From Apricaphanius iberus (Eukaryota; Chordata; Actinopteri; Cyprinodontiformes; Aphaniidae): a DNA stretch of 64,000 bases. A program made the translations under genes and the position numbers. Below the pieces are notes generated by a model. The model had not been told where the DNA came from and ran no database searches. It saw only the letters and a program-made list of their open reading frames with translations. Positions 1 to 64,000 of this stretch are shown piece after piece (within the stretch, counting starts at the first letter, position 1; every line of letters begins with the position of its first letter). The DNA is taken from NCBI GenBank assembly GCA_028564705.1, contig JAPXFQ010001396.1:62001-126000 (forward strand), read 5' to 3'.

Positions 1-785
1 ATCTCAAGACACTTTACAACAAAAGTCGTTTCAATACAATTATACAAACATTCCAATCAGTTAAAAGTTTTCTATGTAAGGAATCCCAGCAGATTGCGAT
101 CAGTCATCGATGTGAAGTTGTGCCCGGATCATGCAGACTCCAACCACAGCAATTCCTCAGCAATCCCTCATACTAAGCAAGCATGTAGCGACAGTGGAGA
201 GGAAAATCTCCCCTTTAACAGGAAGAAACCTCCGGCATAACCTGAACCAGAACCTGGCTCAGTACAAGCGGTCATCTGCCACGACCATATGAGGGTCTGA
301 GAAGACAGAGAAGAGACAGCATGGAGGTTGCTGGGTAACTTTGAGCATCATCTGGACCGATGTTCCCCATCCACAGGGGGCGTTGTAGCTGAGCAGGGTA
401 CCAGACCATGTGGAGCTTCTTTGGGGAGAAAAATACTGAGAGAAAACTGGGTTAACAATCACAATAACAGCAGAAAAATATATCTGGAGAGTGGTAGAAG
501 AGAAAAGTATCAGAGAGAGGAAAAGTGGTCAGTCTGTCCTCCATCAGTCTAAACCTATAGCAGCATAACTACAAAAATAGCTCAGGATAACCTAAGCCAC
601 TAACTATAAGCTTTATCAAAAAGGAAGGTTTTAAGCCTAGTCTTAAAACCTGACAGAATATCTGCCTCATGGACTAAAACTGGGAGCTGGACAGGAGAGG
701 AGCCTGATAACTAAAAGATCTGCCTCCTATTCTACTTTTAGAAATCCTAGGAACTACCAGTAGACCTGCGTTCTGATTTTACTAA
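1..785 (-). repeat. LINE 3' UTR and tail fragment
   Basis: This is the reverse complement of the 3' region of the L2/CR1-like LINE whose fuller copy ends at 14446. Shared blocks include the stretch around TAACAGGAAGAAACCTCC (about 219-236) and the region around 545-580, which matches the same tail at 22495-22536. The small open frames here are by-products of the repeat. It runs off the left edge of the window. The part beyond about 600 is less certain and may be a neighbouring dispersed fish repeat. Confidence 0.7.
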
Positions 786-1327
786 CCACAGACAGACGGA
801 CAGCGGCTCAGCGTGGTACTTGGTGTGTCGGCAGGAAAAACTTGGACATTCGCGGCACAAACTGAGTGAGGAGCCGGCGTTTATTGATCCCTCCAACACA
901 GCTCGACTGGTAGCTCGGAGACGATAGTGCACCTGGCAGCTGCACTCACACATGCTGGGCTAAATGGAGTTGGTGCTCCGCTCCCAGGTTCTGGATCCTT
1001 CCGCCCCTCCTCAACTGGGTCTTCCCCCACAGGAGTGGTCCCAACATGAAAATTCACAGAGCGAATGTGCACGCGCTTTTTGGTTGCTTCTATCGCGTTC
1101 AGTGTGTATGTACCGTGAGTATGTCTGCATCAAGTTGAGTGATTTCCATGTCAACCAAAGCAGAACATGCTGTTCTAGCCTGATGAGAGAACCCACACAT
1201 TTACGGGGAGAATTTTAAGACTCCATGATGGAGGACCCCAGGTCGGGATTCAAACTGAAAGAATTTATGAATACTTTATTGATCACATGAGGAGTTATTC
1301 AGTTTGAAGTACAACCCCTCCAAGAAC
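786..1327. other. Intergenic, no gene seen
   Basis: I see no conserved coding frame, RNA gene or clear repeat. The short frames on both strands carry no recognisable motif. Confidence 0.5.
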
Positions 1328-1612
1328 ATATTCAATCCAATTCAATTCAGTTTATTTATACAGCACCGTGTCACAACAGATGTCATCTTAAGGCACTTTA
1401 CAAGAAGAGTTATAACAATACAATGTTTAATTTAGGAATTAGAGAACCACAGAAGATTGCGTCTTCTCAGCAATCCCTCACACTGAGCAAGAATGAAGCG
1501 ACAGCGGAGAGGAAAAACTCCCTTTTAACAGGAAGAAACCTCCAGCAGAACCAGACTCAGCATAAGCGGTTCTGTTGCAGGTGGAAAACGGTCACAATAG
1601 TTGGGAGGAAAT
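1328..1612 (-). repeat. LINE 3' tail fragment
   Basis: This is a second reversed copy of the same LINE tail. It begins with the CAATTCAATTCAG tail repeat, then the end-proximal block equivalent to 14340-14440, then the conserved TTAACAGGAAGAAACCTCC block. Only the last ~280 bp of the LINE is present, as expected for a 5'-truncated retrotransposition. Confidence 0.8.
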
Positions 1613-4176
1613 TTGGAAGTGGAGAAACAAATATATGCATCTCAGACGTGCCCCGACACCTCGATACATTGAGGAACATGAATCAAAACAAGCTAAACAT
1701 ATCAGTCTTATCATCAGTCTTAAAGTCTGTCAGTGGTCCCAGTTTGAGTCCAAGTAGCCAAATTTGGGGGTCAGTTTCCTTCCAGCCAGCTGAGAACTTC
1801 TCCTGAGCTGTTTCATGCCAAGCGAAAGGAGTTCATTTTGCTCGCACTTTGCAAATGAGTCTGAGTGGCGGCACAGTTGCCTTTCTGTAGCACGGGCAGC
1901 CTGCCAATTGCTGCCTTTAAGCTTTGAAGTTTACGAGACTTTAGAAAATCAGCCTGCAATAATCAGCAGATATCCGGTTATAAGAAATTCAATTATACGG
2001 GTGTTTCCAACATCCTTGATGGTCAAAAGCGAAAGACAAAAGATTATCAACGATGTTCTATTGGGACAGCTAGGCTCGCCCATTTAGCCATCATTCAGGG
2101 AAAATAATAAATTGATTGCATTAAAAAACCAGCTGACCAGAGCCAAATCCAGAGTTGATTCTATTGGAGGAGAATGGAGAAAGAAGCTCCAAATATTGGA
2201 CAAGACAAAAGAACGTGTTAAACTGTCTCCAGACCCCAGTTAAGGTATAAAAATCTATTTAACAAAAACAGCAATGCGGTTAAGTCTTTTTTTCGCACTG
2301 CCTAGCATTCTGTTGCTTTGTAGAGCAGCTGTGACAGTCACCTCCACCCTAAACCTATGGGCCTACTAGTGAAAGGCCCCAGGAATGGAGAGGTATGGGT
2401 TAGCTGTATTACAAATGGAAGCAGACTGAATAGTGTAGAGACCCCCACGGACCTTCACCTCAGTGAAAACAAAGCATCATATTTCTATGTAGCCTTGTTA
2501 TCAGAATAATAATCAGAAAGGTTTTATTACCAAATGTTGAGCAGATTTACAATATTAGGAAACTGCTATGGTAATTTGTGCACACATACAATAAGACAAA
2601 CACTCCTAAGGATGCAATAAATAAGAAACATTGAATTACGTCGGGATAGTTAGTGTTTTTCTATACGTTTTGGAGCGAGGGTTATGAGTATTTTGATGTA
2701 TCAAATGTTGTGTTTTTTGTTAAGTAAAGGTGGTGAGTATTCCTGTCCCACAGCTAAAGCAGCATGGTACACCCATCCATCTGCTGAAGAGCTTCTGTAA
2801 TGAGATGCTTCTGGGCTTGTTTCTATCAGACAGATGTTGACTGTAATGATGCTCAGACAAGCATGGCTGGCTAGAGCTCTGACTCCCCATGCACCAGTTC
2901 ATGCTGGCAAATCACATCAACTACAGTCTATTTAAAGGAGGACTTTGATTGTTCCCCGGAGACTAAACAGCTCATCCCAAGTCAGACCCCTGCACTGTGT
3001 TTCCTCTCAGGTTAACTATGGGAACACCAACACTGCAGGGGAGCACAATGATCTCCCATCCTCACCATGGCAATCAGAAGCCAAAAAGGTTTTCTATCAA
3101 AAATAGCTAAATAGCTTCATCTACTGGAGGATGTTCCATATTACAGCGGAGTAAGAACTGTAGTAAGGTTTCACCCTTCTACCCTTCTCGCTAACTTTAT
3201 GTTTTACTCCACATGTAGGAAAGAAGTACATATGGAAAGGCCCATTTCCTTAGACAACCCTGTTCTGTAGGTTTTCAACGTCTCCTCCTTATACAGCTGA
3301 AACTTGAAAAAATGGAACTAATGTGATATAGAGTGGATTAATTGGCTGATTAAAATGTGAAACTTTGAGTGTAAAATATTGAACCTGTTAACAATATTAT
3401 TATTTTTTTAGATTTTGAAATTGGGGTTTTCTGAAGCTGTAAGCCTTGATCATCAAAATTATACGATTTAAGGGATTTAAATATCTCACATTTTCATGGT
3501 GTGATGAAGCAGGACCTAAATGTGAGTTGGTACTGAATAAGAGCTGCTTAAATACTGAGGAGGGAATGAGGAAATGGCAGAGAGAAACCTAAGAACTGAA
3601 AGCAAACGAAGCAGATGAATGTGGCACTAACAGCAGAGAGATAGGAATGAAAAGCAGCTTGGCAGAATGACAAGGAGGAAACAGAGCAGAGAGACAGGAA
3701 AAAGTTGGACAGATAGCTTAGGCTGCATTCACACCTGATGTTCAGGTAGACTCACTTTGATTGGGGACCAAAATTGCAACATGTTTGCTGTTTTTAGGTG
3801 GTGCGGTTTGTATTCACACTGCTCTTTGTCAAACGAACCAAAGCTTTGAGTAACATGTTTACCTCCTCCCCTGTCATAGCTCTGTGGTGTTGCTGCACTT
3901 CTTGTTGTCGCGGAGGACACTAGTTGTTCAGTGAAATGTAAAGATGGAGTAACAGCAGATTGTAGTGGTTTTAAAATTGCTTTGTGTTTGGCCACTGTAC
4001 CAGATCAATACAGCTACAGCAATGGGCTCCGAATGAACAGATAAGACAGAGGAATATGGAGACGGTTGTATTTTACAGGAAGCTGCTGAGACGGCTCCAT
4101 ATGAGGCGATGTGCAATGAGTAGAGGAACAGAACTTCACAGTACAGATGTCCTCCTCATACAGATGTTGAGCAAGG
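1613..4176. other. Intergenic, no gene seen
   Basis: AT-rich sequence with only short frames lacking recognisable domains. No splice-supported exon, RNA gene or clear transposon terminus was found by eye. Confidence 0.5.
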
Positions 4177-4178
4177 TA

Positions 4179-5704
4179 CAGTGGGGGAAAAATTATTTGA
4201 AAAGTCTCAAAGCAGCATCAGTTTAATGGTAGGTTTATTTTAACAGTTACAGATAGCACATCAAAAGGAAAATTGAAAATAATAACTTTGAATAAAAGAT
4301 AGAAACTGATTTTCATTTCATTGAGTGAAATAAGTATTTGAACCCGCTAACAAAAAAAAGATTTAATACTTCCTGGCAAAACCCTTGTTTGCAAGCACTG
4401 AGGTCAAACGTTTCTTTTAATTATTGTGCACATTTTAGGATTAATTTTGGTCCACTCCTCTTTGCAGATCATCTCTAAATCATTAAGGTTTCCAGGCTGT
4501 CTGTGTAACTTTGAGCTTCAGCTCCCTCCGTAGGTTTTCTATTGGATTAAGGTCCAGAGACTGACTAGGCCACTCCATGACCTTAATGTGCTTCTACTTG
4601 AGCCACTTCTTTGTTGCCGCTGCTGCATGTTTTGGGTCAGTGCTGGAACACCCATCAATGACCCATTTTCAGTTTCTTGGCATAAGGAAGGAGATTGTCG
4701 CTTTATTTTCGGTTTGATGCGGTGAAGTTGTCCTTTGCCCTTTGCCCAGAAAAACACCCCAAACAAAAATGTTTCGAACCTCCATGCTTGACAGTGGGGA
4801 CTGTTTCGGGGGTCATAGGCAGCATTTTTCTTTCTCCAAACACGGTTTGAGTTAATGGCAAAGAGCTCAATTTTGGTCTCATCTGACCACAGCACTTTTT
4901 CCAATTCACTCTGTAAATCATTCAGGTGTTCATTGGCAAACTTCAGACAGGCCTGCACATGTGCCTTCTTGAGCAGGGGGACCTTGCAAACTCTGCAGGT
5001 TTTAAATCAATTGCGGTGTAATGTGTTTCCAATGGTTTTCTTGGTGACTGTGGTCCCAGCTATTTTGAGTTCATTAACTAACTCCTCCCTGGTAGTTCTA
5101 GGATGATTTCTCACCTTTGTCAGAGTCACTGACACCCCACAAGGTGAGATCTTACGTGGAGCCCCAGACCGAGGTCGGCGGATGGTCATTTTGTGCTCCT
5201 TCCATTTTTGAACAATTGCAACAACAGTTGTCACCTTCTCTCCCAGCTTCTTGCTAATGGTTTTGTACCCCATTCCAGCCTTGTGGAGGTCTACAATTAT
5301 TATCTCTGACCTCCTTGGACAGCTCTTTGGTCTTTCCCATGTTGGAGAGTTTGGAGTCTGCTTGATTGATTGAATCTGTGGACAGGTTTCTTTTATACAG
5401 GTGATTAGTTAAGAGAGGTGTCTTTAATGAGGGTGACTAATTGAGTAGGAGTGTCTAGCCACCCTGTAGGAGCCAGAACGCTTAGTGGTTGGTGGGGGTT
5501 TAAATACATATTTTTCTCAATGAAATGCAAATAAGTTTTTATCTATTATTTAAAATGTTTTTTATAATTTTCCTTTTGATGTTCTATCTGTCACTGTTAA
5601 AATAAACCTACTATTAAAATGATACTGTTCCGAGACTTTTCATTTCTTTGTCATTGGACTAACTTACAAAATCAGTGAGTCGTCAAATGATTTTTCCCCC
5701 ACTT
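4179..5704 (-). mobile_element. Tc1/mariner transposon with long inverted repeats
   Basis: The termini are CAGTGGGGGAAAAATTATTT on the left and a near-match in reverse complement on the right, flanked by TA dinucleotides (4177-4178 and 5705-5706), the Tc1/mariner target. Similarity between the arms continues inward for about 200 bp, including the ATTGAGTGAAATAAGTATTTG-like block near 4320 and its inverted partner near 5515. This resembles the long inverted-repeat subgroup typified by Sleeping Beauty. The transposase frame inside is broken, so the copy is probably inactive. Confidence 0.88.
4539..5340 (-). pseudogene. Tc1-like transposase, frameshifted
   Basis: Two blocks are readable on the minus strand. 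Upstream (5273-5007) is the N-terminal helix-turn-helix region with [17 protein letters not shown] and the basic [12 protein letters not shown] stretch. Downstream (4958-4539) is part of the catalytic region with WSDETKIELF, where the first catalytic aspartate of the DDE triad normally sits. A likely original ATG lies at 5340 but is out of frame with the helix-turn-helix, so at least one frameshift precedes it and another separates the blocks. Intact Tc1 proteins are about 340 residues. This copy cannot make one. Confidence 0.85.
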
Positions 5705-5764
5705 TATGTACAAGATCCAGCACCTACAGTATCTATCCAGCAAGACTGCTCTGTTGTTTAGATT

Positions 5765-6705
5765 AGGGTGACCATATTTTGATTTCCAAAAAAGACTTTA
5801 ACATATTTAAAGCGTGCCTTCTCCATGTGGTTTGAGTGTTAAATAACAACCTTCAGATAAGCTTTCACAGGTACAAAAAGTTATTAAAAATATCTGTAAA
5901 TTATTTACCGGATTGTCCCAAATAAACAAGGTTTTTTTCTTTTGAAAATAATGTAAACATATGTTGTCATCTTATAATCGGGGTCTAACTATTAACACAT
6001 GCTAATGGTGGTCTGGCGTCGTTACATGACTGCAACAGTAGAGGGCGCCAGCTTCCTGTAAAGCCAGTGACCTCATTGTGGCGTCATCAATGGGAAAAGA
6101 GAAATGGAGAGGCGCAGTCCGGAGCAGAGTGGATTGAAAGTGGGGCAAATTAAACAACTGAGGCAGAATTATGAGGATAACTTTAAGGTGATGATGGTCA
6201 ATGCAGCAGAGGGGTCAAACTACTGTCAGCCATATTTAATGCATTGGATGGCAATGAGGATGACATTTTGTGGGAGGAGACAGGATCACAGCATGAGAGT
6301 GACAGTGAGCACATCGAGGCAGAGGATATCTGTGAGTAAAAACCTAATGGAGACGTTTGATGTGTTATTGGACTTTTGATTTGACATGTAATGAGCAAAG
6401 TTCTGATATGTAAAAATTGCAGGTAAAAAAATGCGTGTTTGTCCTCATGTTTGAATTTTTTTGCTTAGTTTTTATTAAGTAGTGTCTTGCTTTACTAAAA
6501 TATGCATTGCAAAAGCTTTGTGATTGCATTAACAAGCAAATATCAAAGCAGTCTGTAATTATTATTTGTGACTTTTTCAAAATTTAAATTAAAAATAGTT
6601 TCTTTAAAAATATATGTAGTTTTTTTCTAAAGATTAGTCTTTAGAAAGGAGAGGGTCATCTTATAATCAGGGTCATCCTATATTTGGGAAAATACAGTAA
6701 TATGA
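5765..6705 (+). mobile_element. Possible pogo/Tigger-like deletion derivative
   Basis: A 91-codon frame at 6104-6379 contains QLRQNYEDNFKVMMVNAAEG, which resembles the N-terminal region of pogo-class proteins. Another frame just downstream encodes an acidic stretch (ALDGNEDDILWEE) of the kind seen near the C-terminus of such transposases. The near-repeat CATCTTATAATCGGGGTC at 5969 and CATCTTATAATCAGGGTC at 6658 also lies here. I read this as a copy that lost its central catalytic region. Both termini are poorly defined, so the call is tentative. Confidence 0.4.
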
Positions 6706-9700
6706 AATAAATAATTACTCTTCTGAAAAGAAAATGTATCAGCAGTGCCGTGGCGTGGGGAAAATTTTCAAGAAAGCCAAGTGAGACATAACCACTAAGC
6801 TTTGTGTTTTACGGGTGGGGGCAGGAAACTAATTACAATTTATATGTTGCTATTTCATGTAGTCGGATGAACTATGAGAGCGCCCAGCTTCATTTCACCG
6901 GGACTTGCGCTCTGTTTGAGATACACAAATGCTGTTCACTGATCCTTATTGTTTATTTAATAATAATAATAATAATGATAATAATGATACCAGTGGCTAT
7001 GAACAACACACCTGACGTGTATTCAGACAGCCCGGCCTGTCACGGGTTATGGCTGCTGGTGTGGTGCTCATTTTCTCCACATAAACAACAACAGTAAACA
7101 ACAACAACTTTAGTGGACTCACATGCTGCTTAATCAAAGCATGCAAGACACAGCAAGAACTATAATCAAGATAACACATTGCTATATGGGCAGTTCAGTG
7201 ATGCTTAAGCTGCACACAAGGGAAAAACCGTTTTGCTCACCCTATTTGAAGAGGAAGGGCATTCTCCTGTCTTTGGTAACCCAGGGATTGTTCAGGGAGC
7301 AGGAATCTTCATCAAAAAGAAGACAAGGCCAGCCAAACAGCCGCTGAAGACTGGAGCTACCAGCTAGTCACTTGCTAGCCAGATCATAAAACCTAATTCT
7401 CCTCATTGAAAGTCCAAAACCCTTTCTTTTTCTCAGTACGGAGTGCTAGTTTTGGAATCGGAGTTGCTGCTGTAGAGGCAGTTTAGTAAAAGTATTTTTT
7501 ACTAAATACTCAAAATCTTCCCCCTCCATAATTACGATTGATATTTTAACTAGCTGGCCAAGATATCAACTCAAATCATCAAATCTTCTGCTATTTCATT
7601 CATTTACGTTGAAGATAAAATACTGTGATGTGATTGGCCTAATGCAAACAAGTTCATGGCTTCCCTTGACACTGTCCTGACCAACCACAGGGGATCAGTG
7701 TCATTGCAATAGCCTAACTTGATTGGTTAAATAGTCTTTTTTTTCTATCAAGGGACGCCAACTCAGCTTGGCCTCCTCACAGATAACAGAGTGCAGTACC
7801 ATGTTTTCAACGCTCATTTACCACCTAACATTAATAGGGGCGCTGTTTCACACATCATAAAAAGCTCAATAATCAATGAGGAGGAGACAAGGAGAAGACA
7901 ACAGAAGGATAATGTAAACTGTTTAAAAAAGTGTTTAAATGACAGTTATATTCTAAAAAAAAGTGAGGAAGCCTGGCTTCCCTTGGCCTCCACAAAAAAA
8001 CGCTATCGTGTATCAGTAATAGCAACAGTTCACTTTTGAAGTAATACTGGACAAGTATTATATTACAAGAAAAAAAGGATTAGTCTCAAAAAGACAATAG
8101 AAAATTATTTACTCCAGTCTTTAGCTTTAATCCTCATCCTCTTTATAGATGAAGTCTCACTTTGCACAGCATTGTTACAGTTTTTGTGTCCATGTGGACC
8201 TAGTGGATCTTTTCCACTTTTATTAGCAGCGAATCACAACCTGCTGTCTGCTCTGTCTACATTTAGATCAGAATCATGAACTAGTCAGCAGCTCAAGGAG
8301 GATGTCAGATGAGAGAATGGCTGTCAATTTAACCCTCTAAGATCTATAATGTGTGTGTAAAATGTGCGCATGTGTCGGCGTCCATATTTCACCTGCCAAC
8401 TCTGGCTCTCTGTAACACGGTTTTAACAGGTTTTTTTATTCTTTGTAACAGGGTTTTTGTTTTTTTTATGGATGGCTCCTATGAACTCTGATTTTAACAG
8501 TAAGTCACATATCGGACTTGTACCTTGCCCCACTTAATTTATTCCTGTTATTATCAGCAGAGAGTGGACAAGTAATTATAAACTGAGAAATGCAGCCCAA
8601 ATAATCTTAAACAGTTACTAAAATTCCCAGCTCCAGTAAATAATACAGTCACTTCATCTCCAACCACTATTAATATGGCACTTTTAAAGCTCTGCTGAAT
8701 AATTAATAATACTTTTATAAGAAAATGATTTGATTTTTGACAATAATATTCATTGATTATTTTTAACAGACATGGCTGAGTGCAGATACGCCTGCTGTTC
8801 TTACAGAGGCCTCTCAACCTAATTTTAACTTTTCTTATTCAACCAGGAGTAGCCAGAGGGGAGGTGGAACTGCTTTTATAAGTTCATCAACTCTTTCCAC
8901 CAAACCTTTTTTATTCAATTATTTTACCACTTTTGAATACACTGCCTCTAGGGTTGCCAACCGTCCCTTAAAATACGGAATCGTCCCTTATTTGACAATT
9001 AATTGTGCCGTCCCGTTTTGAACTAATAAAGGAAGCCATTTGTTCCGTATTTGCATAAATGTCCAATATGTCTGTCGGTCATAGGCTTCAAAAGCCTGAT
9101 TCTAACTAGCCTATATAAAAATAAAATACAGATCACCCAATTACAGTCAGCAAAACTGTTCTAGCAGTGGGATCAAAAGGGACTGCAAATAGTTGTGTGT
9201 GCGACACGCAAGGGTTGTGCACTCAGGATTGATCATGTAGACACACACAAATCACACTGGCGCTTCACAGGCAGCGCCTTTTAAAAATGTCCCAAAACGA
9301 CTTACAGCGATATAGATAAGTGAGAACAAGGCAAATTGTAACCAATGTCGATGAGTGTTCATAGTCGCACACAGAGAACACTCGCTGCACAGCACGGAAG
9401 GCACGCAAGAAGCCAGAAAACACACACGTTTGTGAGGCTTATGCGGCATGTAGGATACAATATTCATAATAGATTACATTTATTGTACATTTTCCAAGAT
9501 GTCTCGTGCATGTGCAATTTTATTTTTCTGGATTCAATGTGGAGGATTTGGGGTTGTTTTTTTTTTTTTTTTAAAGCCAGTAGGCTTAGTTATAGCAATC
9601 AATATAAATGACAACTTAAAGAACAAATCATACTAACTGATTAATTGTTATGCTGTTAAACAGATTAAAATGAAAAGTAAAACGTGTTTTGATAGGTTTC

Positions 9701-10179
9701 TGGCTTTTGAAATTTTATATTTTAGAGAAATAGCCAATCATTTTAAGTGAAAATTGTATTAAATTTCTTAATGTGTTTTGTTGTTGTTCAGACAAACCAT
9801 GCAAATTAATTTAATTAACTTTTGTAATCCCACTCCTAAATCTGTATTTAAATGAGCAAAAGTTTTAAGATGTTTGGTGTTCATCTGTTCATCAATATCC
9901 CTATAGAGTCACTTTAAAAAGAAAATATTGAAAATACATTGCTGGAAGCTCAACAAACAACCTGATATACTGCATCTTGTTAACGCCAGTTGCGTGTACT
10001 TTTTTCCCCTTTTCTATGTGGATGCATTTCATTGCAGTTTTATGTAGCCTATCTTACAGCACTAATACATTAATGTGTTTATTGTGAATAAAGCATTAAC
10101 ATAAGATCATTCTGGATAACCCCCTCACTAAAAGCACCACGTCTCCCTGCGATTCGGATGGCGCGGCCCGTGTCCTCAG
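6706..10179. other. Intergenic, no gene seen
   Basis: AT-rich DNA with a short ATA/ATG microsatellite (about 6957-6990) and a T-run (about 9559-9574). A stretch near 8949-9060 (GGGTTGCCAACCGTCCCTTA) looks like a dispersed fish repeat of unknown class. No exon or RNA gene was recognised. Confidence 0.45.
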
Positions 10180-10275
10180 ATTTTATTGGTCACCAAAAAA
10201 GGAATGCACTTTTTATTCCAGAATTTTCAAAGTTTTTATAAATTTTATACAACTCCTATAAAAGGATCATTTTAG

Positions 10276-13200
10276 TGTCCCTGTTCCAGGTCAAGGAACA
10301 GGGACTGCCACCCACCCACTACCCTATAGAGATAGTTTCCCGTCCACTACCCAAAACTAATGAATTAAAAGTTAATGCTACTAGAGCAAAGTATAAAAAT
10401 CTCATAAAGATAAATAAAACTCGGACTAAACATAAAAACAAATCAATTAAATGTGGTTTACTAAACATAAGATCTCTCCCCTCAAAAACACTCTTGGTAA
10501 ATGACTTAATTTGTGAAAATAATATTGATTTGTTTTGTCTTGCAGAGACATGGTTGCAGGAAGAGGACCATGTCACAATAAATGAGTCAACTCCCCCTAG
10601 CTACTTAAACTTTAGTGTCCCTCGAAGTACTGGTCGAGGAGGTGGAGTAGCCACCATCTTTCATTCAGATTTACTAATTAATCTCCAAAAAAATAATAGT
10701 TACAGTTCCTTTGAGCATCTAGTTTTTAGCTTTCCTCATACACATAACAAAGCAGTAAAGCCACTTTTGTTTGTGGTCTTATATCGTCCACCAGGACCTT
10801 ATTCTCAATTTTTAGATCAGATTTCAGATTTTCTATCTGACTTAGTTTTAAACACTGATAAAGTCATTATAGTCGGAGACTTCAATATTCATGTTGATAA
10901 TGAAAGTGATAGTCTAAATACAGCTTTTCACACTATCCTAGACTCAATAGGCTTTACTCAAAATGTGCAGGGACCAACACATTCTTGTCACCACACTTTA
11001 GATCTTGTGCTGACTTATGGCATTGACTGTGAAGAAATAACAGTCTTTCCACATAACCCTATCCTGTCTGATCATTTCCTTATCACTTTTAAACTTACTC
11101 TAATGGATCATATCAAACCTGAAAGAAAACTTCATTATACCAGAACGTTATCAGACAACGCTGTAGCAAATTTTAAAGAAGCTCTTCCAACTTTAATTTC
11201 CTCAGTTTATAAATGCAGAACAGAAAACAGTGATTTAACTCGTGACCCCTCACAACTTGACATTTTAGTTCATAGCGTTAATTCCTCCCTGCGTCGGGCA
11301 ATAGACAAAGTTGCCCCCTTGAAAAGGAAGGTGGCTAGCCATAGAAGATTAACTCCCTGGTTTAATTTAGAGCTACGTACCCTAAAGCAGAATGTTAGAA
11401 AACTAGAGAGAAAATGGCGCTCCACGCATTTACATGATTCCTTTTTAATATGGAAAAATAGTTTATTGCTATATAAAAAGAGCCTTCACACAGCTAGAAC
11501 AGCATATTATTCATCTTTAATCGAGGAGAATAAAAATAATCCTAGGTTTCTTTTTAATACAGTTGCCAAACTCACACAGGATCATAGCTCTATCGAGCCA
11601 ACCATTCCCCAAGCTCTAAGCAGTGACGACTTCATGCAATTCTTTATAAATAAAATAGACTCCATAAAGAATAAGATAATTGGGAACCTTCCCAATATGC
11701 TTGCTTCCTCCTTAGTTAATGAGGCAGCCTCAAAAATGGTGGAACCTAATATATGCTTAAACTGCTTTAATGCAGCCGAACTTTGTGATGTACTAAAATT
11801 ATTAGCTTCATCTAAACCTTCAACTTGCGTTTTAGACCCAATCCCAACTAAACTCTTAAAAGAAGTTTTCCCTCTGATCGCTGCTCCAATTTTAAATATA
11901 ATGAATCTATCCTTAGTCAATGGATATGTACCACAGGAGTTTAAGATTGCTGTAATTAAACCTCTACTTAAGAAACCCTCTCTTGATCAAAACGACTTAA
12001 TTAACTATAGACCGATATCTAATCTTCCCTTCTTATCTAAAATTCTTGAGAAAATAGTTGCACACCAGATATGTGAGCATTTAAACAATAATGAGCTGTT
12101 TGAGAAGTTTCAGTCAGGCTTTAGAGCTCATCATAGCACTGAAACAGCTCTGGTGAAGGTTACTAATGATATTCTCATAGCCTCAGACAATGGACTGGTG
12201 ACCATTCTGGTCCTGTTAGATCTCAGTGCTGCCTTTGACACTGTTGACCACAATATTCTCATAGAAAGGCTTCAAAGTGTCGGTATAATAGGAACAGCAC
12301 TAGGTTGGTTTAAATCTTATTTGTCTAACAGATTTCAGTTTGTTCAGGTAAACAATAGATCTTCCTCAACCTCAATAGTTACTTGCGGAGTACCACAGGG
12401 TTCAGTGCTTGGGCCGATTCTCTTTACTATATATATGCTTCCTATTGGTAAAATAATTAGGCAGCATGGGATAAAATTCCATAGTTACGCAGATGATACA
12501 CAGCTATATCTATCCATAAATCCTGATGAATCCAATCAGTTAGGTAGACTACAGGCATGTCTGGAAGACATAAAAACTTGGATGACTCTAAACTTCTTGC
12601 TTCTAAATTCTGATAAAACAGAAGTTGTCGTCTTTGGACCAGAAGCTCTGAAAAAGAAACTACTTAGTCAACCCCTTCACCTGGACGGCATTAAATTAGC
12701 CTCCAGTAATAAAGCAAAGAACCTCGGTGTCATTTTTGACCAAGATATGTCATTTAGATCTCACATTAAAGAAGTCTGTAGGATTTCCTTTTTTCACCTT
12801 AGGAATATTGCAAAAATTAGAACCATCCTGTCCAGGAATGATGCTGAAAAACTAGTCCATGCCTTTGTTACTTCAAGGCTGGATTACTGTAACTGTCTAT
12901 TATCAGGTAGTCCACAGAATACAATTAAAAGTCTTCAGTTAGTTCAAAATGCTGCTGCTAGGATTCTGATGAATATTAAAAGAAGAGATCACATTTCCCC
13001 TGTTTTAGCTTCTCTTCACTGGCTCCCAGTAAAATCTAGAATAGAATTCAAGATCCTCCTTCTGACATATAAAGCCCTTAATAATCTAGCTCCATCATAC
13101 ATAAGAGACCTGATTGTTCCATATGTTCCTAACAGAGACCTTCGCTCTCAGACTGCAGGTTTACTGGTAGTTCCTAGGATTTCTAAAAGTAGAATGGGTG

Positions 13201-13328
13201 GCAGATCTTTCAGCTATCAGGCTCCCCTCCTATGGAACCGGCTCCCAGGGTTGGTTCGTGAAGCAGACAATTTGTCTATCTTTAAAACTAGGCTAAAAAC
13301 TTTCCTCTTTGACAAAGCTTACAGTTAG
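10276..13328 (+). CDS. LINE endonuclease-reverse transcriptase (ORF2), 5'-truncated but open
   Basis: About 1017 codons stay open. The N-terminal part is an APE-type endonuclease (roughly residues 60-290) with [26 protein letters not shown] and SDHFLITF. The reverse transcriptase (roughly 560-830) shows [38 protein letters not shown] and the catalytic YADDTQLYL. The C-terminal region has the LDYCN and LHWLPV blocks typical of this LINE group. The frame opens at a GTG just after an in-frame TAG, with no ATG close by, so the true start was lost by 5' truncation at 10276. The absence of stops across 3 kb suggests a recent insertion or recent source. Confidence 0.93.
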
Positions 13329-13482
13329 AGATATGTTTATAGGTAGTTAGAGTCAGGTCAGACAGGTAGATAGGAAGAGACAGGTTAATGTTAGTAGTCA
13401 GGCAGAGTGTCAAAAGTTAGGAAGAGATAGGAAGAGGTAGAGTAGCTAGGTAGAGATAGATTAATGTAAGCCAGGTAAAGAT

Positions 13483-13862
13483 CCGGAGCCGGTCGCGGCT
13501 TACCGCCGCGGAAGAAATGTGCCCCACAGGGGCCAGCCAGCGCCGGAGAGAGGTCCCTCAAGGGGATCCTCCCGCACAGTGCGGCCGCCCATTACCTGCC
13601 GGGTTGAATCCCCCGGGCAGACTGTGCGGACCCCACCCGTTTATCTCTTAAACGTTTCTCGCCCTCTTCAACTCTGTCCTCTCAGTTCTGTCTATTTTTC
13701 CTTAAGATAGTTGTCGACTATCGGTCTCGTGCCGGTATTTAGCCTTAGATGGAGTTTACCACCCACTTTGGGCTGCATTCTCAAACAACCCGACTCCGAG
13801 AAGACCCCGGCATGACGGGGGCCGTTACCGGCCCTACACCGTCCACGGGTCAGGAGGACTAA
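13483..13862 (-). pseudogene. 28S rRNA fragment embedded in the LINE 3' UTR
   Basis: The reverse complement reads as the 5' part of large-subunit rRNA. It includes GGTCTTCTCGGAGTCGGGTT, AAACTCCATCTAAGGCTAAA, ATACCGGCACGAGACCGATA, AAACGGGTGGGGTCCGC and GCCGCGACCGGCTCCGG, all conserved vertebrate 28S blocks in the right order around the D1-D2 region. It has diverged in the variable parts and is only ~380 bp, so it is not a working rRNA gene. It lies antisense to the LINE, with LINE UTR sequence (the GGTTAATGTTAGTAG repeat) on both sides. Confidence 0.9.
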
Positions 13863-14446
13863 GACAGAGTGTTGGTAGCCAGGTCTCCTAGTAGCTAGGA
13901 GACAGGTTAATGTTAGTAGCTATGCTGCTTTAGGCTAGGCTGTTGGAGGACATTATTAGGGTCTGTTCCTACTTTCTCTCCTACTTCTCCCCAACTGCAT
14001 GATGTGCTGTCAATTCAAGCACTAACCTGTTTTCTATTATAGTAGGTGCTCCGGATTAGCCCTGCTTGACGACCCTGACTAAGATGGCATTGCAGTGACG
14101 GAAAATTCTCCACGTCCTGCAACAAACTTGTGCATCGGTTCTGTTGCTCTTTCTGTGTCTCTGTTGTGTATTCTCCAAGCCACAGACGGTCGCGGCAGAT
14201 AACCGCTTGTGCTGAGCCTGGTTCTGCCGGAGGTTTCTTCCTGTTAAAAGGGAGTTTTTCCTTCCCACTGTCGCTGCATGCTTGCTCAGTATGAGGGATT
14301 GCTGAGAATTCCACGACGCAATCTTCTGTGGTTCTGTAATTTCTACACTAAACATTGTATTGTAATAACTCTTTTTGTAAAGTGCCTTGAGATGACATCT
14401 GTTGTGAAATGGCGCTATATAAATAAACTGAATTGAATTGAATTGA

Positions 14447-15355
14447 ATTTTAGCTGGTGAATTTAATCTACATATAGATAATCTTTTAGATCCTTTATCA
14501 ACAGATTTTTTAAATATTTTGAATTATATGGAGTTTAGCCAACATGTCATGCAGCCAACTCACTACAGAGGATACACCCTGGACCTGGTCATCACGTATG
14601 GCTTGTCCACCTGTGTGTCCTCTGTTGTTGACTTGGCTGTCTCTGACCACTACTGTGTTTTTCAAAATCACCAGTTTTATCCAATCAGAGACCTCTGTGA
14701 GAACTGTCAGGAAGCGTCATCTAACCCCTGAAGTGGCTGCAGGTTTTCTTGAAGTTTTTAAAAAGTTCCCTCCTGTACCTTTACCTGCCCCTGTGATTTT
14801 ATTGTTAATGATTTTAACAGTAGGCTTCAATCTGCTCTCGACCTGCTGGCTCCACTTAAAGTTGTAAATATAAATTCAAAACGTACAGCAGCATGGAGAA
14901 ATGAAGATCTTAAAAAATTAAAGAGGAGCTGCAGGGTGACAGAAAAGAAATGGAGATAACACAAAATCACAAATCATCAGATATACATAGAACATCTCAA
15001 ATCATACAATAGTGCTTTCGGAAATTCCAGAAATACATAAAAAATAATCCCAAAATTCTGTTTTCCACCATTGACAATATTCTTAATCATTCCTTTAATA
15101 CTTTTAAGAAAACCCCCTCAAACACTCTCTGTGAGGAGTTTGCAGACCACTTCAGAGGGAAGGTAGACACCATCAGATGAAATGTTTTATCCTCTCAAAC
15201 TAACATGGTTTTAGACAAATCTGAGTGTCTGCCTTTACCAGAGGAAACATTGGACAGTTTTATCCTGGTAGAAGCTGGGACCCTTGATAAAGTTTTCTCC
15301 TCAGTGAGGCCCACCACAAGCGCTTTGGATCCGATTCCCACAGATTTTTTTAAAG
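14447..15355 (+). pseudogene. Older LINE: endonuclease remnant and start of RT
   Basis: Readable blocks include GEFNLHIDN, the endonuclease substrate-binding region HVMQPTHYRGYTLDLVITYG, and VSDHYCVF (the SDH motif). Further on are the linker preceding the RT and the SALDPIPTDFFK block that opens the RT domain. Frame changes occur between blocks. The reading stops at 15355 where the GC-rich retroposon was inserted, and resumes in register at 17294 with LNFMNCSLQTGVFPATFKAA. Confidence 0.85.
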
Positions 15356-17285
15356 CAAGAACAACACGCAACAACACCACAATTGAGCAGGGGGAGAGAG
15401 GCTGGGGGTCTTTCCACACACCTGTTCGTTGGACCATCAGGGGTTGGAGCCCGGGTATCAGGCCGTCGGGTCGGGACCTAGGCTGGTGGCCTACTCTTGC
15501 CGGGATGGGGGCCTTGGCGGTCTGCTTGTCCCCGTCCTGGTGGGCAAGGGGTCCGTCTCCCGGGTGCAGGGGCAGGGTGCTCTATCGGGGCGTCTGTCCC
15601 TGGGCCTGGAAGTATAGAGTATGTATGGGGTGTATGAATGAGTGTACAGCGTCCTTTTTTGGTGTGTCCTGTATAGGTAAGAATGTGTGCGCATGAGAGG
15701 GAGGGTACGTATGAGTGTCTCTGTCTGTCTATGTCTACTTGTCAGGTTGGGTGTTTGGCTGCCCTCTGGCCTGGTCCCTCTTCTTCCCCTCCGACACTCC
15801 CCATCGGTGATGGATGCTCCTGCCCGCTGGTCGATGATGGCTCTCGATGTCTGGGGCCGGGGGTCCCGGTTGCGACCCGGCTCGGTCCTGGTGCATGCCT
15901 GGCTGGTCCTGGGTGGGCCGGTGTGTCGGGCGGCCGCTGTTTCGGGCCGACATCCTCCTTGGATTGACTGGGGCACCTCTTATGGGGGTGCTGGGGTTGT
16001 AAAGTAGGTTGGTGCCGTCCGGTGGGTCGGTGGGGACCGTGCCCGGCGCCCAAGCTCCTGCCAGTTCCATGAGTTCTACTGCCTGGTCGGTTCATCTGGG
16101 GGGGCTGTCCGGCATTGGCTGGGCCCCAGATCTTGGCGCTCTGAGGGGGCGGGATCTGGACCCGGGAGCTGGTAGATCTGGATGTCCAGGTGCTGGCTGG
16201 GCGTGGCCTGGGGAGGGCGTGCATCCGCTGTGGCTTATACTGTGGCTCCCTGGCTTGTGGGTGTGTGGGGGGGGCGGGTTGTTGGCGGTGGGTATTCGTC
16301 CGGGGTGGCGGTGGCGTGTAATATCCGTCGGTCGACTGTGGGCGCCTCCTGCCCAGCGGCGGGGGACCCCTCTCGGCGGGTCCCTGGTCGGGGCCCTGCT
16401 GGGGGGCGGGGTGCCCCTGATCCCTGTGGCCTTCGGGTCCTGTTCCGGGCCCGCCCTGGCGTAGCCGGTTTCTGGCGGAGCCCGTGGGCTCGTCCCTGCG
16501 ATTTCTCGGGGCCCCAGCATTGCGGCTGCTTGGTGTTCCCCTGGGGCTTCCATCTGTTCCTCTCTTGGTGGGTGATCGGCCCTGCGCTGGTCCGCCTGCA
16601 GCTCCTGCGCTCTGTGGGACTCTGGATGCATGCGTCTCCTGCCTCCTTCATGTCTGTGTCGATTCCTGTAGGACGGATTGACGGTTCCTTACACCAGCTA
16701 TCAATCACTTGCATGGGGAAACCTTATTCAGACCTGAATGCTCGCACACACATAGGTGTGGGGACATTGGTGTGGACGGACATATCTTGACCTGAGGTTA
16801 TCGTCATTAGTTAGCTTTTACCAGGAGCTTACCAGAAATATTAGTATTGTGTTCATTAATCCATGCTTGTGTGTACTTAATGTGTAATTCTTAATTTTTA
16901 TTACTGGATCTGAACTATTGGTGTGGTTCTGTTCAGTTCGTTGTTTTTGTTTGTTTTGTTTTACCGCTTCTCTGCCATCCGGCAGAGGCGGAGGACTGGG
17001 ATGTTTTCTTGTGTTCTTTGTTTGCCTCCCTGTCTTGTGTCGTCGGTTCGCGCCTCTGCTGGTGCGGTTTCTTCATCTTCCTTTCTTCCTTATAGAAATT
17101 GAACCCTCAATAATCACTAATAAAGATTTTTTAATACATATACATCAGCAAAGCTGTAATACTCTGCTTGGGAAAGTAAATCTGTTGGGCTTGTACTTGG
17201 TACTCAGACACCATTTCGGTGTGGCAAACTGCTAGACAGGACACGTAAAAAAATTAATAAATAAATAAACGCAATTTTATTGTTC
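15356..17285 (+). mobile_element. GC-rich poly(A) retroposon, copy 1 (5'-truncated)
   Basis: This ~1.93 kb block is strikingly GC-rich against its AT-rich surroundings. It is flanked by the 8-bp repeat TTTTAAAG (15348-15355 and 17286-17293). It begins with AGAACAACACGCAACAACAC and ends with CTGCTAGACAGGACACGT plus an A-rich tail. Copy 2 at 35818-38071 is homologous along its whole length but extends about 150 bp further at the 5' end, so copy 1 is 5'-truncated. Long frames on both strands reflect base composition, and none shows a known domain. TSD, tail and truncation indicate target-primed reverse transcription by another element's machinery. I do not recognise the family. Confidence 0.82.
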
Positions 17286-18190
17286 TTTTAAAGACGAGAT
17301 TTTAAACTTTATGAATTGCTCCCTTCAGACAGGGGTTTTTCCTGCCACCTTTAAAGCAGCGGTAGTGTGGCCCCTGCAGAAGAAGAGCAATTTAGATTTT
17401 AATGATTTAAACAATTACCTTATAATTAAACTAACCGCTATCTAACTTACCATTTTTAACCATTTTTTCAACTTAATTATTTTATTAACGCTCATAACGT
17501 CCTAGAGAAATTTCAGTCTGATTTTAGGATGAACCATAGCATGGAGACGGCTCTTTTAAAGATTTGAAAAGATTTTAGATTAAACTCTGATGCTAAGAAG
17601 GTGACAGTGTTGGTTCTACTGGATCTAAGCGCTGCCTTTGATACAGTAGACCACACTATTCTTTTAACCCTTTAAGAAAAGATTGGCCTCTCTGGTTCTG
17701 TTCATAAATGGTTCACATCATTTCACAGAATTTTATGGTAAGTTTAGATACCTGTTCCTCTAAGGTCCATAAGATCACATGTGGTGTGCCACAGGGTTCA
17801 GTTTTAGGCCCAGTGCTTTTTAACCTATATATGCTCCCTCTTGGCAGTGTAATCAGAAGACATGGCGTTAACTTTCACAGTTATGCTGATGATACACAGT
17901 TGTACATCTCCATGTCTCCTGATGACACATGAACAATGGATGCACTTTTTAACTGCATTTTAGACATCAACTGCTGGATGGCAGAAAACTTTCTTCAGCT
18001 CAACCAGGACAAAACTGAAGTTTTAGTCATCGTGCTGAAGCTCAGGGAAACTTTTACCAAAACTACAATCACTGTCTTTTAATCCATCTTTACAAGTGAA
18101 GAACCTGGGTGTGATTTTTGACTCTGAGCTGACTTTTATCCCTCACATTAAAAATATTACTAAAATAGGTTTTTATCATCTAAAGACAGT
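17286..18190 (+). pseudogene. Older LINE: reverse transcriptase remnant
   Basis: Recognisable RT blocks appear in several frames: [48 protein letters not shown] and [12 protein letters not shown]. The block LGVIFDSELTF near the end belongs to the region following the catalytic core. Stops and frameshifts occur at several points, including one soon after the YADD motif. The sequence is cut off at about 18190 by another insertion, and roughly 130 residues of the usual C-terminal region are missing before it resumes near 21986. Confidence 0.85.
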
Positions 18191-18609
18191 GTGGGGTAGA
18201 ATACTTTGTAAATGTATTTACTTACAGAATACTGAATACCTGTATGATTAACTGTATGTATTTTGTAACGTATTCCATTACTTTGCGGAATTCTGGTACT
18301 GTATTCAAAATACTTGGAATACTTCCCCTTAAAAACAGCATTTAAGGCTATTAAATGTCACAAAATGCATTGGTAGTGTAGGAACTAAACTGCCTGCTTA
18401 AAACTCTGAACTCTACTCATGCATGTTCAAATCAGAGATGAAAGGAGAGGAATCCCGTTCTTTTAAGTTTATTCAAACAGGTCAAATATTCATTTTACAG
18501 AGTGATTGCTCACACTGGGTCAGCTCTGCTCAGTCTAACAGTTTCCTTCTTTGAACACAATACTTTTATAGCTTCCAAAATCTTTACAATATCTGGGCGT
18601 TAACTTTGT

Positions 18610-18885
18610 CTCACATTCAACTATGGTAAATGGTAAATGGACAGAATTTATATAGCACTTTTCTAGCATTACTGACAACTCAAAGCGCTTTACATTGCAG
18701 CCACATTCAACCATTCACACTCACATTCATACACACCGATAGCCAACATAGCTCGGTAGGACGATGTAGAATTTTTGGGGTTAAGTGCCTTGCCCATGGG
18801 CACATCGACATGTGACTGGAGGAAGCTGGAATCAAACCTACAACCACTGAGTGGGGCCACAGTCGCCCCAAACCTAACTAACAAA
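18610..18885 (-). repeat. SINE-like repeat, reversed
   Basis: The reverse complement carries the GGGCAAGGCACTTAACCCC block and the AAAGCGCTTTGAG and TATAAATTCTG-like 3' blocks found in many fish SINEs with LINE-type tails, ending in ATGGTAA-type repeats. The GGGCAAGGCACTT block is shared with the element at 26023-26346, so they probably belong to related families. Confidence 0.65.
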
Positions 18886-19512
18886 ACTAATCATCAACAT
18901 TACCATACATGGTGTCTTCATGAAATTCACAGTTTCATTGGTCCATCACAAATTATGCACTCATGATATATTAACATAATGGGAGGTGTTTTTCTCCAAC
19001 CAGATTGTGATAAAAAGCAGACCATTTGAGATGAGGATTGTATTACCTTGCAAAAGTTAATAAAAAAAATTTAAGGAGGACACTATGTATGTGCTACACC
19101 ATGAACTTTCTCTAAAAATGCTTTTAACTAATCCGCCAGCCATCTGCTGGGGTCTTAGAACAATATACCACTGAGGATCCTTCTGGAATGCTCACACCAA
19201 GCCTGCAGGCTTCAGTTTAAGCAAAGCCTTACTTTTCTTTCAACTCAGCATGCTGCATGTGACAAAACATAATGTAATAAAATAAATTACCCTTTAATAA
19301 ACCAAAAATATTAAAATAAATCCTTTAATAGATACTCCTGCAGGAAAACAGAGGTTATTTATTTATCAATATTAAACCTTATTAATACTAAACAGTACTG
19401 ACTGGGGAAAAGAAAAGTCTTTAATTATTTTGGAACAACACTGCTACCTTTCAGTGATCTAAAACCAAGCAACCAACCAAACAAAAAAACTAGTTTTTAG
19501 CAGTAATATCTC

Positions 19513-21090
19513 CATCCATCCATCTGTCCATCCATCTTCTTCTGCTTAGCTAGGGTCGGGTCGCAGGGGCAGTAGCGTACGCAGGGAGTACGAGACTTCC
19601 CTCTCCCCAGCCACTTGGGCCAGCTCCTCGGGAGGAATCTCGAGGCGCTCCCTGGGAAGCCGGGAGGCATAGTCCCTCCAGCGAGTCCTCGGTCTTCCTC
19701 TGGGCCTCCTCCCGGTGGGACGTGTCCGGAACACCTCACCAGGGAGGCATCCAGGGGGCATCCTGACCAGATGCCCGAGCCACCTCAACTGGCTCCTCTC
19801 AACGTGGAGGAGCAGCGGCTCTACTCTGAGCCATCACTGGATGACCGAGCTTCTCACCCTAGCTCTAAGGGAGAACCCAGCCAACCTACGGAGGAAACTC
19901 TTTTCAGCCGCCTGTATCTGTGATCTTGTTCTTTCGGTCACCGCCCAAAGTTTGTGACCATAGATGAGGGTAGGAACGTAGATCGACCGGTAAATCGAGA
20001 GCTTTGCCTTTCGGCTCAGCTCTCTCTTCACCACGACAGACCGGTACAGCGCCCGCATAACTGCAGATGCCTTACCAATCTGTCTATCAATCTCCCGCTC
20101 CATTTTTGCCTCATTTGTGAACAAGCCCCCCAGATATGTAAACTCCTCCACTTGAGGAAGGACCTCATCCCTGACCCGAAGAAGGCACCCTACCCTTTTC
20201 CAACTCAAGACCGTGGTCTCGGATTTGGAAGTGCTGATCCTCTTCCCAGCTGCTTCACACTTGGCTGCGAACTGCTCCACTGAAAGCTTTAGATCACGTT
20301 CCAATGAAGCCAACAGGACCACATAATCTGTGAAAGCAGAGACCCGATCCAGAGGTCACCAAAGCGGATCCCCTCACCACCTTGGCTGCGCCTAGAAATC
20401 CTGTCCATAAATGTTATGAACAGGATCGGTGCCAAAGGGCAGCCTTGGCGGAGTCCAACTCTCACTGGAAACAAATCCAACTTACTGTCGGAAATACGAA
20501 CAAAACTCTGACACCAGTCATACAGGGACCTTACAGCCCTTATCAAAGGGCCCAGTACCCCATACTTCCGTAGTACCCCCCATAGGATTCCCCAAGGGAC
20601 TTAGTCAAACGCCTTCTCCAAGTTCACAAAACAGATGTAGACCGGTGGAGCGATCTGCCCCGCACCCTCTAGTACCCTGCTGAGGGTGTAGAGCTGGTCC
20701 AGTGTTCCACGGCCAGAAATGGCATTCCCAAACGAGTTGTGAGGGTCTGTTGGGAACGTCTGGAAGAGTCCCCTGTCAGGAGTTTTAACTCCCACCTCCA
20801 GCAGAACTTCAAACGCGTCCGGGAGGAGGTGGGGGACATTGAGTCTGAGTGGGCCATGTTCCGTGCCTCCATTGTCGTGAAGGCAACCCTCGAACCCGCT
20901 GGTAAACACCGGTGGTGAGGGATGCTCTCAATCTGAAGAAGGAGTCTGATCGGGCCTTTCTGGCCTATGGGACTTCGGAAGCAGCTGATAGGTACCAGCA
21001 GGCCAAGCGGAGTGCGGCTCAGATGGTCGCTGAGGCAAAAACTCGCGTGTAGAAGGAGTCTGGGGAGACCATGGAGAACGACTTCCGTAT
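19513..21090 (-). mobile_element. Rex3/RTE-like LINE copy with 5' inversion
   Basis: A perfect 14-bp target duplication AGCAGTAATATCTC flanks the copy (19499-19512 and 21091-21104). On the minus strand it ends in GATG-type repeats, the short tail typical of Rex3/RTE elements. The main RT part lies on the minus strand (19513 to about 20745), but the 5' part (about 20745-21090) reads on the plus strand as VGDIESEWAMFRASIV and VVRDALNLKKESDRAFLAYG from the same protein. This inversion inside one target duplication is the signature of twin priming. Confidence 0.88.
19550..20745 (-). pseudogene. Rex3/RTE-like reverse transcriptase, C-terminal part
   Basis: In order on the minus strand are RGTLDQLYTLSRVLEGA and VNLEKAFD (RT palm), VGLRQGCPLAPILFITFMDR, a degraded catalytic region, the LSWKRVGCLLRV and EEFTYLGGLFTNEAKMEREI thumb region, RLRWLGHLVRMPPG-like and RGRPRTRWRDY. 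The frame changes several times and includes a stop after EKAFD. It cannot encode an active protein. The clade call comes from these conserved blocks and the GATG tail. Confidence 0.85.
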
Positions 21091-21985
21091 AGCAGTAATA
21101 TCTCTTTACCTTTTATTACATTTTATATTTTGTCATTTGAAATAAAGTTTAGGTGTTTATCAGCCAGAGCCAATTAGACTATTTGCGACTTTCTGTTAAA
21201 AATATACAAGTTTTGTAAACTGACATTCATTGCATTCCAAATACAAATCTTTTATCATTGTAGCAATCATTTTCGGGAAACCTTTCGCAATATATGATCA
21301 AGCTAATGTCATGTCAGATACAACCACTGTAACTGTGAGAAATGACCTAACTAACACGATACAGGCCCTGTCAAATAATGAAAAAAAAAAAACCAGTAGT
21401 AGAGGATTTTGTTTTGTTTTTGTACATCGTTGCAGTGACTTTAAAATGTTTTATGACTTTCACATACCTTTTAGGCTGGGCAGCCGGATACTTTGTTTCT
21501 AGTTTGCTGTTGACATTGTTGATGTGCGGCGCTGTAGGTTCTTGAGACCCGCCAGCAAAGTTTAGACAAAAATGTAAAACAATTTCCCACTGGATCCATC
21601 CCTAACCGTTGTAACCACCATGGTCTTAGCTCGGATTCTGTCAGTTATGCTCGAATGAAATCTAGCATCACTTTAAAAAAATAAAATGTGAGAGAGCGCC
21701 ATTGAATGCATTGTTTCCTTCACTGTTAGTAGGTTTATTTGGCTGTAGTTGTGGCTCTAACCAGCCCAGCTCCAGGTCTGAGTCCATACCTTGCAACTCA
21801 CGTTTATGCTGGTTTTTGAGTGTTGGAGTGTTTCGGCAATGTTGTTTAGGAGTATTATGGGATAGTCTGAACGGTGCGGAGACACAAGTTTCCCTAAACT
21901 TATATCTTAATCTTTCAGGTGGAAAATGGAAAACAAACAAGTATTCCAATGGTATTACGAAAGTAACTGTATTCCGAAAACCAGG

Positions 21986-22490
21986 ACACAGACTCATGGT
22001 GAGGCGTCTTTCAATTATTGTGGCCCTCATCTCTGAAACAGGCTGCCAGAGGATCTCAGGGCCGCAGAGAACGTTCATGTTTTTAAGAGCACTTTTCAAG
22101 ACTCACCTTTTTAGCTTAGCTTTTAACTGATTATTATTTATTAATATCTGTTTTAATCACTCTGTATGTTTTCTTTGATAGAATTTTTAGTTGAGCTTTT
22201 AACTGGATCATTTACTAATTATTTATCTGCTTTGCATTTTTTTCCGATCATATCTTATCAGTCTTTTACACTTTAAAATTAAAATGCTACCAGTCTTACA
22301 ATTTTCATCAGTATTTTACTAGTTAATCTCATTTTATACTCTTGTTTATTTCAATATAGTTGTGATGATGTTTTTATTTAGGGTTGGGAAGGGTGGGGTT
22401 TGTGGGGTCATTTTAATCTCTAAAGCACTTTGAGAAGCTATGAATTTGAAAAGCACTTCATAAATAAAGTTTAAATTGATTTGATATAAG
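21986..22490 (+). repeat. Older LINE: C-terminus and 3' tail
   Basis: The sequence resumes the older LINE with RTQTHGEASFNYCGPHLWN-like codons, then LRAAENVHVFK and THLFSLAFN before a stop near 22130. About 350 bp of AT-rich 3' UTR follows, ending in AAATAAAGTTTAAATTGATT. These closing blocks match the C-terminal region of the 10276-13328 frame in position and kind. Confidence 0.75.
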
Positions 22491-22536
22491 CAAGCATTTG
22501 AGCTATTTTTGTAGTTATGCTGCTATTGGTTTAGAC

Positions 22537-24809
22537 CAGGGGTGCACACAGTTTTTCAGCCTGAGAGCTACTTATGACATGACCGAATCAAAATGATCTA
22601 CCACTTACTAAAAATGCAAAGCACATTATTTATAAATATATTAAGAATTATTTTTATATGTACAGTATATGCTGGTGTACCTTGCATACTGCATCAACCA
22701 ATATTGCACAATACAACTCAGTAATTTTTTTTGTCATTACCTTACTCTGATGACTTGCACTGAATGGAATCAGCCAGGGATGCATAGTCCGGACAGTAGC
22801 TGCTGATAGCCAGTCTCAAGCAGACTTCCAGATGCTCATCAGTCATGGTGGAACGGTACTTGGACTTTATGATCTTCATGTGGGAAAAGGCTGACTCACA
22901 TAAATAATTGGAGCCAAATAATGCAGTCAAGAAGGTAGCACATTTCCTGATGTTGGGGTACTTGTCCTCTGTGAGTAAGTTCCAGAATTGTCCATGAGCT
23001 CTGGCCTTCAGCTGAATGTCGGATTGAAGAATCTCATCCTCAACTCCAGAAGAGTTTAGGTGAAACTGTGTTGCAACTTTTGATGCCAGTGAAACAACCT
23101 CAACATCTTCCTGGAAAGGGTAGCACATGAATGTAGCGACTGGCTCAAGTAAAGCAAAGTCTTGAAAGCGTCTGTCGAACTCTGACAGACAATTGTCAAT
23201 TTGCTTTATTTAGCGTGCACCGGCACATGACTGCTCTTGTGTCTCCAGCTCTGCCGCGAGGTTCTGGAAGTTTGCAAAATCATGGCGGTGAAGCTTTGAG
23301 GAGAGATGTTGCATTTTTCGTTTGAAAGCATTAACTGAGTTGATCATATCGATCACAGTTTTGTCCTTTCCTTGCAGCTCTAGATTAAGGTCATTCAACA
23401 TGTTGGTCAGATCGGTTAAGAATACCAAGTCCAGCAGCTACTGATGGTCATTTAGTTGGCTATAATCTGCATGTATACTTTCACGGAAAAACTCCTTAAT
23501 CTCCAGCAACAGCTCTCGAAATCTTTGCAGGAATTTCCCCCAACTTAGCCATCTCACGTCGGTGTGCAACAACAACTCAGAGTGGTCGCACTCAGCATTC
23601 TCCACATGTGCACGGACCAGCCGTCTTTGTAGAGATCTGGCCCGAATAGAACAGGAGATCTTTGTTGCTACATCCATTATCTCTTTCATGTTGAGCATTT
23701 TTGCACATAATGCCTGTTGGTGTAAAATACAGTGGTAATTAAGGAAGTCCGGAAAATCATTGTCCTCCCTGCACTTCGCGATAAATCCATTCGAGCAGCC
23801 AACCATGGCGGGTGCGCCATCCGTGGTGATGTACACCAATTTGCAGACTGGGAGCTGGGTTTTCTCTATAAAGTTTTTGAAAGACTGAAATATGTCCTCT
23901 CCTCATGTGTGTTCTTTCATGGGCAGTACTGTTAACAGCTCCTCTTTTGCAGTCATGTCCGTAAATACCATCCGAATAAAAATTCACAATTTTGCTGTGT
24001 CACTCACGTCTGAAGACTCGTCCAACTTAAGTGAGAAACACTCACAATCTGCGATGTCCTCCCAAAGTTGCTGGGTCAAATCCTCAGCCATGGCTTCACT
24101 GTGCCGTGTTACTGTACTTCTTGATAGCTGGAGAGCTTTGATCGAAGCTAGTATTTCTGGTTTGTTTTTAAAGTCTCTGAACGACGAGTCGGCTGCTTCA
24201 ACAAATGCTTATTTTACCATCTCTCCATCTTGGAAGGATTTCTTGTTTTTAACAATGAAGTGACTCACCCGGAACGATGCTTCAGTGGCTGTCCATGCCT
24301 TTGAAGTTAGCTGTGTGAAAAATAACTGCTGTCCGGACAGCTGGGATTTTAGTTCATTCACCTTTCTCCTTCTCAGCTCGCTTTTCGGAGGGAACTTGGT
24401 GTCATAGTTTTTATAAACAGTCTGAAAATGGCGCTCCACATTTCCCTTCTTCGGTAAAGCAATTGTAGACTGACAGATGAGGCAAACCCACTTCAAAAAT
24501 GACATTGTGAAAAAGAAGTCCTCCTCCCACTCCGTATGGTAGTGGTAGATCTTCGGCTTTTTACTTGGTCCATCTTTTCCACTCATTTTTATCCCCTTTC
24601 TTACTCGCTAGCTTGCTAGAGTTTTGCAGTACTTAGCGCAGTTGTATGCGCATGCGGAGTGACGGGTGTGTCAGAGAATGGTCAGATCAGATGTTATTGC
24701 GAGGACAGATGATAGGCTGGCGCCAACTTTTTTTTCAATGCCATGCGATCTACCCACAATGCCTTTGCGATCAACCAGTCGATCGCGATCGACATAATGG
24801 CCACCCCTG
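22537..24809 (-). mobile_element. hAT transposon, Charlie-like
   Basis: The element starts CAGGGGTGCACAC and ends GGCCACCCCTG, which are the short inverted CAGGGGTG-type termini of Charlie-like hAT elements. A perfect 8-bp duplication GTTTAGAC flanks it (22529-22536 and 24810-24817). The interior encodes one transposase on the minus strand with an N-terminal BED-type zinc finger and the C-terminal hAT dimerisation region, disabled by a few stops. Confidence 0.93.
22742..24586 (-). pseudogene. hAT transposase with BED zinc finger, disabled by stop codons
   Basis: Translation begins at 24586 with a lysine-rich leader and a BED-type finger (WVCLICQSTIALPKKGNVERH). It continues through SRSTVTRHSEAMAEDL-like, DESSDVSDTAKL and VYITTDGAPAMVGC (a catalytic-core block) to LFGSNYLCESAFSHMKIIKS near the C-terminus, the hAT dimerisation signature. 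In-frame stops occur right after DGEMVK, after DTAKL, after MKEHT and near 23430 and 23210. Most look like single-base nonsense changes in an otherwise continuous frame, so loss of function is fairly recent. It resembles the transposase lineage related to the host genes GTF2IRD2 and ZBED. Confidence 0.88.
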
Positions 24810-25398
24810 GTTTAGACTGTTGTAGGACTGAATTGACCGCTTTTCTTCTCTCCTCTACTTTTCTCTTCTACTACTCTCCCGATATATATTTTCTGCTGTT
24901 ATTGAGATTGTTAACCCAGTTTTCTCTCAGTTCCTTTCTCACCATAGAAGCTCCACATGGTCTGGTACCCTTCTCAACTATAAAGTCCCCTGCTGGATAG
25001 GGAACATCAGTCCAGATGATGCTCAAAGTGGCTGAGCATCCTTCATGCTGTCTTTTCTCTGTCTTCTCAGACCAGAAGACTGTTGTGGCAGATGACCGCT
25101 TGTACTGAGCCAGGTTCTGCTGGAGGTTTCTTCGTGTTAAAGGGGAGTTTTTCCACTCCACTGTTGCTACATGCTTGCTCAGTATGAGGGATTGCTGAGG
25201 AATTGCTGTGGTTGGAGTCTGCAGGATCCGGGCACAACCTCACATCGATGACTCATCGCAATCTGCTGGAATGCCTTACATAGAAGGAGGCGGGATTATA
25301 GAGAAACAAGCCATTTTACTTGCGGTCCAACAATAAATCCAGGATACAAGTTAAATTTCAGGTCAAATTAGTACGATATAACACCAATGGTAACATTT

Positions 25399-25401
<3 letters not shown>

Positions 25402-25466
<65 letters not shown>
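25402..25466. repeat. (AT)n microsatellite
   Basis: About 65 bp of uninterrupted AT dinucleotides, between LINE-derived sequence and AT-rich intergenic DNA. Confidence 0.97.
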
Positions 25467-25469
<3 letters not shown>

Positions 25470-26022
25470 TATCCCAGAAATTGAAAGCTGTAAAATAGCA
25501 TGATATAGTCCCTTAAAATTTTTTTTTTTAATCACTTTTTAAATTATTTAATTATTTTGTACATTTGTACTGTTCTTGTTATCATTGATATTATTATTCT
25601 TAATAGTAGTAGTAGTAGCAGTAGTGGTAGTATGAGTAAAACTTTTATTTCAACAATTTATTCCCACAGGTACAGGAGGAGCAGATGATTGACATTTGTT
25701 GTGTTTAACTTTTTCTCTTCATATCTGATAGCATTCAGGAACAGGGCTTTAATATCTTTAGGAAAAGAGGGGATTGTATTAGTATGGTAGATAATTGGGT
25801 AATTTAATTTTTGGGTTTAACTGAGGATTTGGTCAAATCTCAATATAATTACACCTTTGAGGAAGACTTTGTAGTATACTAGGGTTGGAGGAGGAGTATA
25901 GGATATGAGACTTTACTGGGATTCCAACTCAGATTTAAACTAAATTGGAGAGGGTTTTGTCGTTGTTTATTTGGGGGGGGGGGGGCATAAACCTACAACA
26001 TTATTTCATCTTGATCAAAGTT
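25467..26022. other. Intergenic, no gene seen
   Basis: AT-rich, with a degenerate TAG triplet run near 25605-25630 and a G-run near 25973-25985. No coding signal. Confidence 0.5.
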
Positions 26023-26346
26023 GGGCCGACTGTGGCTCAGGAGTTGGGCGTTTGCCTTGTAATCATAAGGTTGCCATTTTCTGAGCCCGAGCCTGACGGT
26101 CTCAGTTGTTGTGTCCTTGGGCAAGGCACTTCACCCGTTGCCTACTGGTGGTGGTCAGAGGGACCGGTGGCGCCAGTGTCCGGCAGCCTCACCTCTGTCA
26201 GTGCGCCCCAGGGCAGCTGTGGCTACAACGTAGCTTGCCGCTATCATTGTGTGAATGTGTGAGTGGATGGGTGAATGACTAAATGTATTGTAAAGCGCTT
26301 TGGGGTCCGTAGGGACTGAGTACAGCGCTATACAAATGCAGGCCAT
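26023..26346 (+). repeat. tRNA-derived SINE with LINE-type tail
   Basis: The head has GGCCGACTGTGGCTCAGGAG, containing a box-A-like TGGCTCAGGAG followed by a degenerate box-B region, as in tRNA-derived SINEs. The middle contains CCTTGGGCAAGGCACTTCAC, shared by several fish SINE families. The 3' end is GTAAAGCGCTTTGGGGTCC and GCGCTATACAAATGCAGGCC, the type of tail shared with L2-like LINEs. No clear TSD was found. Confidence 0.85.
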
Positions 26347-27210
26347 AATTTATTTTTTGTATTCTTTGTGATTTTATCTGTGAAAGGTTCTATATAAATA
26401 AATGTTCTTCTTCTATCATCTTGACTAATTTCCTTTTGCATAAGAAGTGAATGAAGCTTGGCTTTTTAACTTCAGTGGTGGAGTACGCTTACGATTGCTT
26501 GATGAGGCAGCGTCATCAAGATACTCTATAACAGACTCCCATAATTTGCTTAAAGAACTATAACTTCATAATTCGGACTAACACTAACACTTGATTATCA
26601 CATCAGGGGCCTCCAGGAATGCAGGTGTCCTGACTGGTGATCCTCCCCTTCTGGGGGAACACAGAAGTGGTGGGGCCACTTGGTGCAGAGGGGGACCAGA
26701 AGTGGATCTTGGGGCTTACGACGGGAGCCTAGAACCAACAACCAAGGGCGGAGTATACAGTTCAACACCAAGTCGCCATTAAAAATCTTAATTGAGACGT
26801 GCTAAAGGGGCTACATAATATGCTCTCTCTGTTAGATTTCTTTAAGGGTTTCTGGCAGATGATGAGACGAAGTATGGCTATCCCCAGGAGCAGGGAGGTC
26901 GACAGAATGTATTTTTCCCATCAAATGAACTGTGTGGTGAACAAAGAATGAAGATCACAACTGGTTTAAACGAAGAAAAGACCCTAGATGGTTTTTTTTT
27001 TTTGTTCTGACAGCAAGTTATGTCTCAAAGTCATCTAAATGGACAATTTCCTGATTTCTATTAACAAATTTCTATGGCTGTATGAGTAATGTCTGAATAT
27101 GAATTAATTGTGTGACCATTGGTTTTTTGTCTCTCTCCCACACCCATTAGGATATTTATTTACATCTTGAAATAATTTGTATTGTATTTGTAATTTTTTT
27201 TATGTATATG
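26347..27210. other. Intergenic, possible internal LTR-element remnant
   Basis: I found no coding frame with a known domain. A GC-richer stretch near 26600-26760 (CCTCCCCTTCTGGGGGAACA) is not recognised. The sequence leads into a purine-rich tract and a possible LTR at 27211. Confidence 0.35.
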
Positions 27211-27429
27211 AAAAGGGGAGGATTGTAGTGGAAGAATTTTTTTAAGATTAGTTATTTTTAGTGATTAGTAATTATTCGTAAAAGTAGCCAGGGAATACTC
27301 TAGAATGCTGGAGAATCATTTGCGCTTTACCTACACTGATTCAGCACATTATCTTGCTTTGGCTACGGAGCTGCGATATAACACACAAAGGTCCGTGCTC
27401 CAGAGAGGCAGAGACGCTTTGTTACGGGG

Positions 27430-27489
<60 letters not shown>

Positions 27490-27500
27490 TTGTTAAAACC
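27211..27500 (+). repeat. Possible solo or 3' LTR remnant
   Basis: A purine tract AAAAGGGGAGGA (27211-27222) resembles a polypurine tract and is followed almost immediately by TGTAGTGGAAG, a plausible LTR start with TG. The candidate LTR runs into an AT microsatellite (about 27431-27483), and its end is not defined. No partner LTR was found in the window. Confidence 0.3.
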
Positions 27501-27537
27501 CCAAAGGAGACTGAATTATTTTTATCTGCATCTCTAT

Positions 27538-27640
27538 GGAATTCAATTCAATTCACTTTTTTATATATATATATATAATTATACAAACATTCAAATCAGT
27601 TAAGTTCTCTATGCTAATGTGGCAAGGTACGTAACAAGGG
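27538..27640 (-). repeat. Short LINE tail fragment
   Basis: The GAATTCAATTCAATTCAC repeat followed by ATTATACAAACATTCAAATC matches the start of the fragment at 1-80 and the GAATT tail at 14432-14446 in reverse orientation. An AT microsatellite interrupts it. Confidence 0.65.
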
Positions 27641-27701
27641 CCTTGGCAGGATTTGATCCCAATTCACAGCACCATAATTACAACATTTAATATATATTTT
27701 C

Positions 27702-28733
27702 TTGTCAGTGGATGATGCAGTCAACATGGCTCTCCACTACATCCTGCACCACCTTGACTCTGCAGGTACCTACGCTCGGGTCCTGTTTGTGGACTTCAGC
27801 CCTGCATTTAACACCATCGTCCCAGAGCTCCTCCACCAAAAACTGTCCCAGCTCACCGTGCCTCCCTCCACCTGTCAGTGGATTACCAGTTTCCTGACTG
27901 ACAGGAGGCAGCAGGTGAAACTGGGTAAGTTCACATCCAGCTCCCGTTCCCTCAGCATCGGCGCCCCCCAGGGATATGTTCTCTCCCCACTGCTCTTCTC
28001 CCTTTACACCACTGATTGCACGTCAAGAGACCCTTCTGTGAAACTCCTGAAGTTTGCAGATGACACCACCGTCATTGGACTCATCCGTGACGGCGACGAG
28101 TCTGCATACAGAAGGGAGGTGGAACATCTGGTCCTCTGGTGCAGTCAGAACCACCTGGAGCTAAACCCGCTCAAAACTGTGGAGATGACAGTGGACTTCA
28201 GGAAGAGACCCCCTGCAAAATCTCCTCCCATAATCACCAACAGTTCAGTCCCCACAGTAGAGTTTTTCAGGTTCCTAGGATCCACCATCACACGGGACCT
28301 GAAGTGGACCTCCCACATTGACTCTATAAGGAAGAAGGCCCAGCAAAGGCTGTACTTTCTGCGTCAGCTCAGAAAGTTCAACCTGCCTCAGGAACTGCTG
28401 ACCATCTTCTACACAGCAATAGTCCAGTCTGTCCTGACCTCATCCATCTCTGTCTGGTTCGGATCCGCCACCAGGCAAGACAGGGACAGACTGCAGAGAA
28501 CAGTCAGGTCCTCAGAGAGGATCATAGGTACTGATCTTCCTTCCATTCAGGACCTTTTCCGGGCCAGGGTCAGGAAGCGGGCCAGAAAAATCACCACTGA
28601 CCCCTCACACCCTGGCTACAATCTGTCTAGGCTCCTCCCCTCAGGCCGGCGTTACAGAGCGCTGTACGCCAAAACCACCCGACACAAGAACAGTTTCTTC
28701 CCCCAGGCTGTCGCTCTGATGAACTCTGAGTAG
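27702..28733 (+). pseudogene. LINE reverse transcriptase, C-terminal half, open frame
   Basis: The frame of about 343 codons starts inside the RT domain (VDDAVNMALHYILHHLDSAG, FVDFSPAFNTI). It continues through the GAPQGYVLSPLLFSLYT block and the catalytic FADDTTVIGLI to the C-terminal LLPSGRRYRALYAKTTRHKN and FFPQAVALMNSE. It stays open to a natural-looking stop at 28731-28733. No ATG starts the block, because the copy is truncated at its 5' end. The palm motif is FADD rather than YADD, as usual in this LINE group. Confidence 0.88.
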
Positions 28734-29302
28734 TGTTGTATTAAATAATTATCATAAGTAATTCAATGTATGTTCAAGCAGAGACAAAATGGAGCCAATT
28801 TCCAGTTTAACATTTATTTTGAACAGATTAACAAATTGCAGTTTTACAGAGGAATTTTGCCCTCGTCAGTTCCTCTGTGGTCCAGATTTAAAGAAATCTG
28901 AACAATTAACTGATCTTCATTTCACAGCTTTATAGACAACCGGGCCTCTGGGCGTTTATAATCTCTCCAATCAGAACATTTTCATACAGTGTCTTCGCTC
29001 TTATTTGCTGTCAGAGAATCCTGGAGTCAGAAGATCAGTCGTCTCTGTTCTGGGTCAAAGGTTCATTATAAAGATTTATGGTTAAATGGCTATCTGCTTC
29101 TCTAAAGACTTTTCTCCCAGTTTCTTATCTAAACATCCTGCTTTTACAGCTTGCAATAACTTTTAGCCAAAAGTTTTACGACTTAAAAGCTTACCTGCAT
29201 AAACAATAGTGTCAGACCCATTTTTTACAACCATGCAAACTATATAAACCGTCTTTTACCTTCTGAATGATAAAAGTTTAAACCTTATGCAGAATTACCA
29301 CA
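28734..29302 (-). repeat. 3' LTR of the non-coding element
   Basis: This is a 569-bp LTR with exactly the same length as its partner at 33545-34113. I count about six substitutions between them and no indels, so they are about 99% identical. LTRs are identical at insertion, so the element is young. Confidence 0.93.
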
Positions 29303-29318
29303 ATTCCCTCTTTTCAAT
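29303..29318 (-). promoter_or_regulatory. Polypurine tract
   Basis: On the minus strand the bases just before the 3' LTR read GATTGAAAAGAGGGAAT, a purine-rich tract ending at the LTR boundary. This is where plus-strand DNA synthesis primes in LTR elements. The position matches the minus orientation set by the primer site. Confidence 0.75.
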
Positions 29319-32300
29319 CCATTTTTGAAAATGGATTGATTAAAGATCAAAACCTGTAAAGCTTTTTGAGAATGCAAAAATCAAATCCAAGAAATTTCAT
29401 CAGTTTAAAAACATGAAGTATTTCAGACTAAAATTCAAAACACAAACTATTAAAGTACCTTTTTTAACCTTAACTCCCATTAAAAAATGTAAATCTGTTA
29501 ATCATAGATTCACCCTCTTTTGGCATTAACCAAAAAATTTATTTTAACAATTCCCACAAACTAAATTCAAAAACCCACAATGTATAAGAATGTCTTACAT
29601 GTGAAGAGATAATGAAATCTGACTTGATACATGTTAATACTGTGGAAGAAGCTCAGAAAATCCATGAACATAGACATTATTACTATATTATATTCTGAAA
29701 GAAATCAAACTTAAAGTGTTAAGAAACCTGTGAAATAGAAGGTATTAAGAACCCTTTTAGGCAGTGTTACGACTCTTCACTTGTGAATAAAATAGTTAAT
29801 CAAATAGTTAAACAACATGTAAAATGCAAAAAATTATTAATAAATGTTCAGTCTTTATATTTGTATTCTGATCCTCTTTCTTCACTCTCATTTTATCCCC
29901 CTCAGTGGCTCCTGGCAGCTGGAGAGCGATATACAGAGCTGATCAGTGTGGAGGGCTCCTATTTTTTTTAGTGTTTCAGTTTTTACTCCCATATTTGCAG
30001 ATAACCACTCTCTGAAATGCCAATTACTTCATTAATTGAGCATTTCCCCCAATATACACAAATGCACAGACAGGGCCCGCCGCCTGTGGCCCCAGCTTCC
30101 GATTCAGCTTGGTCAAAACCTTCTCGACCCTCCTTAGGCAGAATCCTGCCGATCCTCGACCAGGCTCGTCGTTTCCGTGAAGCTGCATTTAGTCCATGTC
30201 TATAAAAGAATTGTCTTTTCCAAATCAAATCACAATCAGATGATTACAATAATAATCCCTCTTTAATGGTAAATTACTCCCGTAATTGACCATTCCCAAA
30301 CACAGCCAATTCATTCAGGTGCAGGAAGATGCGATCTGATGCTATTAAAAAAACCTGGTATGGAATCAAATGATTAATTTAACATTTACGTATTGTTTCT
30401 AAATTCTTCCTTACAGCTTAACAAAACCCATAGCATGCGTCATAATAGCCAGAAATATATCCCATAAGTACGCAAAACTAACTTAGTTAGCCTGAGTTTT
30501 TCACACTTCAGCTGTCAGACCCTGTAAATTTTCCAAGTATAAATTAACAAAAACTAAACCTATAAATTTAAAGTGTCCAATTTATCTTCTTTCTCCAAAC
30601 CTGAGCATGGGAGCAGAGCCAGGTTTTTCCCCTCCAGCACCGACAGGCCTGATCCTACTGGGGCAGCAGCTCTGTGCTCTCCCCATTCTCCTCAGTGCCT
30701 GCTGTGGATAAAGCCAAGAACGTTTGTTAATCTCAGCAAATTGTCTCCTGCATTGTTGTGAAAGGCAGTTATGACAAGTTTCCACAGATAAGTAGACCAG
30801 ACATTTCATCCAGTCCACACAAGCCTTTGGAGTGCGTCAACAATGGAGAAACAGCCATTCACGTCCCATGCCCTAATTTGGCAAATCAATATAATGTTAT
30901 TTAGTTTTAGCAAACATGTCCAAACTTGGCAAATCTATGGTCTGATCACAAATACAATCAAAAGTATAGAAAAACGCAGGCTAACCTCTATCAGTCAGTC
31001 TTACCCACTCTGCAAATTCTTCCATCATCCCCATAACTTCCTTCCTGGGTTATACATTTCAGTGTCAGCAGTCTCCAATTCCTTGAGGTGAGAAAAATAT
31101 CTTAAAATTAATCAGTAAGATCAGTAGGCTCTATGTTGATGTCCTGCAAAATATGGTGTCTGAAAGCAAACATAACTCTTATGTCATAATGTCGATTCCT
31201 CAGATATAAACTGCATTGATACCATTCACTAATTCTTTTCTTCAAAGTTTAGTGGTCTGTTCCCAAAGTAAATAGATAACTAAATAAAATTGAAAAACAA
31301 AAAAAAAAAGGCTGGATTTTTCTGTTAGATTTTGCTAATACACCACTAAAACATTGCAATAACAAAAATAAAGGCAATAACCATCTGCAAAGGTTCTATC
31401 CCTTTTTTTTTTAAAGTCGCTATGGAAAAGTGGCTCTCCTGGTTTCGCTTCACTGAGGTTAAGACGAATAGCTCATATTGAACTAAACCCCTTTGTAATC
31501 AGACTTAACACCACTTTTCCCCGACTCTGTCCCTTTAATCAATTAATAATTTCTGCTAATATAAGTATGCTACTTACATTGAGATAACTGTTGTTGATGT
31601 TGAAAAAGGTTAAAAACATCAAATGTTTAAAACAAAACCAGAGAACAGTACTCACTGATAACACAACATAGTTTACAAAAACAGTCTTCAGTTTGCTATA
31701 CTTCAAAGTCTATCTGTCCGATTCTGTGAAGGGAACTGAACATAGTCAAAGTGATTTTTGCAACTAAAACTCCTCTTTTTAATTTTAAAGATGAAATCAA
31801 AAATTAAAACTACACCAAGTCAGAATCGACTCATGAGTAACTGTTCTTAGTCATTTACGTTTAATTGTAACATGCATAATTATCCCAAATAAATTTGGCC
31901 GTGTTACATCCTAATTAACCAGAAAAATTTAACAAAATCCAAATTCGTTTAAGTCTTAACAAGACAATCGTCTGCAGGAGTCTGTAATCACTTTCTATCC
32001 AAAATCAACTTTTAGCTTGCAACACATCGAACATGCAGTTAGCCACCACCGCTAACTTAGCATAGCAGCCTAGCTCCACGTGCTACCGTTAGCTTTCTTT
32101 GTGAAACGAAAGCTAAAACAGTACAAAACGTACGGCGAAAACACTCCAGAAAATCGCAACACACACTTTAGAAGATGACTTACCGCAATACCAGGACTTC
32201 ATCCGCACAATTTATACCACTGTACCAAACTTTAATTCGGCACGAACAAAACATTCTCCTGTTCGTCCACGCGGACTGAAACATATGTCCCCAATTTCAG

Positions 32301-33525
32301 CCGTCCCGCACAGCAAACACCGATGCAACTACGTCCGTTACAGCCCAAAACCATTAACAAAACACACAACATTATAAGCGGTGGCTTTTAGACTTAATTA
32401 ATTATTTTATCGCGGAGGTTTCAGACCAGTCTGTTTCAAGTTTCGTAGTCCGCTTTGAGAAATTTCCTGGCGCCGGCTTCCAGAAAACCCCTCAAAAGAC
32501 TCGAACAGATGGCAGAAAACCGCCTATAACCACTAATTTATTTATCAAAACATATAGGCACAGCTGTCGTATGTTAGCCGTGCTATCAAGCAAACAACTC
32601 ACACAGTATTAGCTCCGAGTCCGCCATAGCACCTAGCTTAGGGCGGCCGCTCTGATGTCCTGTTGTAAATGTTCACAACTAATTCTTATAGATATTTAAT
32701 TTCAGTTATCCATCATATTCAGTTATATATTTATTTATCTATGTTAATTTATTTATTATACTCGAGTTCATTATTTATACTATAACATTTTAACCCAAAA
32801 CGCAACATCACCAGCACTTCTCGCCAAGCGCCTGCGTAAAAAACATCTCACACACACACAGTAATACACCCTTGTACAAGCAGAATTTAAAACACTAACC
32901 TCGTCGGAGCTCACCAAAAAAACCAATGCCGGACCATTTTCACAATTCCCGTTCGTGGTGCTCAGCCACGCGTCTGGAAGTAACGCAGCCACTCTCCCAA
33001 GTAATCCGATAGACTTAACAGAGGGCGACCCAGGCCCTTCTGTAATCTTTATTCGATTGCCAGCCTGGGAGCTCCAAAATAGCGACCCATTCTGGGCAGG
33101 GTGGCCAACCCGTCGAGTTCCGATCCGCACTTGTGGCTCCGATTTGAGTCGTTGAAGATATCGGTCCGTCCGCTCCACTGTCCTCTCCGTCCTCCCCGGA
33201 GAAAGGAGTAGCCTGCACCGGGCACGCAGAGTAAAAAACTCAATCTCCCAGCATGCACCGGTGTTCCTCTACGGAGCGAAAAGAAGGACTAAATCCTGCC
33301 AGAAACAGGAAAACAGACAGACAGCTCCAACACTCCGGGCATGCAATAGTGAATCTGCTCAAAACAAAAAACATATTTAACTTGCATGACAACATTACCC
33401 AATGTTAGATTAACCAATCAATAGAATTAAAAAACTACGCAACTCTGCGCAAATTGTCAATAGAGCAAATACATGTCCGTTTATTAACTTAAAAAAATAA
33501 CTGGATTTTGGTCCAAAACCCTGCA
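29319..33525. other. Interior of the non-coding LTR element
   Basis: Mostly AT-rich and without retroviral domains. The part nearest the 5' LTR (about 32000-33260) is different: it is richer in CpG and contains a CTCCCAGCATGC motif near 33246 and splice-donor-like sites on the minus strand (near 32899 and 32181). It could be captured host promoter or 5' exon sequence, or an old leader. The minus-strand frame at 32780-33178 (132 codons) has no motif that I recognise. Confidence 0.6.
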
Positions 33526-33541
33526 CACGTCGAGGTCACCA
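33526..33541 (-). promoter_or_regulatory. tRNA-Trp-type primer binding site
   Basis: Read on the minus strand, the sequence 3 nt inside the 5' LTR is TGGTGACCTCGACGTG. It matches the complement of the 3' end of vertebrate tRNA-Trp (TGGTGACCCCGACGTG) at 15 of 16 positions. This fixes the orientation and start of reverse transcription. Confidence 0.85.
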
Positions 33542-33544
33542 TGT

Positions 33545-34113
33545 TGTTGAATTAAATAATTATCATAAGTAATTCAATGTATGTTCAAGCAGAGACAAAA
33601 TGGAGCCAATTTCCAGTTTAACATTTATTTTGAACAGATTAACAAATTGCAGTTTTACAGAGGAATTTTGCCCCCGTCAGTTCCTCTGTGGTCCAGACTT
33701 AAAGAAATCTGAACAATTAACTGATCTTCATTTCACAGCTTTATAGACAACCGGGCCTCTGGGCGTTTATAATCTCTCCAATCAGAACATTTTCATACAG
33801 TGTCTTCGCTCTTATTTGCTGTCAGAGAATCCTGGAGTCAAAAGATCAGTCGTCTCTGTTCTGGGTCAAAGGTTCATTATAAAGATTTATGGTTAAATGG
33901 CTATCTGCTTCTCTAAAAACTTTTCTCCCAGTTTCTTATCTAAACATCCTACTTTTACAGCTTGCAATAACTTTTAGCCAAAAGTTTTACGACTTAAAAG
34001 CTTACCTGCATAAACAATAGTGTCAGACCCATTTTTTACAACCATGCAAACTATATAAACCGTCTTTTACCTTCTGAATGATAAAAGTTTAAACCTTATG
34101 CAGAATTACCACA
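33545..34113 (-). repeat. 5' LTR of the non-coding element
   Basis: This is the 569-bp partner of 28734-29302. As the 5' LTR on the minus strand it should hold the promoter. I could not confidently place a TATA box. The TGTGG start is followed outside by the GTAG target copy at 34114-34117. Confidence 0.93.
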
Positions 34114-34365
34114 GTAGTCACAGAGTGTGTGTCCACTCACATTGACAATAAACTAAAACTCTGCACTGCTGTATATACTTACTGTACAATAACCCTGGTT
34201 TGGTGTATATATTATCCTTTATTTTTATTTTTATTTATTTTATTTTTTTTCCGTTTTTTAATTTCACTTATTTAAGTTCTGTACTGGAGAGAAAAGTTGC
34301 CGGAGTCAAATTCCTTGTATGTGTCATACTTGGCCATTAAAGCTGATTCTGATTCTGATTCTGGT

Positions 34366-34956
34366 TATATGTAAAGTTTTAAAAGTATATTTAAAACTGT
34401 ACTTTAAGCTTTGGAGACAATAGAAAGGCCCACATTAGATTACTTGTGGCAGAAGGGAAGGCAAACAAGCTGTCAGTCACAAACCGTGCCCCGTACAAAA
34501 TAAAAGTCAAATCATACATGCATAAAGAAAAACATTAAAAGATTAAGGAGCAACCATACTAACCGCTTAGGAGTCTACTCAGGTCCCTTCAGCCACACTA
34601 CCAAGTGCCACATCACCCTTAGTACAGCCCCAGCTTGGGTACAGCAGGACTTTCCATTTACAGATCCCCTGTGGCAGGAATCCAGCACAATGGGAGGAAA
34701 CAATCCTGAACAAAAACAGTGTCAGTGGTGGTACTTTCTGAAAGAAAACAAATGATTAAAGCTTTAAATTATTAAACTCAAATTTTCTTCCTAATTTAGC
34801 CTCTGCCTACCATTTAAGAAAGTGCAGCCTCACCTACCCCCAGCCCTTAATACTAAAGGAAGATGATGTAGATTGGAATGTTTCCCAGCCGTCTTTCGAG
34901 AGGATTTCCTAATTCCTCCTTAAAGGAAGTGTTTGACTTGAGCTTGCTTCAGCATT
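34366..34956. other. Intergenic, no gene seen
   Basis: Sequence between the LINE tail and the first readable codons of a Gypsy pol remnant. It may include Gypsy 3' UTR, but no LTR boundary could be identified. Confidence 0.45.
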
Positions 34957-35770
34957 TCATGTAGCACTGGGAGGTTGGGTCAGAGTCCTTTCTGGGCAGG
35001 TTTGTACACCAACTGGTGATGTTACTGTAGGTTCCTCTGTGAGATGAACCATTGCCCAGTCATAGTTCTCCACCTCAGCATCCAGGCTATTTTCCACAGT
35101 AGTTGGGCAAGTTGTTGACCAGGGGCAATCACCATTCACAGTTGCTGGCACTGGTTTTAAGAGGGAACGATGTACCTGACGTACCTCTGACAGCTTCTGA
35201 CAGGGTGCATTTGAGTAGACGGCACCTTCTGGTTCAGGGGGTCTCATCACTTTCCAAACGTCTCTTATTTTCCTTTTTCCCCTGTAGGTGCGATCTTGAA
35301 CGTAGACAAGCTGCCCTTTTGGTAGAGCATGCTCTTCCACTTTTTGGTCCATCCGCTCCATCCGTCCTCATTCGTTCTCGTGCAAAGTCAGCTGCTACCC
35401 TCAGTCGCCGCTGGTGTTCTCGGACCCAGCTGCAGATGTCACCAGCTTCTGGCTCCTCCACACGACCTAGCAAGAAGTCAACAGGAAGGCGGGGCACTTA
35501 TCCCAACATCAACATGTGTGGAGACTGACCGGTTGTCTAGTGCGTTGTGGTATTTTAACTGAACACGACTTGTGGGAGGTACTGCGGCCACTTATGTTTC
35601 TGTTCTGTGGACAAGGTGCGAAGTAGGTAATGAAGGGTCCTGTTAAAGCATTCACACTGGCCATTTCCCTGTGGGTGGTAGGGGGTGGTTCTCGTCTTAT
35701 GAATGCCGTACAGATGACACAATTGTTGAATTATGATATTCTTAAAGCTTCGACCCTGGTCAGAGTGCAA
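34957..35770 (-). pseudogene. Gypsy integrase core and C-terminal remnant
   Basis: At 35770-35555 the frame reads [20 protein letters not shown] and [20 protein letters not shown], which carry the second aspartate and the glutamate region of the integrase DDE core (a cysteine follows QCE). At 35497-34957, in changing frames, it reads LPVDFLLGR, then PKGQLVYVQDRTYRGKRKIR and WKVMRPPEPEGAVYSNAPC, typical of the Gypsy integrase C-terminal region. Frameshifts separate the parts, so it is non-functional. Confidence 0.85.
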
Positions 35771-35811
35771 CCGAGCTGGAACTCCATATTTTTAAAACCA
35801 TTCCTTGACCA

Positions 35812-35817
<6 letters not shown>

Positions 35818-35847
<30 letters not shown>

Positions 35848-38071
35848 GTGTCCTGTCTAGCAGTATGCAACTCAGAATTGGTGTCTGAGTACCAAGTACA
35901 AGCCCAACAGTTTTACTTTCCCAAGCAGAGTATTACAGCTTCGCTGTAGTACGCCACTTGATGTATATGTATGAAAAATCTTTATTAGTGATTACTGTGG
36001 GTTCAATTTCCTGACGTCATGGACATTAAACTGAGACAAGAAGGGAGAAAGGAAGAAGGTGAAGAAAAGAAACCGGACCAGCAGAGGCGCGAACCGACGA
36101 CACAAGACAGGGAGGCAAACAAAGAACACAAGAAAACATCCCAGTCCTCCACCTCTGCCGGACGGCAGAGAAACAGTAATACAAAACAAAAACAACAAAC
36201 TGTACAGTGGACCAGTCCCAGCCTGGTCAGCGGCGAGCATGAACTGATGAAGCCTCTTGGATAAGAGGTGAAACGTCTTCCAAGACAAATTACCAAGTCC
36301 AGTTGCGTTTGATTGAAATCTCCTTGAGATAACCATGACCTGGATGAATGAGAATATTCACAGGCTTGTACAGAACCAACCCAATAGTTCGGATCTAGTA
36401 GAATAAACTAAGAATTACACATTCACTACACACAAGCATTGATTAATGAACATAATACAAATGTTTCTGGTAAGCTCCTGTGAACAACTAACTAATGATG
36501 ATAACCTCAGCTTAAGATATGTCCGTCCTCACCAATGTCCCCACACCTATGTGTGTGCGAGCATGCAGGTCTGAATAAGGTTTCACCATGCAAGTGATTG
36601 ATAGCTGGTGTAAGGAACCGTCAATCCGTCCTACAGGAATCGACACAGACATGGAGGAGGCAAGAGATGTATGCATCCAGGGTCCCACAGAGTACAGAGG
36701 CCACAGGCGGACCAGCGCAGGAACACCCACCAGCCGCAATGCTGGGGCCCGAGAGATCGCAGTGACGAGCCCACGGGCTCCGCCGGTAACCGGCTACGCC
36801 AGGGCGGGCCCGGATCAGGAACCGGAGGCCACGGGGACCAGGGGCACCCCGCCCCCCAGCGGGGCCCCAACCAGGGACCAGCCGACAAGGGCCCCCCGCC
36901 GCCGCAGGCAAGGGGGATCCGCAGCCAACCGACGGACAACACACGCCGCCGCCACCCCGGACCAATACCCACCGCCAACAATCCGGCCCGCCCCCACACA
37001 CCCACACGCCAGGGAGCCACAGCAAGAGCCACAGCGGATGTACGCCCTCCCCAGGCCGTGCCCAGCCGGCACTTGGACATCCAGATCTTCCAGCTCCCGG
37101 GTCCAGATCCCGCCCCACGTAGGGCGCCAGGATCAGGGGCCCAGCCAATGCCGGACAGCCCCACCAGGTGAACAGACCAGCCAGCAGAAGTCCTGGAACC
37201 GGCAGGAGGCCTGGGCGCCAGGCACGGTCCCCACCGATCCACCGGACGGCACCAACCTGTTCTACAACCCCGGCACCCCCAGAAGAGGTGCCCCAGTCAA
37301 TCCAAGGAGGACGTCGGCCCGAAACAGCGGCCGCCTGACACACCGGACCACCCAGGACCCGCCCGACATGCACCAGGACCGAGCCGGGCCGCAACCGGAA
37401 CCCCCGGCCCCAGGCATCGGGAGCCATCATCAACCAGCGGGCAGGAGCAACCATCACCAACGGGGAGTGACGGGGAGGGAAGAAGATGCATCAGGCCAGA
37501 GAGCAGCCAAACACCCAACCTGACAGGTAGACATAGACAGACAGAGACACTCATACGTACCCTCCCTCTCATGCGTACACATTCTTACAAATACAGGACA
37601 TACAAAAAAAGGACGCTATACACTCATTCATACCCCCCATACGTACACTATACTCCATACTCCCAGGCCCAGGGACAGACGCCCCAATAGAGAACCCTGC
37701 CCCTGCACCCAGGAGACAGACCCCTTTGCCCACCAGGACGGGGACAAGCAGACCGCCAAGGCCCCCACACCGGCAAGAGCAGCCCACCAGCCCAGGACCC
37801 CGACCAGACGGCGTGATGTTCTATCCGGGCTCCGACCCCTGATGGTCCAACGAACAGGGGTGTGGAAAGACCCCCCAGCCTCTCTCCCCCAGCTCAATGT
37901 GGTGTTGTTGCGTGTTGTTCTAATGTGCACTTAAAACAGAGGGGGGGGGACATGGGAATACTGCCGGGTACCCCCATCTCCCCCCCCGGGCCCTCAGTGT
38001 CTAGATGCGTTTAACCAGTGGGTGCCGGCACCACAGGCGAGGCCCCCACAACGGGCCCCTATAGGGGTCTC
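35818..38071 (-). mobile_element. GC-rich poly(A) retroposon, copy 2 (longer)
   Basis: The 2254-bp insertion lies in Gypsy pol and is flanked by the 12-bp duplication TGACCAGGACTT (35806-35817 and 38072-38083). It runs on the minus strand: a T-run of about 27 at the left edge is its poly(A) tail, preceded by the CTGCTAGACAGGACACGTTA 3' end shared with copy 1. Its 5' end at 38071 extends about 150 bp beyond copy 1. The centre is very GC-rich with long frames on both strands that differ between copies, which argues against a real protein. A 160-bp foreign piece sits inside it at 36207-36366. Confidence 0.88.
36207..36366 (+). mobile_element. 160-bp insertion with hammerhead-like core
   Basis: Copy 1 lacks this segment and has an empty site (GTTCTGTTCAGTTCG). 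In copy 2 the segment is bounded by the 6-bp repeat TGTACA (36201-36206 and 36367-36372). On the plus strand it contains CTGATGA (36244-36250), a hairpin-forming CCTCTTGGATAAGAGG, then GAAAC (36270-36274), the arrangement of the hammerhead ribozyme core. The motif CATGACCTGGATGAATGAGA is part of a dispersed fish repeat. Penelope-like elements are known to carry hammerheads. Ribozyme activity and Penelope origin are inference. Confidence 0.6.
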
Positions 38072-38212
38072 TGACCAGGACTTCTGGCACTGTTGAAGCT
38101 GGTCTCTAGTGGGAATGACCTGGGTGAACTTAGAGAAAACAGCATTCATTACCAGAACTTGTTCCCTGCCATCTTGTGCAGGTTCTAGCAGAGAAAAGTC
38201 CAGTGCTAGAAT

Positions 38213-38979
38213 TTAATTTGGCCTGGAGGCTAGCAGGTGCCCCCTAGGGGCCCGAACCTGTGGCTGGGTGTTTCTATACACACTACACCTGCTGCATCGT
38301 TGACACCAGTCTTTGATAAGCCTTCCCATACCTGGCCAGTAACACCGCTGCTGCATCAATTCTCTGGTTCTGTCAGCTCCCTGATGTCCATGGTACATCC
38401 ATGTGCAGTTGCTGGAAAACTTCCAAACAATGACGTAGGACCAATTGCAGCACACACTCCCCTCCATCAGGCGTCGGTGCAGAAGTCCGTCTTCCAGCAG
38501 AAGGCTAACGCACTGACGCAGTAATCCTAATGCAGTTGGAGGGAGACTCTGCCTCTCGGACCTGTTGGGAAATTGCTCTTGGAGAAAGAAAGAGCGAACG
38601 GCATGTATGACAGGATCAACCTTCTGTAGGGCCAACAAATCCTCTGCTGAATTTTCTGGTACGGCAGAAATTGCCATATGAATGCTTTAGGTGGCATTGT
38701 TGTCCCTACAAAGTTAGTTTCCACCTTTACCCCTATCAAAGCAGGGTGTTGTCTGGACAATGCATCAGCATTCTGCGTGATTCGTCCTTGGCAATACCAC
38801 ACTGTATAATCCAACACTGCCAACTCTGACAGCCACCGTTGTTTTCTAGCTCCAAGCTTGGCTGTATTTAGATGACTCAGAAGGTTATTATCTTTCCACA
38901 CCACACACTTGTGACCCAGGAGGTATTCTCTGAACTTATGTGTCATAGCCCATTTCATTGCCAGGAACTCCAATTTCAT
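38213..38979 (-). pseudogene. Gypsy RNase H and integrase zinc-binding remnant
   Basis: At 38979-38527 the frame reads MKLEFLAMKWAMTHKFREYL, KCVVWKDNNLLSHLNTAKLG and QNADALSRQHP, the C-terminal half of Gypsy RNase H (the usual TDNN motif reads KDNN here). At 38677-38213 it continues with HQGADRTRELMQQRCYWPGM and CQRCSRCSVYRN, the HHCC zinc-binding region of integrase. The two parts overlap in different frames, so there is a frameshift. More RNase H codons can be read to about 39125. Confidence 0.87.
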
Positions 38980-39223
38980 GGAGCTATAGTTCTTTTCAGC
39001 TGGGTGCAGACTTCTGCTGGCCTAGGCAATGGGTCTCACTTTACCCTCCTGTTCCTGGGACAGGACTGCGCCAAGACCTTCATGGCTGGCAATCTCACTC
39101 ATCTCCTGAAGCTGCCTGCCTTTGATCTCAGGATTTCACACCTCTCAGCTCCCACCCATAACATAACATTCACACCCAGCTTCTGAGGACTCCAGCACAC
39201 ATCCCCCTCCACCAACCATCTTG

Positions 39224-40579
39224 TCCCTCTCAGCACTCCAGGTGAGGAAAGAGCTTCGTGAGATCAAAGTGCGGAAGGCTGCAGGTCCAGATGGCATCAG
39301 CTCCAGGCTGCTGAGGTGCTGCGCAGATGAACTGTGTGGCATTTTAGGACATTTGTTCAACCTGAGCCTGTTGCTGGGGAAAGTACCACAGCTATGGAAG
39401 ACCTCCTGTGTGGTACCAGTACCAAAGACCTCCCACTCCAAGGACCTTAGCAGCTACAGGCCGGTAGCCTTGACATCGCATCTGATGAAGACCCTGGAGA
39501 GGTTGGTTCTGAACCATCTTCGCCCCCTGGGGAGGTCTTCATTGGATCCGCTGCAGTTACCCAACCAGCCTGGCATCGGGTGGAGGACGCCATCATCTAT
39601 CTGCTGCACCAAGCTCTGACTCACCTGGAGAAACCAGGAAGCTCTGTGAGGATCATGTTCTTTGGTTTCTCCAGTGCTTTCAACACCATCCAGCCACGAC
39701 TTCTGAGGGACAAGCTGGAGCTTTCAGGAGTGGACCACCACATGTCCCAGTGGATACTGGACTACCTAACAGGACACCCACAGTATGTGAGGACACAGGG
39801 CTGAGTCTCTGACACGCTGGTCTGCAGTACGGGGGCCCCACAGGGAACCGTGTTGGCCCATTCCTCTTCACCCTCTACACTGCTGATTCTCCATCACCCC
39901 CACGCTGCCACCTACAGAAGTTCTCTGATGACTCTGCCATAGTTGGACTCATTACAGGTGATGACGACTGTGGACTCTGGACTTTGTGGACTGGTGCCAG
40001 CAGAACCACCTGCTGATCAACCTGGAAAAGCCAAGGAGTTGGTGGACTTCCGGAGACGCAGACCCACCACACTGACATCCAGGGACAGGACATTGAGATA
40101 GTGGACTCTTATGGGTACCTGGGTGTTCACCTAAACAATAAACTGGACTGGAGCCACAACACTGATGCTCTTTACAGGAAGGGTCAGAGCAGACTCTACC
40201 TGCTGAGGAGGCTGAGGTCATTTGGAGTCCAGGGAGCGCTGTTAAGGACCTTCTATGACTCTGTGGTGGCTTCAGCCATTTTTTATAGTCTGTATGTTGG
40301 AGCAGCAGTTTATCGACAGCTGAGAGGAAGAGGTTGAATAAACTCATCAGGAAGGCCAGCTCTGTTCTAGGATGCAGCCTGGATCCAGTGCAGGTGGTGG
40401 GAGACAGAAGGACTCTGGCCAAAATAACATCACTGATGGACATCTCATCCATGCATGAAGATGATGCTGAGCTGCAGAGCTCCTTCAGTGACAGACTGCT
40501 GCATCCTAGATGCATGAAGGGTCGTTTTTACATCTCCTTCCTCCCTGCAGCTGTCAGACTCTACAATCAAAACTTCTAA
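39224..40579 (+). pseudogene. LINE reverse transcriptase, frameshifted
   Basis: Blocks in order include LREIKVRKAAGPDGISSRLL, SYRPVALTSHLMKTLERLVL, EDAIIYLLHQALTHLEKPGS, FFGFSSAFNTIQPRLL (palm A), a degraded GAPQG block, and a late LGVHLNNKLDWSHNTDALY stretch. Near the end are LMDISSMHEDDAELQSSFSD and FLPAAVRLYN. Several frameshifts break it, including one between the WRTP and EDAII blocks and one near the catalytic region. Confidence 0.85.
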
Positions 40580-40967
40580 CAAATATAAATATTTTACACC
40601 TGCACTGTATCTTAAATTTGCACTAAACAACCACACCGATATAATTTGCACATTATTTTCACCTGATGTACATATTCTTATTCTGTGTTGATGTACATAT
40701 TCTGTGTATTATTGCATTTTTTTTTTTAATATATTTTTTCTGTTCTGTACGGAAGCGTAGAACTGCCACCTCGGCAAAAGAAAAAACAGAGCTGTATCAC
40801 GTTATTTCATGATAACTTTATTGTTTGAACAATATACTTTTCACGTTTTTACAATATAATATCACGTTATTACGTGAAAACTTTATTGTTCTAACAATAT
40901 ACTTTTCACGTTTGTACAATATTATATTACGTTATTTCATGATAACTTTATTGTTCTAACAATATAC

Positions 40968-41308
40968 TGTAATGTTCTGCACTATGTGTATCGGTTATAA
41001 CATTCCTCAGTTGTGTTCCATAATTCAGTCTTCTTAGTTACTGGTGCTGCTTATTAGTTCCCTTGTTCTGTAATAATGGAGAATAGTAGGGGAGGCCCCG
41101 TGGGGGGAGGAGAGAGAGGGAGAGTTCTTCTTCTGCAGTTTTTTTTGTTGTTGTTGTGTGATGGCTGTGCGAGCGAGTGAGCGGGAGGAGCTCAATGTTC
41201 GGCGAGGTTGCGGCCAACAGCAGCCGTTCATTTATTTTCTTCATTAAAAAAGGGACCCAACCCAAAGTGACTGTCTCCGACTGTCATTGTGTCTGAGAGG
41301 ACGTTACA
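40968..41308 (+). repeat. Gypsy 5' LTR
   Basis: The LTR begins TGTAATGTTCTGC and ends GAGGACGTTACA, so the ends are short inverted TGTAA and TTACA. Its length is 341 bp. It is followed after one base by a primer site. No second copy was found, so the boundaries rest on these signals. Confidence 0.72.
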
Positions 41309-41309
41309 G

Positions 41310-41322
41310 TGGTGTCAGAAGT
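41310..41322 (+). promoter_or_regulatory. Gypsy primer binding site
   Basis: TGGTGTCAGAAGT lies one base after the LTR. It is close to the tRNA-Leu complement (TGGTGTCAGGAGT) and is a common primer site in vertebrate Gypsy elements. Confidence 0.72.
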
Positions 41323-41401
41323 TAACGACGGCGGACTTTGCTCGGCTACCGGGTGGACTACCTAGCGGCTTCCAGCTAACCCTGCTATCACCGAGAGCAG
41401 C

Positions 41402-41565
41402 ATGACCGCACAGCAGAACAACGCGGGCGCTCGGCCGAAGTTCAAGGGAGAGGTGGATTGCAATGACTATGCTGGTACACCGAGACATGAGGTGGACTTT
41501 TTCCGCGATGTGGAGCACGTAGCTCGCCTGAGACGGACGGCCAGGAAGCTAGCTGCTGATGCCGG
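41402..41565 (+). pseudogene. Gypsy gag, N-terminal fragment
   Basis: An ATG at 41402 opens a frame (MTAQQNNAGARPKFKGEVDC) that stays open up to the Ginger1 boundary at 41565. The apparent continuation past that point is Ginger1 terminal sequence. The gag product would form retrotransposon particles. This frame and the gag frame right of Ginger1 differ by one base when one target copy is removed, so a small indel has occurred or the real gag start is the ATG at 49184. Confidence 0.6.
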
Positions 41566-41951
41566 TGTTACGTCGAGCCGCGTTTCCCCGTCAGATACGG
41601 TTTCCCCTGCGTCTGCGCACCGCTCCGCGGCTCGCACGCGGCAAATAGCGCGCGTGCTTGTTCAGCGCTCGTAACAGCGAACCGTGCTTGAGCCTCAAGA
41701 CAACTACAGACACAGTGAAAGCTTACCTGCGTGAAGTTTGCCCCCCACCCTTACGCAAAACTCAGTGAAAATAGCCACAGTCATTTGTGCTGTCTTAGTG
41801 CTGGTTTCTGCAGAAAAAAAATAAATCATTTCTGCTGTTTTAGTTTTTAAAATATACCCTAATTTTGGTCAATCTAAGTTCACAGCAGAAATTTCCATTT
41901 GTGCTGTTTTGGTTTTTCAGATATAACAACTTTATAATGATGCGATGATGT

Positions 41952-41985
<34 letters not shown>
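41566..41985 (+). repeat. Ginger1 left inverted terminus
   Basis: The arm contains, inward from the end, TGTTACGTCGAGC, the GTCAGATACGGTTTCCCC motif, CGCGCGTGCTTGTTCAGCGC, and then AT-rich sequence ending at a CA/TA microsatellite. Its partner is 48700-49139. Confidence 0.92.
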
Positions 41986-41988
41986 AAA

Positions 41989-42170
41989 AAACAGGGGAAA
42001 CGGTATCTGATGGCCAAGAAACACCCGTCAGATACCGTTCCCCCTCATTTAAACAGGGGAAACGGTATCTGATGGCCAAGAAACACCCGTCAGATACCGT
42101 TCCCCCTCATTTAAACAGGGGAAACGGTATCTGATGGCCAAAAAACACCCGTCAGATACCGTTCCCCCTC
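41989..42170. repeat. Three 62-bp hairpin tandem repeats
   Basis: Three units start at 41989, 42051 and 42113. Each contains GGGGAAACGGTATCTGATGG and, inverted, CCCGTCAGATACCGTTCCCC, so each can fold into a hairpin. The same core (GTCAGATAC-GTT-CCCC) occurs once in each transposon terminus. That makes eight copies within one element and suggests protein-binding sites, perhaps for the transposase. Confidence 0.93.
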
Positions 42171-43753
42171 TGTTATACATACATACACATATTTTACTGT
42201 TATCTGTATAGTTACAGACTAAGTATACAAGAAATTCCCGTAACACATTTAAATGTCTTATATCAGTGTTGAAATACGTTGTGTGTGTATTTATCTGATT
42301 AATATTTATGAAAAGACCATGGTTAAAATTGTGCTTTGAGCAAGCAGTAGTATCTACATCTCCAAGCATACCAGTTTGGGACCGCAGCAAACGTTGAGTT
42401 TACATTCCATTTTAGCTGTCATGTCTCCTGTTTTGGGCAGAATACAATAGTGGTTTAAGAGATATAGAAGAAATCCAAAATATTACTTTGTGATAGCTGT
42501 TTCTGTTTTAATATCATTATAAGGGCATTATTAAATGTTGATTTAACTTCACTGTTCCATTTCAGCTGGTGCCATGTAAGGTTTCAAGTTCATTGGGAGC
42601 TGAACTTCATTCAGCTCAAAGTTGTGTGTGAAGTTGTGAGAGCTCATGGAAATGTAAACTTATTACCATTATTTTAGTATCATTATTTTTTTATAAGACA
42701 ACAATGCATATAGAATATTATGTAACCTTACTATTATCATGAAAGCTGGTATTTACATTTAAGATACAAAAAGAAACATGTTTTACCAAAAATCTTTATT
42801 TTGGCACCAGATCTGATCCTGATATAAACAGTTGAATGGTCCCCCATACAAACGTTTTTTGTTTAATTATAAGTTTAGATGTAACATATCAGAATCAGAA
42901 CTGCTTTTATTGTCAAGAACAATAAAGGTCAGTTCAAAGCCTGGGTAACTTGTCTTGGTGTCAGGTGCAATAATAAATGGTACCAAAATAGTTAAAAGAC
43001 ATACTATAAATACACAAAAATACTTTACAAAATAATACAATAAATAATGATAAGAATATTGGGACAGATTTTTATCAAACAATAGCACTTCATACATTTA
43101 ACTTAATTATCAACTCTTTCTGTGTTTTTAAATGAAATCCTGCAAACAGGTTATTTGGTTATTGTGGTTGACATGTATTTTTTAAAATGAACTTAACCTG
43201 GTGGGCGGAGTCAAACGTTTGATCCCGCCCACTTCGAGCCCGACTCCCCACTGATATCGTTTTAGTCTCATCTGTCATTTTAAATGTGAACTAAATGTAA
43301 ACATGCTATTTAAATACACACATGTAAAAGCCATTTAGGGGCAGGTATTTTATATGTTGAAAATGAGTCATATCAATTTACTATGATCAATAAACGTTGT
43401 TTTGACATACATTTCACATCAATTGGACGTCTTATTTCCTGACATCAAATCAATGTTGATTTAATGTCAATGACATTGACCGTTAGATGTAGGGACCATA
43501 AAAACATGTCATATTGATACTTTTGTTGGGGCTCTTTAAAACCAGAAGGACCTAATTGCAAAATCTAATAAAATTATTCATTCATCTCATACATGGTGGA
43601 CAAAATCTTGAGTACGTGTTGATGTCAAATTGACGTCAAGGTGCAGATTAGGAGTTGAGTATGCGCAAGCACCTCATTAATTCACACCGTGGCCCATGAC
43701 CCCTTACATAGACGTAGATTTTGAGGTATAGATAGGCCTATAGCTAGAAAGAA
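42171..43753. other. Ginger1 5' interior, no exon seen
   Basis: AT-rich sequence between the hairpin array and the first coding exon, probably promoter and 5' UTR or intron. A fragment around 42888-42960 (ATCAGAATCAGAACTGCTTT) resembles a reversed LINE tail. No ORF with a known domain was found. Confidence 0.5.
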
Positions 43754-46700
43754 ATGGACCCGTCAACATTTAGAAATATTTTTCAATATCTCTCCTTGGG
43801 AAGCTACCCCGAGGGCTCTTCTAAGAGTCAAAAATATTCTATAAGGCGGCGGGCAGCGGACTTCGCAGTTGATGGTGAGAATATTTTTCTTGGGTTAAAT
43901 TTACTGTTGGTCGAAGGCCTCTAGTCTTTCTCTTACCTGATTATTTAGCGATAAGTTATTTCGGGTATGCTATGTAGAATTGTGTCGTACCTACTGCATA
44001 GCCGTATTTCCCTTTTTTTTTAATGGACTACTTGGGACTTATCAGCAACACTATTTAGGTACAGTGATGTAGCTACCTTATTGAATAATTACTTCAAGGT
44101 ATTAAGCCCGTCACACTGAACAGTTACAATTGAACAGAAATTAATGGCATTCAAAATCTGTCTGCCCTATGCGGGTTAGAAAATTATGACCCAATATGAC
44201 ATTTATACAGTATCAGTTCTGTCTTTCTGTCTACAGCGACTGCATCCAAGTAAATATCGTTTGCATATTTCAGGACGGTTAGAATAATTCCTCTGTTTAT
44301 GTTCTCTGCACCACACTAACCACATCAGGACCTCACATTCACATGCATGCGTCATACTGGAGTTTATAGCTCTTATTTATTTATTTATTTTTCGCTGATG
44401 AAGCGATGTTTAGCGTTTGCTTGATTTTAATTTTTATCATCAACTTGTGATATTTTGACAGATGAAGTATTGTATTACTGCAAGGGAAGCTGTCAGTCAA
44501 AGCGTAAGGTTGTGACTACAAAAGAGGAAGCCCAACAAATCTTTAAGGAGTTTCAAGGCAGTGCTTTTGGTGCCCACTGTGGCATAGTTAAAACCAGAAA
44601 TGCTATAAGCAGAAGGTTTTACTGGCCAGGCATGTCCAAAGACATCGATAAGTGGGTAGGTATTTCTTATAAATAAAGGCTCACAAACAGAAACCATTGT
44701 GTCTGGTACATCTTTATAGTACAATATAAAAAAAACATAACATAATATTGCACTTATTTCATTTATGTCCAAAAAGGATACTTTTTCACAATTCAAGTTC
44801 TTTGCAAAATGTATGTAGTGTATCCATGTTCATTTATGTATTCTTTTAGCTTAAAACAGCTTTGTGACATTTTAATGAAATAAAATATGCTTCTTTAGGT
44901 CAGTCAGTGCGTGGAATGTCAGCAATGTGCACTGACAATTAAGCAAGAGACAAAGCCTATCCCAATTGAAGTAAGTGACACACATTTCAAAACACCACAT
45001 GAAAGATATTTTATTGTCCCTCGTCAAAAGTGCTACAGTATTCTCATTTTTATTTTCCTTTTTCAGGTGAGTCAACCATTTGAACTTGTTGGGATGGACC
45101 TTATTGGAAAGGTTGTTAAAACAGAGGATGGGAATGAATATATAGCAGTCATGGTTGACTATTTTACAAAATGGTCCGAAGCCTATCCTCTGCCATCCAA
45201 AACAGCAGCAGATGTTTCACAGTGTATTGTGAAGTTCTTTTATCGCTTTGGGGCCCCAAAGCGAATCCTGACAGACAAGGGGAAAGAATTTGTGAATGAG
45301 GTGTGTTGCTAAATATTTTTGAGTGTTATGTACTGGAGTGTGATGCTATATGAAACTGTTAGTAATTTAGTGATCAAAAAATCTGTATAAGCATTTACTT
45401 GTTATTGACCCACAGTTGAACAAGGAGCTTTGCAAAATGCTGGACATTGCACGCAGCCTTTGTGCTCCCTATCACCCTCAGACCAATGGGCTGGTAGAAA
45501 AGCTCAATGGGACAATTCAACGGTAATCACAATTTCAGAATTTACATGTACTTATTCAAAGGTTTGTTTTTGTTTATTCAACTTCAGTGCAGGCTTTTCA
45601 ACATTCTGTCTGAACATTATGCCAGTACAAACTTTGTCCTCTTTGACAATGTGGTTATAATCAACCTGTGTGGTGCGAGTGACATACAGATGTCATCATT
45701 ATGTACAGAAACATATTGGCTTCCCATAGGTTCGTCTCAAGCAAGTGTTGATGACAGGATTTTCTGCGCTGTTGCCAATTTTTATCTCATCATGGTGTGA
45801 TCTTGTGCTCCCCTAGAGTTAATGGCCAGCTGCAGTGGAATGCCTTTTATGTGCCCCTGTCCCTTTTTGTGATAATTACAGAAGTCGTTAGTACTTTCTT
45901 TAGGTTGAATACTCCAAGTACTGGCTTAGTAAATTTGTCCACATTGGCATAGTGGCAGGCATTTTCTTTCTGTTAATTTATCAAGAAATTGATAAAATCT
46001 TGTTTTTCAGAGCACTCTGCAAACTAGTTAGTGAGCGACCAACCACTTGGGACACTTACTTGGATCCTGTGATGTTTGGAATAAGAACAAAAAAACAGTA
46101 CACTACTAAGTTTTCACCATTCTTCCTCCTCTTTGGAAGAGAGGCTCGTCTGCCATGTGAGGTTCCAGAGAACATCCTGGTGAGACATGATTTCATCTCT
46201 CTTTATTACATTCTATATGAAGAGCCCTGTAGATGTTAAGACGTCATTTTAGATCATGTTTATTCATGAGTCTTGATCAAAATATTTAGAAATTTCAAAT
46301 GAACATTGCAGTATCTCTGGTGGTATTTCATCATAATGTAAAACATTACTTTACAAATGAACAAGAAAGCTGAGATTATAGTTAAAATTTTGGTTAAAAA
46401 AAATTCCGACAATTCAAACTTCATGATCAAAGTTCATCCACCTGTCTATAATATTTACTTGTGTCCTAAAAAAAGAGTATATGTTATTCTAATTTATTGT
46501 AGTTATGGATTACCACCATGTTTAACTTTTTAAAAATATTTTTTGTGCCACTTATGTTTTCACTTCAGAAAAGAAAAATATTTGAGAGCTGACACCTTCT
46601 TAAGGTATCCGAAATATGCATTTTTTTTGTTTCTTTTACTCCAGATTGACAGCAAAATTGAGGACACTCTGGGGGAGGAGTCTGTGTTGGAATCAATACA

Positions 46701-48138
46701 GAAAAGGGATGCAATTTATAAATTAGTCCATGAAAACATAGCAAAAGCTCATAAAAAATACAAGACCCCATCTCAAAAATCACAAACTTTCAAGGTTGGA
46801 GACAAAGTTCTACGGCTCAACATAAGAAGCCAACAGCGTAAGGGTGGAAAATTGGAAAAAAATTGGACCGGACCATACACCATAGTTAACCTTGCAAAGA
46901 AAAGTGCAGATCTGCAATCCGAAAAGGCTTTTTTCCCAAAAGTCAACACAGATCAGCTTCGGATTTTCATTGAACAACAAAACATTATCCCTCAGAACAT
47001 TCTAAAAACTGAAAAACCTGCTTCCATCCCTCCACCTGCTGAGGAGCCAGCATCCATCCCTCCACCTGCTGAGGAGCCAGCATCCATCCCTCCACCTGCT
47101 GAGGAGCCAGCATCCATCCCTCCACCTGCTGAGGAGCAGCATCCATATACTCCACCTGCGAGGGAGCCAGCATCCATCCCTCCCACCCGCATGAGGAGCC
47201 GCAGACCTCCTGCTACATCCCTCACCTGTTTGAGGAGCCAGCATCCATCCCTCCCGCCTGCTGATGAGCCATCATCCATCCCCTCCACCTGCTGAGGAGG
47301 CCAGCATCCATACCTCCACCACTGCTGAGGAGCCACACCATCCCCTCCTACCTGCTGAAGGACCAGCATCATCCCTCCACCTGCTGAGGAGTCAAGCATC
47401 CAGCCCTCCCCCCTGCCTGAGGAGCCAGCATCCATGACCTCCACCTGCTGAGGAGCCAGCATCCATCCCTCCACCTGCTGAGGAGCCAGCATCCATCCCT
47501 CCACCTGCTGAGGAGCCAGCATCCATCCCTCCACCTGCTGAGGAGCCAGCATCCATACCTCCACCTGCTGAGGAGCCAGCATCCATCCCTCCACCTGCTG
47601 AGGAGCCAGCATCCATCCCTCCACCTGCTGAGGAGCCAGCATCCATCCCTCCACCTGCTGAGGAGCCAGCATCCATCCCTCCACCTGTTGAGGAGCCAGC
47701 ATCCATCCCTCCACCTGCTGAGGAGCCAGCATCCATCCCTCACCTGCTGAGAGCCAGCATCCATCCCCCATCCCCTGCTGAGGAGCCAGCATCCATCCCT
47801 TCCACCTGCTGAGGAGCCCGCATCCATCCCTCCACCTTCTGAGGAGCCAGCATCATCCCTCCACCTGCTGAGGAGCCGAGCATCCATCCCTCCACCTGCT
47901 GAGAAGCCAGCATCCATCCCTCCACCTGCTGAGGAGCCAGCATCCATCCCTCCACCTGTTGAGGAGCCAGCATCCATCCCTCCACCTGCTGAGGAGCCAG
48001 CATCCATCCCTCCACCTGCTGAAGAGCCAGCATCCATACCTCCACCTGCTGAAGACCATTCATCCACCCTTCAATGTGTTGAGACTGCAAGACATTCTGC
48101 TATGCCACCATTTTCAGGCTCTACAAAAGTAGAAAAGT
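43754..48138 (+). CDS. Ginger1 transposase (Gypsy-like integrase), exons 1-7
   Basis: Seven exons can be placed with GT-AG borders and matching phases: 43754-43874, 44462-44655, 44899-44970, 45067-45300, 45416-45522, 46011-46179 and 46645-48138. Exon 1 opens MDPSTFRNIFQYLSLGSYPE and leads through SIRRRAADF to VLYYC (the YPYY-type region). Exons 2-3 hold the zinc-binding region (RRFYWPGM, CVECQQC; the usual first His reads Gln in KEFQGS). Exons 4-5 hold the catalytic core: Asp in VGMDLIGK, Asp in LTDKGKEF, Glu in NGLVEKLN, with D-35-E spacing. Exon 7 has the GPY motif (NWTGPYTIV). The core is intact; a minisatellite in exon 7 breaks the frame with a stop near 47295. It acts in the nucleus to cut and join transposon ends. 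Confidence 0.88.
47030..48060 (+). repeat. 30-bp coding minisatellite in the transposase exon
   Basis: About 1 kb of tandem 30-bp units encodes PASIPPPAEE in the transposase frame, lying between the GPY region and the Ulp1 part. The first four units are in frame. From about 47130 on, indels shift the frame, and exon 7 as a whole (1494 bp) has a length incompatible with its phase. Long minus-strand frames across it are by-products of the repeat. Confidence 0.93.
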
Positions 48139-48234
48139 GTATGTTTTGGAAACTTTTCTTTCTAAATATAATGAACATATGTACTGAAAGATTTTCACTT
48201 CCAAAAAATCGAATTCTTTCCTGTTTTATTTTAG

Positions 48235-48697
48235 ATATCCGGAAAGCCTGGGATGGCACGACATCGGCTATTATTCTTTCTAAAATTGGGCCTTACACAA
48301 TTTTCTATGAAGACATTTTACGTACAGCACCAGGAAGGGAACTCGAGAGCGAGGTAAACCGCAGTGTTTCTGTCAACAATTTAGAAATGTTGCTGCACCT
48401 GGATGGGCATTACAAAAATATGATAGTACAAGTTAACAAGCAAAGATCCATCTTTTCAGATCATCAATGCATACATGTTTCATTTGGAGAGAAAGCACAA
48501 CACATCTTCAGAAGACAAAGTGCTGTACATAGATTCATTTGGCATGTCAGCTGTGTGGCAAATGAAATTTCCCCGCTTCAAGGTTCGTTGTCTTCACTGT
48601 GACATTTAACCAAAAAAGTATTCATGATGCTGACATCACTGTCTTTCAATTCTTTAGTGGGATCCAACAGACTACAGTACTATATATGGCATTGTTA

Positions 48698-48705
<8 letters not shown>
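48235..48705 (+). pseudogene. Ulp1-type protease region of Ginger1, truncated
   Basis: Three further exons fit in phase: 48235-48353 (IRKAWDGTTSAIILSKIGPY, PGRELESE), 48460-48582 (IINAYMFHLERKHN, VLYIDSFGMSAVWQMKFPRF) and 48658 to about 48705 (WDPTDYSTIYGIVND). Together they look like the N-terminal half of a C48/Ulp1 SUMO-type protease, as known for Ginger1. The half that should carry the catalytic His-Asp-Cys is missing: the reading runs into an AT microsatellite and then the right terminus. Splice sites are GT-AG, and the last donor (CAAG|GTTCGT) is weak. The protease cannot be active. Confidence 0.78.
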
Positions 48706-48753
<48 letters not shown>

Positions 48754-49139
48754 ACATCATCGCATCATTATAAAGTTGTTATATCTGAAAAACCAAAACA
48801 GCACAAATGGAAATTTCTGCTGTGAACTTAGATTGACCAAAATTAGGGTATATTTTAAAAACTAAAACGGCAGAAATGATTTATTTTTTTTCTGCAGAAA
48901 CCAGCACTAAGACAGCACAAATGACTGTGGCTATTTTCACTTAGTTTTGCGTAAGGGTGGGGGGCAAACTTCACGAAGGTAAGCTTTCACTGTGTCTGTA
49001 GTTGTCTTGAGGCTCAAGCACGGTTCGCTGTTACGAGCGCTGAAAAAGCACGCGCGCTATTTGCCGCGTGCGAGCCGCGGAGCGGTGCGCAGACGCAGGG
49101 GAAACCGTATCTGACGGGGAAACGCGGCTCGACGTAACA
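48700..49139 (-). repeat. Ginger1 right inverted terminus
   Basis: This is the inverted partner of 41566-41985. It starts inside at an AT/GT microsatellite (about 48703-48752) and ends CTCGACGTAACA at 49139. It includes the CCGTATCTGACGGGGAAA copy of the repeated motif. Confidence 0.92.
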
Positions 49140-49143
49140 CCTG

Positions 49144-49990
49144 ATTCGGTGTGGGGTTCGGCGGAGAGTGGCGCCGGCGCGAATATGCCCGCCAAGAAGG
49201 ACGTGAAGCCGACTGTACACAGAAATGGCGGCCCCCTATGTGACCAGCCGCAGATGAAAACGCCAAAATATTCCGGTAAGACTGACTGGGAGGCCTTCTA
49301 TGCGCAATTTGAACTGTTAGCGAGGGCTGCTGGCTGGTCCGAAGACATCAAAGCACTTCAGCTGTCTTTGTGCCTCACGGATGATGCCGCTCGTTGCCTG
49401 CTGTTACTTAGCCCAGAAGAACGGGGTGACTATGAAGCTTTAGCTGGGGCCTTGCAGCGGCGTTTCGGACAATGCAATCAGCCTGCTGTTTTACGCTCTG
49501 AACTGGCTAATAGACAGAGACTGAAAGGGGAGCCGCTCCGTGTTCTTGCCGCAGAGATTGAAACTCTGACGAGGAGGGCCTATTTCCACATGCCAGCTGG
49601 GGTGCAGAGTGAGCTGGCGAGAGACCAATTCATCCGGGCTTTATCACCGAGAGAACTGCGGGTGTAGACGCAGCTGGCTCAGCCTCGCACGCTGCAGAAC
49701 GCTTTGGAGATAGCACTAGAAAGAGAACTGGTTAGAGCCACATCGGACTCTGATACCATTGCCTGTAACCCTGTTGTGAGGGCCGCGGGTTGTGAGACCC
49801 AAAGACCGGAGAGACCAGCGTGGGTCAGCGAGCTGACTGAGATGATCCGAGCGGTGTCACTGCAGCCCCCGCAGAGTGGACGGCCTCGCCGCGGTGATCG
49901 TGCCTGCTGGGTGTGCGGCCAAAGCGACCACATCAGCGTGCGGTGCCCAAAGCGTGCTGACCGTCAGGGAAACGGCCCAGGGTCAGCGTA
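49144..49990 (+). pseudogene. Gypsy gag, main part with zinc knuckle
   Basis: A frame including MPAKKDVKPTVHRNGG (ATG at 49184) reads through a capsid-like region (YSGKTDWEAFYAQFELLARA, LCLTDDAARCLLLLS, LAGALQRRFG) to a TAG at 49665. It continues in the same frame with the CCHC knuckle CWVCGQSDHISVRC (C-x2-C-x4-H-x4-C) and stops at 49988-49990. A single in-frame stop therefore breaks an otherwise intact gag. It may begin here if the left fragment is not part of the same frame. Confidence 0.85.
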
Positions 49991-50029
49991 GAGGGGACGA
50001 CGCAGACCCCCACTCATCAGTCCCACTGC

Positions 50030-50550
50030 GTGGGCCCGTCAGGGGATGGAGCCCACCCACAAAGCCGGGGTAGCGTGGCTCAGCTTCCCCCAGAAGCAGA
50101 CGACAGCGCGGAATGGACCAGGGTCGTCGGGTGGACGCATGTCGGGGACTTTTGCCACGTCCCTGTCTCCCTGAAGGGGGCGCTTTGTGTGGCACTAATT
50201 GATACGGGCTCCACCGCCACACTCATCAGACCGACATGGTCCCAGTAGGGACGCAGTTGGAAGCGACATATGTCAAGCTTCGAACTGTGACGGGGGATTT
50301 AACCCCCATGCTGGGTAGAGGGCTGGTGACCATCCGGGTCGGTGGCCTGTTAGTGGACTTCAGGGTGTGGGTTGCAGCCGTGCAAGATGAGTGCATATTG
50401 GGTCTGGACTTCCTGAGGACGGCTCAGTGTGTACTGGATTTGGGGTGGAAACACACTGGAGTTCCCAGGGGGGCCCACAGTACAGATGGTTCGACCTGCA
50501 CAGTCCCAACGCTCCATTCCAGCGGCGTCGAGAGCGGTGGAGGCCCATAA
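50030..50550 (+). pseudogene. Gypsy aspartic protease remnant
   Basis: The frame at 50030-50248 includes VSLKGALCVALIDTGSTATL, with the DTGS active site of retropepsins. The next frame at 50236-50550 includes the flap and closing region, with VQDECILGLDFLRTAQCVLD (the ILGLDFL motif). The two parts are in different frames from each other and from gag. RT does not follow, so the Gypsy copy is truncated here. Confidence 0.85.
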
Positions 50551-50825
50551 GATGGCTATTATCTTGAGCAGGAAATAAAAACAAATAACACAAATGATAA
50601 ATTATCACACAAATGAAATTATGCATTTTAGGTTCTTTCTCATTGTCTGCATACTTATCACAATACTGTCCAAGCTGCTCAGTAACTGCAAAATCTCATC
50701 ATGCCTCAATCCAAGCATAAAATAGAACTTAATTAATTCCAGTAAACGAGACATTTTTGCACGCGCTGATCTGCACCGTTACCAACTTCAACTGGTGTGA
50801 AAATTACATTGTTAAACAATGAATT
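50551..50825. other. Interior remnant of the inverted-repeat element, no gene
   Basis: AT-rich sequence between the Gypsy protease and the right inverted arm. No coding signal was found. Confidence 0.45.
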
Positions 50826-51130
50826 ATTCACGTTTGTACAATATATTATGTTCGTACAATATATTTATATTGTACAAACGTGAAAAATATATTGGTAGAA
50901 AAATAACGTTTTCACGTAATAACGTGATATTATATTGTACAAACTTGAAAAGTATATTGTTCAAACAATAAAGTTATCATGAAATAACGTGATACAGCTC
51001 TGTTTGTTCTTTTGCCCAGGTGGCAGCTCTACGCTTCCGTAGTTCTGTTACATACAGTATGTTGTATATTTGTTGTTTCTTTGGCTGCTGTTTACGACCG
51101 AATTTTACCTGGTGGGACTATTAAAGGATT

Positions 51131-51163
51131 ATTCTATTCTATTCTATTCTATTCTATTCTATT
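51131..51163. repeat. (ATTCT)n LINE tail
   Basis: Six to seven ATTCT pentamers follow AAAGGATT. They form the 3' tail of the LINE whose RT lies at 39224-40579. Confidence 0.9.
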
Positions 51164-51166
51164 GGT

Positions 51167-51368
51167 TTGCATGTCTCGATTGATAGAAAGAAACAGTCTA
51201 ATAATAGTAGATCCAATCAAAAATAGATCAAATTAAGCCGCAATACAGAGAGTGAATAGGTCTGTATAAAGCACACTGTTGTTGTAAGGATGCTACCAAG
51301 ATGGCGGCCGCATCAGAAGATGACACAGTCCCAAGCCTTATTTCTGCTGGCTTGCAATGATCTGTCAT
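51167..51368. other. Short unassigned stretch
   Basis: Nothing recognisable except ATGGCGGCCGC near 51300. It separates the LINE tail from the foldback element. Confidence 0.4.
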
Positions 51369-52277
51369 GGGGAGCCTAGGTCACGCCCTTCTACTTCCGG
51401 TCCATGGGTCCCCAAATGCCAAAAAATGAATGAGAGTCAATGGAGCTATTAAAATTATTTTCTGATCTAGTTTGAAATGCGCCGTGGATCAAACATATGA
51501 TGTCCGTGAATTTTAAAAACAAATTTTGATGCAGAGAAAACGCTGATTTTCGACCGGAGGTAAAAGTTACTTTAGGTTTTGTGTGAAAACGCTTAGCGGA
51601 CTACAACTGCAGAAGAAGAAGGAGAGTGATGGCCGTAGCCTCCAGGACGAAGAAAGTAGTATTAAACACGGAGAACACCTCTATAAATCTGACCATGTGG
51701 AAAGTAGCAGCTATGTCGGGGATAAAGCAGTCGGTGGAGTGAGAACCAGCATTGAGGAGAAGCTCTACAAGGTCTAAGTGAGTGTTTTACGTGCTATAGC
51801 TACTGCTAGCTGCCGTTAGCAAAAGTACATCAGTACGAATTTTTACAATCAAATAAATCCCAAATCACTGGACAAACACAGTTGAAATGTAAATCATTAT
51901 TTATCACTTAAATCTAATCACAACATATGTGTGATTCAGGACGTAAGACAAAGCGGAACAGAAAATAACTTTTATCCCTCCATTGACTTCCATTCATAAT
52001 TTTTTCAGTTTGGGGACCCATGGGCCGAAAGGAAGGGGAGGAGACTTAGGCTCCCTACAGGAAGGGGAGGAGCTTAGGCTCCCTACAAGAAGGGGAGGAG
52101 ACTTAGGCTCCCTACAGGAAGGGGAGGAGACTTAGGCTCCCTACAAGAAGGGGAGGAGACTTAGGCTCCCTACAGGAAGGGGAGGAGCTTAGGCTCCCTA
52201 CAGGAAGGGGAGGAGACTTAGGCTCCCTACAAGAAGGGGAGGAGCTTAGGCTCCCTACAGGAAGGGGAGGAGACTTA
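51369..52277. mobile_element. Foldback-type element with amplified right end
   Basis: The left edge (GGGAGCCTAGG, then CCATGGGTCCCCAAA and ATGAATGAGAGTCAATGGAG) recurs inverted at about 51975-52060, so the unit has imperfect inverted ends of roughly 80 bp. The outermost right-hand words have been tandemly amplified into a minisatellite. The middle has no known domain. I do not recognise the family. Confidence 0.65.
52028..52277. repeat. ~28-30-bp minisatellite
   Basis: About nine tandem copies of GAAGGGGAGGAGACTTAGGC followed by TCCCTACA occur, some lacking the GAC. The words are the reverse complement of the foldback element's left end, so the array grew from its right terminus. Confidence 0.92.
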
Positions 52278-52726
52278 GGCTGCATTCAGACCAAGGACTT
52301 TGTCAGCGTCAGCAACCTCAAGATTACATGTTAAGTCTACGGTGGAGGCCGTTGGAGGAGCGTCACGGTCTCTGCGGCGCTTTGTGAGCTTTGGCTCCGT
52401 CAACTTTTCAAGCTTTTCCTGCTTTTCATGCTTCAAAGCTCATAAAGCCAGCAGCGCAGAAGTTCAGCTAGTTGAACTTTTGACGGCCCTGAAGCGGCGC
52501 GTTAACCAATCAGAGCTTATAATTGTAGCGAGGTCACTACACGTAGTTTTGAATGTAGTGGGAGCAGGAAAAACCTACTTTTTAAGTCTAGATAACGCAG
52601 ATTTAAAAAAAATCATAAATAACACAGAAGACAGATGGACAGGCGCTCTTCGGGAGGAATAGAGCGCCTGTAGTTGATGCCCTGGTAGGAGATTTGAGCT
52701 CTGATGCGGCTCAGGAGGTCGTAAAA

Positions 52727-52930
52727 TTAGGCGCAGGACAGACGGAAGTACCGCTGAAAGCGAACCTCATCCATAAGCAGCTCCTGGAGCAAATGGTTAA
52801 ACTCCCCAAACTCAAAACGCATCCGTAGAATAGGGTGTATCCACAAACGGCGCTGATGTTGCCGAAGTCGAAGTTGTCTAGCTTTATTTAGCAAATAAAG
52901 CCAAGCCACTCTCTCAGTATTATCCGCCAT
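52727..52930 (-). pseudogene. Harbinger transposase N-terminal fragment, copy 1
   Basis: A 67-codon frame begins MADNTERVAWLYLLNKARQL and contains FEFGEFNHLLQELLMDEVRF and QRYFRLS, like the region just before the catalytic core of PIF/Harbinger (HARBI1-like) transposases. No DDE core follows. The same 67 codons are kept in copy 2 with one residue changed. Confidence 0.75.
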
Positions 52931-53077
52931 AGTTCAGAACGTACAGCAACAGAAGAAGCCCCGCCCACGCGTTCTTTTTTTGCTCAGAAGAGGCAGACTT
53001 TGCAAGCTTCAACATAGAAACGTAAAACTAGATGCTTTGTGAGCTTTGCCTGATGCTGAGAAAGCCCTTGGTCTGAA

Positions 53078-53607
53078 CCATAGACTGATAAAAAGAATAG
53101 ACAACGCCTCCTCACTCCTCCCCGTTTACCAGAATGACTTTCATGGGGGAATTCATGGAGGATTCACAGACTCCTCCTCCCCAGCTCTGATGAAGCATGT
53201 TCCTAAAAAGGGCATAGGGGCGGGATCTTCACTGTAGACTCCGCCCTCGCGGGGTGTGTATGGGCGTGTAGTTCGGTTGTAATCACGCCCATTCTGCTCC
53301 CGCGTCGTTAGCTCTGATGCTAAACTTGGCTCGGCCCCCTCATTAATTATGCAAGATTTCAAAAAATTATCTTACGAAAACCAGCCTGGTGCCCAGTTTT
53401 TTATGAGCCCAGCGTTATCTCAGGAAGAATATGTAGCCATAGAAAGTTAAAAACAATGGGGCACCAGGCATTAAAGTTGTTTTTAACGTGTCTAAAGTCC
53501 AATGCTTTTCAATGGGGGCCTAGCGGCCAAATTGAGGTACTACAGCCAGGGAGGAGTAATGGCGTCCTCCATGGTATGCGGTCACAAAGCAGAGCAGCCA
53601 GCGGCCA
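53078..53607. mobile_element. Unclassified 530-bp insertion in Harbinger copy 1
   Basis: A 10-bp direct repeat TTGGTCTGAA (53068-53077 and 53608-53617) bounds a segment absent from copy 2. It begins CCATAGACTGATAAAAAGAA, which resembles the start of common fish non-autonomous repeats, and has no ORF with a known domain. No inverted ends were seen. Confidence 0.6.
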
Positions 53608-53627
53608 TTGGTCTGAATACACCATTA

Positions 53628-53805
53628 GGCTCCACATTGTAAAATCCCATGTTATTGTTTTGCAATTCTTATTAGAACTCATAATCTGTACCTCAATTTA
53701 AATTATAACGAATTATGTGCATTCTAAATGTATTTGTCATGTAATTTGTTGTTTCTTTGCAAAAATTCGTAATCAAAAAGAAAACAAATCTAAAATGCTC
53801 ATAAA
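53628..53805. other. Upstream flank of the RPL7L1-like gene
   Basis: AT-rich sequence between the Harbinger copy and the promoter-proximal CRE-like sites. No repeat was recognised. Confidence 0.45.
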
Positions 53806-53848
53806 TGACGTCACGGGCTAGCACATCAGACGTCGCCGCATACGTCAC
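53806..53848 (+). promoter_or_regulatory. CRE-like sites upstream of the RPL7L1-like start
   Basis: TGACGTCA at 53806-53813 is a perfect CRE palindrome, and TACGTCAC at 53841-53848 is a half-site variant. Both lie within about 75 bp of the ATG, in a locally CpG-rich stretch that stands out from the surroundings. This suits a housekeeping-type promoter without a visible TATA box. Binding by CREB/ATF is inference. Confidence 0.55.
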
Positions 53849-53878
53849 TGGGACGCGTCTCCATTAGTCCCAATCAGC

Positions 53879-53892
53879 ATGGCGGATTCCGA
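53879..53892 (+). CDS. rpl7l1: RPL7L1-like, coding exon 1
   Basis: ATG GCG GAT TCC GA is followed by a consensus donor GTAAGTAC. The exon supplies the first four codons plus two bases (MADS and the start of E). The phase matches exon 2, giving an N-terminus that begins MADSEPKKVIKLVPEYLLKK, comparable to the human RPL7L1 start (MAEQ...). The ATG context CAGCATGG is good. The call depends on the join to exon 2. Confidence 0.75.
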
Positions 53893-55574
53893 GTAAGTAC
53901 TATTTCCAGGCGATTTCATCTAAAGGCATCCTCTGTTTTTAAAAGTGTATTTTAGTTTTTACAATCATTTAGAAATGTAATGACGTTTTTGGCGGGTGGC
54001 AAAAGGAAAATTACTCGCGGATGAGGTGTAATACTAATAAATGTGTGCGATATTTTGTGGCAGAAACATTTTTCCGTGTTTTGTTAAAAGCGTGAATATT
54101 TGATGGTTTTGTTTTTTTTCTTAACTCAGGTGTGTGGTTAAAAATTGATCAAAGCTAATATGCTCCAACTTTAACTACATGGGTTTACTCTACGTACAGA
54201 TTGTATTTAACATAGATTGTGGGTTGCCAAATTATTGCTCCATTTGTGTAAATAAGGCTAATTTTCTGGCTCTGTGGATATCGGACCATCTGACGCAGAA
54301 TCCTGCTTTACAGCTACATTAGCCAGGCAGATGCGATAGTTTAATAAAATAAACCATTCCTAAATATGATGACACAACAATTCTGTCCAGGTTTCTGATA
54401 TAGCCCCCAGTAGGACACAGAAACAGCTAAACTCTAAAGCTAAAAGCACTATGCTAAATGTTAGCTAAGAGAGGCCATTTCAAAGTGTTTGAGGCATAGA
54501 TTGATGCATAAAACATTTAAACCTACATTATGCAAACTTTTTAAGTTGGTACACTGTGCTGAAGAAGTTGCTGCACAATAAAAATCCCTCATCATCCCAC
54601 ATTATTCTAAACATGGTAAATACTAGATGCTAACAATCTTAGCCAGTCATTCAAAATGTCTGACCTTTGTTCATCAGAAGTTCCTCCATTTGGGTCCCAA
54701 AACATTCACGACGTCTAAGGAGACATCTGGCCACCTGGGAGGATCATCCATATCTCTGCACACCTGCAGCGCCTCTCCATGGGAGGAGACCCAGACCTTA
54801 CTGTCTGTGCTTCCAGCACCAACCTGAGACAGATTACCAGAATAATATTTGGACTGAAGCATAACTTCTCAGCTTTCAGAAACAGTAGAAATTTTAGAGA
54901 CGACACAAATCGTTGGACAGTTACAGTAATGCTGAGTGCAGATGTGTTGCTGATGATGCGTTCAGTGTTTCGGAGAGAAAGGGAAAGGAGAGCACGGATC
55001 GGTAAAAAAACAACTATGTGCTAGCTAAATAAGCTATGAAGATGTTACTATAGTTTAGCTCTAAAATTAGAATAAAATTACTACAGGCGCAGAAGAACGC
55101 GCAGATATGACAAAACACTGAACTACTATATTCAGATATATTTATATTGTAAAAACCGTTCTAGCTCGGTACGCTTTAACAACAGATCAAATGTTTCCAT
55201 CTTCAATAATTGTACAAATGAAAAAGATGAAAGTAGAAATTAGACCGTTCCAACTTTACCTTCCTGTATCAAAAGTCTGTCCGTCAGCTGCTTCTTAGGT
55301 CCGGTGGTGTCACTGTGCTGCTACTCCGTTTTAACACGCTGTCAAATTCCTTCAGGTGAAATCTGTTGTGAATCGCCACTAAATTAGTAAAGTGAATTAA
55401 ATTGTTTATTAATCTTCTCCATTTCTCTACTTCGCTCCTCTTCTTCTGAATCGATGGGATCAGAAACGACACCTGATAGAAATATACCGAACATAAATGA
55501 AAACTGTGACAGGGTTACATATCCTCCTGGTTTGTATTTCATTTTTTAAAATGTTTGTTTTTTTATCATTCTAG
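53893..55574 (+). other. Intron 1 of the RPL7L1-like gene
   Basis: It runs from the GTAAGT donor to a TTTTTTATCATTCTAG acceptor. No transposon with clear ends was seen inside. Short frames near 54627-55024 show no recognisable domain. Ribosomal protein introns often host snoRNAs, but I found none by eye. Confidence 0.6.
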
Positions 55575-55683
55575 GCCAAAGAAGGTGATCAAGTTAGTTC
55601 CAGAGTATCTTCTAAAGAAGAGGAAAACTTACCAGGCTATCAAAGCCACACAGGCCAAACTAGCGCTTCTAGAGAAAAGAAAG
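55575..55683 (+). CDS. rpl7l1: RPL7L1-like, coding exon 2
   Basis: This 109-bp exon lies between a CTAG acceptor and a GTGAGT donor. It encodes PKKVIKLVPEYLLKKRKTYQ and AIKATQAKLALLEKRK, which matches the basic N-terminal region of RPL7L1 (LVPE-LLKKRK-YQA-KATQAK). Exons 1 and 2 together are 123 bp, so the next intron is in phase 0. The protein is a large-subunit uL30-family factor thought to act in the nucleolus in ribosome assembly. Ordinary RPL7 has a different N-terminus, so the L7-like-1 paralog is preferred. Confidence 0.9.
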
Positions 55684-55984
55684 GTGAGTGATCATGGCCT
55701 GTATTCATTTTGTCTTTCAGCTGAATATCAACACCAGCCCCCCCTAAATAAAATTACAACATGGACCAAATCATGGTCTACACTAGGGCTGAACGATTAA
55801 TTGCATATGCAATGAAATCGCAATTTGGTAAAATGCGATTTCCTAATCGCAAAGGCTGTAATTTGACTTGATGTAAATATATCCGCTAAAGTCACGTGAC
55901 TTGCAAACAATGCAGGGAGAGAAGGAAACGCTGAACTTTAACCAGTTATAAAATGACCAAACAGAATCCAACACTACACAATAT

Positions 55985-56182
55985 TTGGTACCAAAGAGGA
56001 ACAGAACATCAGTTGTGAGAAATTCTATCTGCTATGAAAACGTTGATGCTGCGCAACGCCAGGTATTATGCAGAACCTGTCTTGGTATTGTTGCTGCCTC
56101 ACGAGGTAGGCTACAGTACGAACCTTTATCAACACCTAAAAACATCACACCACCATATATGAGAGTTGTACGGCTAAACTGA
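55985..56182 (+). pseudogene. BED zinc-finger remnant of the hAT transposase
   Basis: A 65-codon frame contains VVRNSICYENVDAAQRQVLC and CRTCLGIVAASRG, resembling the Cys pair of a BED finger at the N-terminus of hAT transposases. The second half of the finger is lost, and the LINE tail begins soon after (56222). Confidence 0.6.
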
Positions 56183-56219
56183 CCGCCACCAGGGATCGCT
56201 GACCGAGCTGTTTGAAAGA

Positions 56220-59200
56220 ATCGCTCCTTATAATAATAATAATAATAATACATTTATTTTATATAGCGCCTTTCAAAACACCCAAGGACACTGCACAAAT
56301 GAACAATTCAAAACATTGTCAACAATAATAATAGTAATAATAAAAATAAAGTAATAAAAGATAATAATCAAACAAAGCAGAACAACATTGATAAGGTGAG
56401 AGTGACTAGATGTCATAGGACCGTCTGAACAGGAGAGTTTTCAGTGTGGATTTAAAAAGTGGAAGAGAGTCGATGGTACGGAGATCAGGGGGGAGAGAGT
56501 TCCAGAGGCGGGGGGCGGAGCGGCAGAATGCTCGATGCCCCATAGTGACAAGGCGGGCAGGGGGGACAGAAAGATGGAGGGAAGAGGAGGAGTGAGCGAA
56601 CAGGAGTGGCGATGTGCAGGAGATCAGATATGTATGGGGGGGCCAGATTGTGAAGTGCTTTGAACGTGATGAGGAGTATTTTGAAGTTAATTCTTTGTTT
56701 AACTGGAAGCCAATGGAGTTGTTGTAGAATGGGGGTGATGTGGTGAGAAGAGGGGATCTGGGTGATGATGCGTGCTGCAGAGTTTTGGAGGAGTTGGAGT
56801 TTCTGGAGGGATTTGTTGGGAAGGCCAAAAAGTAGGGAGTTACAGTAGTCAATGCGGGAGGTAACAAGGCTGTGGACCAGGATGGCGGTGGTGTGGGGGG
56901 TGCGAGACGGGCGAAGACGAGAGATGTTGCGCAGATTAAAGAATGCAGACCGGGTGATGCTATTTATGTGGGAGTGAAAAGAGAGTGTGCTATCGAGGAC
57001 AACACCCAGACTCTTAACCTGGGGGGAGGGAAGGACAGGCGAGTTGTTGACGGAAATGGAAAAACTGTCAGATTTGGAGAGAGTGTGGGGCGTGCCGACC
57101 AGGAGGACTTCTGTTTTGGAACTGTTCAATTTGAGGAAGTTGGAAGAAAACCAAGAATGAATTTCTTGGAGACAGAGGGTAAGGGAGGTTGGGGGGAGTG
57201 AAGAAGACGGTTGGGTAGAAAGGTAGAGCTGGGTGTCGTCCGCGTAGCAGTGAAAGTGGATGTTGTGTTTGCGAAAAATGTAACCAATTGGAAGAATGTA
57301 AGAATGTATATAATGAAAAGGAGGGGCCCCAGGACAGAGCCCTGGGGCACACCAGCAGAAACGGGGAAAGAATTAGATTTAAAAGATTTAAGTTGAACGG
57401 ATTGTGTGCGGCCAGATAGATATGAGTTGAACCAAGCGAGGGGGGTGTGAGTGATGCCAATAGATGAAAGTCTGAAGAGGAGGGTGTGGTGGGAAATAGT
57501 GTCGAATGCTGCTGTGAGGTCAAGAAGGACGAGAATGGACAGTAAACCAGAATCTGAAGCTATGAGGAGGTCGTTGGAGATTTTGAGCAGTGCTGTTTCA
57601 GTGCTGTGGAGGGGACGGAACCCGGATTGAAACTGCTCATAGATGTTGTTTGTGATGAGATGCTCATGGAGTTGAGAGGCAACAGACTTTTCGAGAACTT
57701 TGGAAATAAAAGGTAAATTTGAGATGGGGCGTAGGTTGCTGAAATCGTTGGGGTCAAAGCCAGATTTTTTTAGGACGGGTGTGACAGAAGCGGTTTTGAG
57801 TGCAGGAGGGACAATTCCAGAAATTAGAGAAGAATGAATGATGTTGGTGATGATTGGAGCGAGGGAAGAGAGGCAGGTTTTGACTAGAGCTGTAGGGAGT
57901 GGATCAAATCGACAGGTGGATGATTTGGATTTTTGGACAAGTTTGGAAATGGCTTGGACGGAGGGGAGGATAAAGTTTGAGAATGTAGTAGTGGGGGGTG
58001 GTAAGGAAACAGTTGAGTCCATACCAGAGAGAGAAGCTCCCCATGAGGTCAGGTGTTGATGGATGTCAGTGATTTTGGAAAGAAAAAAGGACATGAGTGA
58101 GTTGCAGAAGTCAGTGGAATGCAAGTAGTGGGGAAGAGAATCTGGGGTTTTAGTAATAGTGGTGAGGAGAGAGAAGAGAGTTTTTGAGTTGTGCCGATTG
58201 GAATTAATTAGATCAGAATAGTAAGCAGATTTGGCTGAGGAGAGGCTTTCCTTATACAACATTACATGATTATTATACATTTCTCTATGTACAGTGAGTC
58301 CAGTTTTGTTGTATAGCCGTTCCAGTTGTCGTCCTTGGGATTTGAGCTGACGGAGGTCAGGGGTGAACCAGGGTGAAGAGCGGGCGAAGGAGACAGATCT
58401 GGTTTTCAGTGGAGCATGGGAATTCAGAAGACTGTGGAGATTGTTGTTGTATTGGGAAACCAGTTCGTCGGGTGAGCAATTGGCATTTGTTATGGGAAAA
58501 TAAGTAATGTCAGAAGAAAAAGTGTCAATGTTAATATTCTTAATATTACGGAATGAGATGGTGCGAGGGATGATGATTTTGGACAGGGGGAGGTCGATAT
58601 TAAAGGAAATGAGCATGTGATCAGAGTAAGGGAGTGTAAGAGATTTACAATTAGTGGGAGTGATACCAGAACAGCAGACTAAATCCAAAATATGACCTTT
58701 ACAGTGGGTCGGGAAATTAATAGTTTGTTGCAAACCAAAACTTTCGAGACAGGATAAAAAATCTTTGGAGAGAGTATTGTTGTTATCGTCCACATGAATA
58801 TTAAAATCACCCAGGACAATTGCATTGTGTGAAAGAGACGAGAGAAGAGCAAGGAGGTGAGAAAAGTCACTAATAAAGTCCTTGTTGTGTTTTGGAGGAC
58901 GATAGACGGTAGCAACAACTGTAGGAGATGGTCCAGGCAGCAGGGAGGCAGAGTATTCAAAGGAGGAGAACACGGGAGCAGCAGGTACAGGGATGACTTT
59001 CCAACTCTCGCGGTGTAACATCGCGAGACCTCCGCCCCGGCGACAAGCACGGGGCATGGCGACGTAAACAAACCCCGGTGCAGCGGACTGGTTGAGAGCG
59101 GTAAAGTCATTTGGCTGCTGCCAAGTTTCAGTCAGGCACAAGCAGTCGAGCTTACGGTCCACAAGGAGATCTCTTATTAGATCCCCTTTGCTGGTGAGAG

Positions 59201-59620
59201 AGCGGATGTTAAGGAGACCGAAGCTGACAGTGGTGGCTTTACTCCTGGCTGCAGCCGACAATGGCAGGCTAACCGGAACAGTGATGTTGACATCCCGGAC
59301 AGATTTTCGGGAACGGCGGCGGCGGCGTTTGGTATACCAGATCAATTTTATGGACCGAGACTCGTTCCACTGGAACTTATTGCGTGGTCCTCGGTGAATA
59401 TATCTCTGACGAGGCTCATACCTTATGTCAGTGGGGATGTCAGGCCCGGATGGTGGCTGCAGAGCGCAGATGTGGCGCCGAAGTTTTAGGAGTTCAGCTG
59501 AAGAGTACTGGAGGAGAGCATCAGCTTGTAAGTGGACAATGGACACAACTAGCCAGCCGACAGTTAACCAGCGGATTGTTTGGAGGATCCACATCGTTTT
59601 TCAAAGAAGGAAAACCAGGA
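56220..59620 (-). mobile_element. L2-like LINE, nearly full coding length
   Basis: The minus-strand LINE has its 3' tail as ATT repeats at 56222-56250, preceded by an end motif containing GCGCTATATAAAATAAATG. Coding sequence extends from 59594 to 56406. No matching TSD could be found by eye. It lies within the hAT element in intron 2 and therefore arrived later. Confidence 0.82.
56406..59594 (-). pseudogene. LINE endonuclease-reverse transcriptase with two frameshifts
   Basis: An ATG at 59594 opens 822 codons. A basic linker is followed by the APE endonuclease ([57 protein letters not shown]). The RT follows ([55 protein letters not shown]). The frame is then lost at a tandem 8-bp duplication (AGAATGTA twice, 57292-57307 on the plus strand). 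Catalytic and later codons continue in another frame to about 56600 ([20 protein letters not shown]), and a further shift leads to the C-terminal [14 protein letters not shown] block. Otherwise it is well preserved, so inactivation is recent. Confidence 0.9.
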
Positions 59621-60812
59621 AAAAATAAGAACCAACGGTCGAGCCAGAGGTCGCAGAGAGGTAGGAATCCGCCAAAACTCTGTTACGGTGTAGGTCACGA
59701 TCGATCACACCATACAATGTTGTACAGTCTAATTTTTACCTTTAGAGTTCAAAAATAAAAAATAATAACGATATATTAAAATCAATAATTCAAAAAATTC
59801 AAATTCAAATTTCCCGGTGAGCAGCGGCGACAGACACGCCAGCGTTCACTCAACCGGAAGTTATGAACATAAAAAAACGGCACACTGAAATAATTCGTGC
59901 TATAACAGGTTTTATAGCCAAAAGTATGCTTTGTTAACCATGATGAATAAGCTAGGATTTAATCTCACAAACACATTTTAGCCACATTTTACCTGCGCTG
60001 TATAAAAAATGCAGACAGAAAGTTAAAGCTGCACAGAAAACAGCGGAGTATTTTGTAAGAACTGACCTGAGATCAAACCACTCCACGGGGCCATACCAGA
60101 GTCTGAAAGTGCATTAGATCGATGGAGAATTAAAAATCAGAGCTTGTTCCTTCAACCATCCTACTTCCTGGATAACCACACGGAGGAAAACATTGCAGCC
60201 GGAGGGAATTATTAGCTGGGATCAAAAGGAAGAAAACCTTTATTTCAGAACGACCCCGATGACCCTCGAGTGTGATGATTAAAAGTAGATAAAGTTGTTA
60301 ATATTTGCCTTTGTCTTAAAATAAGTAAATAATCTTATGGAATAGAATAAATTATGTATTAAAATCTGTTTATAATACACAATATTTTCTATTGCATTAA
60401 TTAAAAAATGCATGACAAAAGCCCCCAAAAAATAATTGCACATTAAATCCCAATCGCAATATTGAAGAAAATAAAAAATCGCAATTAGATTATTTTCCAA
60501 AATCGTTCAGCCCTAGTCTACACTGTAAAATATTTCTCTATGGACCATTATCTACGTTTACACTTGTGCTGTAAGTGAATCAGCAGCTGTGAAGCAGACA
60601 AATAAAAACAAAGATAATCAGTATAATAAAATCCTTACCCACTGAATGAAATGTACATAAAGCATATAAACACTTGTGGCGTTATCATTAGAAGGTTTCT
60701 GCTCAGTATTGGTGTATAAAGTAGGAGTATGGTGACGACGCGGTGTGATGTTGGACTGGTTGCTCCCTGCTCTGCTGGACGTCTCACATGGCGTGGTTCT
60801 GGTTTTTTACAG

Positions 60813-60976
60813 GTATCTAAAGGTAAACCTCTGAAGTTCAGGCGCCTGGAGGATTTCCTGAAGGACAGCCACAAAAAGCACCGAGATGAGACGCGGATCC
60901 GAAGGGCCGAGCACAGACCTGCTGCCCCTCTGCCTCCTGAGAAAAACAAGCTGGCTTTTGCTTTGCGTATCAGAGA
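60813..60976 (+). CDS. rpl7l1: RPL7L1-like, coding exon 3
   Basis: The exon lies between a TTTTTTACAG acceptor and a GTAAGTGT donor. It encodes VSKGKPLKFRRLEDFLKDSH, KKHRDETRIRRAEHRP and EKNKLAFALRIRE, matching the RPL7L1 segment ending in LAFVVRI before the RNA-binding uL30 fold. It is 164 bp and leaves phase 2. The fold-encoding exons are not found before 64000 and should lie to the right. Confidence 0.9.
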
Positions 60977-61996
60977 GTAAGTGTGCTTCTGGAAACTGGG
61001 CTGTGTCTAATAACTGGGGCTGAATCCTGGACGTCTGATTGGGTCTAAAGATGAGAAAGTGCATTTTAAATGTGCCGGGCCGTACTTCCTGCTTTACAGA
61101 CCAGTTTGTGGTGAGGTCATCCAGCTGCCAACTAAAGGGGCGGAGCCTACAGCTGGGTAGGCTGTCTTCTGTCGGTGCGGTCGACATGTTGGTGTTCCTC
61201 AGATTGAACCGACTCCAGAGGATCATACAGCAGCTCTTCTGGGGTTCAGCCTGTAGGAAGGATGCTCCTGTCTGTGCCGTTACCTGGGCCGTCCCGTCTC
61301 ACCTGAGGCTCCTTGTTGTTAGGATGACTCAGCAAATCAAGTGGAGGTTAAACAGTATCAGTGCAATGTCAGCCTCACTGCTTCTGCTTTTCCACAGTGA
61401 GGACAGGAAGTATCAGTGTGGTGTTGAACATGAATGTGGCACGGAGCCATCAGCTCTGGATCAGCTTAACTGGACAGACTGGTCCCCCTGATGGAAATCA
61501 GCACATTTATCTGTCCTACGCCTCACTGCTGTGAGACAAATGATGGAAACAGCTGATAGTACCAGGAATAATCAAACACATTTACTTTAACCCCAACATT
61601 CTCATCTTATAATAATAATAATGTGGATAATTGTAGTTATTTTAATCAAACTCTGTGTTAAAGTCTCAGTCTGACTGCTGCTAGAGTCCAGAATAGACAG
61701 ACATTAAGGTACATTTCACCTAACAGTATGTCTCCATGATGTTATACAGTAAACACCAAACACATGCAGTCCTGGTTCTGAAGAAGAACTGTGGAGCAGT
61801 TTTAGCTACTGACCTGAGGTTAGAACCGTCTGGAACCAGATCCTAGAGAACAGAAGGAAGCTGGCAGGAAGGAATGAAACCAAAAGTTAAATGAGCAGCG
61901 TCAGTCGTCAGCCTGTGTTAGAGGAACTGTAGCCACGCCCACAGCTCCAGGTAGCCACACCAAACACACGTCTCTCTTCTCCTAACCAGAGATCCA
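60977..61996. other. Intron 3 left part, no exon seen
   Basis: Short frames such as 61039-61491 do not continue the RPL7L1 protein and have no recognised domain. A short ATA triplet run occurs near 61611. Confidence 0.5.
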
Positions 61997-62754
61997 GGTT
62001 CATTCACACCACAGGCTTTGTCAGAGTCAGCAGTGTCTAGATTACATGTTAAGTCTACGGTGGAGGCCGTTGGAGGAGCGTCACGGTCTCTGCGGCGCTT
62101 TGTGAGCTTTGGCTCCGTCAACTTTTCAAGCTTTTCATGCTTCAAAGTTCATAAAGCCAGCAGTGCAGAAGTTCAGCTAGTTGAACTTTTGACAGCCCTG
62201 AAGCGGCGCGTTAACCAATCAGAGCTTATAATTGTAGCGAGGTCACTACACGTAGTTTTGAATGTAGTGGGAGCAGGAAAAACCTACTTTTTAAGTCTAG
62301 AAAACAAATAACACTTACCGAAGACAGATGGACAGGCGCTCTTCAGGAGGAATAGAGCGCCTGTAGTTGATGCCCTGGTAGGAGATTTGAGCTCTGATGC
62401 GGCTCAGGAGGTCGTAGAATTAGGCGCAGGACAGACGGAAGTAGCGCTGAAAGATAACCTCATCCATAAGCAGCTCCTGGAGCAAATGGTTAAACTCCCC
62501 AAACTCAAAACGCATCCGTAGAATAGGGTGTATCCACAAACGGCGCTGATGTTGCCGAAGTCGAAGTTGTCTAGCTTTATTTAGCAAATAAAGCCAAGCC
62601 ACTCTCTCAGTATTATCCGCCATAGTTCAGAAACAGAAGAAGCCCCGCCCACGCGTTGAAGTTGCAGACTTTGCAAGCTTCAACATAGAAACGTAAAACT
62701 AGATGCTTTGTGTGCTTTGCCTGATGCTGATAAAGCCTGCGGTGTGAATGCACC
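61997..62754. mobile_element. Harbinger-derived non-autonomous element, copy 2
   Basis: GGTTCATTCACACC at the left has the inverted partner GGTGTGAATGCACC at the right. The interior is nearly identical to copy 1 over about 700 bp (GATTACATGTTAAGTCTACG onward). No clear 3-bp TSD was seen. It lacks the 530-bp insertion present in copy 1. It lies in intron 3 of the RPL7L1-like gene. Confidence 0.8.
62420..62623 (-). pseudogene. Harbinger transposase N-terminal fragment, copy 2
   Basis: The 67-codon frame is the same as copy 1 except that Arg becomes Ile in LLMDEV-F. It matches the region before the DDE core in HARBI1-like transposases, with no core following. The frame is intact in both copies, which may simply reflect recent amplification. 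Confidence 0.75.
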
Positions 62755-64000
62755 TTCAGTCACCTGAAGGCAACGCTTTGCTTCACGCCTCAGTCAGTCA
62801 TGCTGCACTGATCCAGGAAGCATCTCCTGTAGCAGTCTGTGCGTAGCAGCTCTTCTGAACGAAGACACTGTGGTTGTATGACAGTGTGAGGAAGAGGATG
62901 CTCAGGGTGGTCCACAATGTTTGTCAGTGTGGCTGAAAAGTCCCATGATGCCCTGCGGGTGAGGCGTAGCTTCAGGATCACAGCACAGCCACACTTTTTC
63001 TCCTCTTTGGGTGGAGTAAGAAGCTGGCTCTGATCCTTCTCCATCCTTTACTGACTGAAACATGAACTTACTGACTGCTGATGATGGCAGCAGGTAGTCT
63101 GACCTACTGTTTACCCGACCTGTCCAGCCTTCATTAACCATAATTCCTCTCCTCCATCAGGTAGCTCAGCTTCTCTCAGATCAGAGATAGTTGGAAGACG
63201 TATTTCCATGTTTGATGTGTAAATCCAAATGTTTTGTCCTGGTGTTTCCCTCAGATTATGGCAGGGCTGCTGTTACTCCTGTCTGCCACTAGATGTCCTC
63301 ATAGAGAAGTTTTGGGTCACTTAGAAAACAGAGTCCCAGAGTTACTGTCACCATCACTAGTTATTAGCACTAACTAGTTAACTTGAAACACCTGCTGATG
63401 GACTTGTGACGGTCAGCAGCTAGAAGGATCTGTATTCCTCTGCTGCCATCTGGTGGATGGAGGGTGTAAACGTTAGGGGTATTTCTCCAGCTGTCCTTTA
63501 AACCGTTTTTAAACCCCTAACAGACCATGGACAGACCAGTTTTCCTCTTCTTTCTATCCAACATGAACACATTGTGGTCCGGATGGGGTGTTCCTTTTTC
63601 CAGAGTGAAGACGCCATTTTGGCTCAGAGCGGACTACAGTGGTGCTGCTGGAAATCGGACTGGTGGTGGAAGAAATGTTTAAAGACATCTATCCATTTAT
63701 TATAATTTTCTATTTAGGAAGATTGAATTTTTATAATATCCTGAATATTGAGAAACAAATTAATTCCCTGGGGGTCCATAGTTTGTGATGATCCTACCCA
63801 GGACCTCCATCTTGATTTACAGCGTGTGTTTTTATTATTTGGACTTTGAATTCAGATCAACTCCAAGTAGGGATAATTTATAAAACAGCAAGCTTTAACA
63901 TTTTCTGTCATTTTTTAATTTCTTTTCAAGAAATAGATTTATTGCAAAAATCTAACTTTTTCATGAAATAAAATTATTTACTTTTTAATAATATCACCAA
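62755..64000. other. Intron 3 right part, no exon seen
   Basis: The next RPL7L1 exon should encode the start of the uL30 fold, with a GVS-type block. I searched the plus strand by eye and did not find it. The short minus-strand frames at 62790-63141 have no recognised motif. Confidence 0.5.

Follow-up and report, generated by a model that had tools for sequence, protein, structure and literature searches.

What kind of transposon lies at positions 41566-49139 of the window (the whole stretch of 64,000 nucleotides that was analysed), and why do the two copies of its target site differ? The element has the ends TGTTACG...CGTAACA and is flanked by CCGG on the left (41562-41565) and CCTG on the right (49140-49143), with one mismatch between them, just as the original prediction had read the window. 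Its assignment to the Ginger1 type also holds, since the termini are TGTTA (TGTNR termini are a hallmark of Ginger1), the inverted arms are long, and a spliced integrase gene encodes an H2C2 domain, a D,D-35-E arrangement and a GPY motif.

Aligning the two arms pairwise (41564-41985 against 48720-49141), a check proposed along with that assignment, gave six differences in 422 bases, with 416 identical positions and no gaps. The alignment takes in two flank bases per side, which match by chance, and the element itself is therefore bounded as given above. The left TIR (41566-41985, plus strand) starts with TGTTACG, ends in (CA)n(TA)n and has a subterminal motif at 41588-41608. The right TIR (48720-49139) is on the minus strand. 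Both are 420 bp long and thus exceed 40-270 bp, as had been claimed; this range is found in Table 1 of Bao, Kapitonov and Jurka (2010; PMC2836005), where it is a table range and not a strict criterion. The left TIR is followed by three 62-bp palindromic repeats (41989-42179, plus strand), each containing the TIR subterminal motif in both orientations, and by a left subterminal region (42180-43753, plus strand), where Pfam gave no match in the three scanned ORFs within or overlapping it.

Ten predicted exons follow on the plus strand. The first six and the start of the seventh give an open integrase of 420 aa, and all predicted introns are GT-AG. Exon 1 (43754-43874) contains the start codon and the region of a Y-P..Y..YY arrangement within exons 1 and 2, a candidate for the YPYY motif that Ginger1 has upstream of the zinc finger. 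Exon 2 (44462-44655) encodes the H2C2 zinc-binding domain (Pfam Integrase_H2C2, 6e-18) and is followed by exon 3 (44899-44970). Exon 4 (45067-45300) encodes the rve catalytic core (Pfam, 6e-17) with the first and second Asp, and exon 5 (45416-45522) the catalytic Glu, with a D-to-E spacing of 35 residues. After exon 6 (46011-46179), exon 7 (46645-48138) encodes the GPY domain, read as WTGPYTIV from the spliced protein, and then a 30-bp VNTR (47010-48060) that breaks the frame. The spliced integrase with its D,D-35-E and GPY signatures was thus correctly anticipated. Ten ORFs of the element were scanned with Pfam and two of them had matches, both to integrase domains; neither reverse transcriptase nor RNase H was matched in these ten. 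The catalytic domain is homologous to the integrases of PFV (3oyk; E-value 6e-26) and Ty3 (7q5b; 2e-22), but these belong to retro-elements and not to a DNA element with TIRs.

The Ulp1-type region that was said to follow the integrase is present in its N-terminal part (predicted exons within 48235-48699), while its catalytic half is absent and Pfam found no Ulp1 match in the window piece. Exon 8 (48235-48353) starts a Ulp1-like domain, exon 9 (48460-48582) continues it (IINAYM...), and exon 10 (48658-48699) is truncated, with a deletion junction to (TA)n just beyond it. The lost part can be seen in C331, another copy in the same genome (1.195 Gb), where the ten exon pieces are found at 97-100% identity in alignments free of gaps (the local alignment leaves out three bases of exon 2). 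The Ulp1 domain of C331 goes on with NHHW, LLLDSLGES and DSSSCG, and a PHD exon comes next. At the junction, the window reads GTTAATGA followed by TGTATA where C331 reads GTTAATGACAACCATCACTGG, and it switches to the (TA)n of the right TIR, which adjoins the junction directly. Approximately 3.5 kb is missing relative to C331, including the Ulp1 catalytic His/Asp/Cys, the PHD exon and the right 62-bp array; the HHW...D...C half of Ulp1 is present in fish relatives and in C331. In the window, the 30-bp coding repeat has also expanded and no longer keeps the frame; the same exon is open in C331. The element is therefore not the well-preserved copy that it was first taken for, given these deletions and the out-of-frame VNTR exon, and its losses at the right end against the 98%-identical C331 speak against its use as a reference copy. 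It is probably non-autonomous. One copy of the family measures 16.6 kb with a nested insertion, against 2.6-7 kb for Ginger1 elements in PMC2836005. Exons 4-6 were searched against the genome and gave 50 matches, with all 29 candidates scored. C331 matched at 98%, C1605 at 92% and C1530 at 88% (the latter two over part of the query), and the remaining matches (66-84%) look like other families; 11 equally scoring loci at 66% identity represent a second Ginger1-like family.

The closest proteins listed are two from the goby Knipowitschia caucasica (P0001 and P0002), which are 91% identical over 77% and 90% identical over 72% of the query; this identity lies in the integrase part, and P0002 ends in a stretch that matches the PHD exon of C331. 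Next in the upper part of the list come mostly fish proteins with identities of about 45-60%, of which several have Ulp1 and PHD domains. Such matches suggest a fish, perhaps a goby, as the host. Among these, P0010 (Melanotaenia), P0012 (Oreochromis) and P0029 (Danio) combine integrase, Ulp1 and PHD in the same domain order at 49-60% identity; PHD and the catalytic half of Ulp1 are what the window copy is missing in comparison. A tree of 38 sequences built with FastTree (the window and matches of the protein search) places the window with P0002 (support 0.999) and next with P0003 (Labeo) and P0029 (0.859), and its integrase thus groups with fish proteins, several of which carry Ulp1 and PHD. 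Taken together, these features agree with Ginger1 as described by Bao et al. (2010; PMC2836005), who list a Gypsy-like integrase with H2C2, DDE and GPY (transposases up to 40% identical to Gypsy integrases), introns, TGTNR ends, and CCGG or CCGT target duplications of 4 bp. For the C-terminal Ulp1 or OTU domain of Ginger1, C331 has pieces with the Ulp1 triad and a PHD exon. The differences from that description are the TIRs of 420 bp with 62-bp arrays, nine predicted introns in the gene remnant against zero to four, and CAGG-altered target copies. The window element may represent a new Ginger1 family or subfamily.

A search of the same genome for other copies, as the original prediction had advised, scored 40 of 99 candidates and gave at least 43 TIR matches, of which 40 are long and three are 34-bp fragments of these TIRs; this is more than chance would give. 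A further 25 loci were fetched, 13 as pairs. Across the family, the 420-bp TIRs continue into arrays of the 62-bp palindromic repeat, and at least one unit follows the TIR in 25 of the 26 sequences counted. The window has three units and C331 has 43, with a range elsewhere from 0 (L053) to 28 (L033). A one-off copying of an end was thus rejected as the source of the long arms in the window, since long arms are common to the family. The repeat folds as a hairpin and holds the TIR subterminal motif CCGTCAGATACSGTTYCCCCT in both orientations; the units are about as likely as not to act as extra transposase-binding sites. All 16 non-autonomous cores with defined bounds (8 other loci were set aside) match the right subterminal region and none matches the left, which places their origin at the right end of the element. 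In six copies (L031, L033, L034, L035, L037, and L047), the right subterminal region is found inverted on both sides. Cargo genes were considered and rejected for two copies: an ORF with a reverse transcriptase in L031 was read as a nested LINE, and ORFs in C331 were read by eye as hAT-like. The outer arms of 12 copies contain 25 differences in 4,070 aligned bases (about 0.6%), and the family therefore looks young. As a whole, the window element is likely an internally deleted copy of this young Ginger1 family.

With the identity of the element established at this level, the mismatch between its flanks can be addressed. The element is inserted in a repeat for which 11 further places were matched (one of them over 47 bp), and the empty site reads CCGG in 11 of 11. 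The window copy was thus inserted into CCGG, and its right target copy (CCTG, which reads CAGG outward from the element) was changed. By eye, this host repeat was read as Gypsy gag-like; Pfam gave no match for the gag-like ORFs flanking the element.

The same change recurs in the family. The exact 21-base terminus preceded by CNGG has 31 matches in the genome, with CCGG in 16, CAGG in 14 and CTGG in one. As a control, the terminus was searched after CCNG, and all 16 matches were CCGG; seen from the element, the change thus affects one side of the 4-mer only. The 40 exact ends of the fetched loci, which overlap with the 31 CNGG matches, read CCGG (16), CAGG (14), CCGT (3), ACGG (2), and GGGG (2), with GCGG, CTGG and AAGG found once each. 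For four of these ends (L069-L072), the locus contains no more than about 21-48 bp of TIR. This count leaves out inexact ends (the left end of L031, one end each of L038, L039 and L052, and both ends of the C331 copy, L055 and L057) and the damaged ends of L034, L036 and L046; five of the ends left out read CCGG. The bases further out are also biased. Position -5 is an A in 11 of 14 CAGG ends but in three of 16 CCGG ends (Fisher, 0.0027), which becomes 0.0022 when the five inexact CCGG termini are added and 0.015-0.021 without L069-L072. AA at -6 and -5 is found in seven of 14 CAGG ends and one of 16 CCGG ends (0.012). Tested one by one, positions -6, -7 and -8 show no significant difference between the two kinds of end. 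The altered flanks look like the tip of the element copied in inverted orientation over a short distance, (GTAA)CA-GG-TGTTACG.

Both flanks are readable in 16 copies, with L034 and L036 set aside for a damaged left end. The 4-bp duplication is perfect in six (L035, L038, L039, L041, L049, and C331), CAGG is paired with CCGG in six (the window, L032, L037, L040, L042, and L047) and with itself in one (L033), and other mismatches occur in three (L031, L043, and L051). The arm differences are too few for chance mutation to have yielded 14 identical changes, and the CCGG/CCTG mismatch of the window does not look like random decay.

Empty sites for further copies were provided by chance homology among the fetched loci. 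In L042, the empty site TTTACCGG corresponds to the filled site TTAACAGG, and in L053 CAACCCGG corresponds to CAAACAGG. In the window, L042 and L053 together, all five changed bases at positions -3 to -7 are those of the inverted end (chance 0.004 if random). The single changes of L042 and L053 are weak evidence, because the paralogues that stand in for their empty sites have diverged: outside the tract, L042 departs from both of its paralogues at -9, and L053 from both of its own at -10, -16 and -18. L037 has CAACCCGG and then 11 extra bases, TGTGTAACAGG, before TGTTACG, so that it reads CCGG-TGT-GTAACA-GG-TGTTACG. L070, read without an empty-site comparison, has CCGG-TACAGG next to TGTTACG. 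L034 is ambiguous, as neither of its two window paralogues contains CCGG and they are not the same as each other.

From these tracts, which come from one family in one genome, we lean towards the inference that the element ends pass through the form CGTAACA-GG-TGTTACG during transposition, with the end sequence CGTAACA joined via GG to TGTTACG. The junction could be a hairpin, formed at each transposon end by attack of a 3'-OH on the opposite strand, 2 nt into the flank, or a bridge in which the two element ends are joined to each other; both give the same sequence because the TIR tips are identical. Off-centre opening would leave a 5' overhang ending in (G)(T)AACAGG or shorter, whose ligation into the 4-nt gap at a CCGG target would turn one target copy into CAGG, sometimes accompanied by further converted or added bases. 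Such an opening is suggested because the change is one-sided, is nearly always to A, tends to continue the inverted end (2-6 bases) and is at times accompanied by added bases. Against the model stand the six copies with perfect duplications, and it accounts neither for the mismatches of L031, L043 and L051 nor for the single ends of L048 and L050. We favour the hairpin over the bridge. A comparable step is described for piggyBac in excerpts of PMC7351741, where a 4-bp specific target is used and the 3'-OH attacks the flank to form a transposon-end hairpin with a loop of 4 nt of flank; the loop proposed here has 2 nt (GG), its opening would be imprecise, and the transposase family is another one.

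Hairpin opening in V(D)J recombination leaves P nucleotides. A fuller scheme can be put forward tentatively, in which Ginger1 ends are capped by hairpins with a 2-nt GG loop, their imprecise opening leaves tracts like these P nucleotides, and replicated hairpins give rise to inverted right-end dimers and longer TIRs. The origin of the inverted right-end dimers from replication of a hairpin-capped end is speculation.

IS3 elements transpose by a circle route. A possible but rather doubtful reading is therefore that the insertion intermediate consists of joined ends as in IS3 (a circle or bridge, CGTAACA-GG-TGTTACG) instead of a hairpin, with imprecise cutting leaving bases of the other end. L037 does look like a nearly deleted tandem joined by GG, L034 has a damaged end but a tract that corresponds to an intact one, and the transposases of IS3 and IS481 are related to these integrases according to Bao et al. 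(2010; PMC2836005). However, the tract lengths vary from 2 to 6, as hairpin opening predicts. In the loci that were fetched, GTAACA and TGTTAC separated by 0 to 20 bases occur together at a single place in the genome (L037/L024).

Foldback elements duplicate 9 bp of their target. It is unlikely that the TIRs belong to a NOF/Foldback (MULE) family with the Ginger1 gene as a passenger. One related locus, on C1325, shares 48 identical terminal bases and a CAGG flank and encodes a NOF-FB-like protein, so that another transposase possibly shares these termini (one end was seen), and internally repetitive long arms are typical of Foldback (PMC3573991, in excerpt). On the other hand, TGT ends and 4-bp CCGG/CCGT duplications are Ginger1 hallmarks (PMC2836005), and the window and C331 carry the integrase, Ulp1 pieces and, in C331, the PHD exon between these TIRs. 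The gene in the window is an integrase by Pfam and not a P-element or MULE-type transposase.

We give equally little credence to the idea that bases of the donor 5' flank travel with the element as a flap, CAGG being inherited from a parent copy. The GG beside the end does vary less than the two bases outside it (37 of 40 ends have it). However, carry-over of two bases predicts CCTG at the empty site of the window, and the 11 CCGG sites rule it out for this copy; CAGG is found at opposite ends of L040 and L042, which share the same core, and by our reasoning inheritance alone cannot create or keep 14 in 31. Finally, mutation of the CpG in CCGG after insertion, which would make this just another decayed Ginger1 copy, is very improbable even though a CpG is a mutation hot spot and the window mismatch is a single base, since such decay predicts CTGG or CCAG (seen once and never, against 14 CAGG, which with the CCNG control rules it out as the main cause), the arms differ by only about 0.6%, the change lies on the -3 side and never at -2 in the terminus searches, and position -5 tends to carry the base of the inverted end.

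GIN transposons were reportedly treated by Marin in 2010. Further literature passages came from excerpts of PMC3424704, PMC12863088, PMC10871703, PMC5753468 and PMC10045372; among the literature matches listed, no earlier description of these features was recognised. The family also resembles Galileo (P superfamily) and Foldback, which in excerpts of PMC3573991 have long, internally repetitive TIRs, secondary binding sites proposed within variable tandem repeats, and subterminal DNA recruited into the arms. These elements have another transposase superfamily and another target duplication, and the likeness is structural only; here, an integrase-type transposase is combined with internally repetitive TIRs of the Galileo kind. 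Integration is normally all that a retroviral integrase carries out, and a cut-and-paste element must also free its second strand. The inverted-end tracts at real insertions bear on the excision step of Ginger1, the mechanism of which is called unknown by Bao et al. (2010; PMC2836005), and they yield a concrete prediction, namely that CGTAACA-GG-TGTTACG would be formed at the ends of the element, as a hairpin or as a bridge.

The Ginger1 element (window 41566-49139) interrupts a gag-like ORF, of which the flanking stretches lie at 41300-41561 and 49144-49667 and gave no match in a Pfam scan. The repeat that holds the element was matched at 11 other places in the genome, and by our own reading it looks like a Gypsy-type repeat with a gag-like ORF.

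Other repeats and sequences resembling mobile elements lie elsewhere in the window. Three LINE-like ORFs encode a reverse transcriptase (10242-13325 (+), 27678-28730 (+), and 57129-59600 (-)), two of them together with an endonuclease. Two further remnants, at 4542-5006 (-) and 22745-23209 (-), gave a Tc1/mariner-type HTH match, weak and under the Pfam cut-off, and a hAT dimerisation match. Two direct repeats of 569 bp (28734-29302 and 33545-34113) are 98.9% identical, spaced 4.8 kb apart, and terminate in CA; they are possibly the LTRs of a young element. An inverted pair of 1.6-kb copies (15358-16935 and 36367-37921) shares 87% identity.

The searched genome (G000) also contains a second Ginger1-like family, with 66% identity to the transposase gene of the window copy. 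Its 11 loci (contigs C1926, C1544, C1497, C1445, C1189, C997, C791, C771, C472, C382, and C45) have identical match scores, and the family is apparently recent.

The TIR is also shared in part by other loci. Loci L071 and L075 represent one element end (G000:C1325:313700-316366), in which 48 bases are identical to the window TIR and are flanked by CAGG. The protein encoded there is NOF-FB-like (Foldback/MULE-like), with 67% to a Clarias ‘NOF-FB’ protein. Three other ends (the left end of L049, L070, and L072) retain only the first ~21-22 TIR bases and diverge beyond, hinting that this tip may be a minimal unit.
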